Assembly (NCBI GenBank): GCA_947095585.1
Contig: OX352763.1
Coordinates: 49,618,481 to 49,682,480, forward strand
Source of the DNA: Nephrocerus scutellatus
Lineage: Eukaryota; Arthropoda; Insecta; Diptera; Pipunculidae
Reading direction: 5' to 3'
Length of the DNA: 64,000 bases
Part shown: one piece after another, positions 1 through 64,000 of the stretch
Position numbering within the stretch: the first letter of the stretch is position 1
Layout: each line of letters opens with the position of its first letter
The notes under the pieces: model-generated
Seen by the model: the letters and a program-made list of their open reading frames with translations, nothing else
What the model was told of the DNA's origin: nothing
Databases searched by the model: none
Program-made: the position numbers and the translations under genes

Positions 1-3000
1 GTCCTACATTCCGAGTTTCATACGAATCCCTTGAGAAATGTCTTGGTTCCAAAAATTCCAGACCCTATTGGCCAGATCCTAGAATTTCAATAGGAACAAA
101 TCTTATAGTCGCATATTAGTTCTACATTCCGAGTTTCATACGAATCCCTTGAGAAATGGCTTGGTTCCCAAAATTCCAGACCCTATTGGCCAGATCCCAG
201 AATTTCCATAGGAACAAATGTTATAGTCGCATATTAGTCCTACATTCTGAGTTTCATACGAATCCCTTGAGAAATGTCTTGGTTCCAAAAATTCCAGACC
301 CTATTGGCCAGATCCTAGAATTTCGATAGGAACAAATCTTATAGTCGCATATTAGTCCTACACTCCGAGTTTCGTACGAATCCCTTGAGAAATGGCTGGG
401 TTTCCAAAATTCCAGACCCTATTGGCCAGATCCCAGAATTTCCATAGGAACAAATGTTATAGTCGCATATTAGTCCTACATTCTGAGTTTCATACGAATC
501 TTTTGAGAAATGGCTTGTTTCCAAAAATTCCAGACCCAGATCCCAGAATTTCCATAGGAACAAATCTTATAGTCGCATATTAGTCTTACATTCTGAGTTT
601 CATACGAATCCCTTGAGAAATGGCTTGGTTCCAAAAATTCCAGACCCAGATCCCAGAATGTCCATAGGAACAAATCTTATAGTCGCATATTAGTCCTACA
701 TTCCGAGTTTCATACGAATCACTTGAGAAATGGCTTGGTTCCAAAAACTCCAGACCCTATTAGCCAGATCCCAGAATTTCCATAGGAACAAATGTTATAG
801 TCGCATATTAGTCTTACATTCTGAGTTTCATACGAATCCCTTGAGAAATGGCTTGGTTCAAAAATTCCAGATCCCAGAATTTCCATAGGAACAAATCTTA
901 TAGTCGCATATTTGTCCTACATTCCGAGTTTCATACCAAACCCTTGAGAAATGGCTTGGTTCCCCAAATACCAGACCCTATTGGCTAGATACCAGAATTT
1001 CAATAGGAACAAATCTTATAGTCGCATATTAGTTCTACATTCCGAGTTTCATACGAATCCCTTGAGAAATGGCTTGGTTCCCAAAATTCCAGACCCTATT
1101 GGCCAGATCCCAGAATTTCCATAGGAACAAATGATATAGTCGCATATTAGTCCTACATTCCAAGTTTCATACGAAACCCTTGAGAAATGGCTTGGTTCCC
1201 CAAATACCAGACCCTATTGGCTAGATACCAGAATTTCAATAGGAACAAATCTTATAGTCGCATATTAGTTCTACATTCCGAGTTTCATACGAATCCCTTG
1301 AGAAATGGCTTGGTTCCCAAAATTCCAGACCCTATTGGCCAGATCCCAGAATTTCCATAGGAACAAATGATATAGTCGCATATTAGTCCTACATTCCGAG
1401 TTTCATACGAAACCCTTGAGAAATGGCTTGGTTCCAAAAATTCCAGACCCAGATCCCAGAATTTCCTTAGGAACAAATATTATAGTCGCATATTAGTCCT
1501 ACATTCCGAGTTTCATACGAATCACTTGAGAAATGGCTTGGTTCCCAAAACTCCAGACCCTATTAGCCAGATCCCAGAATTTCCATAGGAACAAATGTTA
1601 TAGTCGCATATTAGTCTTACATTCTGAGTTTCATACGAATCCCTTGAGAAATGGCTTGGTTCAAAAATTCCAGATCCCAGAATTTCCATAGGAACAAATC
1701 TTATAGTCGCATATTAGTCCTACATTCCGAGTTTCATACGAAACCCTTGAGAAATGGCTTGGTACCCCAAATACCAGACCCTATTGGCTAGATACCAGAA
1801 TTTCAATAGGAACAAATCTTATAGTCGCATATTAGTTCTACATTCCGAGTTTCATACGAATCCCTTGAGAAATGGCTTGGTTCCCAAAATTCCAGACCCT
1901 ATTGGCTAGATCCCAGAATTTCAATAGGAACAAATCTTATAGTCGCATATTAGTTCTACATTCTGAGTTTCATACGAATCCCTTAAGAAATTTGCATGGT
2001 TGCAAAAATTCCAGACCCTTTTAGCCAGATCCCAGAATTTCCATAGGAACAAATGTTATAGTCGCATATTAGTCTTACATTCTGAGTTTCATACGAATCC
2101 CTTGAGAAATGGCTTGGTTCCAAAAATTCCAGACCCAGATCCCAGAATTTCCATAGGAACAAATCTTATCTTATAGTCGCATATTAGTTCTACATTCCGA
2201 GTTTCATACGAATCCCTTGAGAAATGGCTTGGTTCCCAAAATTCCAGACCCTATTGGCTAGATCCCAGAATTTCAATAGGAACAAATCTTATAGTCGCAT
2301 ATTAGTTCTACATTCCGAGTTTCATACGAATCCCTTGAGAAATGTCTTGGTTCCAAAAATTCCAGACCCTATTGGCCAGATCCTAGAATTTCCATAGGAA
2401 CAAATCTTATAGTCGCATATTAGTCCTACATTCCGAGTTTCGTACGAATCCCTTGAGAAATGGCTTGGTTTCCAAAATTCCAGACCCTATTGGCTATATC
2501 CCAGAATTTCCATAGGAACAAATCTTATAGTCGCACATTAGTCCTACATTCCGAGTTTCATACGAATCCCTTGAGAAATGTCTTGGTTCCAAAAATTCCA
2601 GACCCTATTGGCCAGATCCTAGAATTTCCATAGGAACAAATCTTATAGTCGCATATTAGTCTTACATTCTGAGTTTCATACGAATCCCTTGAGAAATGGC
2701 TTGGTTCAAAAATTCCAGATCCCAGAATTTCCATAGGAACAAATCTTATAGTCGCATATTAGTCTTACATTCTGAGTTTCATACGAATCCCTTGAGAAAT
2801 GGCTTGGTTCCAAAAATTCCAGACCCAGATCCCAGAATGTCCATAGGAACAAATCTTATAGTCGCATATTAGTCCTACATTCCGAGTTTCATACGAATCA
2901 CTTGAGAAATGGCTTGGTTCCAAAAACTCCAGACCCTATTAGCCAGATCCCAGAATTTCCATAGGAACAAATGTTATAGTCGCATATTAGTCTTACATTC

Positions 3001-3683
3001 TGAGTTTCATACGAATCCCTTGAGAAATGGCTTGGTTCAAAAATTCCAGATCCCAGAATTTCCATAGGAACAAATCTTATAGTCGCATATTAGTCTTACA
3101 TTCTGAGTTTCATACGAATCCCTTGAGAAATGGCTTGGTTCCAAAAATTCCAGACCCAGATCCCAGAATTTCCATAGGAACAAATCTTATAGTCGCATAT
3201 TAGTCCTACATTCCGAGTTTCATACGAAACCCTTGAGAAATGGCTTGGTTCCCAAAATTCCAGACCCTATTGGCTAGATCCCAGAATTTCAATAGGAACA
3301 AATCTTATAGTCGCATATTAGTTCTACATTCCGAGTTTCATACGAATCCCTTGAGAAATGGCTTGGTTCCCAAAATTCCAGACCCTATTGGCCAGATCCC
3401 AGAATTTCCATAGGAACAAATGTTATAGTCGCATATTAGTCCTACATTCTGAGTTTCATACGAATCCCTTGAGAAATGTCTTGGTTCCAAAAATTCCAGA
3501 CCCTATTGGCCAGATCCTAGAATTTCCATAGGAACAAATCTTATAGTCGCATATTAGTCCTACATTCCGAGTTTCGTACGAATCCCTTGAGAAATGGCTT
3601 GGTTTCCAAAATTCCAGACCTTATTGGCTAGATCCCAGAATTACCATAGGAACAAATCTTATAGTCGCATATTAGTCCTACGA
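1..3683. repeat. Satellite array A, 118-bp monomer
   Basis: Head-to-tail repeats with a period of 118 bp: the phrase TCCTACATTCCGAG recurs at about 2, 120 and 238. Each monomer carries landmarks such as GGCTTGGTTCC, AATTCCAGACCC, CCATAGGAACAAAT and TATAGTCGCATATTAG. Shorter variants lack the stretch around TATTGGCC or join GGTTCAAAAATTCCAG directly to ATCCCAG. Monomers differ by a few substitutions. The array runs off the left edge of the window. Its last 400 bp and its right flank match the end of the second array (up to 27024), so the two arrays are copies of one locus. Short frames on both strands are by-products of the repeat, not genes. Confidence 0.97.
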
Positions 3684-3767
3684 TTCCTCCTATGATTCAA
3701 AATGAATTCCACTATATCCAATTCAAAATGAACTACGTTATAGTAAACTTTGATAAAAACACTTCTA

Positions 3768-5056
3768 AAGGGTCCGCCAAATAACTTTTTTTTTTGAAAA
3801 TGCTATAAAAAAAAACTACTGAATATTTTGTCAAATTTTTTTTATTTGAAAGTACAATCCTTGCGGTTAACAATGGAAAATAATTTCATTCAAATGGCTG
3901 CCTCGGCTGGCCATGCAGTAGCCTACACGATCGGTCCAATTTTTAAGCACATTATCGATTGTGTGCAGCTGTATTTCACCAATGGCTTCACGAATATTGT
4001 CCTTTAAAGCGTCAATTGTCTCTGGCTTGTCGGCGTAACACTTATCTTTTAGGGCAATCCACAAATAATAGTCCAACGGTGTCAAATCGCAGCTCCGAGG
4101 TGGCCAAACGACATCAGCTCTGCGGCTGATAATGCGATCTTCAAAAATAGGGCGCAAAACATCGAGTGTAGCTTCGGATGTGTGGCACGTAGCGCCGTCC
4201 TGTTGAAACCAAATGTTGCCAATATCCTCCTCTTCAATTTTTGTGAACAAAAATTCGTTCAACATGGCCCGATAACGATCGCCATTGACTGTAACGGCCA
4301 CTCCTTGCTCATTTTCGAAGAAAAATGGCCCAATTATGCCTCTGGACCAAAATCCGCACCAAACAGTGACTCGTTTTGGGTGTACCGGCTTTTCAATGTA
4401 TGCGTGCGGGTTTTCTGTGCCCCAAATGCGACAATTTTGCTCGTTTACATACCCGCCAAGATCAAAATGAGCTTCATCCGAAAAGATGATTTTTTTGGCA
4501 AAATCTGTAAGTCGATCGCAGGCCCACTCAGCGAAGCGAAAACGCATTGGATGGTCGGTCGGCTTCAACTCCTGAACCAATTGGACTTTGTATGGCGTCA
4601 TACTAAGGTCTTTATGCAAAATTCGTCTCAATGATGTCTCCGAAATGTTCAATTGTTGAGAACGACGGTGAATTGATGTTGATGGCGCTTCACGCACACT
4701 TTCTGCCGCAGCATCAATATTCTCGGGTGTACGCACTGTTTTTGGCTTTTCACGCTTTGGTTTATCGATGAGGATGCCAGTTTCTTTCACTTTTTTCACA
4801 AGATAACGAACATACGGAGCTGACGGTGCTTCTCTTCTTCCAAAATCCGTACGCAATTTTCGCACACATTCTGCAACATTACCATGATTTTCAAAGTAAT
4901 GTCGCAATATTTCCCAGCATTGTTCAAGCGTATACACAACCATATTCGTTCAGCGGAAGGATACAACTAATTATCTGTCAAATCAAACATGAGCTAAGTG
5001 TTACCATTCACGAAATAAGCACTAGTTGAAAAAAAAACTTTAGATGGCGGACCCTT
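3768..5056 (-). mobile_element. DD41D mariner element, copy 1 (complete)
   Basis: A 1.29-kb DNA transposon. The ends are inverted: AAGGGTCCGCCA at 3768 and its reverse complement TGGCGGACCCTT ending at 5056. Both sides carry a TA target duplication (3766-3767 and 5057-5058), as expected for Tc1/mariner. The transposase lies on the minus strand and is open from start to stop. The insertion point is inside env coding sequence. Copies at 10063 and 27098 sit at the same env site, so all three come from one insertion that was later duplicated with its host element. Confidence 0.95.
3867..4943 (-). CDS. Mariner-family transposase, DD41D type, full length
   Basis: A 358-residue transposase that would cut and paste its own element in the nucleus. 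Residues 3-60 form the N-terminal helix-turn-helix, beginning YTLEQCWEILRHYF. A second HTH with linker covers about 75-120. The catalytic triad is D156 (FSDEAHF), D249 (QQDGATCH) and D291 (DLTPLDYY). I count 41 residues between the second and third Asp, which defines DD41D, a type reported from tephritid flies (the rosa group). Length and the ATG near the inverted repeat match the family. Oddities compared with the other copies are a three-residue deletion after residue 146 and Ile instead of Gly in the LWG motif (residue 296). The frame is intact, but these changes may impair activity. Confidence 0.92.
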   Translation of the reverse strand: MVVYTLEQCWEILRHYFENHGNVAECVRKLRTDFGRREAPSAPYVRYLVKKVKETGILIDKPKREKPKTVRTPENIDAAAESVREAPSTSIHRRSQQLNISETSLRRILHKDLSMTPYKVQLVQELKPTDHPMRFRFAEWACDRLTDFAKKIIFSDEAHFDLGGYVNEQNCRIWGTENPHAYIEKPVHPKRVTVWCGFWSRGIIGPFFFENEQGVAVTVNGDRYRAMLNEFLFTKIEEEDIGNIWFQQDGATCHTSEATLDVLRPIFEDRIISRRADVVWPPRSCDLTPLDYYLWIALKDKCYADKPETIDALKDNIREAIGEIQLHTIDNVLKNWTDRVGYCMASRGSHLNEIIFHC

Positions 5057-5864
5057 TATGATCTCACAATCGAAGAAATCAACCAATGCACTGCACAAAC
5101 TGACTCCCTGTTATGTCCGATTACTCATTCTCTTTATGACTTTAATTCTAATCAAGATAATTGTGAAATACAATTATTACGAAGAGACGCGCATCCTTCG
5201 GCTTGCCAAGTGACGCAATCACCTTTATCTGTAGTTTGGATACAGCTCTCTCAACCTGGCAAATGGTTATTGTCCGCTAAAAACGAGTATATCATGGACG
5301 AGATTTGTGACCAGAAGCTAACAACGCATACATTTTTGGGAGCAGGAATCGTAGAATTCACAGGCAAATGATATTTACGTAGTAAAGATCTGACAATATA
5401 TGGTCAAACTCTCAGCACTCCTTTAAGGAATTCTTTCATTCCGATGATAAATTTAACTCTTTTGAAATCTAAAACTAGCACAACTTCTACAAACGTAACC
5501 CCTATTAAATTGCTTAAGTACAATGAAAACAATAATCTGGCAGAACTTTCTTACCAAGTAGATTTCTTAAAGAAAGAGGAAGGAAAAGGTTTGCAAAATT
5601 TATATAAGCATGATGCTCATCATTATACAGTAATATATAGTTTGGCTTTAGTGACGTGCATAATCCTGTTGTATATTTATAAATACCATTCTTAATTGAA
5701 AACCATTGTAACAGAATTAAGACAGCACCATCAGAGAATGAAAACAAACCAAAATACAATGAAGAAGTTATCGATGGAGTTTCTGTTGATCAATTAATTG
5801 TACTAGAACTAGATAATAACAACGCTAACCCAAACCCAAGCCCAATATTCACATTGTCATCATA

Positions 5865-6299
5865 AAAAAAAAAAAATATATATATAATTTTAAGAAGAAA
5901 AAAAAAATTATTAATGTTTAAAATAATTTTTAGAATATGGAATAGAATCCTAAAAATCAATTAAAATAAGGAATGTCAATCAATTTCTAGAAATACAGAA
6001 TAGAATCATAAAATCAATTAAAATAAGGAAATTATTAATGTTTAAAATAAATTTTTAGAAATATAGAATAAAATCATTAAAATCAATTAAAATAAGATTT
6101 ATTTTAAGAATAGAATCATAAAATCAAGAGAAAAATTAGACTACTCTACTGTTTTTTATGAATATATACACAAGAAAGAAAAAAAGAAAAACAATATATA
6201 TAATTTCTAAATAAATAATGTACGGTAAAATATGGCTTTTCAACAATTATGTCTCGAAAATTCCAACCGTGGAATTTCCTTCTTCTAAGGGGGGTGGGA
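5865..6299 (+). other. Errantivirus 3' untranslated region and polypurine tract
   Basis: AT-rich, A-run-rich spacer between the env stop and the LTR, without a coding signal. It contains diverged direct repeats of a block with TTAAAATAAGGAA and TTTTTAGAA. The last bases before the LTR, about 6286-6299, are AAGGGGGGTGGGA, a good polypurine tract for plus-strand priming. Confidence 0.75.
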
Positions 6300-7393
6300 T
6301 GTAGTGATCGCACTACATGTCGCCTCATCAAACCAACTCTCCTAAATATGATTTTCTTTCCCTCGACGTCAAATGCGACACAATACCAAAAGTACGCCTC
6401 ATCATCAAACCAACTCTCCTAAATATGATCTTCTTTCCCACGACGTCAAATGCGACACAATACCGAAAGTACGCCAAGTACGTTGCAGCGCTCACTTTTC
6501 ATGTCGAACATAAATATTTCATGTTCATGAGCTCGTCACCCGATATCCGCTTCAGCTATAACATTCAATAGCGTTCAATGCTGTGTATATACAACACTGC
6601 AGCTATAATAAAATGCGATCGCTCTGCATTCAATGCTGTGTATATAAATACAACACTGCAGCTATAACGAATAGCAATACGCTTTCCCAATTGTTCCATA
6701 CCGAATGCAATACTATACGGCGGCGGATACACACGAAGTCCAAAGTCAAGTACAATTATGAATTGTAGGTATACAGAACAAGGGTGAATGGACATCGTCA
6801 ACGGCATTAGCTGGGTGTATGAACTATATCCAGAGCCATTGACGAATTTTATGCTGATGCATTAGTATTGTGTAATAATTTACCGACTTAACTGTTTAAC
6901 CCAAAATTATTGGGCAATAATTTAATTGCTTACGCAGTTAATAGTGCATCTGGAGCATTAATTATTTGATTTATCGATATTGGTAAATATTGTTGATGAG
7001 TGCATTTCCGTGAACTGCGTTTGGTTTGGGACAAAGATCGTTTGGATTTGAGCATATAAAAGGGGAGTAAAATCTAGTTGAAAAGTCAGAGTTAATTCGA
7101 AGTTTAACCTAGGAAGTAATTCTAGTAGAGGTCGCAGCCAAGCTTAAGACAGCGGACCTCCCTAGGATTGTAAAATTATTAAATTATTAAAAACTTACCA
7201 AATTATCTAGTAGAGGTCGCAGCCAAGCTCAAAACAGCGGGCCTCTCTGGTAATATATAACCAAAATAAAATAAAATACCTAATTGTTTGTAAAATACAA
7301 AATAAACGTTTTATTTAAAATTAATTCTCCGCCCAAGTAACTCTTCCCTTAGTCAAATAAGGAAGCACGGTTACTACCTCCGGCATTAAAACA
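6300..7393 (+). repeat. Errantivirus LTR 1 (1094 bp)
   Basis: The left edge is set by the polypurine tract and the TG of TGTAGTGATCGCACTACA, itself an inverted repeat. The right edge is GGCATTAAAACA. Edges are confirmed because what follows this end differs between copies: a primer-binding leader here, and X after LTR3. U3 holds two tandem copies of a 77-bp block starting CCTCATCAAACCAAC (about 6323 and 6397). A TATA box lies at 7056. Downstream, AGGTCGCAGCCAAGC occurs twice (about 7125 and 7211). AATAAA-type signals lie near 7265-7310. It is shared by two neighbouring units and followed directly by leader and gag. Confidence 0.9.
7056..7062 (+). promoter_or_regulatory. LTR TATA box
   Basis: TATAAAA followed by GGGGAGT, about 340 bp before the LTR end. 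The same box is found in LTR2 (12411), LTR3 (30390) and the partial LTRs (38486, 61797). An initiator-like TCAGAG lies about 30 bp downstream, so transcription probably starts near 7085. Confidence 0.7.
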
Positions 7394-7551
7394 TTGGTGG
7401 CAGCGGTGGGATCTACAAAAGATCTCCTACTAAAGAAAAATAAGCCAAAACAGAAGACCGTTCTTCTGATGCGTGCTGGGGCTATACACCAGTAGAGTAA
7501 GAAAAGTGAAATAAGTGAAGTGAATTAGAAAGTCCCGAAAACAGTAAGACC
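7394..7551 (+). other. Primer-binding site and 5' leader
   Basis: Directly after the LTR comes TTGGTGGCAGCGGTGGGATC, in the position of a tRNA primer-binding site. I do not assign the tRNA. The rest is non-coding leader. It is nearly identical after LTR2 and absent after LTR3 and the partial LTRs. Confidence 0.65.
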
Positions 7552-7833
7552 TTGCCAGCTTTAGAGCGTAGGCATTTGGCTAACATTCGGGCAGTGAAAA
7601 AAGCTGTAACTGCAACTTTAGGGCGCCAAAACAACAGTAAGCAGCAGATTAACAACAGCAAGCAGCAGATTAACTCCCAGCTACAACAACAGCAGCAGCA
7701 AGCAGAAAAAATTCAGCAGCAACAGCAACAACACTCGCGACAAAATCAACAGAAGCAGAACCATCGAAACGTACAACAGCAGCAAGTAAAACCAACAAAA
7801 ATTAAGGTAGAACAATCCTTCTCGTTTTTTTAA
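7552..7833 (+). CDS. Gln-rich leader ORF without ATG (copy 1)
   Basis: An open frame of up to 93 residues: a basic start (ERRHLANIRAVKKAV) followed by a Gln/Asn-rich stretch with runs of five to seven Gln. No ATG precedes it. The first codon considered is TTG, with an in-frame TGA a little upstream, so translation would need a non-AUG start or splicing. An AT-rich gap separates it from gag. It may be a diverged N-terminal gag segment or a separate peptide. It is the same at 12908-13189. Low complexity makes function hard to judge. Confidence 0.35.
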   Translation: MPALERRHLANIRAVKKAVTATLGRQNNSKQQINNSKQQINSQLQQQQQQAEKIQQQQQQHSRQNQQKQNHRNVQQQQVKPTKIKVEQSFSFF

Positions 7834-8113
7834 AAATATAATAATATATATACATATATAATAATTTTTTTTTAAAATTATTTCCGTTGAATCTTGGGTT
7901 TTTGTATTGCCCCGATATTTTTCGCGAATATTGTTTTTGTGCTGTGAATATTGTTTTTTGTGTTTGGGCTAGTCAATTTATTTTTTCAAAATAAGTAGAC
8001 CAGTCACTAGGCAAATAAGTAGACAAGCAAAAGCTATTGCTGATACTAATTTGTCTTCAAATTTGAGTTTTTCGTCCGATTTGGAAGTTATTCCTGAAGA
8101 GGAGTCGTCCGAC

Positions 8114-8906
8114 ATGGACATTAAAATTAGTATTTCTGATGTTTATAACATCATACCCCTTTTCGATGGGAAGCCAGCCGATTTGGCTAAATTCACGTCA
8201 TGCGGTGATATTCTCTTCACCTCTGTAAAAGAGAGTGATGAACCCACATTTTTGGCCATCGTTAAGACAAGGCTACAGGGTCCCGCATTCGAGTTGACTC
8301 AGTTAAACTCACTTACGACTTGGGCAGCTCTCAAGGAGAAGCTCGAGTTAGAATACAAGGAGGTAAAAACGCATTCCTCTGCACACAATGAACTGTTGAC
8401 CACAAAGCAGAGATACAAAGAATCGGTCAAGGAATTTGGCGAAAGGGTTTGCACGGCCCTTAATAATCTAAACTCCGACACCTTCAACACAACCCGCGAC
8501 GAGACAGTTCGGGAATTCTTGGTGCAAGAAAACCGCCGTCTAGCGATCCAGGTGTTCGAAGACGGTCCGAAAAATGACAAAATCAGGCTTATAGCCAAGG
8601 ATTTCGGGGGAGCTGACCTAAAAGGGGTTATAGCTCATGCTGAGGGACATGCTGCACGCATAGATCACGCCTCACAAACTTTCCAAAATAAATTTGCTTC
8701 TCACAGAAATAACCCACAATATATTGTCAGACTTGCGGTAAGCCCGGTCACACGAGGGAAACATGTTACCGGAATAATCACTTTCAAAACTTTCAGGGTA
8801 GGCCTCCCATAAAAAAAGAAGTGCAATTTCTTATTTGCAATTACTGCAAGAAGAGGAACCACACCGAGTCAAACTGTAGGTTACGGTTATCCAACCACAG
8901 GCCGCC
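8114..8906 (+). pseudogene. Errantivirus gag (copy 1), frameshifted
   Basis: Encodes the capsid precursor. The best start is the ATG at 8114 (MDIKISISDVYNIIPLFDG), though the frame is open upstream to about 7960. Matrix/capsid-like sequence continues to FASHRN near 8706. A frameshift then separates two CCHC zinc knuckles: CQTCGKPGHTRETC from 8725 and CNYCKKRNHTESNC from about 8836. Two knuckles are normal for Ty3/gypsy nucleocapsid. Gag runs straight into a truncated protease, and the same deletion is in copy 2. Confidence 0.85.
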
Positions 8907-9595
8907 ACAAAATTAATTAATTTCCCTTATGACGGAATTATTGGGAATGATTTTTTATCTAAATTTAAATGCGTAGTGGATTTCAAGAACGAAACACTAG
9001 AAATTCCATTCAAACAAAGCCAAACGGAGGAAAACAAACCATTCCGTTCGGCATACGAAAAAAATATTAAAAACTTTGAGTCGCCATGCGAACTTCGATT
9101 CACCGATAATGATGATTCCAATTTTAACTGTAAACAATTTGATAAAAACTTAGTCGAGCGTATAACCAAGCAAAAAGACTTATAGACAATAGATCCTAAG
9201 CAAAATCAAAAAGACTTAGAGACAATAGATCCTAAGCAAAAGCAAAAAGACTTAGAGACAATAGATCCTAAGCAGAATCAAAAAGACTTAGAGACAATAG
9301 ATCCTACACAAAAGCAAAAAGACTTAGAGACAATAGATCCTAAGCAAAATTAAAAAGACTTAGAGACAATAGATCCTAAGCAAAAAGACTTAGAAAAAAC
9401 TAAGCAATTTTTAAAATCAACAACAACCTTGGTAGACAGTAAATCTAAGAAATATGAACAAATCGAATCACAGAATGATGAAAAATTAATAAAAGGAGAG
9501 ACTAATACAAAGAAAGATAAGATACAAGTACAAAAAGGTTTAATCCAACAAAGTAAGGTAATTTCTAAAAGTAAGCCTTCTAATAAAGGGTGTTT
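8907..9595 (+). pseudogene. Protease remnant and KDLETIDPKQ linker (copy 1)
   Basis: Only the C-terminal part of a retropepsin is left: DGIIGNDFL (from about 8931) and KCVVDF. The catalytic D-S/T-G segment is missing because gag joins directly to this point. Downstream is a charged Lys/Glu/Asp/Gln linker towards RT. It contains about six units of a 36-bp in-frame tandem repeat encoding QKDLETIDPKQN-like peptides (about 9172-9385). In-frame stops are TAG at 9183 and a TAA in the fifth unit. The linker ends at the MITE; a few bases resume at 10047. Confidence 0.75.
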
Positions 9596-9700
9596 TTTTG
9601 GGAGGTTTGTTTTTCCGATAGATGTCGTTTTATTTTATGACAGTTGTTTTGACAGCTCAAAGTGGCATTTCTACTCAGTATTGTTTGGCAAATCATTATG

Positions 9701-9734
<34 letters not shown>

Positions 9735-9895
9735 ACATTTGTGAAAAATAGTCGTGGTAGCCATATGCCAGAAATTGTGTTTAAATGTTAAATGCCAAAA
9801 AATTATCTACCAAATAAAAAAAAATGTTGGTCATTTCATAGTTTTATATGTGTTTTATTCAAAAAAAAAATCGGCAACCTCTTAAAAAAACAGGT

Positions 9896-9929
<34 letters not shown>

Positions 9930-10044
9930 CATAATGATTTGCCAAACAATACTGGGTAGAAATGCCACTTTGAGCTGTCAAAACAACTGTCATAAAATAA
10001 AACGACATCTATCGGAAAAACAAACCTCCTAAAAAAACACCCGT
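9596..10044. mobile_element. MITE with about 120-bp terminal inverted repeats
   Basis: A 449-bp non-coding element. The left arm (from AAGGGTGTTTTTTTGGGAGG to the ATTATG before an A-run at about 9702) is repeated inverted in the right arm, ending CACCCGT at 10044. TA lies on each side (9594-9595 and 10045-10046). The empty site, CTAATATAGCGG, is seen in copy 2 near 15050, which proves insertion into a TA. Long A and T runs flank the centre. It belongs to the Tc1/mariner type by target site and has no transposase. The terminal GGGTG differs from the resident mariner. Confidence 0.92.
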
Positions 10045-10062
10045 TATAGCGGATCCGAAAAA

Positions 10063-10745
10063 CGATAACGATCGCCATTGACTGTAACGGCCACTCCTTG
10101 CTCATTTTCGAAGAAAAATGGCCCAATTATGCCTCTGGACCAAAATCCGCACCAAACAGTGACTCGTTTTGGGTGTACCGGCTTTTCAATGTATGCGTGC
10201 GGGTTTTCTGTGCCCCAAATGCGACAATTTTGCTCGTTTACATACCCGCCAAGATCAAAATAAGCTTCATCCGAAAAGATGATTTTTTTGGCAAAATCGG
10301 CATCTTCTGTAAGTCGATCGCAGGCCCACTCAGCGAAGCGAAAACGCATTGGATGGTCGGTCGGCTTCAACTCCTGAACCAATTGGACTTTGTATGGCGT
10401 CATACCAAGGTCTTTATGCAAAATTCGTCTCAATGATGTTCTCGAAATGTTCAATTGTTGAGAACGACGGTGAATTGATGTTGATGGCGCTTCACGCACA
10501 CTTTCTGCCGCAGCATCAATATTCTAGGGTGTACGCACTGTTTTTGGCTTTTCACGCTTTGGTTTATCGATGAGGATGCCAGTTTCTTTCACTTTTTTCA
10601 CAAGATAACGAACATACGGAGCTGACGGTGCTTCTCTTCTTCCAAAATCCGTACGCAATTTTCGCACACATTCTGCAACATTACCATGATTTTCAAAGTA
10701 ATGTCGCAATATTTCCCAGCATTGTTCAAGCGTATACACAACCAT
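10063..10745 (-). pseudogene. Mariner transposase fragment (copy 2)
   Basis: The N-terminal two thirds of the DD41D transposase. It starts at the same ATG as copy 1 and keeps the helix-turn-helix and the first catalytic Asp (FSDEAYF), but ends before the second. A TAG replaces a codon after RTP (near 10526-10529), giving RTP-stop-NIDAA. It keeps the residues EDA after LT that copy 1 has lost, so it is closer to the ancestor there. Confidence 0.88.
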
Positions 10746-10859
10746 ATTCGTTCAGCGGAAGGATACAACTAATTATCTGTCAAATCAAACATGAGCTAAG
10801 TGTTACCATTCACGAAATAAGCACTAGTTGAAAAAAAAAACTTTAGATGGCGGACCCTT
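10063..10859 (-). mobile_element. Mariner copy 2, 3' half missing
   Basis: The right inverted repeat (TGGCGGACCCTT ending at 10859) and following TA are kept. The left part ends at about 10063, joined to errantivirus linker sequence within shared bases ACGAT. The missing portion holds the transposase C-terminus and left inverted repeat. The deletion that made this joint also removed RT, integrase, FHA ORF, env 5' half and the satellite from this unit. Confidence 0.9.
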
Positions 10860-10861
10860 TA

Positions 10862-11310
10862 TGATCTCACAATCGAAGAAATCATCCAATGCACTGCACA
10901 AACTGACTCCCTGTTATGTCCGATTACTCATTCTCTTTATGACTTTAATTCTAATCAAGATAATTGTGAAATACAATTATTACGAAGAGACGCGCATCCT
11001 TCGGCTTGCCAAGTGAAGCAATCACCTTTATCTGTAGTTTGGATACAGCTCTCTCAACCTGGCAAATGGTTATTGTCCGCTAAAAACGAGTATATCATGG
11101 ACGAGATTTGTGACCAGAAGCTAACAACGCATACATTTTTGGGAGCAGGAATCGTAGAATTCACAGGCAAATGCTATTTACGTAGTAAAGATCTGACAAT
11201 ATATGGTCAAAATTTAGATAGCACTCTTTTAAGGAATTCTTTCATTTCGATGATAAATTTAACTCTTTTGAAATCTAAAACTAGCACAACTTCTACAAAC
11301 GTAATCCTAA
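10862..11310 (+). pseudogene. Env 3' fragment (copy 2), membrane anchor deleted
   Basis: Same env segment as at 5059 but continuous in places where copy 1 is broken: TGC instead of TGA after FTGK. After KTSTTSTN it jumps into the 3' untranslated region. About 600 bp with the anchor and tail are lost (compare 5500-5944). It cannot encode a membrane-bound envelope. Confidence 0.7.
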
Positions 11311-11656
11311 AAATCAATTAAAATAAGGAATGTCAATCAATTTCTAGAAATACAGAATAGAATCATAAAATCAATTAAAATAAGGAAATTATTAATGTTT
11401 AAAATAAATTTTTAGAAATATAGAATAAAATCATTAAAATCAATTAAAATAAGATTTATTTTAAGAATAGAATCATAAAATCAAGAGAAAAATTAGACTA
11501 CTCTACTGTTTTTTATGAATATATACACAAGAAAGAAAAAAAGAAAAACAATATATATAATTTCTAAATAAATAATGTACGGTAAAATATGGCTTTTCAA
11601 CAATTATGTCTCGAAAATTCCAACCGTGGAATTTCCTTCTTCTAAGAGGCGTGGGA
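11311..11656 (+). other. 3' untranslated region with degenerate polypurine tract
   Basis: AT-rich spacer matching 5945-6299. The polypurine tract here reads AAGAGGCGTGGGA, with purine runs broken by a C and T compared with AAGGGGGGTGGGA upstream of LTR1 and LTR3. No gene seen. Confidence 0.6.
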
Positions 11657-12749
11657 TGTAGTGATCGCACTACATGTCGCCTCATCAAACCAACTCTCCT
11701 AAATATGATTTTCTTTCCCACAACGTCAAATGCGACATAATACCAAAAGTACGCCTCATCATCAAACCAACTCTCCTAAATATGATCTTCTTTCCCACGA
11801 CGTCAAATGCGACACAATACCGAAAGTACGCCAAGTACGTTGCAGCGCTCACTTTTCATGTCGAACATAAATATTTCATGTTCATGAGCTCGTCACCCGA
11901 TATCCGCTTCAGCTATAACATTCAATAGCGTTCAATGCTGTGTTTATACAACACTGCAGCTATAATAAAATGCGATCGCTCTGCATTCAATGCTTTGTAT
12001 ATACAACACTGCAGATATAACGAATAGCAATACGCTTTCCCAATTGTTCCATACCGAATGCAATACTATACGGCGGCGGATACACACGAAGTCCAAAGTC
12101 AAGTACAATTATGAATTGTAGGTATACAGAACAAGGGTGAATGGACATCATCAACGGCATTAGCTGGGTGTATATCCAGAGCCATTGACGAATTTTATGC
12201 TGATGCATTAGTATTGTGTAATAATTTACCGACTTAACTGTTTAACCCAATATTATTGGGCAATAATTTAATTGCTTACGCAGTTAATAGTGCATCGCAC
12301 TATATCTGGAGCATTAATTATTTGATTTATCGATATTGGTAAATATTGTTGATGAGTGCATTTCCGTGAACTGCGTTTGGTTTGGGACAAAGATCGTTTG
12401 GATTTGAGCATATAAAAGGGGAGTAAAATCTAGTTGAAAAGTCAGAGTTAATTCGAAGTTTAACCCAGGAAGTAATTCTAGTAGAGGTCGCAGCCAAGCT
12501 TAAGACAGCGGGCCTCCCTAGGATTGTAAAATTATTAAATTATTAAAAACTTACCAAATTATCTAGTAGAGGTCGCAGCCAAGCTCAAAACAGCGGGCCT
12601 CTCTGGTAATATATAACCAAAATAAAATAAAATACCTAATTGTTTGTAAAATACAAAATAAACGTTTTATTTAAAACTAATTCTCCGCCCAAGTAACTCT
12701 TCCCTTAGTCAAATAAGGAAGCACGGTTACTACCTCCGGCATTAAAACA
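11657..12749 (+). repeat. Errantivirus LTR 2 (1093 bp)
   Basis: Near-identical to LTR1, with the same TG start, 77-bp U3 repeat, TATA box at 12411 and end ATTAAAACA. Small differences include loss of GAACTA near 12174 and an added CGCACTATAT near 12296. It ends one unit and starts the next, and is directly followed by leader and gag. Confidence 0.9.
12411..12417 (+). promoter_or_regulatory. LTR2 TATA box
   Basis: TATAAAAGGGGAG at the position equivalent to LTR1. It would drive the gag-pol-FHA-env unit that follows. Confidence 0.65.
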
Positions 12750-12907
12750 TTGGTGGCAGCGGTGGGATCTACAAAAGATCTCCTACCAAAGAAAAATAAG
12801 CCAAAACAGAAGACCGTTCTTCTGATGCGTGCTGGGGCTATACACCAGTAGAGTAAGAAAAGTGAAATAAGTGAAGTGAATTAGAAAGTCCCGAAAACAG
12901 TAAGACC
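12750..12907 (+). other. Primer-binding site and leader (copy 2)
   Basis: TTGGTGGCAGCGGTGGGATC directly follows the LTR, as in copy 1. Non-coding. Confidence 0.65.
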
Positions 12908-13189
12908 TTGCCAGCTTTAGAGCGTAGGCATTTGGCTAACATTCGGGCAGTGAAAAAAGCTGTAACTGCAACTTTAGGGCGCCAAAACAACAGTAAGCAG
13001 CAGATTAACAACAGCAAGCAGCAGATTAACTCCCAGCTACAACAACAGCAGCAGCAAGCAGAAAAAATTCAGCAGCAACAGCAACAACACTCGCGACAAA
13101 ATCAACAGAAGCAGAACCATCGAAACGTACAACAGCAGCAAGTAAAACCAACAAAAATTAAGGTAGAACAATCCTTCTCGTTTTTTTAA
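12908..13189 (+). CDS. Gln-rich leader ORF without ATG (copy 2)
   Basis: Same 93-residue Gln/Asn-rich frame as at 7552 and apparently identical to it. This shows recent duplication rather than selection. The AT-rich gap before gag (13190-13578) has about 110 bp more than in copy 1, made of T-rich repeats of a CCGATATTTTTTCGCGAAT-like motif. Confidence 0.35.
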   Translation: MPALERRHLANIRAVKKAVTATLGRQNNSKQQINNSKQQINSQLQQQQQQAEKIQQQQQQHSRQNQQKQNHRNVQQQQVKPTKIKVEQSFSFF

Positions 13190-13578
13190 AAATATAATAA
13201 TATATATACATATATAATAATTTTTTTTTAAAATTATTTCCGTTGAATCTTGGGTTTTTCCTTTTACTGCAAACCTTTTTCTCTCTCTTAAATTATTCCG
13301 ATATTTCTTTTTTTTCGCGAATTTTTTTTACTCCGATATTTTTTCACGAATTTTGTTTTATTCTGATTGTATTGCCCCGATATTTTTCGCGAATATTGTT
13401 TTTGTGCTGTGAATATTGTTTTTTGTGTTTGGGCTAGTCAATTTATTTTTTCAAAATAAGTAGACCAGTCACTAGGCAAATTAGTAGACAAGCAAAAGCT
13501 ATTGCTGATACTAATTTGTCTTCAAATTTGATTTTTTCGTCCGATTTGGAAGTTATTCCTGAAGAGGAGTCGTCCGAC

Positions 13579-14375
13579 ATGGACATTAAAATTAGTATTT
13601 CTGATGTTTATAACATCATACCCCTTTTCGATGGGAAGCCAGCCGATTTGGCTAAATTCACGTCATGCGGTGATATTCTCTTCACCTCTGTAAAAGAGAG
13701 TGATGAACCCACATTTTTGGCCATCGTTAAGACAAGGCTACAGGGTCCCGCATTCGAGTTGACTCAGTTAAACTCACTTACGACTTGGGCAGCTCTCAAG
13801 GAGAAGCTCGAGTCAGAATACAAGGAGGTAAAAACGCATTCCTCTGCACACAATGAACTGTTGACCACAAAGCAGAGATACAAAGAATCGGTCAAGGAAT
13901 TTGGCGAAAGGGTTTGCACGGCCCTTAATAATCTAAACTCCGACACCTTCAACACACCCGCGACGAGACAGTTCGGGAATTCTTGGTGCAAGAAAACCGC
14001 CGTCTAGCGATCCAGGTGTTCGAAGACGGTCCGAAAAATGACAAAATCAGGCTTATAGCCAAGGATTTCGGGGGAGCTGACCTAAAAAGGGTTATAGCTC
14101 ATGCTGAGGGACATGCTGCACGCATAGATCACGCCTCACAAACTTTCCAAAATAAATTTGCTTCTCACAGAAATCCGTAACCCACAATATATTGTCAGAC
14201 TTGCGGTAAGCCCGGTCACACGAGGGAAACATGTTACCGGAATAATCACTTTCAAAACTTTCAGGGTAGGCCTCCCATAAAAAAAGAAGTGCAATTTCTT
14301 ACTTGCAATTACTGCAAGAAGAGGAACCACACCGAGTCAAACTGTAGGTTACGGTTATCCAACCACAGGCCGCCA
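13579..14375 (+). pseudogene. Errantivirus gag (copy 2), frameshifted
   Basis: Capsid precursor beginning at the ATG MDIKISISDVYN. A one-base loss near 13954 (NTPAT versus NTTRDE in copy 1) shifts the frame, and VQENRRLAIQVF resumes in another frame from 13983. A TAA follows near 14178. Two CCHC knuckles, CQTCGKPGHTRETC and CNYCKKRNHTESNC, lie at about 14195-14345. Zinc knuckles are joined directly to protease C-terminus as in copy 1, so that deletion preceded the duplication. Confidence 0.85.
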
Positions 14376-15100
14376 CAAAATTAATTAATTTCCCTTATGA
14401 CGGAATTATTGGGAATGATTTTTTATCTAAATTTAAATGCGTAGTGGATTTCAAGAACGAAACACTAGAAATTCCATTCAAACAAAGCCAAACGGAGGAA
14501 AACAAACCATTCCGTTCGGCATACGAAAAAAATTTTAAAAACTTTGAGTCGCCATGCGAACTTCGATTCACCGATAATGATGATTCCAATTTTAACTGTA
14601 AACAATTTGATAAAAACTTAGTCGAGCGTATAACCAAGCAAAAAGACTTATAGACAATAGATCCTAAGCAAAATCAAAAAGACTTAGAGACAATAGATCC
14701 TAAGCAAAAGCAAAAAGACTTAGAGACAATAGATCCTAAGCAGAATCAAAAAGACTTAGAGACAATAGATTCTACACAAAAGCAAAAAGACTTAGAGACA
14801 ATAGATCCTAAGCAAAATCAAAAAGACTTAGAGACAATAGATCCTAAGCAAAAAGACTTAGAAAAAACTAAGCAATTTTTAAAATCAACAACAACCTTGG
14901 TAGACAGTAAATCTAAGAAATATGAACAAATCGAATCACAGAATGATGAAAAATTAATAAAAGGAGAGACTAATACAAAGAAAGATAAGATAGAAGTACA
15001 AAAAGGTTTAATCCAACAAAGTAAGGTAATTTCTAAAAGTAAGCCTTCTAATATAGCGGATCCGAAAAACGATCCGGTATACAAACGGCTAGAATAGCTG
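14376..15100 (+). pseudogene. Protease remnant and repeat linker (copy 2)
   Basis: DGIIGNDFL remnant without the catalytic triad, then the 36-bp linker repeat (about six units, 14640-14855) and a Lys-rich tail ending NDPVYKRLE, a TAG stop at 15095-15097. This copy keeps the uninterrupted site CTAATATAGCGGATCC (about 15050) where the MITE sits in copy 1 and where a 295-bp insertion sits in later copies. Confidence 0.72.
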
Positions 15101-15930
15101 GAAAAACTAGTGGACATAAACCACTGTAATAAAGAAGAAAGATCTTCTATAATCCAGATATGTCGCGAGTTTAATGATTTGTTTTACTAACCTGGAGACA
15201 AGCTCACTTGTACTAATGCAGCCACACATCAGATAATCACTGAAGTAGGTAAACCTCCTATATATGTTAGACCATATAGACTGCCAGAAACAAGTAGAGC
15301 TGAAATTAACAAACAGGTAGGCGAAATGCTCGAAAATGATATTATCCGACCAAGTTACAGTCCTTGGAATTCACCTCTATTACTTGTTCCTAAAAAACCT
15401 GATGCTCAAGGTAACAAAAAATGGTGAGTAGTTGTATACTACAGGCGTCTAAACGATGCAACTGTTGGGGATGCATTTCCGCTTCCCAATATAACAGACA
15501 TTTTGGACCAACTAGGTAAATCTAAATATTTCAGCACGTTAGATCTTGCAAACGGCTTTCATCAAATTTTAGTTCAAGAAGAAGATCGTGAAAAGACAGC
15601 GTTCAGCACTCCCATTGGTCATTGGGAGTATAACCGAATGCCTATGGGTATGAAAAACGCTCCCGCCACTTTCCAAAGAACGATGAATAATGTTTTAATG
15701 GGTCTAATTGGAATAGAATGTTTTATTTTTGTTGATGACATTGTAGTTTATGGACCTACTTTGGACGAACATAACCGAAAATTGCGAAATGTTCTAACAA
15801 GGCTACGGTTCAACAAACTAAAACTGCAGCCAGACAAATGCCATTTTATTAAGCGAGATCTTATGTACCTGGGACATATTATCAATGATGAAGGAATCAA
15901 GCCAAACCCAGGCGGTAAAAACATATCCTA
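15101..15930 (+). pseudogene. Errantivirus reverse transcriptase (copy 2)
   Basis: Ty3/gypsy RT. Fingers and palm include KPPIYVRPYRLPE, PSYSPWNSPLLLVPKK, YRRLNDATVGDAFPLPNI, FSTLDLANGFHQI (first catalytic Asp), MPMGMKNAPATFQ and FIFVDDIVVYG (catalytic Asp pair). In-frame stops are TAA at about 15188 (after NDLFY) and TGA at about 15425 (KW-stop). The frame is lost after GIKPNPGG at about 15915, where it overlaps the RNase H-integrase frame. The longest open part is 15503-15931. Confidence 0.92.
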
Positions 15931-17570
15931 GGCCAAAGAAAGCCAAAGATATTAAGGAATTTTTGGGATTTGTAGGATATTACAGGAGATTTATTCCTCA
16001 GTTTGCCCTGATAGCTAAACCGCTAAATAACTTGTTGAAAAAGAACATAGATTTCAAATGGGACGCTTTATGTGAAGAAGCGTTTGTTATTTTAAAAGAA
16101 AAATTAATCACCTCACCGATATTGATTTACCCAGATTTCAAAGAAAAATTTCTTATCACTACCGATGCAAGTGATTTTGCAATAGGAGCCGTGTTATCCC
16201 AAGGCAAAATAGGCCAAGACAAGCCTATATATTACGTCAGCCGTACTTTAAATGTTGCTGAGACAAAATATACCACTACCGAAAAGGAATTATTAGCAAT
16301 AATATTTGCAGTCAAGCAGTTCCGTCCTTACGTTTATGGTAGAAAATTTACAATTCTCACGGATCACAGGCCGCTTCAATGGCTGTTAAACCTTAAAGAT
16401 CCTACATTAAGATTGGCGCGATGGCGTGTTTCATTAGAGGAATATGAATATGAAATCATATACAAGCCAGACAAATGTAATGCCAATGCCGATGCAATCA
16501 GTCGCATCCCTGGAGACACACAAGTTGAAACAAACAATGGTAAAGTTTTAGTCACTACTAGGAGCAAAGCTAAACAGCAAAACCTAGATGAAATAGTAGT
16601 AGTAGGAAGCGAAATTGAGCCTCTACCAACTGAATGTACTGTAATCAAAACTTGTAAGCCCATAACGCTAGCCGAAAACCATTCTCCAATACAGATCTTT
16701 TTTCTACCTCATGGAACACGACAAGAGGAAACTTTATTTAGGAATATTTCGGGATATACTCGCCCCGCTCCTAACGAGTTAAAAATATTTCCTAGCGCAA
16801 CAGGATCATCAACATACATTATCATCTCTTTGTCAGTACATCTTACAGAAAAGGCAACTGTAGAAAATCACATTTTACAGATCCGAAATTTTTGTCAAAA
16901 AGAACCTCAAGAACCATTTTTTGATTTTTTAAAAGCCACTATAACACAGGCATTTTCACACACAAAACTGGATATTTATCTGTATTCGGACAACCGAATC
17001 ACTCTCACCGATCCACAAGAGATCGAAATTTTTTTGCATGACTTTCATAATTCACCTTTCAGAGGTCACCAAGGAACCTCTAGAACAGTTAAACGTCTCC
17101 GAACAAGATATTATTGGCCTACTTTGGTCAAAGACACAAAGGAATTCATTCGAAAAAGCGAATCCTGCCAAAGAAACAAGCTAAGGCAAAATCCACGAAT
17201 TCCGATGAAAGTTACGACAACTAGCACAAGTCCATTTGAGCGTGTAGCTTTGGACATTGTCGGGCCACTTCCAACTAGCTATGAGGATAATAAATACATA
17301 TTTACATTTCAGGACGATTTGACAAAGTTCACTGAAGCTATGCCTCTTCCAAACGCTGAAGCTTCAACTGTGGCGCGTTGTTTCATAGAAAAAATAATAT
17401 GTCGTTTTGGACCACACGATGCGGTATTAACTGACCAAGGTACTAATTTCTTGAGTAACCTTTTTAAGGATGTTTGTAAGCTTTTGAAAATCAAAAAGAT
17501 ACTGACAACTCCATACCATCCGCAAACGAACGGAGCTTTAGACCGTTGTCACCGAACGCTAGCTGAATAG
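15885..17570 (+). pseudogene. Errantivirus RT thumb, RNase H and integrase (copy 2)
   Basis: One open frame of 561 codons. Residues 18-52 are RT connection (FLGFVGYYRRFIPQF). RNase H follows with D94 (TDASDFA), E135 (EKELLAI) and D160 (LTDHRPL). Integrase zinc domain: H388 and H395, then C428, but the other Cys is Ser425 (Cys in the copy at 57565). The core has D457 (ALDIVG) and D517 (TDQGTNF). The third acidic residue is D553 in TNGALDRCH, where D,D35E integrases have Glu. Spacing of 35 is right, so this is Glu to Asp. A TAG ends the frame after RTLAE. Integration activity is unlikely. Confidence 0.93.
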
Positions 17571-18038
17571 CTTATCTTAGGCACTATGTCAACAAAGACC
17601 AACTTTCATGGGACACTTGGTTACCATACGCAATGTTCGTATATAACACGACACCTCATAGCAGTACAAAATTTAGTCCTTTCCTTTTTTTAACTCATTT
17701 ATGGATTTCCTGCACGGATACCCAATTCCATAAACAGAAATCCTCAAGTTTCTTACAATTATGATAACTATGCTACCGAGCTAAAAGCCCGTTTACAACA
17801 TGGTTATCAGATAAAACAGAAGTCAAAAACCTACTATGACAGGGGATCGAAAGATAAAAAATTTAATGTAGGTGATAAAGTCTTTACAAAAAACCACACA
17901 AGAAAAAATAAGCTCTCTGCATTCTGGGAAGGTCCGCACGAGGAAACCAACATAATATCAGATGAGAACACAGAAGTTAAAGTGGGAAACCAGTTAAAAT
18001 TACTCCATATAAACAACTTAAAGATTTTGTCAGAATAG
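17571..18038 (+). pseudogene. Integrase C-terminus (copy 2)
   Basis: Continuation of integrase in broken frames: YVNKDQLSWDTWLPYAMFVYNTTPHSSTKF, then a shift, then YDNYATELKARLQ and a GPF-like module, LSAFWEGPHE, ending with TAG at 18036-18038. This is the C-terminal module of Ty3/gypsy integrases, so pol ends here and the next ORF is separate. The sequence CTGCACGGATACCCAATTCC (about 17710) is the point where the copy at 57565 rejoins after deletion. Confidence 0.75.
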
Positions 18039-18117
18039 TTCAAATTTTTTTTTTATCCCTTCTCATAAGATCCTAGAATAAAAACAATAGGTTTTTTCTT
18101 TTTACTTTCATGTCAGA

Positions 18118-18567
18118 ATGGAGTCAATAAACTATCTGCCCAACTCGTACTGGCTACTGTACAATATAGTGTCGAACCGCGAAATTCCTTTACGGAAGGG
18201 TTTCTCAAAGATCGGTAACGGCTATCCGAATCGAATATCCGTTCCCACTGAACTCGTTTCGATTACACACGCTATAATCGAAATAGATGCCTGTGAGGAA
18301 AATATTACGGTTAAGGATTGTGAGAGCTCCAGTGGTACTTACGTCAACGGAGTGCAACTTAGGCCTGGGGAAACCGCCACATTGAAAACCGGAGACATCC
18401 TTAGTCTGGGAATTCAAGTAGAGGACTTCAGCCTGAGTTTAAGCCCCGCATACGTCGTAAGACGACGACGAGCTTATCCTGGAATAGGAGTCCTACAGGA
18501 ATGGTTTTGGCATCTACCAAACACTCACGTAATACTTTTCTATGGATTCCAGCCTACGACAGTTTGA
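18118..18567 (+). CDS. FHA-domain protein between pol and env
   Basis: 149 residues from the ATG at 18118 (context AGAATGG), 79 bp after the integrase stop and 161 bp before env. Residues about 12-100 match the forkhead-associated fold, a phosphothreonine-binding beta sandwich. The pattern is KIGNG (31-35), VSITHA (47-52, with S48 and H51 of the SxxH motif), ITVKDCESSSGTYVNG (63-78) and LKTGDILSLG (89-98). The canonical Arg after KIG is Asn34, and the usual Asn of SSNGT is Ser72, so phosphopeptide binding may be altered. The C-terminal 45 residues, with RRRR at 115-118, are not recognised. FHA domains are host signalling and DNA-damage modules. I know of none in errantiviruses, so capture from a host gene is inferred. 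Two further damaged copies exist (35217, 58296). Confidence 0.82.
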   Translation: MESINYLPNSYWLLYNIVSNREIPLRKGFSKIGNGYPNRISVPTELVSITHAIIEIDACEENITVKDCESSSGTYVNGVQLRPGETATLKTGDILSLGIQVEDFSLSLSPAYVVRRRRAYPGIGVLQEWFWHLPNTHVILFYGFQPTTV

Positions 18568-18728
18568 CACGAGCCATAGCACAAATTTTAGAAAAAAAAT
18601 AATAATAATATATACATATATATATATATATATGTAAATGTATCTGAATAAGTTTTTTGAATAAAATTTAATCTTCAAACCACTGTTTCTTTCACTTCTC
18701 CTCTGCCATCTTACTCTTTGAAAAAAAA
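18568..18728 (+). other. Spacer between FHA ORF and env
   Basis: Non-coding. An AT microsatellite (ATATAT runs at about 18600-18632) is followed by a pyrimidine-rich stretch, TTTCTTTCACTTCTCCTCTG (about 18684-18703), shortly before the env ATG. It could act as the splice acceptor for the subgenomic env RNA that errantiviruses make, but no clear AG site is proven. Confidence 0.35.
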
Positions 18729-19587
18729 ATGGAAAGCGTAACAATTTGGTGTTTTATGTTCACCATTGCGCTGGGACACCAATACATTTCTGAAATATCC
18801 AAATTGTGCAACTGACTAAATAACGACACGCAAATATCACATTTGTGCAAAGGTACGGTGGTAGAGCTTAATCACGTAATCGAGGACATTCTACAAAAAT
18901 GCAGCCTCCTAAGCTTGGAAGTAAACTCGAAACCAAGGGCAAAGAGAGCACTATTAAATGCAGTAGGAATGATCAGCAAATCACTTTTCGGTACTTTGTC
19001 AGAAGATGATGTCAATTATTACGACAGGCAGATTAATAAGTTACAACACAACGAAGAGCATCTAAGGAATCTAATTAAAAATCAGACATATATCATGGGG
19101 ACGACCATCAACATCTTCAATAGAACGCAGCCAGTTAGAGACAGCCAAATTAAAACGCTGAACACAAAATTCTCCTCAATACTAAAAATTCTAGACGATT
19201 GCACTAATAGTGTCCAAAATGAGCGGCTAGTAAACGAATTAGAATCACTAATATCTTATTCAACTTTAGCCATATTGCATCAACAAAGCTTGCTAAATGA
19301 AGTCATCGTCTCTGTAACTGAGGTACGACACGGAAAACTTCACCCGGCCATCATAACTCCAGAGCAGTTGGAGACCGTCCTTTCATCTATGCTCAGAGAA
19401 ATTCCTAGCAATACCAAACTTCCAATCCCAATACTACACAAAGATATAATACCTCTTTATAAAATCAGTACAGTAACGTCTTAATCCAATCTAAAAGAAT
19501 AATATACGAAAATAAATTACCAATACCTTTCAAAGAAATCTACCAGCTTTATAAATTTTTACCCTTCCCCACTAAAATTCAAAATGA
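18729..19587 (+). pseudogene. Errantivirus env, N-terminal half
   Basis: Envelope fusion protein of the baculovirus F-like class, which would be surface-exposed. The ATG at 18729 gives MESVTIWCFMFTIALGHQY, a signal peptide. A TGA at 18813 interrupts it and the same frame resumes. A furin-type site RAKR is encoded at 18936-18947, followed by ALLNAVGMISKSLFG, resembling the fusion peptide region. A long helical heptad-like stretch follows to about 19300. The frame stops at 19482-19484 and continues one frame over to KIQND, where satellite DNA begins at 19588. The C-terminal half is found after the satellite and mariner (27025-29182). Confidence 0.85.
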
Positions 19588-22500
19588 TTTGGCTTGGTTC
19601 CAAAAATTCCAGACCCTATTGGCCAGATCCCAGAATTTCCATAGGAATAAATCTTATAGTCGCACATTAGTCCTACATTCCGAGTATAGAATAGTTAGAT
19701 AATAGAATTTCATTAGGAACAAATCTTATAGTCGCACATTAGTCCTACATTCCGAGTTTCATACGAATTCCTTGAGAAATGGCTTGGTTCCAAAAAATCA
19801 AGACCCTATGGCCAGATCCCAGATGTTCCATAGGAAACAATCTTATAGTCGCTATTCGCATATTAGTCCTACATTCCGAGTTTCATACTAACCCTTGAGA
19901 AATGGATTGATTCCAAAAATTCCAGACCCTATGGTCAGATCACAGAATTTCCATAGGCACAAATCTTATAGTCGCATATTTGTCCTACATACTGAGTTTC
20001 ATACGAATCCCTTGAGAAAAGGCTTGGTTCCCAAAATTCCAGACCCTTTTAGCCAGATCCCAGAATTTCCATAGGAACAAATGTTATAGTCGCATATTAG
20101 TCTTACATTCTGAGTTTCATACGAATCCGTTGAGAAATGGCTTGGTTCCAAAAATTCCAGACCCTATTGGCCAGATCCCAGAATTTCCATAGGAACAAAT
20201 CTTATAGTCGCATATTAGTCTTACATTCTGAGTTTCATACGAATTCCTTGAGAAATGGCTTGGTTCCCAAAATTCCAGACCCTTTTAGCCAGATCCCAGA
20301 ATTTCCATAGGAACAAATGTTATAGTCGCATATTAGTCCTACATTCCGAGTTTCATACGAATTCCTTGAGAAATGGCTTGGTTCCCAAAATTCCAGACCC
20401 TTATAGCCTGATCCCAGAATTTCCATAGGAACAAATGTTATAGTCGCATATTAGTCCTACATTCCGAGTTTCATACGAATTCCTTGAGAAATGGCTTGGT
20501 TCTCAAAATTCCAGACCCTTTTAGCCAGGTCCAAGAATTTCCATAGGAACAAATGTTATAGTCGCATATTAGTCCTACATTCCGAGTTTCATACGAATCC
20601 CTTGAGAAATGGCTTGGTTCCCAAAGTTCCAGTCCCTTTTAGCCAGATCCCAGAATTTCCATAGGAACAAATGTTATGGTCGCATATTAGTCTTACATTC
20701 TGAGTTTCATACGAATCCCTTGAGAAATGGCTTGGTTCCAAAAATTCCAGACCCAGATCCCAGAATTTCCATAGGAACAAATCTTATAGTCGCATATTAG
20801 TCCTACATTCCGAATTTCATACGAAACCCTTGAGAAATGGCTTGGTTCCCAAAATTCCAGACCCTCTTGGCTAGATCCCAGAATTTCAATAGGAACAAAT
20901 CTTATAGTCGCATATTATTTCTACATTCCGAGTTTCATACGAATCCCTTGAGAAATGGCTTGGTTCCCAAAATTCCAGACCCTATTGGCCAGATCCTAGA
21001 ATTTCCATAGGAACAAATGTTATAGTCGCATATTAGTCCTACATTCTGAGTTTCATACGAATCCCTTGACAAATGTCTTGGTTCCCAAAATTCCAGACCC
21101 TATTGGCCAGATCCTAGAATTTCCATAGGAACAAATCTTATAGTCGCATATTAGTCCTACATTCCGAGTTTCGTACGAATCCCTTGAGAAATGGCTTGGT
21201 TTCCAAAATTCCAGACCCTATTGGCTAGATCCCAGAACTTCCATAGGAACAAATCTTATAGTCGCATATTAGTCCTACATTCCGAGTTTCATACGAATCC
21301 CTTGAGAAATGGCTTGGTTCCCAAAATTCCAGACCCTATTGGCCAGGTCCCAGAATTTCCATAGGCACAAATGTTATAGTCGCATATTAGTCCTACATTC
21401 TGAGTTTCATACGAATCTTTTGAGAAATGGCTTGTTTCCAAAAATTCCAGACCCAGATCCCAGAATTTCCATAGGAACAAATCTTATAGTCGTATATTAG
21501 TCCTTCATTCCGAGTTTCATACGAAACCCTTGAGAAATGGCTTGGTTCCCAAAATTCCAGACCCTATTGGCTAGATCCCAGAATTTCAATAGGAACAAAT
21601 CTTATAGTCGTATATTAGTTCTACATTCCGAGTTTCATACGAATCCCTTGAGAAATGGCTTGGTTCCCAAAATTCCAGACCCTATTGGCCATATCCCAGA
21701 ATTTCCATAGGAACAAATCTTATAGTCGCATATTAGTTCTACATTCTGAGTTTCATACGAATCCCTTAACAAATTGCTTGGTTCCAAAAATTCCAGAGCC
21801 TAATGGCCAGATCCCAGATTTTCCATAGGAACAAATCTTATAGTCGCATATTAGTCCTTGGTTTGATTTGGCTTGGTTCCAAAAATTCCAGACCCTTTTG
21901 GCCAGATGTCAGAATTTCCTTAGGAAGAAATCTTATAGTCGCATATTAGTCCTACATTCCGAGTTTCATACGAATCCCTTGAGAAATGGCTTGGTTCCCA
22001 AAATTCCAGACCCTATTGGCCAGATGCCAGAATTTCCATAGGAACAAATCTTATAGTCGCATATTAGTCCTACATTCCGAGTTTCATACGAATTCCTTGA
22101 GAAATGGCTTGGTTCCCAAAATTCCAGACCCTTTTAGCCAGATCCCAGAATTTCCATAGGAACATATGTTATAGTCGCATATTAGTCATACATTCCGAGT
22201 TTCATACGAATCCCTTGAGAAATGGCTTGGTTCCCAAAATTCCAGACCCTTTTAGCCAGATCCCAGAATTTTCATAGGAACAAATGTTATAGTCGCATAT
22301 TAGTCTTACATTCTGAGTTTCATACGAATCCTTGAGAAATGGCTTGGTTCCAAAAATTCCAGACCCAGATCCCAGAATTTCCATAGGAACAAATCTTATA
22401 GTCGCATATTAGTCCTACATTCCGAGTTTCATACGAAACCCTTGAGAAATGGCTTGGTTCCCAAAATTCCAGACCCTATTGGCTAGATCCCAGAATTTCA

Positions 22501-25500
22501 ATAGGAACAAATCTTATGGTCGCATATTATTTCTACATTCCGAGTTTCATACGAATCCCTTGAGAAATGGCTTGGTTCCCAAAATTCCAGACCCTATTGG
22601 CCAGATCCCAGAATTTCCATAGGAACAAATCTTATAATCGCATATTAGTCCTACATTCTGAGTTTCATACGAATCCCTTGACAAATGTCTTGGTTCCCAA
22701 AATTCCAGACCCTATTGGCCAGATCCTAGAATTTCCATAGGAACAAATTTTATAGTCGCATATTAGTCCTACATTCCGAGTTTCGTACGAATCCCTTGAG
22801 AAATGGCTTGGTTTCCAAAATTCCAGACCCTATTGGCTAGATCCCAGAATTTCCATAGAAACAAATCTTATAGTCGCATATTAGTCCTACATTCCGAGTT
22901 TCATACGAATCCCTTGAGAAATGGCTTGGTTCCCAAAATTCCAGACCCTATTGGCCAGATCCCAGAATTTCCATAGACACAAATGTTATAGTCGCATATT
23001 AGTCCTACATTCTGAGTTTCATACGAATCTTTTGAGAAATGGCTTGTTTCCAAAAATTCCAGACCCAGATCCCAGAATTTCCATAGGAACAAATCTTATA
23101 GTCGCATATTAGTCCTACATTCCGAGTTTCATACGAAACCCTTGAGAAATGGCTTGGTTCCCAAAATTCCAGACCCTATTGGGTAGATCCCAGAATTTCC
23201 ATAGGAACAAATCTTATAGTCGCATATTAGTTCTACATTCCGAGTTTCATACGAATCCCTTGAGAAATGGCTTGGTTCCCAAAATTCCAGACCCTATTGG
23301 CCATATCCCAGAATTTCCATAGGAACAAATCTTATAGTCGCATATTAGTTCTAAATTCTGAGTTTCATACGAATCCCTTAACAAATTGCTTGGTTCCAAA
23401 AATTCCAGAGCCTAATGGCCAGATCCCAGATTTTCCATAGGAACAAATCTTATAGTCGCATATTAGTCCTTGGTTTGGTTTGGCTTGGTTCCAAAAATTC
23501 CAGACCCTTTTGGCCAGATGTCAGAATTTCCCTAGGAAGAAATCTTATAGTCGCATATTAGTCCTACATTCCGAGTTTCATACGAATCCCTTGAGAAATG
23601 GCTTGGTTCCCAAAATTCCAGACCCTATTGGCCAGATGCCAGAATTTCCATAGGAATAAATCTTATAGTCGCACATTAGTCCTACATTTCGAGTTTCATA
23701 CGAATACCTTGAGAAATGGCTTGGTTCCAAAAATTCCAGACCCTTTTGGCCAGATCCCAGAGTTTCCATAGGAACAAATCTTATAGTCGCATATTAGTCC
23801 TACATTCCGAGTTTCATACGAATCCCTTAAGAAATGGCTTGGTTCCAAAAATTCCAGACCCTTTTGGCCAGATGTCAGAATTTTCCTAGGAAGAAATCTT
23901 ATAGTCGCATATTAGTCCTACATTCCGATTTCATACGAATCCCTTGAGAAATGGCTTGGTTCCAAAAATTCCAGACCCTATTGGCCAGATCCCAGAATTT
24001 CCACAGGAATAAATCTTATAGTCGCACATTAGTCCTACATTCCGAGTATAGAATAGATAGATAACAGAATTTCCATAGGAACAAATCTTATAGTCGCACA
24101 TTGGTCCTACATTCCGAGTTTCATACGAATTCCTTGAGAAATGGCTTGGTTCCAAAAAATCAAGACCCTATGGCCAGATCCCAGATGTTCCATAGGAAAC
24201 AATCTTATAGTCGCTATTCGCATATTAGTCCTACATTCCGAGTTTCATACTAACCCTTGAGAAATGGATTGATTCCAAAAATTCCAGACCCTATGGCCAG
24301 ATCACAGAATTTCCATAGGAACAAATCTTATAGTCGCATATTAGTCCTACATACTGAGTTTCATACGAATCCATTGAGAAATGGCTTGGCTCCAAAAATT
24401 CCAGACCCTATTGGCCAGATCCCAGAATTTCCATAGGAACAAATCTTATAGTCGCATATTCGTCCTACATTACGAGTTTCATACGAATCCCTTGAGAAAT
24501 GGCTTGGTTCCCAAAATTCCAGACCCTATTGGCCAGATCCCAGAATTTCAATAGGAACAAATCTTATAGTCGCATATTAGTCCTACATACCGAGTTTCAT
24601 ACGAATCCCTTGAGAAATGTCTTGGTTCCCAAAATTCCAGACCCTCGTACGAATCCCTTGAGAAATGGCTTGGTTTCCAAAATTCCAGACCCTATTGGCT
24701 AGATCCCAGAATTTCCATAGGAACAAATCTTATAGTCGCATATTAATCCTACATTCCGAGTTTCATACGAATCCCTTGAGAAATGGCTTGGTTCCCAAAA
24801 TTCCACACCCTATTGGCCAGATGCCAGAATTTCCATAGGAATAAATCTTATAGTCGCACATTAGTCCTACATTCCGAGTTTCATACGAATACCTTGAGAA
24901 ATGGCTTGGTTCCAAAAATTCCAGACCCTTTTGGCCAGATCCCAGAACTTCCATAGGAACAAATCTTATAGTCGCATATTAGTCCTACATTCCGAGTTTC
25001 ATACGAATCACTTGAGAAATGGCTTGGTTCCCAAAATTCCAGACCCTATTAGCCAGATCCCAGAATTTCCATAGGAACAAATGTTATAGTCGCATATTAG
25101 TCTTACATTCTGAGTTTCATACGAATCCCTTGAGAAATGGCTTGGTTCAAAAATTCCAGATCCCAGAATTTCCATAGGAACAAATGTTATAGTCGCATAT
25201 TAGTCCTACATTCCGAGTTTCATACGAATCACTTGAGAAATGTCTTGGTTCCCAAAATTCCAGACCCTATTAGCCAGATCCCAGAATTTCCATAGGAACA
25301 AATGTTATAGTCGCATATTAGTCTTACATTCTGAGTTTCATACGAATCCCTTGAGAAATGGCTTGGTTCCCAAAATTCCAGACCCTCGTACGAATCCCTT
25401 GAGAAATGGCTTGGTTTCCAAAATTCCAGACCCTATTGGCTAGATCCCAGAATTTCCATAGGAACAAATCTTATAGTCGCATATTAGTCCTACATTCCGA

Positions 25501-27024
25501 GTTTCATACGAATCACTTGAGAAATGGCTTGGTTCCCAAAATTCCAGACCCTATTAGCCAGATCCCAGAATTTCCATAGGAACAAATGTTATAGTCGCAT
25601 ATTAGTCCTACATTCCGAGTTTCATACGAATACCTTGAGAAATGGCTTGGTTCCAAAAATTCCAGACCCTTTTGGCCAGATCCCAGAACTTCCGTAGGAA
25701 CAAATCTTATAGTCGCATATTAGTCCTACATTCCGAGTTTCATACGAATCACTTGAGAAATGGCTTGGTTCCAAAAATTCCAGACCCTTTTGGCCAGATC
25801 CCAGAACTTCCATAGGAACAAATCTTATAGTCGCATATTAGTCCTACATTCCGAGTTTCATACGAATCACTTGAGAAATGGCTTGGTTCCCAAAATTCCA
25901 GACCCTATTAGCCAGATCCCAGAATTTCAATAGGAACAAATCTTATAGTCGCATATTAGTTCTACATTCCGAGTTTCATACGAATCCCTTGAGAAATGGC
26001 TTGGTTCCCAAAATTCCAGACCCTATTGGCCAGATCCCAGAATTTCCATAGGAACAAATGTTATAGTCGCATATTAGTCCTACATTCTGAGTTTCATACG
26101 AATCCCTTGAGAAATGTCTTGGTTCCAAAAATTCCAGACCCTATTGGCCAGATCCTAGAATTTCCATAGGAACAAATCTTATAGTCGCATATTAGTCCTA
26201 CGTTCCGAGTTTCGTACGAATCCCTTGAGAAATGGCTGGGTTTCCAAAATTCCAGACCCTATTGGCTAGATCCCAGAATTTCCATAGGAACAAATCTTAT
26301 AGTCGCATATTAGTCTTACATTCTGAGTTTCATACGAATCCCTTGAGAAATGGCTTGGTTCCAAAAATTCCAGACCCAGATCCCAGAATTTCCATAGGAA
26401 CAAATCTTATAGTCGCATATTAGTCTTACATTCTGAGTTTCATACGAATCCCTTGAGAAATGGCTTGGTTCCAAAAATTCCAGACCCAGATCCCAGAATT
26501 TCCATAGGAACAAATCTTATAGTCGCATATTAGTCCTACATTCCGAGTTTCATACGAAACCCTTGAGAAATGGCTTGGTTCCCAAAATTCCAGACCCTAT
26601 TGGCTAGATCCCAGAATTTCAATAGGAACAAATCTTATAGTCGCATATTAGTTCTACATTCCGAGTTTCATACGAATCCCTTGAGAAATGGCTTGGTTCC
26701 CAAAATTCCAGACCCTATTGGCCAGATCCCAGAATTTCCATAGGAACAAATGTTATAGTCGCATATTAGTCCTACATTCTGAGTTTCATACGAATCCCTT
26801 GAGAAATGTCTTGGTTCCAAAAATTCCAGACCCTATTGGCCAGATCCTAGAATTTCCATAGGAACAAATCTTATAGTCGCATATTAGTCCTACATTCCGA
26901 GTTTCGTACGAATCCCTTGAGAAATGGCTTGGTTTCCAAAATTCCAGACCTTATTGGCTAGATCCCAGAATTACCATAGGAACAAATCTTATAGTCGCAT
27001 ATTAGTCCTACGATTCCTCCTATG
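19588..27024. repeat. Satellite array B inside env, 118-bp monomer with higher-order structure
   Basis: About 7.4 kb of the same 118-bp satellite as array A. Rare variants mark higher-order repeats: AGTCCTTGGTTTG occurs at about 21856 and 23468 (1612 bp apart), with neighbours matching in order. GAGTATAGAATAG occurs at about 19683 and 24045. The array splits env: the 11-bp string ATTCAAAATGA ends the left flank (19577-19587) and begins the right flank (27025-27035). The last segment, CCTACGATTCCTCCTATG, is not satellite. No gene is seen. Confidence 0.95.
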
Positions 27025-27097
27025 ATTCAAAATGAATTCCACTATATCCAATTCAAAATGAACTACGTTATAGTAAACTTTGATAAAAACACTTCTA

Positions 27098-28371
27098 AAG
27101 GGTCCGCCAAATAACTTTTTTTTTTGAAAATGCTATAAAAAAAAACTACTGAATATTTTGTCAAATTTTTTTTATTTGAAAGTACAATCCTTGCGGTTAA
27201 CAATGGAAAATAATTTCATTCAAATGGCTGCCTCGGCTGGCCATGCAGTAGCCTACACGATCGGTCCAATTTTTAAGCACATTATCGATTGTGTGCAGCT
27301 GTATTTCACCAATGGCTTCACGAATATTGTCCTTTAAAGCGTCAATTGTCTCTGGCTTGTCGGCGTAACACTTATCTTTTAGGGCACCCCACAAATAATA
27401 GTCCAACGGTGTCAAATCGCAGCTCCGAGGTGGCCAAACGACATCAGCTCTGCGGCTGATAATGCTATCTTCAAAAATAGGGCGCAAAACATCGAGTGTA
27501 GCTTCGGATGTGTGGCACGTAGCGCCGTCCTGTTGAAACCAAATGTTGCCAATATCCTCCTCTTCAATTTTTGTCAATTTCAAATTTCGTTCAACATGGC
27601 CCGATAACGATCGCCATTGACTGTAACGGCCACTCCTTGCTCATTTTCGAAGAAAAATGGCCCAATTATGCCTCTGGACCAAAATCCGCACCAAACAGTG
27701 ACTCGTTTTGGGTGTACCGGCTTTTCAATGTATGCGTGCGGGTTTTCTGTGCCCCAAATGCGACAATTTTGCTCGTTTACATACCCGCCAAGATCAAAAT
27801 GAGCTTCATCCGAAAAGATGATTTTTTTGGCAAAATCTGTAAGTCGATCGCAGGCCCACTCAGCGAAGCGAAAACGCATTGGATGGTCGGTCGGCTTCAA
27901 CTCCTGAACCAATTGGACTTTGTATGGCGTCATACCAAGGTCTTTATGCAAAATTCGTCTCAATGATGTCTCCGAAATGTTCAATTGTTGAGAACGACGG
28001 TGAATTGATGTTGATGGCGCTTCACGCACACTTTCTGCCGCAGCATCAATATTCTCGGGTGTACGCACTGGTTTTGGCTTTTCACGCTTTGGTTTATCGA
28101 TGAGGATGCCAGTTTCTTTCACTTTTTTCACAAGATAACGAACATACGGAGCTGACGGTGCTTCTCTTCTTCCAAAATCCGTACGCAATTTTCGCACACA
28201 TTCTGCAACATTACCATGATTTTCAAAGTAATGTCGCAATATTTCCCAGCGTTGTTCAAGCGTATACACAACCATATTCGTTCAGCGGAAGGATACAACT
28301 AATTATCTGTCAAATCAGACATGAGCTAAGTGTTACCAACTTTAGTTTATAACTTTAGATGGCGGACCCTT
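27098..28371 (-). mobile_element. DD41D mariner element, copy 3 (both ends present)
   Basis: Inverted repeats AAGGGTCCGCCA (27098) and TGGCGGACCCTT (to 28371), flanked by TA (27096-27097 and 28372-28373). Same env site and orientation as copy 1. The right end differs: CACGAAATAAGCACTAG is replaced by a shorter ACTTTAGTTTATAAC stretch near 28339. Confidence 0.94.
27197..28275 (-). pseudogene. Mariner transposase, frameshifted (copy 3)
   Basis: Same protein as 3867-4943, but near 27575-27590 the sequence for LNEFLFTKIE is changed by small indels. The frame breaks between the N-terminal 231 residues (27580-28275) and the C-terminal part (27197-27583). All three catalytic Asp are encoded, split over the two frames, and the LWG motif is intact. 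Not functional as read. Confidence 0.9.
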
Positions 28372-29182
28372 TATGATCTCACAATCGAAGAAATCAACCA
28401 ATGCACTGCACAAACTGACTCCCTGTTATGTCCGATTACTCATTCTCTTTATGACTTTAATTCTAATCAAGATAATTGTGAAATACAATTATTACGAAGA
28501 GACGCGCATCCTTCGGCTTGCCAAGTGAAGCAATCACCTTTATCTGTAGTTTGGATACAGCTCTCTCAACCTGGCAAATGGTTATTGTCCGCTAAAAACA
28601 AGTATATCATGGACGAGATTTGTGACCAGAAGCTAACAACGCATAAATTTTTGGGAGCAGGAATCGTAGAATTCACAGGCAAATGATATTTACGTAGTAA
28701 AGATCTGACAATATATGGTCAAAATTTAGACAGCACTCTTTTAAGGAATTCTTTCATTCCGATGATAAATTTAACTCTTTTGAAATCTAAAACTAGCACA
28801 ACTTCTACAAACGTAACCCCTATTAAATTGCTTAAGTACAATGAAAACAATAATCTGGCAGAACTTTCTTACCAAGTAGATTTCTTAAAGAAAGAGGAAG
28901 GAAAAGGTTTGCAAAATTTAGATTAGCATGATGCTCATCATTATACAGTAATATATAGTTTGGCTTTAGTGACGTGCATAAACCTGTTGTATATTTATAA
29001 ATACCATTTTAAATTGAAAACCATTGTAACAGAATTAAGACAGCACCAACAGAGAATGAAAACAAACCAAAATCCAATGAAGAAGTTATCGATGGAGTTT
29101 CTGTTGATCAATTAATTGTACTAGAACTAGATAATAACAACGCTAGCCCAAACCCAAGCCCAAGATTCACATTGTCATCATA

Positions 29183-29629
29183 AAAAAAAATATATATAAT
29201 TTAAAGAAGAAAAAAAAATATTTATTAATGTTTAAAATAATTTTTAGAATGTGGAATAGAATCCTAAAAATCAATTAAAATAAGGAATGTCAATCAATTT
29301 CTAGAAATACAGAATAGAATCATAAAATCAATTAAAATAAGGAAATTATTAATGTTTAAAATAAATTTTTAGAAATATAGAATAAAATCATTAAAATCAA
29401 TTATATATTATATATATTGTTTTTCTTTTTTTCTTTCTTGTGTATATATTCATAAAAAAAAAAGTAAAGTAGTCTAATTTTCTCTTGATTTTATGATTCT
29501 ATTCTTAAAATTTAAGATCAATTATATATATAATTTCTAAATACATATTGTACGGTAAAATATGGCTTTTCAACAATTATGTCTCGAATATTCCAACCGT
29601 GGAATTTCCTTCTTCTAAGGGGGGTGGGA
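29183..29629 (+). other. 3' untranslated region with local inversion and polypurine tract
   Basis: AT-rich spacer as upstream of LTR1. About 29400-29515 holds the reverse complement of the segment at about 6095-6200 in copy 1: TTGTTTTTCTTTTTTTCTTT here against AAAGAAAAAAAGAAAAACAA there. It is bounded by CAATTATATATA on both sides. The polypurine tract AAGGGGGGTGGGA lies at about 29617-29629. Confidence 0.7.
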
Positions 29630-30643
29630 TGTAGTGATCGCACTACATGTCGCCTCATCAAACCAACTCTCCTAAATATGATTTTCTTTCCCACGACGTC
29701 AAATGCGACACAATACCAAAAGTACGCCTCATCATCAAACCAACTCTCCTAAATATGATCTTCTTTCCCACGACGTCAAATGCGACACAATACCGAAAGT
29801 ACGCCAAGTACGTTGCAGCGCTCACTTTTCATGTCGAACATAAATATTTCATGTTCATGAGCTCGTCACCCGATATCCGCTTCAGGTATAACATTCAATA
29901 GCGTTTAAAGCTGTGTATAAACAACACTGCAGCTATAATAAAATGCGATCGCTCTGCATTCAATGCTGTGTATATACAACACTGCAGCTATAACGAATAG
30001 CAATACGCTTTCCCAGTTGTTCCATACCGAATACAATACTATACGGCGGAGGATACACACGAAGTCCAAAGTCAAGTACAATTATGAATTGTAGGTATAC
30101 AGAACAAGGGTGAATGGACATCGTCAACGGGATTAGCTGGGTGTATGAACTATATCCAGAGCCATTGACAATTTTATGCTGATGCATTAGTATTGTGTAA
30201 TAATTTACCGACTTAACTGTTTAACCCAATATTATTGGGCAATAATTTAATTGCTTACGCAGTTAATAGTGCATCGCACTATATCTGGAGCATTAATTAT
30301 TTGATTTATCGATATTGGTAAATATTGTTGATGAGTGCATTTCCGTGAACTGCGTTTGGTTTGGGACAAAGATCGTTTGGATTTGAGCATATAAAAGGGG
30401 AGTAAAATTTAGTTGAAAAGTCAGAGTTAATTCGAAGTTTAACCCAGGAAGTAATTCTAGTAGAGGTCGCAGCAAAGCTTAAGACAGCGGGCCTCTCTGG
30501 TAATATATAACCAAAATAAAATAAAATACCTAATTATTTGTAAAATACAAAATAAACGTTTTATTTAAAATTAACTCTCCGCCCAAGTAACTCTTCCCTT
30601 AGTCAAATAAGGAAGCACGGTTACTACCTCCGGCGTTAAAACA
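29630..30643 (+). repeat. Errantivirus LTR 3 (1014 bp)
   Basis: Same start as LTR1; ends GGCGTTAAAACA. It has only one of the two AGGTCGCAGCCAAGC blocks: the text runs from the first block into the end of the second, a loss of about 85 bp between direct repeats. TATA at 30390. It closes the full unit. The following bases (ATGGGAACAAAAA) are not the leader found after LTR1 and LTR2 but the X sequence. Confidence 0.9.
30390..30396 (+). promoter_or_regulatory. LTR3 TATA box
   Basis: TATAAAAGGGGAG, in the same place as in LTR1. Confidence 0.6.
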
Positions 30644-30693
30644 ATGGGAACAAAAAATATAAAACATCTCGAATAGCATAATTTATGACCGGC

Positions 30694-30875
30694 GGTCGTT
30701 CGCCTATGAAAATAAATATGCAATCTAAGCATCATGGGGAAACGAGCGCCGGCCGCTTAGAACGTTAATTACCATTTCCATGCATTGCGCTGATTAAGCG
30801 GCGCATGGAAATGGTAATGAAATAATAAGGTCGTTCGCTTGGAATATGTCAACGCAGCAGCATAGGCGAACGAAC
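30694..30875. repeat. Nested inverted repeats (fold-back) in X
   Basis: Outer arms GGTCGTTCGCCTATG (30694-30708) and CATAGGCGAACGAAC (30861-30875) are inverted copies with one mismatch. Inside is a perfect 16-bp stem, ATTACCATTTCCATGC and GCATGGAAATGGTAAT, around a loop of about 19 bp (about 30770-30820). CGCCGGCCGCTTA and TAAGCGGCGC add a partial stem. It may be a MITE-like fold-back, but no target duplication was found. Confidence 0.6.
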
Positions 30876-31393
30876 CCAAAAACACTTGACGCAGTCGGTC
30901 ATATATTACATACGTACCTACATACACTATGCTGATAAAGCGATATTATGTAAAATATGAATATCGATGAGTAGGCATTCCAGAGTCGATGCATGGTCGA
31001 AAACCAATCAATTATTTGTGTATTAAAGAAGGGAAAAATCCCTGAATAAAATCATCTTCACACCTAACGTTGAACAGTAATCATCGAGTTTTAATTTATT
31101 AAAGCATCATACCAATTCGGTATTCTGACTCCCTAGAGAGCTCCGGCTTTTGGGTTTACGTTGACACGGCAACACGCCTAACGAGTCAGATATCGAGCTT
31201 GGTATCAAAATCCTTCAAAAAATTAACAGCAAAGTTGTTCCAACAAATTAGGACAACTTTACAGTCAATTATTTTCGCTGATACTTAGCTATATTACCTT
31301 TCATTTGTTACCAATTAACCACTAAAGCTCCTTTAAATAACTTAGAAAAATGAATGTGAAAAAACTCTAAACTTTGGATGCTCTTTCTACCTA

Positions 31394-31670
31394 AAGGGGG
31401 CGTTTGCGGAAAACAAGATGGCGATTTTCAAAATCTGCTTAATTTGGGTTTTCATGGGAGGTATGGGGGGCGTGTAAAAAATACCGTAAAACGCTATACT
31501 GGAGATACGCCGAAAATTATTCCTAATACAAGAGTGGGCAATAAACTGATTTGTTTTTATATCATAGGCTATGGCAGTTTTTTTTAACGATTTGCTTGAA
31601 ATTTTGACAGGTCGTTAGTCCGAAATTCCGCGCCATGAAATAATCATGTTTTCGCTTGAGGAGCGTTTCG
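31394..31670 (+). pseudogene. Possible 5' end of a second Tc1/mariner-like element
   Basis: TAAAGGGGGCG at 31394 resembles a TA plus mariner-type inverted repeat. About 250 bp later, ATG near 31646 opens MFSLEERFEILKTYC-stop. This looks like the start of the N-terminal helix-turn-helix of the resident transposase (YTLEQRWEILRHYF). No matching right end was found. The match is short and could be chance. Repeated in the X copies near 39577 and 62884. Confidence 0.3.
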
Positions 31671-32350
31671 AAATATTGAAAACGTATTGTTAACGCCAAC
31701 CGTAATGTTGGCACTTGTAATAAATTAAAAACACAAAACTCAATGAATTATATTTTAACTTAAACTTTATTCTTCTCTATTTTCTTCGTAGTATAGCCGT
31801 GATGTGCAATCGGCTGTTGGAGCATCTCTCGATGGTAAAGTACCTAAAAAGCAAAATACGTTAATCTTGAAACGAGTATTAACAAACCACTATACTTATC
31901 TGTATGTTAAATGAATCAGTGGAAAAATAGGGCGATGGTCCGACAGCATATTGCCAGGCTGGTAGCTATCGTAACTAGAATAAAATAACTATAATTATAC
32001 AATTGTATTTATAAATAGATATTATTCAATAATTATATTTACTTGCCACATAAATCCGGGCAACCATGATGTTTATATCCAAACGTCATTTGCCGTCGAT
32101 AATGTAGTTCGCGTTTGACAGAACTGCGCAAGGGTTTCCATCATTAATTATTGTAACGAAATTCAACCGTTGCGTAATTCATGTCAAACGACCCTTTTGG
32201 AATGGAAAATAACGTTATTGTTGATTGGGTGTGTGGAAGGTATATTTTTATTAGTCTAAATCGTAATGTCATGCAAGCAAGTTGTGCTTCCAGTAAATAA
32301 CTTCAATAAATATTGTTTTATAATTATAAATTATATCTTCGAATTAATTA

Positions 32351-32653
32351 ATGAGAAAAAAATTAAATAATAGTAAATATTGTTCACACAATAATAAAGT
32401 TGTTGGTGTGGTGTTATTAATTTTTGGCTTGGTGTGGTTCATACGTGCACCAAGTGGTTTATGTGCGACATTCATTCGCGAAATAGAGCGCTATCGTATC
32501 AAATACGGTTGCAACTGGGAACTCGCCATCTTGTGCGCATCGTTTAATCCTGTTGGCTGTACACCATTCACCGGATCAGTAGCGGCAAACACGCGATCGG
32601 AAAAAATAAGTGCGTGCACACATTACAGGCCACCCCATTATCCAGTTGGGTGA
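32351..32653 (+). CDS. Hypothetical 100-residue ORF in X (copy 1)
   Basis: Starts MRKKLNNSKYC, followed by a hydrophobic stretch VVGVVLLIFGLVWFI (about 17-31), like a signal anchor. The rest is Cys-containing and polar with no family I recognise. Copies at 40532-40834 and 41919-42221 are near-identical by duplication. A more diverged copy near 63826 keeps the first 40 or so codons open, then shifts by one base. It may be non-coding. Confidence 0.25.
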   Translation: MRKKLNNSKYCSHNNKVVGVVLLIFGLVWFIRAPSGLCATFIREIERYRIKYGCNWELAILCASFNPVGCTPFTGSVAANTRSEKISACTHYRPPHYPVG

Positions 32654-32866
32654 ATTTTACGAGCGCCTACAGGATCATCATAAAACATAGCGCCAGTATA
32701 AAATCGCAAAAACCACCACGCCATAACCTTAAACAGTAAACCACAACTCATCGTCGTGTCATTACTGTGAGTGTACTGAAAAGTAGTTTGCTTCGAAAGC
32801 AATTTTAGCGTCACCCATTTGGACGCACCTGCTTACCTGGCTACAACAAATAATCCTTCCTTCGTG

Positions 32867-33240
32867 CCATGCGAACTTCGATCAACCGATAGTGATGATT
32901 CCAATTTTAACTGTAAACAATTTGATAAAAATTTAGTCGAGCGTAAAACCAAGCAAAAAGACTTAGAGACAATAGATCCTAAGCAAAATCAAAAAGACTT
33001 AGAGACAATAGATCCTAAGCAAAAAGACTTAGAAAAAACTAAGCACTTTTTAAAATCAACAGCAACCTTGGTAGACAGTAAATCTAAGAAATATGAACAA
33101 ATCGAAAAACAGAATGAAGAAAAATTAATAAAAGGAGAGACTAATACAAAGAAAGATAAGATACAAGTACAAAAAGGTTTAATCCAACAAAGTAAGGTAA
33201 TTGATGTTTCTAAAAGTAAGCCTTCTATATATAGCGGATC
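32867..33240 (+). pseudogene. Protease-RT linker (copy 3), short repeat form
   Basis: X joins errantivirus sequence at CCATGCGAACTTCG, so protease is absent. The linker has only two 36-bp KDLETIDPKQ units plus a partial one (about 32957-33030), against six in copies 1 and 2, and is open through to SIYSGSGK. The frame starting at 32819 fuses a few X codons to the linker. Confidence 0.65.
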
Positions 33241-33535
33241 TGGGAAGTAGCTCTTCCAAAACCAGAACGTATTTTTGATGGAGCAGAACAGAACATCATG
33301 AAAAATCACGAAGTACTCTATATTCTAAAGTCGCTTTTAATTGTGCAAATGACGTCGTCATTCGGAAGAAACAGGTTTCAGCTTGGGTCTTTTTGGCCTC
33401 TTCCATCGCCCATTCAAGTGACAACTTTGCAAAACTTTTACTCCTGAATATTAATGAATACCCAGTGCAGCTAAATGCACACGATCTGAGTTTAGTTATC
33501 CCATAACTTAGACGAATTTAATTTCCTTTCAACAG
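33241..33535. other. 295-bp insertion in the linker, origin unknown
   Basis: Interrupts AGCGGATCC of the linker: GATC stands on both sides (before TGGGAAG at 33241 and after TTCAACA at 33535). The copy in unit 2 is the site of the Ulysses-like element. One strand reads SKVAFNCANDVVIRKKQVSA and onward to a stop near 33505, preceded in another frame by PERIFDGAEQNIMKNHEV. The other strand is also open. The end, TTTCCTTTCAACAG, resembles a 3' splice site. No family recognised. Confidence 0.45.
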
Positions 33536-35216
33536 ATCCGGAAAACGATCCGGTATACAAACGGATAGAAAAGCTGGAAAAACTAGTGGACATAAACCAC
33601 TGTAATAAAGAAGAAAGATCTTCTATAATCCAGATATGTCGCGAGTTTAATGATTTGTTTTACTAAAATGGAGACAAGCTTACTTGTACTAATGCAGCCA
33701 CACATCAGATAATCACTGAAGTAGGTAAACCTCCTATATATGTTAGACCATATAGGCTGCCAGAAACAAGTAGAGCTGAAATTAACAAACAGGTAGACGA
33801 AATGCTCGAAAATGATATTATCTGACCAAGTTACAGTCCTTGGAATTCACCTCTATTACTTGTTCCTAAAAAACCTGATGCTCAAGGTAACAAAAAATGG
33901 CGAGTAGTTGTAGACTACAGGCGTCTAAACGATGCAACTGTTGGGGATGCATTTCCGCTTTCCAATATAACAGACATTTTGGACCAACTAGGTAAATCCA
34001 AATATTTCAGCACGTTAGATCATGCAAACGGCTTTCATCAAATTTTAGTTCAAGAAGAAGATCGGGAAAAGACAGCGTTCAGCACTCCCACTGGTCATTG
34101 GGAGTATAACCGAATGCCTATGGGTATGAAAAACGCTCCCGCCACTTTCCAAAGAACGATGAATAATGTTTTAATGGGTCTAATTGGAATAGAATGTTTT
34201 ATTTTTGTTGATGACATTGTAGTTTATGGACCTACTTTGGACGAACATAACCGAAAATTGCGAAATGTTCTAACAAGGCTACGGTTCAACAAACTAAAAC
34301 TGCAGCCAGACAAATGCCATTTTATTAAGTGAGATCTTATGTACCTGGGACATATTATAAATGATGAAGGAATCAAGCCAAACCCAGGCGGTAAAAACAT
34401 ATCCTAGGCCAAAGAAAGCCAAAGATATTAAGGCATTTTTGGGATTTGTAGGATATTACAGGAGATTTATTCCTCAGTTTGCCCTGATAGCTAAACCGCT
34501 AAATAACTTGTTGAAAAAGAGCATAGATTTCAAATGGGAAGCTTTATGTGAAGAAGCGTTTGTTATTTTAAAAGAAAAATTAATCACCTCACCGATATTG
34601 ATTTACCCAGATTTCAAAGAAAAATTTCTTATCACTACCGATGCAAGTGATTTTGCAATAGGAGCCGTGTTATCCCAAGGCAAAATAGGCCAAGACAAGC
34701 CTATATATTACGTCAGCCGTACTTTAAATGTTGCTGAGACAAAATATACCACTACCGAAAAGGAATTATTAGCAATAATATTTGCAGTCAAGCAGTTCCG
34801 TCCTTACGTTTACGGTAGAAAATTTACAATTCTCACGGATCACAGGCCGCTTCAATGGCTGTTAAACCTTAAAGATCCTACTTCAAGATTGGCGCGATGG
34901 CGTATTTCATTAGAGGAATATGAATATGAAATCATATACAAGCCAGACAAATGTAATGCCAATGCCGATGCACTTAGTCGCATCCCTGGAGACACACAAG
35001 TTGAAACAAACAATGGTAAAGTTTTAGTCACTACTAGGAGCAAAGCTAAACAGCAAAACCTAGATGAAATAGTAGTAGTAGGAAGCGAGGAAATTGAGCC
35101 TCTACCAACTGAATGTACTGTAATGAAAACTGGTAAGCCCATAACGCTAGCCGAAAACAATTCTCCAATACAGATCTTTTTTCTACCCCATGGAACACGA
35201 CAAGAGGAAATATATA
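33536..35216 (+). pseudogene. Errantivirus pol, RT to RNase H (copy 3)
   Basis: RT and RNase H as in copy 2. Stops: TAA after NDLFY (33666, shared with copy 2), TGA at IIS-equivalent DII-stop-PSYS (about 33823), and TGA after CHFIK (about 34329). Catalytic motifs FSTLDHANGF (Leu to His next to the Asp), FVDDIVVYG, TDASDFA and LTDHRPL are visible. The frame from 34361 stays open and crosses the joint into FHA sequence at 35217. Integrase is deleted. Confidence 0.9.
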
Positions 35217-35596
35217 GGCCTGGGGAAACCGCCACATTGAAAACCGGAGACATCCTTAGTCTGGGAATTCAAGTGGTGGACTTCAGCCTGAGTTTAAGCC
35301 CCGCATACGTCGTAAGACTACGACGAGCTTATCCTGGAATAGGAGTCCTACAGGAATGGTTTCGGCATCTACCAAACACTCACGTAATACTTTTCCATGG
35401 ATTCCAGCCTACGACAGTGTATGAACTATATCCAGAGCCATTGACGAACAGTCAGCATCGAGCGCTCAACACGAGCACATCTTATACAGATCCCGCACCA
35501 GATCGCTCAGCTACCTGCTACCGGCTACGGAAAAAAAACCCTCACACCAAAAAGCGAGCATTTCGCTACCTGCGTTATTATAACATATTTTACTAA
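34361..35596 (+). pseudogene. RNase H-FHA fusion frame made by deletion
   Basis: 411 codons. About 285 are RT connection, RNase H and tether, ending HGTRQEEI. The next codons, RPGETATLKTGDILSLGIQ, are the second half of the FHA domain. After PTTV the frame runs into 29 bp of LTR and the 5' end of the LINE. The joint lies where pol TTTAGG and FHA CTTAGG share TAGG, so end joining at microhomology is likely. The FHA half lacks SxxH, so it could not fold as a full domain. Confidence 0.75.
35419..35447 (+). repeat. LTR fragment before the LINE (unit 1)
   Basis: GTATGAACTATATCCAGAGC onward equals LTR1 from 6817, joined directly to the end of the FHA ORF; env is missing. It ends CCATTGACGA, the LINE target site. 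Confidence 0.75.
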
Positions 35597-35683
35597 TTAC
35601 TTTTTAATTTCAGACACATATTTATAATTAATAGTTATTTATTTTCAGATTACGTTTTTTTTTTCATCTTTCAGCCCTATAAA

Positions 35684-36929
35684 ATGGGAAAAAAAGAAAA
35701 ACGAAAGGAAAAGGTTAATGAGGTATTAACCTTAATCAGGCAAGAAGTCTCAACCCATGGTGGTGACTTCCCTGCTTCCTTGTATGTAAGGCTGGATGAA
35801 GTCAACCAGCTGTGCGAAGACTCAGCTTCCTGTGAAAAGGAGAACATGAGCCTTGATGAGTTAGCGGACAATGATGCGTCCGAATCCAGCAGCTGCGATG
35901 AAGACAGTCGGTCGGTGTTCTCCCATGCCAATAAAGGCCAAAAGAAGGAGGTTGTCTGGAAATTCCAGATCATCATCGCCACCAACATCATCTTCACCTG
36001 CAGTGAATGCTGTTGAAGTGAGAAAACCGCCGAAAGTCATTGCTGTAGAGAATACAGCCAACGCAAAAGAGGCACAAAATGTTGTTAAGAAGGCACCACA
36101 TTCAGCAAGCAAAAAAGCCCCAATTACGGGACCAACATCGAAACCATTTGCTATGCCGCCAATAGTCTGTTTTAGACTCAACGTTGCTGAACTATCTAAG
36201 TTCGCGAAGAGTGCCAACATTAGTTGCAGAATTCGCAACATCAACAGCAGTAAGTCGGTCGTTACGGCCATAAACAAAGATGGGCACGAGAAAATGCGGT
36301 CTTTCCTACAATCGGGAAAGACTGAATTTAACACTTACACTGCTAAGGAGGACCGTAAAGAGATGTTGGTTCTAAAAGGCATACACCACTCCTTCAATAC
36401 TGATGATGTCAAGGATGCATTAACGGCAGAGAGTATCCCTGTACTGGAGGTCAAACCCTTCAAATCTCAGAGGACCGAAAGTAAATTTAACAATTTCATT
36501 GTCGAACTTGAGAAAAATTGCGATAAGGCAGCAGTTTGCTCAAAAACTCTCCTGATGAACCAGTTGGTACATTGGGAAAAACTTAAACCGGCAGGCATTA
36601 CGCAGTGCAGAAACTGCCAAAAGTTTGGACATGTCGCAAGCAATTGCGGCATGAAATACAGATGCGTTAAGTGCAAGGACGATCACTTACTTGGCCAATG
36701 CTCGAGAAATGTAGACAACAAGAAAGACGACAACGTTTTCTGCACAAATTGCCAAAAATCTGGACATCCTGCAAACTATCGAGGATGTCCTAAATATAAA
36801 GAAAAAATGGCGGAAAAAGTAAAAACCGCCCAAAAGAAGATGGAGCAGCATAAGTTCGCCCAGAAATCTGCTGCAAAATCTATAGTGAAAGGAGTTAGCT
36901 TTGCTAGTATAGCTGCTATGGAGACTTAA
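35684..36929 (+). pseudogene. LINE ORF1 (Gag-like, three zinc knuckles), frameshifted
   Basis: RNA-binding protein of jockey-type LINEs. The ATG at 35684 gives MGKKEKRKEKVNEVL and an acidic region. Near 35930-36000 coding passes to the frame read from 35871 (AKRRRLSGNSRSSSPP), so one base appears lost or gained. In that second frame (352 codons) zinc knuckles occupy residues 246-259, 265-277 and 291-306, in the order CX2CX4HX4C, CX2CX4HX3C and CX2CX4HX6C. The same shift is present in the second copy. Confidence 0.85.
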
Positions 36930-36931
36930 TT

Positions 36932-37916
36932 ATGAGTGGAAACTCTATAAAATCATCGGGCACTGACGGGATTTCAAATTTCCTGCTTAAAAAAGCTGCC
37001 GGGTATGGCAATTTTGATGTTAACCATCATATTCAATAATTGCCTTAACAATGGATACTTTCCAGACAACTGGAAGGTAGCCAAAGTAGTACCAGTACCG
37101 AAGAATACCGACCGCTTCAGTGTAACTGGTTACCGCCACATAGCTTTACTGTGTTGTAGCAGTAAAGTATTGGAGTCTTTGATCCGTAAAAAGATCAATG
37201 CGTTTTGCTCGGAAAGAAATCTAATTCCTTCCTTTCAGTTCGGCTTTCGAGAAAAGCACTCTACGCTACACCCTCTGATGAAGCTTCACATCGACGTCAC
37301 TCGAGGACTGAATGTCAAAAGTAGTACAGTAGCCTGTTTGTTAGACATCGAAAAAGCTTTCGATAGCGTCTGGACAAACGGGCTTCTGTACAAACTTATT
37401 CGATTTGGTTTCCCCAATTATATTGTGAAAATAATTAAAAATTTTCTTTTTAACAGGGTCTTTTTTGTACAGGTGTATGGCAGCCTATCGACAATGAAAA
37501 GGATTGAAGCCGGACTTCCCCAAGGCTCCAGACTTGGACAAGTCCTATTTAGCATCTTTACGGCAAATCAACCCACCAATACAGTCGGAACAAGGACCAT
37601 GCTTTTCGCGGATGACTCCATTACGTATGCCGTTTCCCGCTCTCCTGAGATAGCTACCCGAAGAATGGAGGAACACCTCCGAAATCTTTGTGAGTACTAC
37701 CTGAAGTGGGGACTGAAGATCAACGCCAACAAAACGGAACTCATCTGCTTCCGAGTACCAGCAACCGAAACAAGGATAAGAAAAATCGCAAGCCGGTGCA
37801 GAGCCTTAAAAATTACCCTTCCGGATAACACGACAATAAACACCAAGTCAGAGACTAATTACCTGGGAATCAACTTTACTGAGAGGCTCAAGTTTAACTC
37901 TCACATCGAACAATGA
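36932..37916 (+). pseudogene. LINE ORF2 remnant, reverse transcriptase only
   Basis: An ATG at 36932 opens MSGNSIKSSGTDGIS and joins straight into RT; the AP endonuclease is missing. After a shift near 37003 the frame is open for 303 codons. It has VPVPKNTDRFSVTGYRHIAL, the first catalytic Asp in LLDIEKAFDSVW (114 region), LPQGSRLGQVLFS and FADDS (201-205). It ends HIEQ-stop, lacking the usual C-terminal part. Confidence 0.88.
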
Positions 37917-38257
37917 AAAAAAGCGAACTACGCTCTTCATTTGGTGCACCCGCTACTAAAAAGACGAACGGAACGAAATATGTTTATACATCCTCTTATA
38001 TTTTTTTTCAGTTTTATTTTATTTTAAAATTAATTGTTTAAAATTAAATTGCTGTAAATATAAAAATATAGTAGATTAAGTAGTCAAAATTATTGTTTAG
38101 TAATAAGCAATACAAAAAAAAAGACAATGTATATACGTCGGGCCCCTATTGTTGAGCCGACACTTATTAATAATAGTTATAAGTTTAGTTTTAAGTCAAA
38201 ATTGTATATTACTTAAATGTTTAATAAAATATCTTCATCTAAAAAAAAAAAAAAAAA

Positions 38258-38824
38258 CATTGACGAATTTTATGCTGATGCATTACTATTGTGTAATAAT
38301 TTACCGACTTAATTGTTTAACCCAATATTATTGGGCAATAATTTAATTGCTTACGCAGTTAATAGTGCATCGCACTATATCTGGAGCATTAATTATTTAA
38401 TTTATCGATATTGGTAAATATTGTTGATGAGTGCATTTCCGTGAACTGCGTTTGATTTGGGACAAAGATCCTTAGGATTTGAGCATATAAAAGGGGAGTA
38501 AAATCTAGTTGAAAAGTCGGAGTTAATTCGAAGTTTAACCCAGGAAGTAATTCTAGTAGAGGTCGCAGCCAAGCTTAAGACAGCGGGCCTTCCTAGGATT
38601 GTAAAATTATTAAATTATTAAAAACTTACCAAATTATCTAGTAGATGTCGCAGCCAAGCTCAAGACAGCGGGCCTCTCTGGTAATATATAACCAAAATAA
38701 AATAAAATACCTAATTGTTTGCAAAATACAAAATAAACGTTTTATTTAGAATTAACTCTCCGCCCAAGTATCTCTTCCCTTAGTCAAATAAGGAAGCACG
38801 GTTACTACCTCCGGCGTTAAAACA
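38258..38824 (+). repeat. LTR 3' part after the LINE (unit 1)
   Basis: Continues the LTR from CATTGACGAATTTTATGCTG to GGCGTTAAAACA. TATA at 38486, and both AGGTCGCAGCCAAGC-type blocks are kept (second changed to AGATGTCGC). The next base starts X copy 2, just as after LTR3. Confidence 0.88.
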
Positions 38825-41046
38825 ATGGGAACAAAAAATATAAAACATCTCGAATAGCATAATTTATGACGGACGGCGGTCGTTCGCCTATGAAAATAAA
38901 TATGCAATCTAAGCATCATGGGCAAACGAGCGCCGGCCGCTTAGAACGTTAATTACCCTTTCCATGCATTGCGCTGATTAAGCGTCGCATGGAAATGGTA
39001 ATGAAATAATAAGGTCGTTCGCTTGTGGAAACAAATATGTCAACGCAGCAGCATAGGCGAACGAACCCAAAAACACTTGACGCAGTCGGTCATATATTAC
39101 ATACCTACCTACATACACTATGCTGATAAAGCGATATTATGTAAAATATGAATATCGATGAGTAGGCATTCCAGAGTCGATGCATGGTCGAAAACCAATC
39201 AATTATTTGTGTATTAAAAAAGGGAAAATTCACTGAATAAAATCATCTTCACACCTAACGTTGAACAGTAATCATCGAGTTTTAATTTATTAAAGCATCA
39301 TACCAATTCGGTCCCTAGAGAGCTCCGGCTTTTGGGTTTACGTTGACACGGCAACACGCCTTACGAGTCAGATATCGAGCTTGGTATCTAAATCCTTCAA
39401 AAAATTAACAGCAAAGCTGTTCCAACAAATTAGGACAACTTTACAGTCCCATTGTTTTCGCTGATACTTAGCTATATTACCTTTCATTTGTTACAAATTA
39501 ACCACTAAAGCTCCTTTAAATAACTTAGAAAAATGAATGTGAAAAAACTCTAAACTTTGGATGCTCTTTCTATCTAAAGGGGGCGTTTGCGGAAAACAAG
39601 ATGGCGATTTTCAAAATCTGCTTAATTTGGGTTTTCATGGGAGGTATGGGGGGCGTGTAAAAAATACCGTAAAACGCTGTACTGGAGATACGCCGAAAAT
39701 TATTCCTAATACAAGAGTGGGCAATAAACTGATTTGTTTTTATATCATAGGCTATGGCAGTTTTTTTAACGATTTGCTTGAAATTTTGACAGGTCGTTAG
39801 TCCGAAATTCCGCGCCATGAAATAATCATGTTTTTGCTTGAGGAGCGTTTCGAAATATTGAAAACGTATTGTTAACGCCAACCGGAATGTTGGCACTTGT
39901 AATAAATTAAAAACACAAAACTCAATGAATTATATTTTAACTTAAACTTTATTCTTCTCTATTTTCTTCGTAGTATAGCCGTGATGTGCAATCGGCTGTT
40001 GGAGCATCTCTCGATGGTAAAGTACCTAAAAAGCAAAATACGTTAATCTTGAAACGAGTATTAACAAACCACTATACTTATCTGTATGTTAAATGAATCA
40101 GTGGAAAAATAGGGCGATGGTCCGACAGCATATTGCCAGGCTGGTAACTATCGTAACTAGAATAAAATAACTATAATTATACAATTGTATTTATAAATAG
40201 ATATTATTCAATAATTATATTTACTTGCCACATAAATCCGGGCAACCATGATGTTTATATCCAAACGTCATTTGCCGTCGATAATGTAGTTCGCGTTTGA
40301 CAGAACTGCGCAAGGATTTCCATCATTAATTATTGTAACGAAATTCAACCGTTGCGTAATTCATGTCAAACGACCCTTTGGATTGGAAAATAACGTTATT
40401 GTTGATTGGGTGTGTGGAAGGTATATTTTTATTAGTCTAAATCGTAATGTCATGCAAGCAAGTTGTGCTTCCAGTAAATAACTTCAATAAATATTGTATT
40501 ATAATTATAAATTATATCTTCGAATTAATTAATGAGAAAAAAATTAAATAATAGTAAATATTGTTCACACAATAATAAAGTTGTTGGTGTGGTGTTATTA
40601 ATTTTTGGCTTGGTGTGGTTCATACGTGCACCAAGTGGTTTATGTGCGACATTCATTCGCGAAATAGAGCGCTATCGTATCAAATACGGTTGCAACTGGG
40701 AACTCGCCATCTTGTGCGCATCGTTAAATCCTGTTGGCTGTACACCATTCACCGGATCAGTAGCGGCAAACACGCGATCGGAAAAAATAAGTGCGTGCAC
40801 ACATTACAGGCCACCCCATTATCCAGTTGGGTGAATTTTACGAGCGCCTACAGGATCATCATAAAACATAGCGCCAGTATAAAATCGCAAAAACCACCAC
40901 GCCATAACCTTAAACAGTAAACCACAACTCATCGTCGTGTCATTACTGTGAGTGTATGAAAAGTAGTTTGCTTCGAAAGCAATTTTAGCGTCACCCATTT
41001 GGACGCACCTGCTTACCTGGCTACAACAAATAATCCTTCCTTCGAG
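38825..41046. other. Sequence X (copy 2)
   Basis: Same as 30644-32866 with few changes: an inner fold-back stem mismatch (ATTACCCTTTCC), loss of TATTCTGACT near 39311, and some point changes. The hypothetical ORF is at 40532-40834. No other gene is seen. Confidence 0.7.
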
Positions 41047-41647
41047 CCATGCGAACTTCGATCAACCGATAGTGATGATTCCAATTTTAACTGTAAACAA
41101 TTTGATAAAAATTTAGTCGAGCGTAAAACCAAGCAAAAAGACTTAGAGACAATAGATCCTAAGCAAAATCAAAAAGACTTAGAGACAATAGATCCTAAGC
41201 AAAAAGACTTAGAAAAAACTAAGCACTTTTTAAAATCAACAGCAACCTTGGTAGACAGTAAATCTAAGAAATATGAACAAATCGAAAAACAGAATGAAGA
41301 AAAATTAATAAAAGGAGAGACTAATACAAAGAAAGATAAGATACAAGTACAAAAAGGTTTAATCCAACAAAGTAAGGTAATTGATGTTTCTAAAAGTAAG
41401 CCTTCTATATATAGCGGATCTGGGAAGTAGCTCTTCCAAAACCAGAACGTATTTTTGATGGAGCAGAACAGAACATCATGAAAAATCACGAAGTACTCTA
41501 TTTTCTAAAGTCGCTTTTAATTGTGCAAATGACGTCGTCATTCGGAAGAAACAGGTTTCAGCTTGGGTCTTTTTGGCCTCTTCCATCGCCCAGTCAAGTG
41601 ACAACTTTGCAAAACTTTTACTCCTGAATATTAATGAATACCCAGTG
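41047..41647 (+). pseudogene. Linker (copy 4) and truncated 295-bp insertion
   Basis: Linker with two KDLETIDPKQ units, then the insertion seen at 33241, cut at CCCAGTG (41641-41647) where a tandem duplication begins. Confidence 0.65.
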
Positions 41648-42885
41648 CAAACGTCATTTGCCGTCGATAATGTAGTTCGCGTTTGACAGAACTGCGCAAG
41701 GGTTTCCATCATTAATTATTGTAACGAAATTCAACCGTTGCGTAATTCATGTCAAACGACCCTTTTGGAATGGAAAATAACGTTATTGTTGATTGGGTGT
41801 GTGGAAGGTATATTTTTATTAGTCTAAATCGTAATGTCATGCAAGCAAGTTGTGCTTCCAGTAAATAACTTCAATAAATATTGTATTATAATTATAAATT
41901 ATATCTTCGAATTAATTAATGAGAAAAAAATTAAATAATAGTAAATATTGTTCACACAATAATAAAGTTGTTGGTGTGGTGTTATTAATTTTTGGCTTGG
42001 TGTGGTTCATACGTGCACCAAGTGGTTTATGTGCGACATTCATTCGCGAAATAGAGCGCTATCGTATCAAATACGGTTGCAACTGGGAACTCGCCATCTT
42101 GTGCGCATCGTTAAATCCTGTTGGCTGTACACCATTCACCGGATCAGTAGCGGCAAACACGCGATCGGAAAAAATAAGTGCGTGCACACATTACAGGCCA
42201 CCCCATTATCCAGTTGGGTGAATTTTACGAGCGCCTACAGGATCATCATAAAACATAGCGCCAGTATAAAATCGCAAAAACCACCACGCCATAACCTTAA
42301 ACAGTAAACCACAACTCATCGTCGTGTCATTACTGTGAGTGTACTGAAAAGTAGTTTGCTTCGAAAGCAATTTTAGCGTCACCCATTTGGACGCACTTGC
42401 TTACCTGGCTACAACAAATAATCCTTCCTTCGAGCCATGCGAACTTCGATCAACCGATAGTGATGATTCCAATTTTAACTGTAAACAATTTGATAAAAAT
42501 TTAGTCGAGCGTAAAACCAAGCAAAAAGACTTAGAGACAATAGATCCTAAGCAAAATCAGAAAGACTTAGAGACAATAGATCCTAAGCAAAAAGACTTAG
42601 AAAAAACTAAGCACTTTTTAAAATCAACAGCAACCTTGGTAGACAGTAAATCTAAGAAATATGAACAAATCGAAAAACAGAATGAAGAAAAATTAATAAA
42701 AGGAGAGACTAATACAAAGAAAGATAAGATACAAGTACAAAAAGGTTTAATCCAACAAAGTAAGGTAATTGATGTTTCTAAAAGTAAGCCTGCTATATAT
42801 AGCGGATCTGGGAAGTAGCTCTTCCAAAACCAGAACGTATTTTTGATGGAGCAGAACAGAACATCATGAAAAATCACGAAGTACT
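41648..42885. repeat. Tandem duplication of X end, linker and insertion
   Basis: From CAAACGTCATTTGCCGTC at 41648 the sequence repeats 40262 onward with a shift of 1386 bp: second copy of the hypothetical ORF (41919-42221), linker (from about 42435) and the insertion up to GAAGTACT, where the Ulysses-like element is inserted. The duplicated insertion resumes at 55380. The joint is CCCAGTG/CAAACG. Confidence 0.85.
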
Positions 42886-45832
42886 TGTTATGGCCGCGTA
42901 TAAGGTTACAACGAACAAAAAAAAAATGAAAACTACCCTCAAATCCATAAAGTGATATATGCCATCAGCACTCACCTGTTGGGTGCATTACTGAAATGCT
43001 CTTAGCCACAACCTTCGTGTCTTAATGTGTTCATCCATTCCTTGAGCATACCTCACTATTAAGTAGATGATCGAATTTGTGTCACCTCTGTGGACATCGG
43101 GAACTTGTACGCTAGCCACACATTTGAATTTGCCCTCATATGAAAGAATATTTGTTTTAATAAAGTTCCTGAAAAACGCTGCACTGAGTCGATACTCAAC
43201 TTACAAAATCTTTTAGCCTGCCGTAACAGGAGCCATAAATACTTTTAGGGAAATCCATATTGAGGTTCCACGGTGGGTAAAGTGCAAATAACTAACCTTT
43301 TGTTGCCAAACTTAGCGTACTGAAAAGGTCGTGCTTAGAGTCGTCTAGGTGTTCCGGAAAAATGCGACACAACGAATGCATGTTGTATTCGGTATTTAAA
43401 TTTAAAATTCTTCTGTATGATGTTGATGATGATGCAAAAATTACAAAATACTTTTATGAATAACAAAGAAAAGGTAGTTTGACGTCTATGTTTTAATTGG
43501 CAAAAACATAGTAGTAAATAGCGAGTGTCTGACTTGACAGATGAGTTGAGGTGGATAAAGTAATTTCGGAAATTCGAACTAGGTATTTGATGTTGGGTTT
43601 GGTGGAGATCTGGTTCGTGTATTGGATAGTCCATTCACAATGAAATATATTAACATGTAGGTGTTGGGCTAATAGTATGTATGTTTTATGTATTCATGTT
43701 TTATGTTCATTGGTGATGGTAGTTAGATTTTAAAAAGGGACGGGATGAGGAAATGCATTTAGGATTATTCAAAAAAGGACAAATAGCGAATTTTAAAAAA
43801 AGAAAAAAAGAAAAGGAAAGAGACTTTCGCATAAAATGCTCGAGAATGTTCTATGATATACGGGTGGCTTTTGCTAGCCGATGGAAAAAGGAAGAAAGTC
43901 AGTCGATTTTGAACTACCCACAAGGACAGTACTTAAGAGATAGGCAAATTAAGTCTAAGTAAAAATTCCCGATAGACACTCAAGTAAAAAGTGAATTAGT
44001 TGGAAAAGTGAATTATAATATAGAATTCAGTACACTGGTTACGAAAACCTTTCAGTGTTTTGAGAATTTCTATATTCAAAACTTAAATAGATTAGAAAAT
44101 TAAAGTTAACAGTTCTAAGTTGGAAAAGTGAATTATAATATAGAATTCAGTACACTGGTTACGAAAACCTTTCAGTGTTTTGAGAATTTCTATATTCAAA
44201 ACTTAAATAGATTAGAAAATTAAAGTTAACATTTCTAAGTTGGAAAAGTGAATTATAATATAGAATTCAGTACACTAGTTACGAAAACCCTTTTAGTGTT
44301 TAAAAAGCAATTTCTATATTCATATATATATAACAGTTTTTTTAAAGAAGGTGTTTAACCAGAAAGTTCAGTTGATCGTCGAACTATCTACCCTAGTAAG
44401 AGAAAATCCGATCGCAAGCCAAATTTATATATATAAATGTCGGATTCAGAAAAATAGTAATCTAGCATTTGAGCGGAGTGGAGTCAGCCATAAGTAATTT
44501 TAAAGCGGCTAATGGTGATTGTCTTAGGGCAGCACTTCAACATCAGAAGTAAATTTCAAATCCACCAAAAATAGAAGAAATTAACGACTGCGCAGTCAGC
44601 CTGGAGTCTAAAAGATCATTTGATACAGCATCGAATTGGTTTGAGATTTTCTTTTTGAAATTATTTCCTTCATATTTTTATTATATATGTATATACAAGT
44701 ATTACATGAAAATTTAATGATTTCATTCTTTGGAGAACTTAATTGGTATTTTTCTTTCCTTTAATCTAGTAACGGACATTATATACATATATTTGTAAAC
44801 TGTTCTTAAAGAGAAATAACTTAATATTTAATCTGATTAAAGCAGCTACACACCCTCCTGAATACTTCTGCCGGCAGGATTCTTTCTGGATAAGCAGTGT
44901 CATAAACGAGGTATTAACCAAGTAAGTTTTTTAAATTTCTTTCTTCTCATTAAGAGCAGTAAATGAACCGGTGGAATTCCGTTTTTTTTTTGATTTGACA
45001 TTATCATCACTATTTACACGTACATACCTTGAATAGAGACAAATTGTTAAATATAGCATTTGAATTAAAACCTTTTTTTTTACCCTAAAATTAGAGAGAA
45101 AATTTTGAGCATTTTTTTTAAATTTATGAATCTCAAGAATGAATAAAATTTGTGAAATCAATAATTTTTGGAAATAATTGGGCTTTATTTGCCTTGGCCA
45201 ATTGGGGTTCATGGTGTACAGTTCCGCTTACAAAAATTAATTTCCGCTCACCAGGTTGAATAATCACTATGAGTGAGTAGGAAACATCGGCATGGTGTGT
45301 GGCTGGGGCGATTGATCCACGTGAGTGTTCAACGCCGTTCCAAAATGACTTAGACTGACACGAAATTCAAATCCGACTTTCAAATAGATGGACAGAAGAC
45401 ATTCGGTCAAATCCCTAGCTTTTGTGTGAGGCTTCGTAACAATTTCATCTAGGTCATTCTTTTCATAGTTTTTAGTTTAGATTTAGGACAAATACTCCTA
45501 TGAAATATAGATATTTCATAGCAAAAAAATTAGTTTGTAAAAATAGATTTAATTTATCATAGTTTAGTGTAAGTCACTAGGAAAGAATGACCCGCATGAA
45601 CTTGGTCCGAAGGACATTTCCTTGCATCCCTTCCTCTTTTCCTAAATTTTTTTATTCACACCTACCCTTTTTGCATAAACAGACACGATAAAATTTAAAT
45701 TTTTGTTAATGACGAGGTGTCACTGGTGAGTGACAAGGACCACCCGTCCGGCGAGCTTAGCCGAGCAACCGCGAGCGTGTCGCGACGTCCTTGCCAGTGG
45801 CAGAACCCCTTGTGGGACCTCGCTCCACAACA
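42886..45832 (+). repeat. 5' LTR of the Ulysses-like element (2947 bp)
   Basis: Starts TGTTATGG and ends CCACAACA, followed by the primer site. It contains three 120-bp tandem repeats (43998-44330), AT-rich sequence, and a GC-rich end GACCACCCGTCCGGCGAGC. It differs from the 3' LTR by carrying 44497-45026 (530 bp) and about 8 bp near 43815; otherwise the length matches exactly. The only substitution I noticed is GAAATTC versus GACATTC near 45361/54909. Confidence 0.92.
43998..44330 (+). repeat. 120-bp tandem repeat in LTR
   Basis: AGTTGGAAAAGTGAATTATA starts at about 43998, 44118 and 44238; the third unit is diverged at its end. Same block at 51928 and 54077 onward. It may hold U3 regulatory sites. 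Confidence 0.88.
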
Positions 45833-45833
45833 A

Positions 45834-46791
45834 TGGCGCCCAACGTTGTAAGTAAATTGGCTTCACCCATCGTCTCTTGAGGGGCAGGAATTTCCAATAG
45901 GAAGTTCCTGGCCTTCGACAAACGATGGCAATACAGCCTTTCACTTAATTCTTTTACCTTTTCATAATGTAACGTAATTTAATTAATTCTAGTTTCTCTT
46001 ATTTTCCTTTTTTAATTAAAATTTCAATAAATTTAAGTTTTCCTCTTGCCACTTTCTTCACTTTTACTTTTAACCTTAAATTTAAAAATTTTTACATCTG
46101 ATTTCGCTAATTTTTTTAATTATTTCCCCTTTTCCCAATTTTATTTTCCTACTCCAAAACTCCATTGTAACCTTTAAATGACAAGACAGAAATAATGGGA
46201 ACCGATTGCTCTCCGGATGAGTTAGCAATCCCAATTCGAAGATTTCACAAATCTCGAATTTGGTGGTGCTGGCTCGTTTGGAGATCAAACGTGGTCGACG
46301 CCAGTATTTGGTTGGTGCGGTCGAAATTTTTCCAGAATCTATTCGACTTGATCGCCAAATAGAACAATGCGACAGGGATGCAGCGGGCAGCCGTTGCCAC
46401 TAGTACACTATGTTAGTACAGGTAAACGTGTGTCCGCTGTTCCCTTAGACCAAAAGTGGAGGGTCTTCTCATTCTTGGCGGATCGGCCTCGTCACAGTGG
46501 CTGCTAGCCGGTGCTTTGAGTGGCGATCCGCCGGGATGAGAGGAAACCTCTACTGACGACTACGACTTTTCGCAAAACATGGACGAAACTGATTAAGACA
46601 AGAACTTTCTTGCTAGAACGGACTTACGTTGAACGGTACATTGATAGCTACCGAGGGCAATCAATCCAGCCACACACCCGCCGTTTAGATATTAAGAAGA
46701 TACATATCAGATATATATCAGGGAAAGATTATAAAGGAAAAGAAGAAAATCTTAGATCCAAAGAAAAATCTTAAATACAAATTTTTTTGTA
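45834..46791 (+). other. Primer-binding site and leader of Ulysses-like element
   Basis: TGGCGCCCAACGTTG lies one base after the LTR; TGGCGCCC is the primer-site start used by tRNA-Lys-primed retroelements. About 950 bp of leader follow, without a recognisable gene up to the gag ATG. Confidence 0.75.
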
Positions 46792-48248
46792 ATGAGAGGC
46801 CAAAACAAGAAAACTGGTGCTGTCCCCAAAAGATTGGCAAATCTCGGGTCAGGGATGTCAACGAGACAGTCAGCTCGAAGGGGGGGTCAGATGAAAGGAG
46901 ATCAAGTAGATAATACCAGTAATGCGATGGGCATGTCAATCCATGGAGATTTCTGCTTTGGCAACTCCGGTCTGCTGAGCCCATTAGCATCAAGTGCTCA
47001 GGTCAATCCTTCTGTAGGTGAACAGCCAAACTCCTCAATGATTTTGACTGGTCCACCGACTCATGTAGAAACAGGAGATGTAGGTAATCACCACGTACAT
47101 AATTCTTTCGGAAATATAATAGGAAGCATGAATTTTGATGACGAATCAGATTTAGCTATAGGCCATTTCCAAAATGGTTATAACAAAAAAGTAGAATTAC
47201 ACAACCGTGGTCAACAAGAGGTTAATTTAAGCCAGCCATTAGGCGGGCAAGAACTGACTCAGATAATACAGGTCGCCATATCTGGGGCTTTAGAAAGGGA
47301 ACAAGTCAAGTTTAGGGACCAGTATAGCCGCCAACTAGAAGAGGTCACGAAAGGCCTGAACCAACAACTATCGCTGCTGACAACTAAGGTCGCAGCACTT
47401 GAGACCCAGCAGCAAAGTTGTGAGAGGTCCTCCACTCCACAACCTCAGTTTAGACCAAGCAGCGCGACCAATTACCGGGCACCGCCCAACACGGATGCTA
47501 CCACCTACTCGAGAGTCCTGTCACCAGTCCCAAAGCATAAATGTTTCACACCCAAGAACTACGCGTTATAATTCTAGTTCCGATATGCATAAGTGGAACA
47601 TAAAGTATGATGGGCCAAAAAAGTCTATGTCCGTGGAAAGTTTTATATTCAGAATTGAAACGATCCAACAGCGAAATAATATAACCACTGAAGAGCTCTT
47701 CAGCTATAATGGACAAAAGACAGAAGCCAGGCGAGAATTTTGACGAGTTTTATTCTAGTGTGATGGCACTGGTTTTTCAGCTGAAGAACAAGTTGCCTGA
47801 GATGGAACTCGTCAAAATTCTTCGCCAAAACGTTAGTGACAAAGTGGCAACGCTTATTTTCGGCTGTACGTTGTTCTCCGTATCTGACCTCAGGTCCGCT
47901 TGTCGACGGGCCGAAAAGCACCTGGCATCCAGAGAAAGTCATCAAAGAATTCGACAGATAAATGAAGTTCAGCTAGAAGAAGTGATAGAAAGTCCTTTCG
48001 ACGATAAAGGAGTACACGAAGATTTGTGTGCAATAACTACAAAGAAGCCCAATCCCGCCTTAGCAAAGTCAATAAAACCTATGTGTAGTAATGTCCTGTC
48101 GAAAACCCAGTGCACGTCCCATTTCCATTCGATGACTTGTTTTAAATGTGGTCAGTCTAATGTCCCAATAGTTGTCTGTCCTACCTGTCAAATGTCGGAA
48201 AACCAAAAGGGGGACGAGACATTCGGGGGTGTCCGTCCGGCAATTTAA
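46792..48248 (+). pseudogene. Gag of Ulysses-like element, in three frames
   Basis: ATG at 46792 (MRGQNKKTGAVPKRLANLGS) opens 259 codons with Gln-rich coiled-coil-like sequence near 160-210. The frame is lost around 47560. Capsid start WNIKYDGPKKSMSVESFIF follows in a second frame (to 47743), then NFDEFYSSVMALVFQLKNK in a third (47709-48248), probably after a deletion near 47705. A metal-binding motif CFKCGQSNVPIVVCPTC ends the protein. In all, one frameshift and one deletion with frame change. Confidence 0.78.
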
Positions 48249-48487
48249 CTCCCAAGGTAACTAGTAGCAATGACATAATAATCCTAAAACGACCAACAAT
48301 TGAGAAAGAAACAAAAATTGAACAAACAAAACCGCCAAACAAGACCTTACATCAGCGAATTGTTGAATATGAGAAAGCTAGGGATAGAATATTCACAGAA
48401 GGCCTCGACTTAGACAAATCGAATAAACGCTTCAACAAAATAAAAAAACTTAGAGAAAAATGTACACTAAAAAGAAATAGACTAAGA
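48249..48487 (+). other. Gag-protease junction region
   Basis: Lys- and Glu-rich sequence readable in pieces (EYEKARDRIFTEGLDLDKSN, KKLREKCTLKRN), likely pol N-terminus before protease, out of frame with gag. No separate gene. Confidence 0.4.
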
Positions 48488-48710
48488 ATGATAGAAGCAA
48501 CAGTTTTACATGAAGACGGAGATAATAGGCCTTATGCTAAAGTAAAAATTTTTAATAACGAAGTGATGGGCTTGTTAGACAGTGGCGCATCAGTGAGTTG
48601 CTTAGGTAAAGGAGCCTTACAGTTTATTAAACAAAATAATTTAAACATGAAAGAAATAAGGACTGACATTAAAACAGCAGACGGATAGCAGACAATATAT
48701 CGAAGGCCTA
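48488..48710 (+). pseudogene. Protease of Ulysses-like element
   Basis: Retropepsin with active site LLDSGASVSCLG. The frame ends at a TAG after KTADG (48686-48688) and continues into RT one frame over after a small indel. The Asp-Ser-Gly triad is intact. Confidence 0.85.
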
Positions 48711-49523
48711 GTGTCCATTCCTGTAAGTTGGAATGGAACTTCCGAAGATTTAGAGTTATATGTGGTACCGTCGCTACAACAAAAATTATACTTAGGAATA
48801 AACTTCTGGAAAGCATTTAAGGTTGCTCCAAATGTAATATCGGGTCTTGAACTGATGCCAACAACATCATTGGATCCTACAATGCATATTCTCTCACCCT
48901 CACAGACGGAGGCACTGCATGCAGTCAAAGCGAAATTTCCGTCATTCGCTACCTTAGGTCTTGGTAAAACAAGACTTGAAGAGCATGTGATCGAGACCGG
49001 TGAAGAGGAGCCTGTTAAACAGAGGCACTACCCAGTGTCTCCGGCTATACAGAAGCTTCTCTTTGAGGAACTTGATCGCATGCTCTCACTAGGTGTGATC
49101 GAGGAAAGCGAGAGTGCATGGAGTTCTCCGGTTGTGTTGGTGAGGAAACCCGGCAAGAACAGATTGTGCTTGGACTCGAGGAAGGTGAATCAAGTCACAA
49201 AAAAGGACGCATATCCGCTGCCTCACATTGAGGGTTTATTAAGCCGACTCCAGGATACTCGTTTTATCTCGGGGATAGACCTGAAGGACGCCTTCTGGCA
49301 GATCCCACTGGAAAAGAAGTCCAGGGAAAAAACGGCGTTCACAGTCCCTGGGAGGCCGCTGTACCAGTATACAGTCATGCCATTCGGCCTCTGTAACGCC
49401 GCCCAGAGAATGTGTCGCCTAATGGACAAGGTGATTCCGTCAAGGTTAAAAGATAATGTCTTTGTTTACCTGGACGATCTCCTTGTCTGTTCACCGGACT
49501 TCAAACCCATATGGATCTGTTAG
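48711..49523 (+). pseudogene. Reverse transcriptase of Ulysses-like element
   Basis: Protease end, then RT: QRHYPVSPAIQKLLFEELDR, SAWSSPVVLVRK, LDSRKVNQVTKKDAYPLPHI, FISGIDLKDAFWQI (catalytic Asp), MPFGLCNAAQRM and FVYLDDLLVCS (Asp pair). The frame is lost at CSPDFKPIWIC; the thumb resumes at MDLLEVVAG in the next frame. A one-base difference near 49510 explains it. Confidence 0.92.
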
Positions 49524-51544
49524 AGGTCGTGGCTGGATGTCTCAGGCAGGCTTGTTTGACAATAAATGTCGAAAAAAGCAAGTTTTGCTGCAGGGAGATT
49601 AAGTATCTTGGCTATATAGTAGGTAACGGATGTCTAAAAACAGACCCACAAAAGGTAGCAGCAGTAAAAGACTTCCCGGCTCCAAGAACCCCCAAACAGC
49701 TTCGGCGATACCTAGGGATGACAGGGTGGTACCGTCGCTTTATTCCAAATTACTCCGCGTTAACTGCTCCAATGACGGACTGTTTAAAAAAAGGAAAGGA
49801 CTTCAAGTTGACAGATGACGCAGTAAAAGCATTCGAAGAATTAAAAAGACTGCTTATTACGGCACCCATCCTAATGAATGCAGACTTTACCAAACCTTTC
49901 TTCATTCAATGCGACGCTTCCGCTACAGGTGTAGGAAGTGTACTGTTCCAGATAGATAGTGAAGGGAATGAGGGACCAATTGCGTATATGTCTCAGAAAC
50001 TCAACTCTGCACAAAAGAATTATAGCGTAACCGTGCTAGAATGCTATGCTGCAGTTTTGAGTGTGAAGAAATTTCGAGCATATGTAGAAGGGTTACCATT
50101 CACCATAATCACCGATCACGCTAGTCTGAAGTGGCTCATATCACAAAAGGACCTGTCAGGACGACTGGCTAGGTGGAGTCTGAAACTTCAGGCGTTCGAC
50201 TTCTCTATTGAACATCGCAAAGGCACGCAAAATGTGGTCCCTGACGCCCTCTCTCGTGTGCACATGGAAGAAATCATAGAGAACGTCGAACGTCTTGATG
50301 TCGACCTTGACTCTCCATATTTTTCGTCGGAAGAATACAAAGAATTAAGAAAAACAATAGAGGAAAGACAAGACAAACAACCAGATGTCTGCATCTCAGA
50401 TAATTATGTATATAAGCGAACGGACATACGTACAGGGGACACCGTACAAGAAGACAGAGCATGGAAGCTTTGGGTACCGTCGGAGCTGAGAGGGAGTATT
50501 TTGAGAGCAGCGCATTACTCGCCAATGTCAGGACATGGTGGCATCCACAAAACTCTTTATAGACTAAGACAGAAGTATTTCTGGCCAGGAATGGCAACTG
50601 ACGTACAGAAACTGATTAAGGACTGTGACACTTGCAAATGTAGTAAGAGTGCAAACAAGATTAACAGGCCCCCTATGGGTCAACAAACAATAACAGAGAG
50701 ACCGTTTCAACGGCTCTACATAGATTTCCTTGGCCCCTACCCTAGGACAAGAAATGGAAACACACAGATTCTGATAATATTGGACCACTTTAGCAAATTT
50801 GTGTTTCTAAAACCACTAAGGAAGGCAACTGCAAGTGAAGTGGTCAAGTATTTAGAAGAATCAGTGTTCCATATGTTTGGAGTACCCGAATATTTACATT
50901 CGGATAATGGCAGGCAGTTCGTTGCTGAATTATTTGCCACTTTTTTGAAAAGATACGGGGTCAAACATGTGAAGACGGCTTTTTACTCGCCACAAGCGAA
51001 TGCATCAGAACGCGTTAACCGATGTGTGCTCGAAAAAATACGCTCGTATTTAGGTGGTGACCAAAGAGATTGGGACAGACACGTGAGCAACGCTGCATTC
51101 TCCCTAAGGAGTGTTGTTCACGAGTCTACTGGTCTTGAACCGTATTATGTCGTGTTTGGGTTTCAAATGGCACAAAACGGGAACGCGTTTGATATCATGC
51201 GACGCCTTAATGACGTAAAGGACACAGACGTCAATCTGCTTGAGACAAAAGACAAACAGCAAATTATACGAGACAAAGTATTAAAGAACTTAAACTTAGC
51301 TCACGCAAAGGCCGAGAAGATTTATAACACCAGGAGTAGGGAGATAAAGTACAAAGTCGGACAAATTGTCTATCGCCGAAATTTTAAGCAAAGCAATAAG
51401 GCTTCAAATTACAATGCAAAGCTAGCTCCAAAGTGCGTTAAAAGTATAGTTTTAAAGTCCATTGGAAAGTCCTTATATGAGGTAGGGAACACTTCAGGGC
51501 AAAAGGTAGGCATTTTCCATGCCAAAGACCTCTTTGCCAGTTAG
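49511..51544 (+). CDS. RT thumb, RNase H and integrase of Ulysses-like element
   Basis: Open for 677 codons. RT connection, YLGMTGWYRRFIPNYS (67-82). RNase H: D135 (QCDASATG), E177 (VLECYA), D202 (ITDHAS) and D245 (PDALSR). Integrase zinc domain: H335, H342, C372, C375. Catalytic core: D405 (YIDFLGPY), D465 (HSDNGRQF) and E500 (NASERVNR). I count 34 residues between the last two, one fewer than usual, as in relatives with QANASERVN. All catalytic residues are present. C-terminal Lys-rich tail with KLAPKCVKSIVLKSIGKSLY. It is the C-terminal part of a longer pol, not a separate gene. Confidence 0.93.
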   Translation: MDLLEVVAGCLRQACLTINVEKSKFCCREIKYLGYIVGNGCLKTDPQKVAAVKDFPAPRTPKQLRRYLGMTGWYRRFIPNYSALTAPMTDCLKKGKDFKLTDDAVKAFEELKRLLITAPILMNADFTKPFFIQCDASATGVGSVLFQIDSEGNEGPIAYMSQKLNSAQKNYSVTVLECYAAVLSVKKFRAYVEGLPFTIITDHASLKWLISQKDLSGRLARWSLKLQAFDFSIEHRKGTQNVVPDALSRVHMEEIIENVERLDVDLDSPYFSSEEYKELRKTIEERQDKQPDVCISDNYVYKRTDIRTGDTVQEDRAWKLWVPSELRGSILRAAHYSPMSGHGGIHKTLYRLRQKYFWPGMATDVQKLIKDCDTCKCSKSANKINRPPMGQQTITERPFQRLYIDFLGPYPRTRNGNTQILIILDHFSKFVFLKPLRKATASEVVKYLEESVFHMFGVPEYLHSDNGRQFVAELFATFLKRYGVKHVKTAFYSPQANASERVNRCVLEKIRSYLGGDQRDWDRHVSNAAFSLRSVVHESTGLEPYYVVFGFQMAQNGNAFDIMRRLNDVKDTDVNLLETKDKQQIIRDKVLKNLNLAHAKAEKIYNTRSREIKYKVGQIVYRRNFKQSNKASNYNAKLAPKCVKSIVLKSIGKSLYEVGNTSGQKVGIFHAKDLFAS

Positions 51545-51772
51545 GCCTTAGATATCCAGGCGATCGACAATCCATGTTATTGTTTAAATTCTTACATTTA
51601 TTTATTCACAGATACATCCAATTTATTTATTTATTTAGTTATGAGTTAATTATTTTAGTTTTCATTGTTTTTTACTATTATTATTAATATTAATTACTTT
51701 ATTTTATTTACTATTGTATATTTATATTACTTTTAGTCTAACTTTTAAAGACGGTGATATTGAAGGCCTTAG
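51545..51772 (+). other. AT-rich spacer after pol
   Basis: TTTATT-rich non-coding sequence up to AAGGCCTTAG, where LTR-like sequence begins. No env ORF found. Confidence 0.6.
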
Positions 51773-52559
51773 GAGAATGTTCTATGATATACGGGTGGCT
51801 TTTGCTAGCCGATGGAAAAAGGAAGAAAGTCAGTCGATTTTGAACTACCCACAAGGACAGTACTTAAGAGATAGGCAAATTAAGTCTAAGTAAAAATTCC
51901 CGATAGACACTCAAGTAAAAAGTGAATTAGTTGGAAAAGTGAATTATAATATAGAATTCAGTACACTGGTTACGAAAACCTTTCAGTGTTTTGAGAATTT
52001 CTATATTCAAAACTTAAATAGATTAGAAAATTAAAGTTAACAGTTCTAAGTTGGAAAAGTGAATTATAATATAGAATTCAGTACACTGGTTACGAAAACC
52101 TTTCAGTGTTTTGAGAATTTCTATATTCAAAACTTAAATAGATTAGAAAATTAAAGTTAACATTTCTAAGTTGGAAAAGTGAATTATAATATAGAATTCA
52201 GTACACTAGTTACGAAAACCCTTTTAGTGTTTAAAAAGCAATTTCTATATTCATATATATATAACAGTTTTTTTAAAGAAGGTGTTTAACCAGAAAGTTC
52301 AGTTGATCGTCGAACTATCTACCCTAGTAAGAGAAAATCCGATCGCAAGCCAAATTTATATATATAAATGTCGGATTCAGAAAAATAGTAATCTAGCATT
52401 TGAGCGGAGTGGAGTCAGCCATAAGTAATTTTAAAGCGGCTAATGGTGATTGTCTTAGGGCAGCACTTCAACATCAGAAGTAAATTTCAAATCCACCAAA
52501 AATAGAAGAAATTAACGACTGCGCAGTCAGCCTGGAGTCTAAAAGATCATTTGATACAG
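51773..52559 (+). repeat. Internal copy of LTR segment (787 bp)
   Basis: Matches 43842-44628 of the 5' LTR from GAGAATGTTCTATG to CATTTGATACAG without length change, including the three 120-bp repeats. It lies inside the element, 400 bp before the 3' LTR, in the same orientation. Confidence 0.92.
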
Positions 52560-52970
52560 TATGTGCAATATTTTATTTTAGATTTGTCTGTGATATGTTT
52601 ATGTTACCTTGACTATTTATTATTTATCTATTTTAGTGATTATATTATTAGATTCGTCGACATATTTATATGTATAACTTATTTATGTGTTGACGATATA
52701 TATATGTATGTATATTTACGCATTAGCACAAGCAGTGTAAGAAAAAAAAAAAAACAGAGCAATACCTCAGGGAGTAGGCCCTTGACCCACGTTAGGTAAT
52801 ACGCTCGCGGAGACTCATTCCTGAAGCTACCTACTCACATAAAAAAAAAACAAAAAAAAAAAAAGGAAGAAAAGGGGGTGGAGAAAGACAATGAACAACA
52901 TCTTGTTTTATACGCTTCTTGTTCTTACGTGCCATTTCACTCGCGACCACTCATGAAATGGAGACGAGCC
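52560..52970 (+). other. 3' untranslated region of Ulysses-like element
   Basis: AT-rich, then A runs with a purine tract AAAAGGAAGAAAAGGGGGTGG (about 52858-52878). This tract is about 90 bp before the LTR edge, farther than usual, so the real plus-strand primer may be the shorter GAAATGGAGACGAG next to the LTR. No gene. Confidence 0.5.
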
Positions 52971-55379
52971 TGTTATGGCCGCGTATAAGGTTACAACGAA
53001 CAAAAAAAAAATGAAAACTACCCTCAAATCCATAAAGTGATATATGCCATCAGCACTCACCTGTTGGGTGCATTACTGAAATGCTCTTAGCCACAACCTT
53101 CGTGTCTTAATGTGTTCATCCATTCCTTGAGCATACCTCACTATTAAGTAGATGATCGAATTTGTGTCACCTCTGTGGACATCGGGAACTTGTACGCTAG
53201 CCACACATTTGAATTTGCCCTCATATGAAAGAATATTTGTTTTAATAAAGTTCCTGAAAAACGCTGCACTGAGTCGATACTCAACTTACAAAATCTTTTA
53301 GCCTGCCGTAACAGGAGCCATAAATACTTTTAGGGAAATCCATATTGAGGTTCCACGGTGGGTAAAGTGCAAATAACTAACCTTTTGTTGCCAAACTTAG
53401 CGTACTGAAAAGGTCGTGCTTAGAGTCGTCTAGGTGTTCCGGAAAAATGCGACACAACGAATGCATGTTGTATTCGGTATTTAAATTTAAAATTCTTCTG
53501 TATGATGTTGATGATGATGCAAAAATTACAAAATACTTTTATGAATAACAAAGAAAAGGTAGTTTGACGTCTATGTTTTAATTGGCAAAAACATAGTAGT
53601 AAATAGCGAGTGTCTGACTTGACAGATGAGTTGAGGTGGATAAAGTAATTTCGGAAATTCGAACTAGGTATTTGATGTTGGGTTTGGTGGAGATCTGGTT
53701 CGTGTATTGGATAGTCCATTCACAATGAAATATATTAACATGTAGGTGTTGGGCTAATAGTATGTATGTTTTATGTATTCATGTTTTATGTTCATTGGTG
53801 ATGGTAGTTAGATTTTAAAAAGGGACGGGATGAGGAAATGCATTTAGGATTATTCAAAAAAGGACAAATAGCGAATTTTAAAAAAAGAAAAAAAGAAAGA
53901 CTTTCGCATAAAATGCTCGAGAATGTTCTATGATATACGGGTGGCTTTTGCTAGCCGATGGAAAAAGGAAGAAAGTCAGTCGATTTTGAACTACCCACAA
54001 GGACAGTACTTAAGAGATAGGCAAATTAAGTCTAAGTAAAAATTCCCGATAGACACTCAAGTAAAAAGTGAATTAGTTGGAAAAGTGAATTATAATATAG
54101 AATTCAGTACACTGGTTACGAAAACCTTTCAGTGTTTTGAGAATTTCTATATTCAAAACTTAAATAGATTAGAAAATTAAAGTTAACAGTTCTAAGTTGG
54201 AAAAGTGAATTATAATATAGAATTCAGTACACTGGTTACGAAAACCTTTCAGTGTTTTGAGAATTTCTATATTCAAAACTTAAATAGATTAGAAAATTAA
54301 AGTTAACATTTCTAAGTTGGAAAAGTGAATTATAATATAGAATTCAGTACACTAGTTACGAAAACCCTTTTAGTGTTTAAAAAGCAATTTCTATATTCAT
54401 ATATATATAACAGTTTTTTTAAAGAAGGTGTTTAACCAGAAAGTTCAGTTGATCGTCGAACTATCTACCCTAGTAAGAGAAAATCCGATCGCAAGCCAAA
54501 TTTATATATATAAATGTCGGATTCAGAAAAATAGTAATCTAGCATTTGAGCGGAGTGGAGTCAGCCATAAGTACCTTGAATAGAGACAAATTGTTAAATA
54601 TAGCATTTGAATTAAAACCTTTTTTTTTACCCTAAAATTAGAGAGAAAATTTTGAGCATTTTTTTTAAATTTATGAATCTCAAGAATGAATAAAATTTGT
54701 GAAATCAATAATTTTTGGAAATAATTGGGCTTTATTTGCCTTGGCCAATTGGGGTTCATGGTGTACAGTTCCGCTTACAAAAATTAATTTCCGCTCACCA
54801 GGTTGAATAATCACTATGAGTGAGTAGGAAACATCGGCATGGTGTGTGGCTGGGGCGATTGATCCACGTGAGTGTTCAACGCCGTTCCAAAATGACTTAG
54901 ACTGACACGACATTCAAATCCGACTTTCAAATAGATGGACAGAAGACATTCGGTCAAATCCCTAGCTTTTGTGTGAGGCTTCGTAACAATTTCATCTAGG
55001 TCATTCTTTTCATAGTTTTTAGTTTAGATTTAGGACAAATACTCCTATGAAATATAGATATTTCATAGCAAAAAAATTAGTTTGTAAAAATAGATTTAAT
55101 TTATCATAGTTTAGTGTAAGTCACTAGGAAAGAATGACCCGCATGAACTTGGTCCGAAGGACATTTCCTTGCATCCCTTCCTCTTTTCCTAAATTTTTTT
55201 ATTCACACCTACCCTTTTTGCATAAACAGACACGATAAAATTTAAATTTTTGTTAATGACGAGGTGTCACTGGTGAGTGACAAGGACCACCCGTCCGGCG
55301 AGCTTAGCCGAGCAACCGCGAGCGTGTCGCGACGTCCTTGCCAGTGGCAGAACCCCTTGTGGGACCTCGCTCCACAACA
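52971..55379 (+). repeat. 3' LTR of the Ulysses-like element (2409 bp)
   Basis: Colinear with the 5' LTR except for a 530-bp deletion at about 54574 (ATAAGTA joined to CCTTGAATAG) and a loss of about 8 bp near 53895. 2947 minus 530 minus 8 gives exactly 2409. It ends CCACAACA before the TACT duplication. Confidence 0.92.
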
Positions 55380-55600
55380 TACTCTATTTTCTAAAGTCGC
55401 TTTTAATTGTGCAAATGACGTCGTCATTCGGAAGAAACAGGTTTCAGCTTGGGTCTTTTTGGCCTCTTCCATCGCCCAGTCAAGTGACAACTTTGCAAAA
55501 CTTTTACTCCTGAATATTAATGAATACCCAGTGCAGCTAAATGCACACGATCTGAGTTTAGTTATCCCATAACTTAGACGAATTTAATTTCCTTTCAACA
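55380..55600. other. Remainder of the linker insertion after the Ulysses-like element
   Basis: TACTCTATTTTCTAAAGTCG continues the 295-bp insertion of 33241 to TTCAACAG, then the linker resumes (GATCCGGAAAACGATCC). One strand reads SKVAFNCANDVVIRKKQ and onward as in unit 1. Confidence 0.75.
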
Positions 55601-58218
55601 GATCCGGAAAACGATCCGGTATACAAACGGATAGAAAAGCTGAAAAAACTAGTGGACATAAACCACTGTAATAAAGAAGAAAGATCTTCTATAATCCAGA
55701 TATGTCGCGAGTTTAATGATTTGTTTTACTAAAATGGAGACAAGCTTACTTGTACTAATGCAGCCACACATCAGATAATCACTGAAGTAGGTAAACCTCC
55801 TATATATGTTAGACCATATAGGCTGCCAGAAACAAGTAGAGCTGAAATTAACAAACAGGTAGACGAAATGCTCGAAAATGATATTATCTGACCAAGTTAC
55901 AGTCCTTGGAATTCACCTCTATTACTTGTTCCTAAAAAACCTGATGTTCAAGGTAACAAAAAATGGCGAGTAGTTGTAGACTACAGGCGTCTAAACGATG
56001 CAACTGTTGGGGATGCATTTCCGCTTTCCAATATAACAGACATTTTGGACCAACTAGGTAAATCCAAATATTTCAGCACGTTAGATCATGCAAACGGCTT
56101 TCATCAAATTTTAGTTCAAGAAGAAGATCGGGAAAAGACAGCGTTCAGCACTCCCACTGGTCATTGGGAGTATAACCGAATGCCTATGGGTATGAAAAAC
56201 GCTCCCGCCACTTTCCAAAGAACGATGAATAATGTTTTAATGGGTCTAATTGGAATAGAATGTTTTATTTTTGTTGATGACATTGTAGTTTATGGACCTA
56301 CTTTGGACGAACATAACCGAAAATTGCGAAATGTTCTAACAAGGCTACGGTTCAACAAACTAAAACTGCAGCCAGACAAATGCCATTTTATTAAGTGAGA
56401 TCTTATGTACCTGGGACATATTATCAATGATGAAGGAATCAAGCCAAACCCAGGCGGTAAAAACATATCCTAGGCCAAAGAAAGCCAAAGATATTAAGGC
56501 ATTTTTGGGATTTGTAGGATATTACAGGAGATTTATTCCTCAGTTTGCCCTGATAGCTAAACCGCTAAATAACTTGTTGAAAAAGAGCATAGATTTCAAA
56601 TGGGAAGCTTTATGTGAAGAAGCGTTTGTTATTTTAAAAGAAAAATTAATCACCTCACCGATATTGATTTACCCAGATTTCAAAGAAAAATGTCTTATCA
56701 CTACCGATGCAAGTGATTTTGCAATAGGAGCCGTGTTATCCCAAGGCAAAATAGGCCAAGACAAGCCTATATATTACGTCATGTTGCTGAGACAAAATAT
56801 ACCACTACCGAAAAGGAATTATTAGCAATAATATTTGCAGTCAAGCAGTTCCGTCCTTACGTTTACGGTAGAAAATTTACAATTCTCACGGATCACAGGC
56901 CGCTTCAATGGCTGTTAAACCTTAAAGATCCTACATCAAGATTGGCGCGATGGCGTATTTCATTAGAGGAATATGAATATGAAATCATATACAAGCCAGA
57001 CAAATGTAATGCCAATGCCGATGCACTTAGTCGCATCCCTGGAGACACACAAGTTGAAACAAACAATGGTAAAGTTTTAGTCACTACTAGGAGCAAAGCT
57101 AAACAGCAAAACCTAGATGAAATAGTAGTAGTAGGAAGCGAGGAAATTGAGCCTTTACCAGCTGAATGTACTGTAATGAAAACTGGTAAGCCCATAACGC
57201 TAGCCGAAAACAATTCTCCAATACAGATCTTTTTTCTACCCCATGGAACACGACAAGAGGAATTATATTTAGGAATATTTTGGGATATACTCGCCCTGCT
57301 CCTAACGAGTTAAAAATATTTCCTAACGCAACAGGATCATCAACATACATTATCATCTCTTTCCCAGTACATCTTACAGAAAAGGCAACTGTAGAAAATC
57401 ACATTTAACAGATCCGAAATTTTTGTCAAAAAGAACCTCAAGAACCATTTTTTGATTTTTTAAAAGCCACTATAACACAGGCATTTTCACACACAAAACT
57501 GGATATTTATCTGTATTCGGACAACCGAATCACTCTCACCGATCCACAAGAGATCGAAATTTTTTTGCATGACTTTCATAATTCACCTTTAGGAGGTCAC
57601 CAAGGAACCTCTAGAACAGTTAAACGTCTCCGAACAAGATATTATTGGCCTACTTTGGTCAAAGACACCAAGGAATTCATTCGAAAATGCGAATCCTGTC
57701 AAAGAAACAAGCTAAGGCAAAATCCACGAATTCCGATGAAAGTCACGACAACTAGCACAAGTCCATTTGAGCGTGTAGCTTTGGACATTGTCGGGCCACT
57801 TCCAACTAACTATGAGGATAATAAATACATACTTACCTTTCAGGACGATTTGACAAAGTTCACTGAAGCTATGCCTCTTTCAAACGCTTCCTGCACGGAT
57901 ACCCAATTCCATAAACAGAAATCCTCAAGTTTCTTACAATTATGATAACTATGCTACCGAGCTAAAAGCCCGTTTACAACATGGTTATCAGATAAAACAG
58001 AAGTCAAAAACCTACAGGACAGGGGATCGAAAGATAAAAAATTTAATGTAGGTGATAAAGTCTTTACAAAAAACCACACAAGAAAAAATAAGCTCTCTGC
58101 ATTCTGGGAAGGTCCGCATGAGGTAACCAACATAATATCAGATGAGAACACAGAAGTTAAAGTGGGAAACAAGTTAAAAATACTCCATAACAACAACGTA
58201 AAGATTTTGTCAGAATAG
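55601..58218 (+). pseudogene. Errantivirus pol, RT to integrase (copy 4)
   Basis: Carries the same stops as copy 3 (TAA after NDLFY, TGA before PSYS, TGA after CHFIK), so copies 3 and 4 are duplicates. RT motif FVDDIVVYG. A 13-bp loss after YYV (about 56780) breaks RNase H. Integrase (57565-57945) keeps the zinc-domain Cys (RKCESCQ) and D in ALDIVG. Then 'LSNA' joins CTGCACGGATACCC: the second Asp and the third acidic residue are deleted. The C-terminal module LSAFWEGPHE ends with TAG near 58218. Confidence 0.9.
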
Positions 58219-58295
58219 TTAAATTTTTTTTTATCCGTTCTCATAAGTTCCTAGAATAAAAACAATAGGTTTTTTCTTTTTACTTTCATGCCAAA

Positions 58296-58729
58296 TTAGA
58301 GTCAATAGACTATCTGCCGAACTCGTACTGGTTACTGTACAATATAGTGTCGAACCGCGAAATTCCTTTACGGAAGGGTTTCTCAAAGATCGGTAACGGC
58401 TATCCGAATCGAACTGAACTCGTTTCGATTACACACGCTATAATCGAAATAGATGCCTGTGAGGAAAATATTACGGTTAAGGATTGTGAGAGCTTCAGTG
58501 GTACTTACGTCAACGGAGTGCAACTTAGGCCTGGGGAAACCGCCACATTGAAAACCGGAGACATCCTTAGTCTGGGAATTCAAGTGGTGGACTTCAGCCT
58601 GAGTTTAAGCCCCGCATACGTCGTAAGACTACGACGAGCTTATCCTGGAATAGGAGTCCTACAGGAATGGTTTCGGCATCTACCAAACACTCACGTAATA
58701 CTTTTCCATGGATTCCAGCCTACGACAGT
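58296..58729 (+). pseudogene. FHA-domain ORF without start codon (copy 3)
   Basis: Equivalent to 18118-18567, but the start codon is TTA (58296). The first codons read ESIDYLPNSYWLLYNIVSN as in the intact copy. Four residues (ISVP) after YPNR are deleted. SxxHA and GTYVNG are kept, with SFSG for SSSG, and LKTGDILSLG is kept. After PTTV the frame runs into the LTR fragment and LINE, so the original stop is lost. Apart from the start, the domain is open, showing that decay is recent or that some constraint lasted. Confidence 0.8.
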
Positions 58730-58758
58730 GTATGAACTATATCCAGAGCCATTGACAA
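58730..58758 (+). repeat. LTR fragment before the LINE (unit 2)
   Basis: Same joint as at 35419: FHA end directly fused to LTR position 518. Ends CCATTGACA, one base different from the other side of the LINE (CCATTGACGA). Confidence 0.72.
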
Positions 58759-58994
58759 ACAGTCAGCATCGAGCGCTCAACACGAGCACATCTTATACAG
58801 ATCCCGCACCAGATCGCTCAGCTACCTGCTATCGGCTACGGAAAAAAACCCTCACACCAAAAAGCGAGCATTTCGCTACCTGCGTCATTATAACATATTT
58901 TACTAATTACTTTTTAATTTCAGACACATATTTATAATTAATAGTTATTTATTTTCAGATTACGTTTTTTTTTTTCATCTTTCAGCCCTATAAA

Positions 58995-60240
58995 ATGGGG
59001 AAAAAAGAAAAACGAAAGGAAAAGGTTAATGAGGTATTAACCTTAATCAGTCAAGAAGTCTCAACCCATGGTGGTGACTTCCTTGCTTCCTTGTATGTAA
59101 GGCTGGATGAAGTCAACCAGCTGTGCGAAGACTCAGCTTCCTGTGAAAAGGAGAACATGAGCCTTGGCGAGTTAGCGGACAATGATGCATCCGAATCCAG
59201 CAGCTGCGATGAAGACAGTCGGTCGGTCTTCTCCCATGCCAATAAAGGCCAAAAGAAGGAGGTTGTCTGGAAATTCCAGATCATCATCGCCACCAACATC
59301 ATCTTCTCCTGCAGTGAATGCTGTTGAAGTGAGAAAACCGCCGAAAGTCATTGCTGTAGAGAATACAGCCAACGCAAAAGAGGCACAAAATGTTGTTAAG
59401 AAGGCACCACATTCAGCAAGCAAAAAAGCCCCAATTACGGGACCAACATCGAAACCATTTGCTATGCCGCCAATAGTCTGTTTTAGACTCAACGTTGCTG
59501 AACTATCTAAGTTCGCGAAGAGTGCCAACATTAGTTGCAGAATTCGCAACATCAACAGCAGTAAGTCGGTCGTTACGGCCATAAACAAAGATGGGCACGA
59601 GAAAATTCGGTCTTTCCTACAATCGGGAAAGACTGAATTTAACACTTACACTGCTAAGGAGGACCGTAAAGAGATGTTGGTCCTAAAAGGCATACACCAC
59701 TCCTTCGATACTGATGATGTCAAGGATGCATTAACGGCAGAGAGTATCCCTGTACTGGAGGTCAAACCCTTCAAATCTCAGAGGACCGAAAGTAAATTTA
59801 ACAATTTCATTGTCGAACTTGAGAAAAATTGCGATAAGGCAGCAGTTTGCTCAAAAACTCTCCTGATGAACCAGTTGGTACATTGGGAAAAACTTAAACC
59901 GGCAGGCATTACGCAGTGCAGAAACTGCCAAAAGTTTAGACATGTCGCAAGCAATTGCGGCATGAAATACAGATGCGTTAAGTGTAAGGACGATCACTTA
60001 CTTGGCCAATGCTCGAGAAATGTAGACAACAAGAAAGACGACAACGTTTTCTGCACAAATTGCCAAAAATCTGGACATCCTGCAAACTATCGAGGATGTC
60101 CTAAATATAAAGAAAAAATGGCGGAAAAAGTAAAAACCGCCCAAAAGAAGATGGAGCAGCATAAGTTCGCCCAGAAATCTGCTGCAAAATCTATAGTGAA
60201 AGGAGTTAGCTTTGCTAGTATAGCTGCTATGGAGACTTAA
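58995..60240 (+). pseudogene. LINE ORF1, frameshifted (copy 2)
   Basis: As copy 1: MGKKEKRKEK start, shift in the acidic-to-basic transition, three zinc knuckles. The first knuckle has Arg in place of Gly (KFRHVASNC), which removes a conserved knuckle Gly. Confidence 0.85.
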
Positions 60241-60315
60241 TTATGAGTGGAAACTCTATAAAATCATCGGGCACTGACGGGATTTCAAATTTCCAGCTTA
60301 AAAAAGCTGCCGGGT

Positions 60316-61355
60316 ATGGCAATTTTGATGTTAACCATCATATTCAATAATTGCCTTAACAATGGATACTTTCCAGACAACTGGAAGGTAGCCAAAGTAG
60401 TACCAGTACCGAAGAAAACCGACCGCTTCAGTGTAACTGGTTACCGCCACATAGCTTTACTGTGTTGTAGCAGTAAAGTTTTGGAGTCTTTGATCCGTAA
60501 AAAGATCAATGCTTTTTCTCGGAAAGAAATCTAATTCCTTCCTTTCAGTTCGGCTTTCGAGAAAAGCACTCTACGCTACACCCTCTGATGAAGCTTCACA
60601 GTGACGTCACTCGAGGACTGAATGTCAAAAGTAGTACATTAGCCTGTTTGTTAGACATCGAAAAAGCTTTCGATAGCGTCTGGACAAACGGGCTTCTGTA
60701 CAAACTTATTCGATTTGGTTTCCCCAATTATATTGTGAAATTAATTAAAAATTTTCTTTTTAACAGGGTCTTTTTTGTACAGGTGTATGGCAGCCTATCG
60801 ACAATGAAAAGGATTGAAGCCGGACTTCCCCAAGGCTCCAGACTTGGACAAGTCCTATTTAGCATCTTTACGGCAAATCAACCCACCAATACAGCTGGAA
60901 CAAGGACCATGCTTTTCGCGGATGACTCCATCACGTATGCCGTTTCCCGCTCTCCTGAGATAGCTACCCGAAGAATGGAGGAACACCTCCGAAATCTTTG
61001 TGAGTACTACCTGAAGTGGGGACTGAAGATCAACGCCAACAAAACGGAACTCATCTGCTTCCGAGTACCAGCAACCGAAACAAGGATAAGAAAAATCGCA
61101 AGCCGGTGCAGAGCCTTAAAACTTACCCTTCCGGATAACACGACAATAAACACCAAGTCAGAGACTAATTACCTGGGAATCAACTTTACTGAGAGGCTCA
61201 AGTTTAACTCTCACATCGACAAAACAATGAAAAAAAGCGAACTACGCTCTTCATTTGGTGCACCCGCTACTAAAAAGACGAACGGAACGAAATATGTTTA
61301 TACATCCTCTTATATTTTTTTTCAGTTTTATTTTATTTTAAAATTAATTGTTTAA
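60316..61355 (+). pseudogene. LINE ORF2 remnant, RT broken (copy 2)
   Basis: RT as copy 1, but loss of a base near 60513 (CTTTTTCTCGG versus CGTTTTGCTCGG) ends the first part with KEI-stop. The second part from 60588 includes LLDIEKAFDSVW, LPQGSRLGQV and FADDS. This copy reads on past the deletion joint (HIDKTMKKSELRSSFGAPAT) to 61355, where copy 1 stops. Confidence 0.87.
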
Positions 61356-61568
61356 AATTAAATTGCTGTAAATATAAACATGTAGTAGATTAAGTAGTCA
61401 AAATTATTGTTTAGTAATAAGCAATACAAAACAAAAAGACAATGTATATACGTCGGGCCCCTATTGTTGAGCCGACACTTATTAATAATAGTTATAAGTT
61501 TAGTTTTAAGTCAAAATTGTATATTACTTAAATGTTTAATAAAATATCTTCATCTAAAAAAAAAAAAA

Positions 61569-62134
61569 CCATTGACGAATTTTATGCCGATGCATTAGTA
61601 TTGTGTAATAATTACCGACTTAATTGTTTAACCCAATATTATTGGGCAATAATTTAATTGCTTACGCAGTTAATAGTGCATCGCACTATATCTGGAGCAT
61701 TAATTATTTAATTTATCGATATTGGTAAATATTGTTGATGAGTGCATTTCCGTAAACTGCGTTTGATTTGGGACAAAGATCCTTAGGATTTGAGCATATA
61801 AAAGGGGAGTAAAATCTAGTTGAAAAGTCGGAGTTAATTCGAAGTTTAACCCAGGAAGTAATTCTAGTAGAGGTCGCAGCCAAGCTTAAGACAGCGGGCC
61901 TTCCTAGGATTGTAAAATTATTAAATTATTAAAAACTTACCAAATTATCTAGTAGAGGTCGCAGCCAAGCTCAAGACAGCGGGCCTCTCTGGTAATATAT
62001 AACCAAAATAAAATAAAATACCTAATTGTTTGCAAAATACAAAATAAACGTTTTATTTAGAATTAACTCTCCGCCCAAGTATCTCTTCCCTTAGGAAATA
62101 AGGAAGCACGGTTACTACCTCCGGCGTTAAAACA
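61569..62134 (+). repeat. LTR 3' part after the LINE (unit 2)
   Basis: From CCATTGACGAATTTTATGCC to GGCGTTAAAACA. TATA at 61797. Near-identical to 38258-38824, and again followed by X. Confidence 0.88.
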
Positions 62135-64000
62135 ATGGGAACAAAAAATATAAAACATCTCGAATAGCATAATTTATGACCGGCGGTCGTTCGCCTATGA
62201 AAATAAATATGCAATCTAAGCATCATGGGCAAACGAGCGCCGGCCGCTTAGAACGTTAATTACCCTTTCCATGCATTGCGCTGATTAAGCGTCGCATGGA
62301 AATGGTAATGAAATAATAAGGTCGTTCGCTTGTGGAAACAAATATGTCAACGCAGCAGCATAGGCGAACGAACCCAAAAACACTTGACGCAGTCGGTCAT
62401 ATATTACATACCTACCTACATACACTATGCTGATAAAGCGATATTATGTAAAATATGAATATCGATGAGTAGGCATTCCAGAGTCGATGCATGGTCGAAA
62501 ACCAATCAATTATTTGTGTATTAAAGAAGGGAAAATTCACTGAATAAAATCATCTTCACACCTAACGTTGAACAGTAATCATCGAGTTTTAATTTATTAA
62601 AGCATCATACCAATTCGGTCCCTAGAGAGCTCCGGCTTTTGGGTTTACGTTGACACGGCAACACGCCTTACGAGTCAGATATCGAGCTTGGTATCTAAAT
62701 CCTTCAAAAAATTAACAGCAAAGCTGTTCCAACAAATTAGGACAACTTTACAGTCCCATTGTTTTCGCTGATACTTAGCTATATTACCTTTCATTTGTTA
62801 CAAATTAACCACTAAAGCTCCTTTAAATAACTTAGAAAAATGAATGTGAAAAAACTCTAAACTTTGGATGCTCTTTCTATCTAAAGGGGGCGTTTGCGGA
62901 AAACAAGATGGCGATTTTCAAAATCTGCTTAATTTGGGTTTTCATGGGAGGTATGGGGGGCGTGTAAAAAATACCGTAAAACGCTGTACTGGAGATACGC
63001 CGAAAATTATTCCTAATACAAGAGTGGGCAATAAACTGATTTGTTTTTATATCATAGGCTATGGCAGTTTTTTTAACGATTTGCTTGAAATTTTGACAGG
63101 TCGTTAGTCCGAAATTCCGCGCCATGAAATAATCATGTTTTTGCTTGAGGAGCGTTTCGAAATATTGAAAACGTATTGTTAACGCCAACCGGAATGTTGG
63201 CACTTGTAATAAATTAAAAACACAAAACTCAATGAATTATATTTTAACTTAAACTTTATTCTTCTCTATTTTCTTCGTAGTATAGCCGTGATGTGCAATC
63301 GGCTGTTGGAGCATCTCTCGATGGTAAAGTACCTAAAAAGCAAAATACGTTAATCTTGAAACGAGTATTAACAAACCACTGTATACTTATCTGTATGTTA
63401 AATGAATCAGTGGAAAAATAGGGCGATGGTCCGACAGCATATTGCCAGGCTGGTAACTATCGTAACTAGAATAAAATAACTATAATTATACAATTGTATT
63501 TATAAATAGATATTATTCAATAATTATATTTACTTGCCACATAAATCCGGGCAACCATGATGTTTACATCCAAACGTCATTTGCCGTCGATAATGTAGTT
63601 CGCGTTTGATAGAACTGCGCAAGGGTTTCCATCATGAATTATTGTAACGAAATTCAACCGTTGCGTAGTTCATGTCAAACGACCCTTTTGGAATGGAAAA
63701 GAACGTTACAGTTGGTATATTTTTATTAGTCTAAATCGTAATGTCATGCAAGCAAGTTGTGCTTCCAGTAAATAACTTCAATAAATATTGTATTATAATT
63801 ATAATTTATATCTTCGAATTAATTAATGAGAAACAACTTAAATTATAGTAAATATTGCTCACACAATAATAAAGTTGTTGGTTTGGTGTTATTATTTTTT
63901 GGTTTGGTGTGGTTCATACGTGCACCAAGTGGTTTTCTGTGCGACATTCATTCGCGAAATAGAGCGCTATCGTATCAAATACGGTTGCAACTGGGGACTC
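62135..64000. other. Sequence X (copy 3), cut by window end
   Basis: Equal to X copy 2 to about 63560, then clearly more diverged. Changes include GAACGTTACAGTTGG replacing a longer GTTATTGTTGATTGGG segment (about 63702), ATGAGAAACAACTTAAATT in place of ATGAGAAAAAAATTAAATA, and a one-base shift in the hypothetical ORF near 63933. Ends inside the GC-rich part. Confidence 0.7.

What the first reader, a model, noticed from the sequence alone, without database searches (positions are those of the whole stretch)
18118..18567. FHA-domain ORF between integrase and env of an errantivirus
The 149-residue ORF has KIGNG, VSITHA, SSSGTYVNG and LKTGDILSLG in the right order and spacing for a forkhead-associated domain. 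It lies after the pol stop and before env, and recurs in two other pol copies (35217, 58296). Errantiviruses normally have gag, pol and env only. A phosphothreonine-reading module could act in nuclear import, chromatin targeting or interference with the DNA-damage response. Host capture, possibly from an MDC1/Mu2- or NBS1-like gene with an N-terminal FHA, is inference. The binding Arg is Asn34, so ligand choice may differ.
Basis: partly seen in the sequence, partly recalled or inferred. Interest (0 to 1): 0.88.

Follow-up and report, generated by a model that had tools for sequence, protein, structure and literature searches.

The report
FHA gene in an endogenous retrovirus
An endogenous retrovirus family of the gypsy type carries, between its polymerase and envelope genes, an extra gene for an FHA domain (a kind of phosphate-reading protein module); the gene recurs in many dispersed copies and its protein sequence has been kept by selection, so it looks like a working accessory gene of the virus.

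Summary
The ORF at 18118-18567 is a real FHA domain (Pfam E 6.9e-13) in the pol-env gap of an errantivirus. The two further window copies are weak support: all three share one 3' flank, so they are duplicates of a single insertion, and the other two are damaged. The genome-wide search settles it: 121 matches on six contigs; 56 span at least 130 residues, 44 of those 56 without a stop. In 20 of 30 loci pol lies upstream and env downstream. Between subfamilies dN/dS is 0.06-0.45 in 16 pairs, close to neighbouring pol and env. A splice-acceptor CAG before the ATG is kept in 29 of 30 loci. A second family at 43% identity carries the gene in the same slot. So this is a maintained accessory gene, though some related copies lack it. 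The canonical FHA arginine is asparagine in 25 of 26 copies and in the second family, so ordinary phosphothreonine reading is doubtful. The best-scoring host FHA is SLMAP-type, weakly. Function (adaptor or decoy in host phospho-signalling) is inferred; the species is not identified.

The parts
11657..12749 (+). 5' LTR of copy A (TGTAGTGATC...AAAACA)
12751..12768 (+). primer binding site TGGTGGCAGCGGTGGGAT (fits a tRNA-Leu 3' end; tRNA identity recalled)
13438..14180 (+). gag, broken (frame change)
   Evidence: the same gag in unit 1 (7973-8812) matches Retrotrans_gag at E 6e-4, below the curated cut-off
15191..18038 (+). pol (RNase H and integrase matched by Pfam in the piece 15885-17570), several lesions; stop at 18036-18038
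18092..18116 (+). polypyrimidine tract and CAG: predicted splice acceptor directly before the FHA ATG; its AG ranks 8 of 3932 AGs of the window by a crude score
18118..18567 (+). accessory FHA ORF, 149 aa, ATG with A at -3 and G at +4
18211..18411 (+). FHA domain proper (residues 32-98)
18729..19484 (+). env N-terminal part, F type (Baculo_F positions 108-288), one in-frame stop at 18813
19585..27017 (.). 118-bp satellite array that separates the two parts of env
28330..28686 (+). env C-terminal part (Baculo_F positions 356-458)
29630..30643 (+). 3' LTR of copy A, followed at 30644 by the flank shared with copies B and C
35215..35418 (+). copy B: 204 nt from the C-terminal part of the FHA ORF joined to pol by a deletion
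58296..58729 (+). copy C: FHA ORF without ATG and with a 12-nt in-frame deletion, joined directly to LTR U3 (env deleted)

Best explanation
The ORF is a resident accessory gene of an errantivirus (gag-pol-FHA-env, F-type envelope). SHOWN: it lies in the same pol-env slot in many dispersed copies; it has been under purifying selection about as strong as that on pol and env; a second, diverged family has it too; a splice-acceptor CAG directly before its ATG is kept. INFERRED: it was taken from a host gene with an FHA domain before the two families split; it is translated from a spliced subgenomic mRNA as env is; the protein acts on its own as a small adaptor or decoy in host phospho-signalling. 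Because the phosphothreonine-binding Arg is Asn in both families, it most likely binds by a changed or phosphate-independent surface, as a mimic of an SLMAP/STRIPAK-type FHA, rather than as a standard phosphothreonine reader. A conserved arginine cluster after the domain could direct it to the nucleus.
For: FHA profile. Genome: 121 matches on C1-C6; 44 of 56 long matches without a stop. Pol upstream and env downstream in 20 of 30 loci; 7 more with env only, 3 with pol only. Seen from pol: 23 of the 30 best pol-end matches have an FHA match behind them, 17 of these 23 with env behind that. CAG before the ATG in 29 of 30. dN/dS below 1 at p < 0.05 in 16 of 16 between-subfamily pairs, 0.06-0.45, e.g. 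L015-L017 0.06 (p 2e-10), L001-L017 0.16; polC 0.09-0.18 and env 0.12-0.15 in three matched pairs. Family 2: FHA 43% identical between pol and env; F1-F2 74-83 bits against at most 29 bits to any of 13 host FHA exons. Independent insertions: four copies with the same LTR end and unrelated 3' flanks. N34 25 of 26, S48 26 of 26, H51 25 of 26, T74 and N77 26 of 26; R116 22 of the 23 copies that reach it.
Against: No transcript, protein or binding data. AlphaFold without an alignment gave pLDDT 41 and 44, and the one model searched had no fold match at E 0.001 or better. No relative in about 5.8 billion proteins by two word- and length-limited searches; viral contigs gave none either, but they gave no pol relative, so that says little. 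Spread beyond this genome is unshown. 7 of the 30 best pol-end matches have no FHA and run straight into the env C-terminal end, looking like deletions; 20 of 20 further pol relatives show no FHA, and eight of these (L065-L072, 70-73% at the pol end) are closer to family 1 there than family 2 is (56% and less to the window copy); L079 has an env frame directly after pol. The pol tree does not make the two FHA families sisters (support 56). One gain with losses, two gains or an exchange remain open. Family 2 lacks a pyrimidine-rich tract before its CAG. No strong acceptor was seen at the env start of copy A, so how env is expressed beside the FHA ORF is unclear. The link to SLMAP rests on weak scores. 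Pairwise tests share branches and are not independent.
Confidence: 0.62

Rival explanations
1. A host gene fragment or retrocopy landed in one dead provirus after integration and was multiplied only by segmental duplication of this repeat-rich cluster.
For: All three window copies share one integration flank; within the window cluster dN/dS is 0.62 and not different from 1 (p 0.45); the FHA ORF is GC-richer (0.456) than pol (0.38) and its AT-rich flanks; an A-run follows the ORF.
Against: 121 matches on six contigs, in the same slot, at independent insertion sites, under purifying selection; a second family has it too.
Confidence: 0.02
2. A canonical phosphothreonine reader that interferes with the DNA-damage response or directs integration.
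For: Ser48 and His51 of the FHA core are conserved; arginine cluster; the human ERV-K integrase carries predicted FHA-binding motifs (PMC8303831, passages seen); yeast Ty1 mobility is affected by S-phase checkpoint (Rad53) pathway mutations (PMC3002893, passages).
Against: The canonical Arg is Asn in 25 of 26 family-1 copies and in family 2, while 9 of 12 host FHA exons that show the position have Gly-Arg (read by eye); the Asn of SxNG is Ser in 24 of 26. The nibrin-like host exon scores low.
Confidence: 0.15
3. An intra-viral factor: the FHA protein binds Gag, integrase or viral RNA (through its arginine cluster) and works in assembly or RNA export, without a host partner.
For: Similar constraint to pol and env; position between pol and env, where complex retroviruses keep regulatory genes (established knowledge); arginine cluster conserved.
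Against: A related element with a 601-codon env-side frame directly after pol lacks it (L079), so it is not needed for the basic cycle.
Confidence: 0.18
4. The FHA is not a separate protein but an extension of Pol or Env made by frameshift or splicing.
For: It sits between the two genes.
Against: Different frame from the pol end, stop codon between, own ATG directly after a conserved acceptor, and its own stop before env.
Confidence: 0.03

Closest known systems
Errantiviruses / insect endogenous retroviruses (Metaviridae) with F-type env
   Same: LTR, PBS, PPT, gag, pol, Baculo_F env; named pol hits among the 120 listed are insects such as ants, termites and Lepidoptera
   Different: A further ORF with an FHA domain; [quoted passage not shown]
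mdg1-group sORF1/sORF2 accessory ORFs of insect LTR retrotransposons
   Same: Short accessory ORF kept by selection in an insect Ty3/gypsy element; sORF2 lies downstream of pol in 7 of 22 Lepidoptera consensus sequences (PMC11952523, passages)
   Different: sORF2 is a transmembrane fusogen-like protein in elements that lack env; this is an FHA domain in an element with env
Captured extra ORFs in LTR retrotransposons (bdelloid ORF3 types; review of giant transposons)
   Same: Captured ORFs between pol and env are known in general (PMC6431247, passages); bdelloid elements carry DEDDy or GDSL ORFs (PMC5408684, passages)
   Different: The term FHA does not occur in either main text
SLMAP / Far10 FHA domain (STRIPAK)
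   Same: Best-scoring host FHA for both families and best PDB match by sequence for family 1
   Different: Viral protein is only 142-149 aa, without the rest of SLMAP, and has Asn in place of the binding Arg; for family 2 the best PDB match is a bacterial FHA, with Far10 second

Membership tests
FHA domain (PF00498) | Profile score over the curated cut-off | tested here: met
   49.3 bits against 20.7; dispersed copies and family 2 also over the cut-off
FHA domain (PF00498) | Core motif Gly-Arg ... SxxH ... SxNGT ... NG | tested here: inconclusive
   SxxH, GT and NG present; Arg is Asn, and Asn of SxNG is Ser in family 1 (Asn kept in family 2)
FHA domain (PF00498) | FHA beta-sandwich fold | tested here: inconclusive
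   Models of pLDDT 41 and 44; many FHA chains among the top 50 PDB rows but none at E 0.001
FHA domain (PF00498) | Phosphothreonine binding | not testable with these tools
   needs protein
Errantivirus | LTRs with PPT and PBS, Ty3/gypsy pol | tested here: met
Errantivirus | F-type env downstream of pol | tested here: met
   Baculo_F E 4e-9 and 7e-7 on the two parts
Errantivirus | Only gag, pol and env (the described plan, not a formal exclusion) | tested here: not met
   a further ORF kept under selection
SLMAP | FHA followed by coiled coils and a tail anchor (recalled) | tested here: not met
   the ORF ends about 50 residues after the domain
NBS1/nibrin origin | Best similarity of the viral FHA to that host gene | tested here: not met
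   nibrin-like exon 11.4, 10.4 and 0.5 bits against 24.0, 20.4 and 29.2 for the best SLMAP-like exon
MDC1/Mu2 origin | Best similarity of the viral FHA to that host gene | not tested
   no such exon was identified among the 13 read
sORF2/FAST-like fusogen | Transmembrane segment and N-myristoylation motif | not tested
   no predictor run; the protein starts MESI, not MG

The most novel reading that the evidence does not exclude
An insect endogenous retrovirus lineage took an SLMAP-type FHA domain from its host, replaced the phosphothreonine-gripping arginine and keeps the changed domain as a stand-alone decoy or adaptor that diverts STRIPAK/Hippo-type or checkpoint phospho-signalling in the ovary to favour its spread: an accessory gene class of its own in errantiviruses.
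Probability: 0.2. Interest if true: 0.9.

Novelty: new variant of a known kind. Interest (0 to 1): 0.74.

Why it matters
Insect endogenous retroviruses are usually described as having only gag, pol and env. A host-like signalling domain kept under selection in an amplified family would show that they, like complex vertebrate retroviruses, can carry dedicated tools against or for the host cell. It gives a concrete protein with which to ask what an errantivirus needs from its host, and a natural experiment on an FHA domain that has survived without its key arginine.

Tried and rejected
Rejected: post-integration host fragment (dispersed copies, selection); fusion to pol or env (frame and stops); origin from NBS1 (scores). 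An argument from LTR age (A 5' against 3' LTR 0.020, A-C 0.023-0.026 in pol and FHA) was set aside as confounded by tandem LTRs.

Led nowhere: protein database (no match), viral contigs (no relative, of pol neither), two structure predictions and two fold searches, 10 paper searches. None of the rows listed in these 10 is a paper on an FHA gene in a retroelement; they cover open-licence PMC papers only, and searches listed 20 of 115 and 4 of 5. Species not identified. 13 of the 114 PF00498 places were read as host exons; many of the others are the viral copies.

Rows dropped before counts: of 30 loci, 4 (L007, L011-L013) were left out of the residue and dN/dS tables because their frame stops before 100 codons, and L005 was cut at 145 codons where it runs into the LTR. 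dN/dS used 21 chosen pairs over codons 2-118: 16 between subfamilies (0.06-0.45), 2 within the window array (0.44, 0.84, not different from 1) and 3 young pairs (0.11-0.33, not significant). The pol tree used only rows with more than 150 columns, so L031, L079, L067 and L074 were left out. The lists are lower bounds by the tool's own statement; the counts 56 and 44 were read off the table by eye, and several of its 121 rows are pieces of one copy.

Full report
What is there. The ORF at 18118-18567 encodes 149 residues with an FHA domain at residues 32-98 (Pfam E 6.9e-13; best PDB match by sequence the FHA of yeast Vps64/Far10, E 1.9e-7). Upstream are the RNase H and integrase domains and the C-terminal part of pol, ending in a stop at 18036-18038; downstream is the N-terminal part of an F-type envelope gene (Baculo_F), with an ATG at 18729 and one in-frame stop. 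The other part of env lies at 28330-28686, beyond a 118-bp satellite array and a DUF4817 transposon. LTRs of about 1.1 kb begin TGTAGTGATC and end AAAACA, with a polypurine tract before them; a binding site that fits tRNA-Leu follows two of them.

The window copies are one insertion. The 3' LTRs of copies A, B and C are followed by the same sequence (A-B 97.9%, A-C 96.1%, B-C 97.7%). Copies B and C also share the loss of env and a non-LTR insertion in the LTR. Pol, FHA and the LTRs diverge by 1-2.6%. The recurrence inside the window therefore says nothing about independent copies, and the window dN/dS (3 synonymous, 6 non-synonymous changes, ratio 0.62, p 0.45) is what dead duplicates give.

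The genome decides. The own genome (613 Mb, 9 contigs) answered after many unanswered requests. It holds 121 matches to the FHA protein on contigs C1-C6 (150 of 157 candidates scored). 56 of them span at least 130 residues and 44 of these 56 have no stop; 11 rows have the same score and E-value, a sign of recent spread. In the 30 loci read, pol lies upstream and env downstream in the right order in 20; 7 have env only and 3 pol only within the 1.5-kb flanks. Five of the 30 belong to the window's own array near C3:49.5-49.7 Mb; outside it 16 of 25 show both neighbours. Four copies end in the same LTR, followed by unrelated flanks (one a 180-bp satellite), so these are independent insertions.

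Seen from the other side, of the 30 best matches to the pol end, 23 have an FHA match behind it (one of them a 21-residue remnant): 17 of the 23 have the env N-terminus next, 6 only the env C-terminal end. The other 7 have no FHA and pass from pol straight to the env C-terminal end, as if one deletion had taken FHA and most of env. The gene is thus found both with and without env, and is lost in some copies.

Selection. Of 21 chosen pairs over codons 2-118, the 16 between subfamilies give dN/dS 0.06-0.45, each below 1 at p < 0.05: for example L015-L017 0.06 (22 synonymous and 5 non-synonymous changes, p 2e-10), L016-L017 0.09, L001-L017 0.16, L001-L015 0.33, and weakest L001-L008 0.45 (p 0.044). 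The two pairs within the window array give 0.84 and 0.44, not different from 1; three young pairs give 0.11-0.33, not significant. The pairs share branches, so the p-values are not independent. The neighbouring pol end and env give 0.09-0.18 and 0.12-0.15 in three matched pairs, where the FHA gives 0.06-0.33. In the young pair L017-L022 the numbers are small, and pol and env ratios are higher (0.52, 0.77) than the FHA's (0.11). The FHA gene was maintained during replication about as strictly as pol and env.

Expression. A polypyrimidine tract and CAG stand directly before the ATG; by a crude score this AG ranks 8 of 3932 in the window. The CAG is kept in 29 of 30 loci; family 2 has CACAG directly before AATGG, but without a pyrimidine-rich tract. 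The ATG has A at -3 and G at +4. A spliced mRNA, as for env, is the natural reading but no RNA was seen. At the env start of copy A no equally good acceptor was found, which is unexplained.

Second family. A hit of 43% identity at C3:80395613 (L031) is an open frame of 153 codons between pol and the start of env of another errantivirus family; L032 is a damaged member of the same family. Its FHA scores 74-83 bits with family 1 but at most 29 bits with any of 13 host FHA exons, so the two viral FHA genes are each other's closest relatives among those compared. The pol parts of the window copy and family 2 are 43-56% identical, similar to the FHA, which fits common descent. But the pol tree does not resolve whether the families are sisters (support 56), and none of 20 further pol relatives (L065-L084; pol end 51-73%) shows an FHA within about 2.3 kb or appears in the PF00498 list. 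Eight of these 20 (70-73%) are closer to family 1 at the pol end than family 2 is. An env N-terminal match was seen in only 2 of the 20 (L067, L079), so in the others the whole stretch may have been deleted or diverged; L079 has a 601-codon env-side frame directly after pol and no FHA. One gain with later losses, two gains or an exchange are all possible.

The binding pocket. In alignments with CHFR and EmbR the canonical Gly-Arg is Gly-Asn34; against Far10 and EmbR the Asn of SxNG is Ser72. Among 26 copies N34 is kept in 25, S48 in 26, H51 in 25, S72 in 24, T74 and N77 in 26. Family 2 also has GNGYPN, but keeps SNGT. 9 of 12 host exons that show the position have Gly-Arg (read by eye). Loss of the Arg under selection argues for a changed ligand, not decay.

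Donor. The best host exon is SLMAP-like with each of three viral queries (24.0, 20.4, 29.2 bits); a Chk2-like exon (label recalled) is close behind in family 1 (21.6, 18.4) and lower in family 2 (13.8); the nibrin-like one gives 11.4, 10.4 and 0.5. The labels SLMAP and nibrin rest on PDB matches (2e-35 and 3e-6). The scores are too weak to name a donor. No relative was found among 5.8 billion proteins by two word- and length-limited searches.

Known or new. Extra ORFs in LTR retroelements are known, also between pol and env (PMC6431247, passages), and insect elements carry accessory ORFs such as sORF2 (PMC11952523, passages). An FHA gene in an errantivirus did not appear in the listings of ten paper searches (named in Tried and rejected). 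I file it as a new variant of a known kind.

Noticed in passing
G000 C6:12.80-14.55 Mb: 14 FHA matches in about 1.8 Mb, 7 of the 14 with open frames of 479-509 aa; the one checked (L086) is SLMAP-like. It may be an amplified SLMAP-type gene family on one contig.
   Followed up: partly
window 58740-61580: A jockey-like non-LTR element inserted in the LTR of copy C, with a near-perfect target-site duplication CCATTGAC(a/g)AA and a poly(A) end; shared with copy B.
   Followed up: partly
window 1-3687 and 19585-27017: 118-bp satellite arrays; the second lies inside the env gene of copy A, with a DUF4817 transposon beside it.
   Followed up: partly
window 46756-51544: A second, different Ty3/gypsy element with long gag- and pol-like frames.
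   Followed up: no
P0069, P0085, P0087: Retroelement Pol proteins from public data carry a precomputed Macro domain (PF01661), another possible captured host module.
   Followed up: no
L038-L041, L045, L050, L058: Copies in which pol is followed at once by the env C-terminal end: FHA and most of env are missing together. L055 and L063 keep a full FHA match but lack the env N-terminus.
   Followed up: partly
window 18639-18770: No strong splice acceptor seen before the env ATG of copy A, although the FHA ORF upstream has one; how env is expressed is unclear.
   Followed up: no
L107, L109, G000 C1:42199700-42203900: A 180-bp satellite array starts directly after the 3' LTR end of one dispersed copy.
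   Followed up: no
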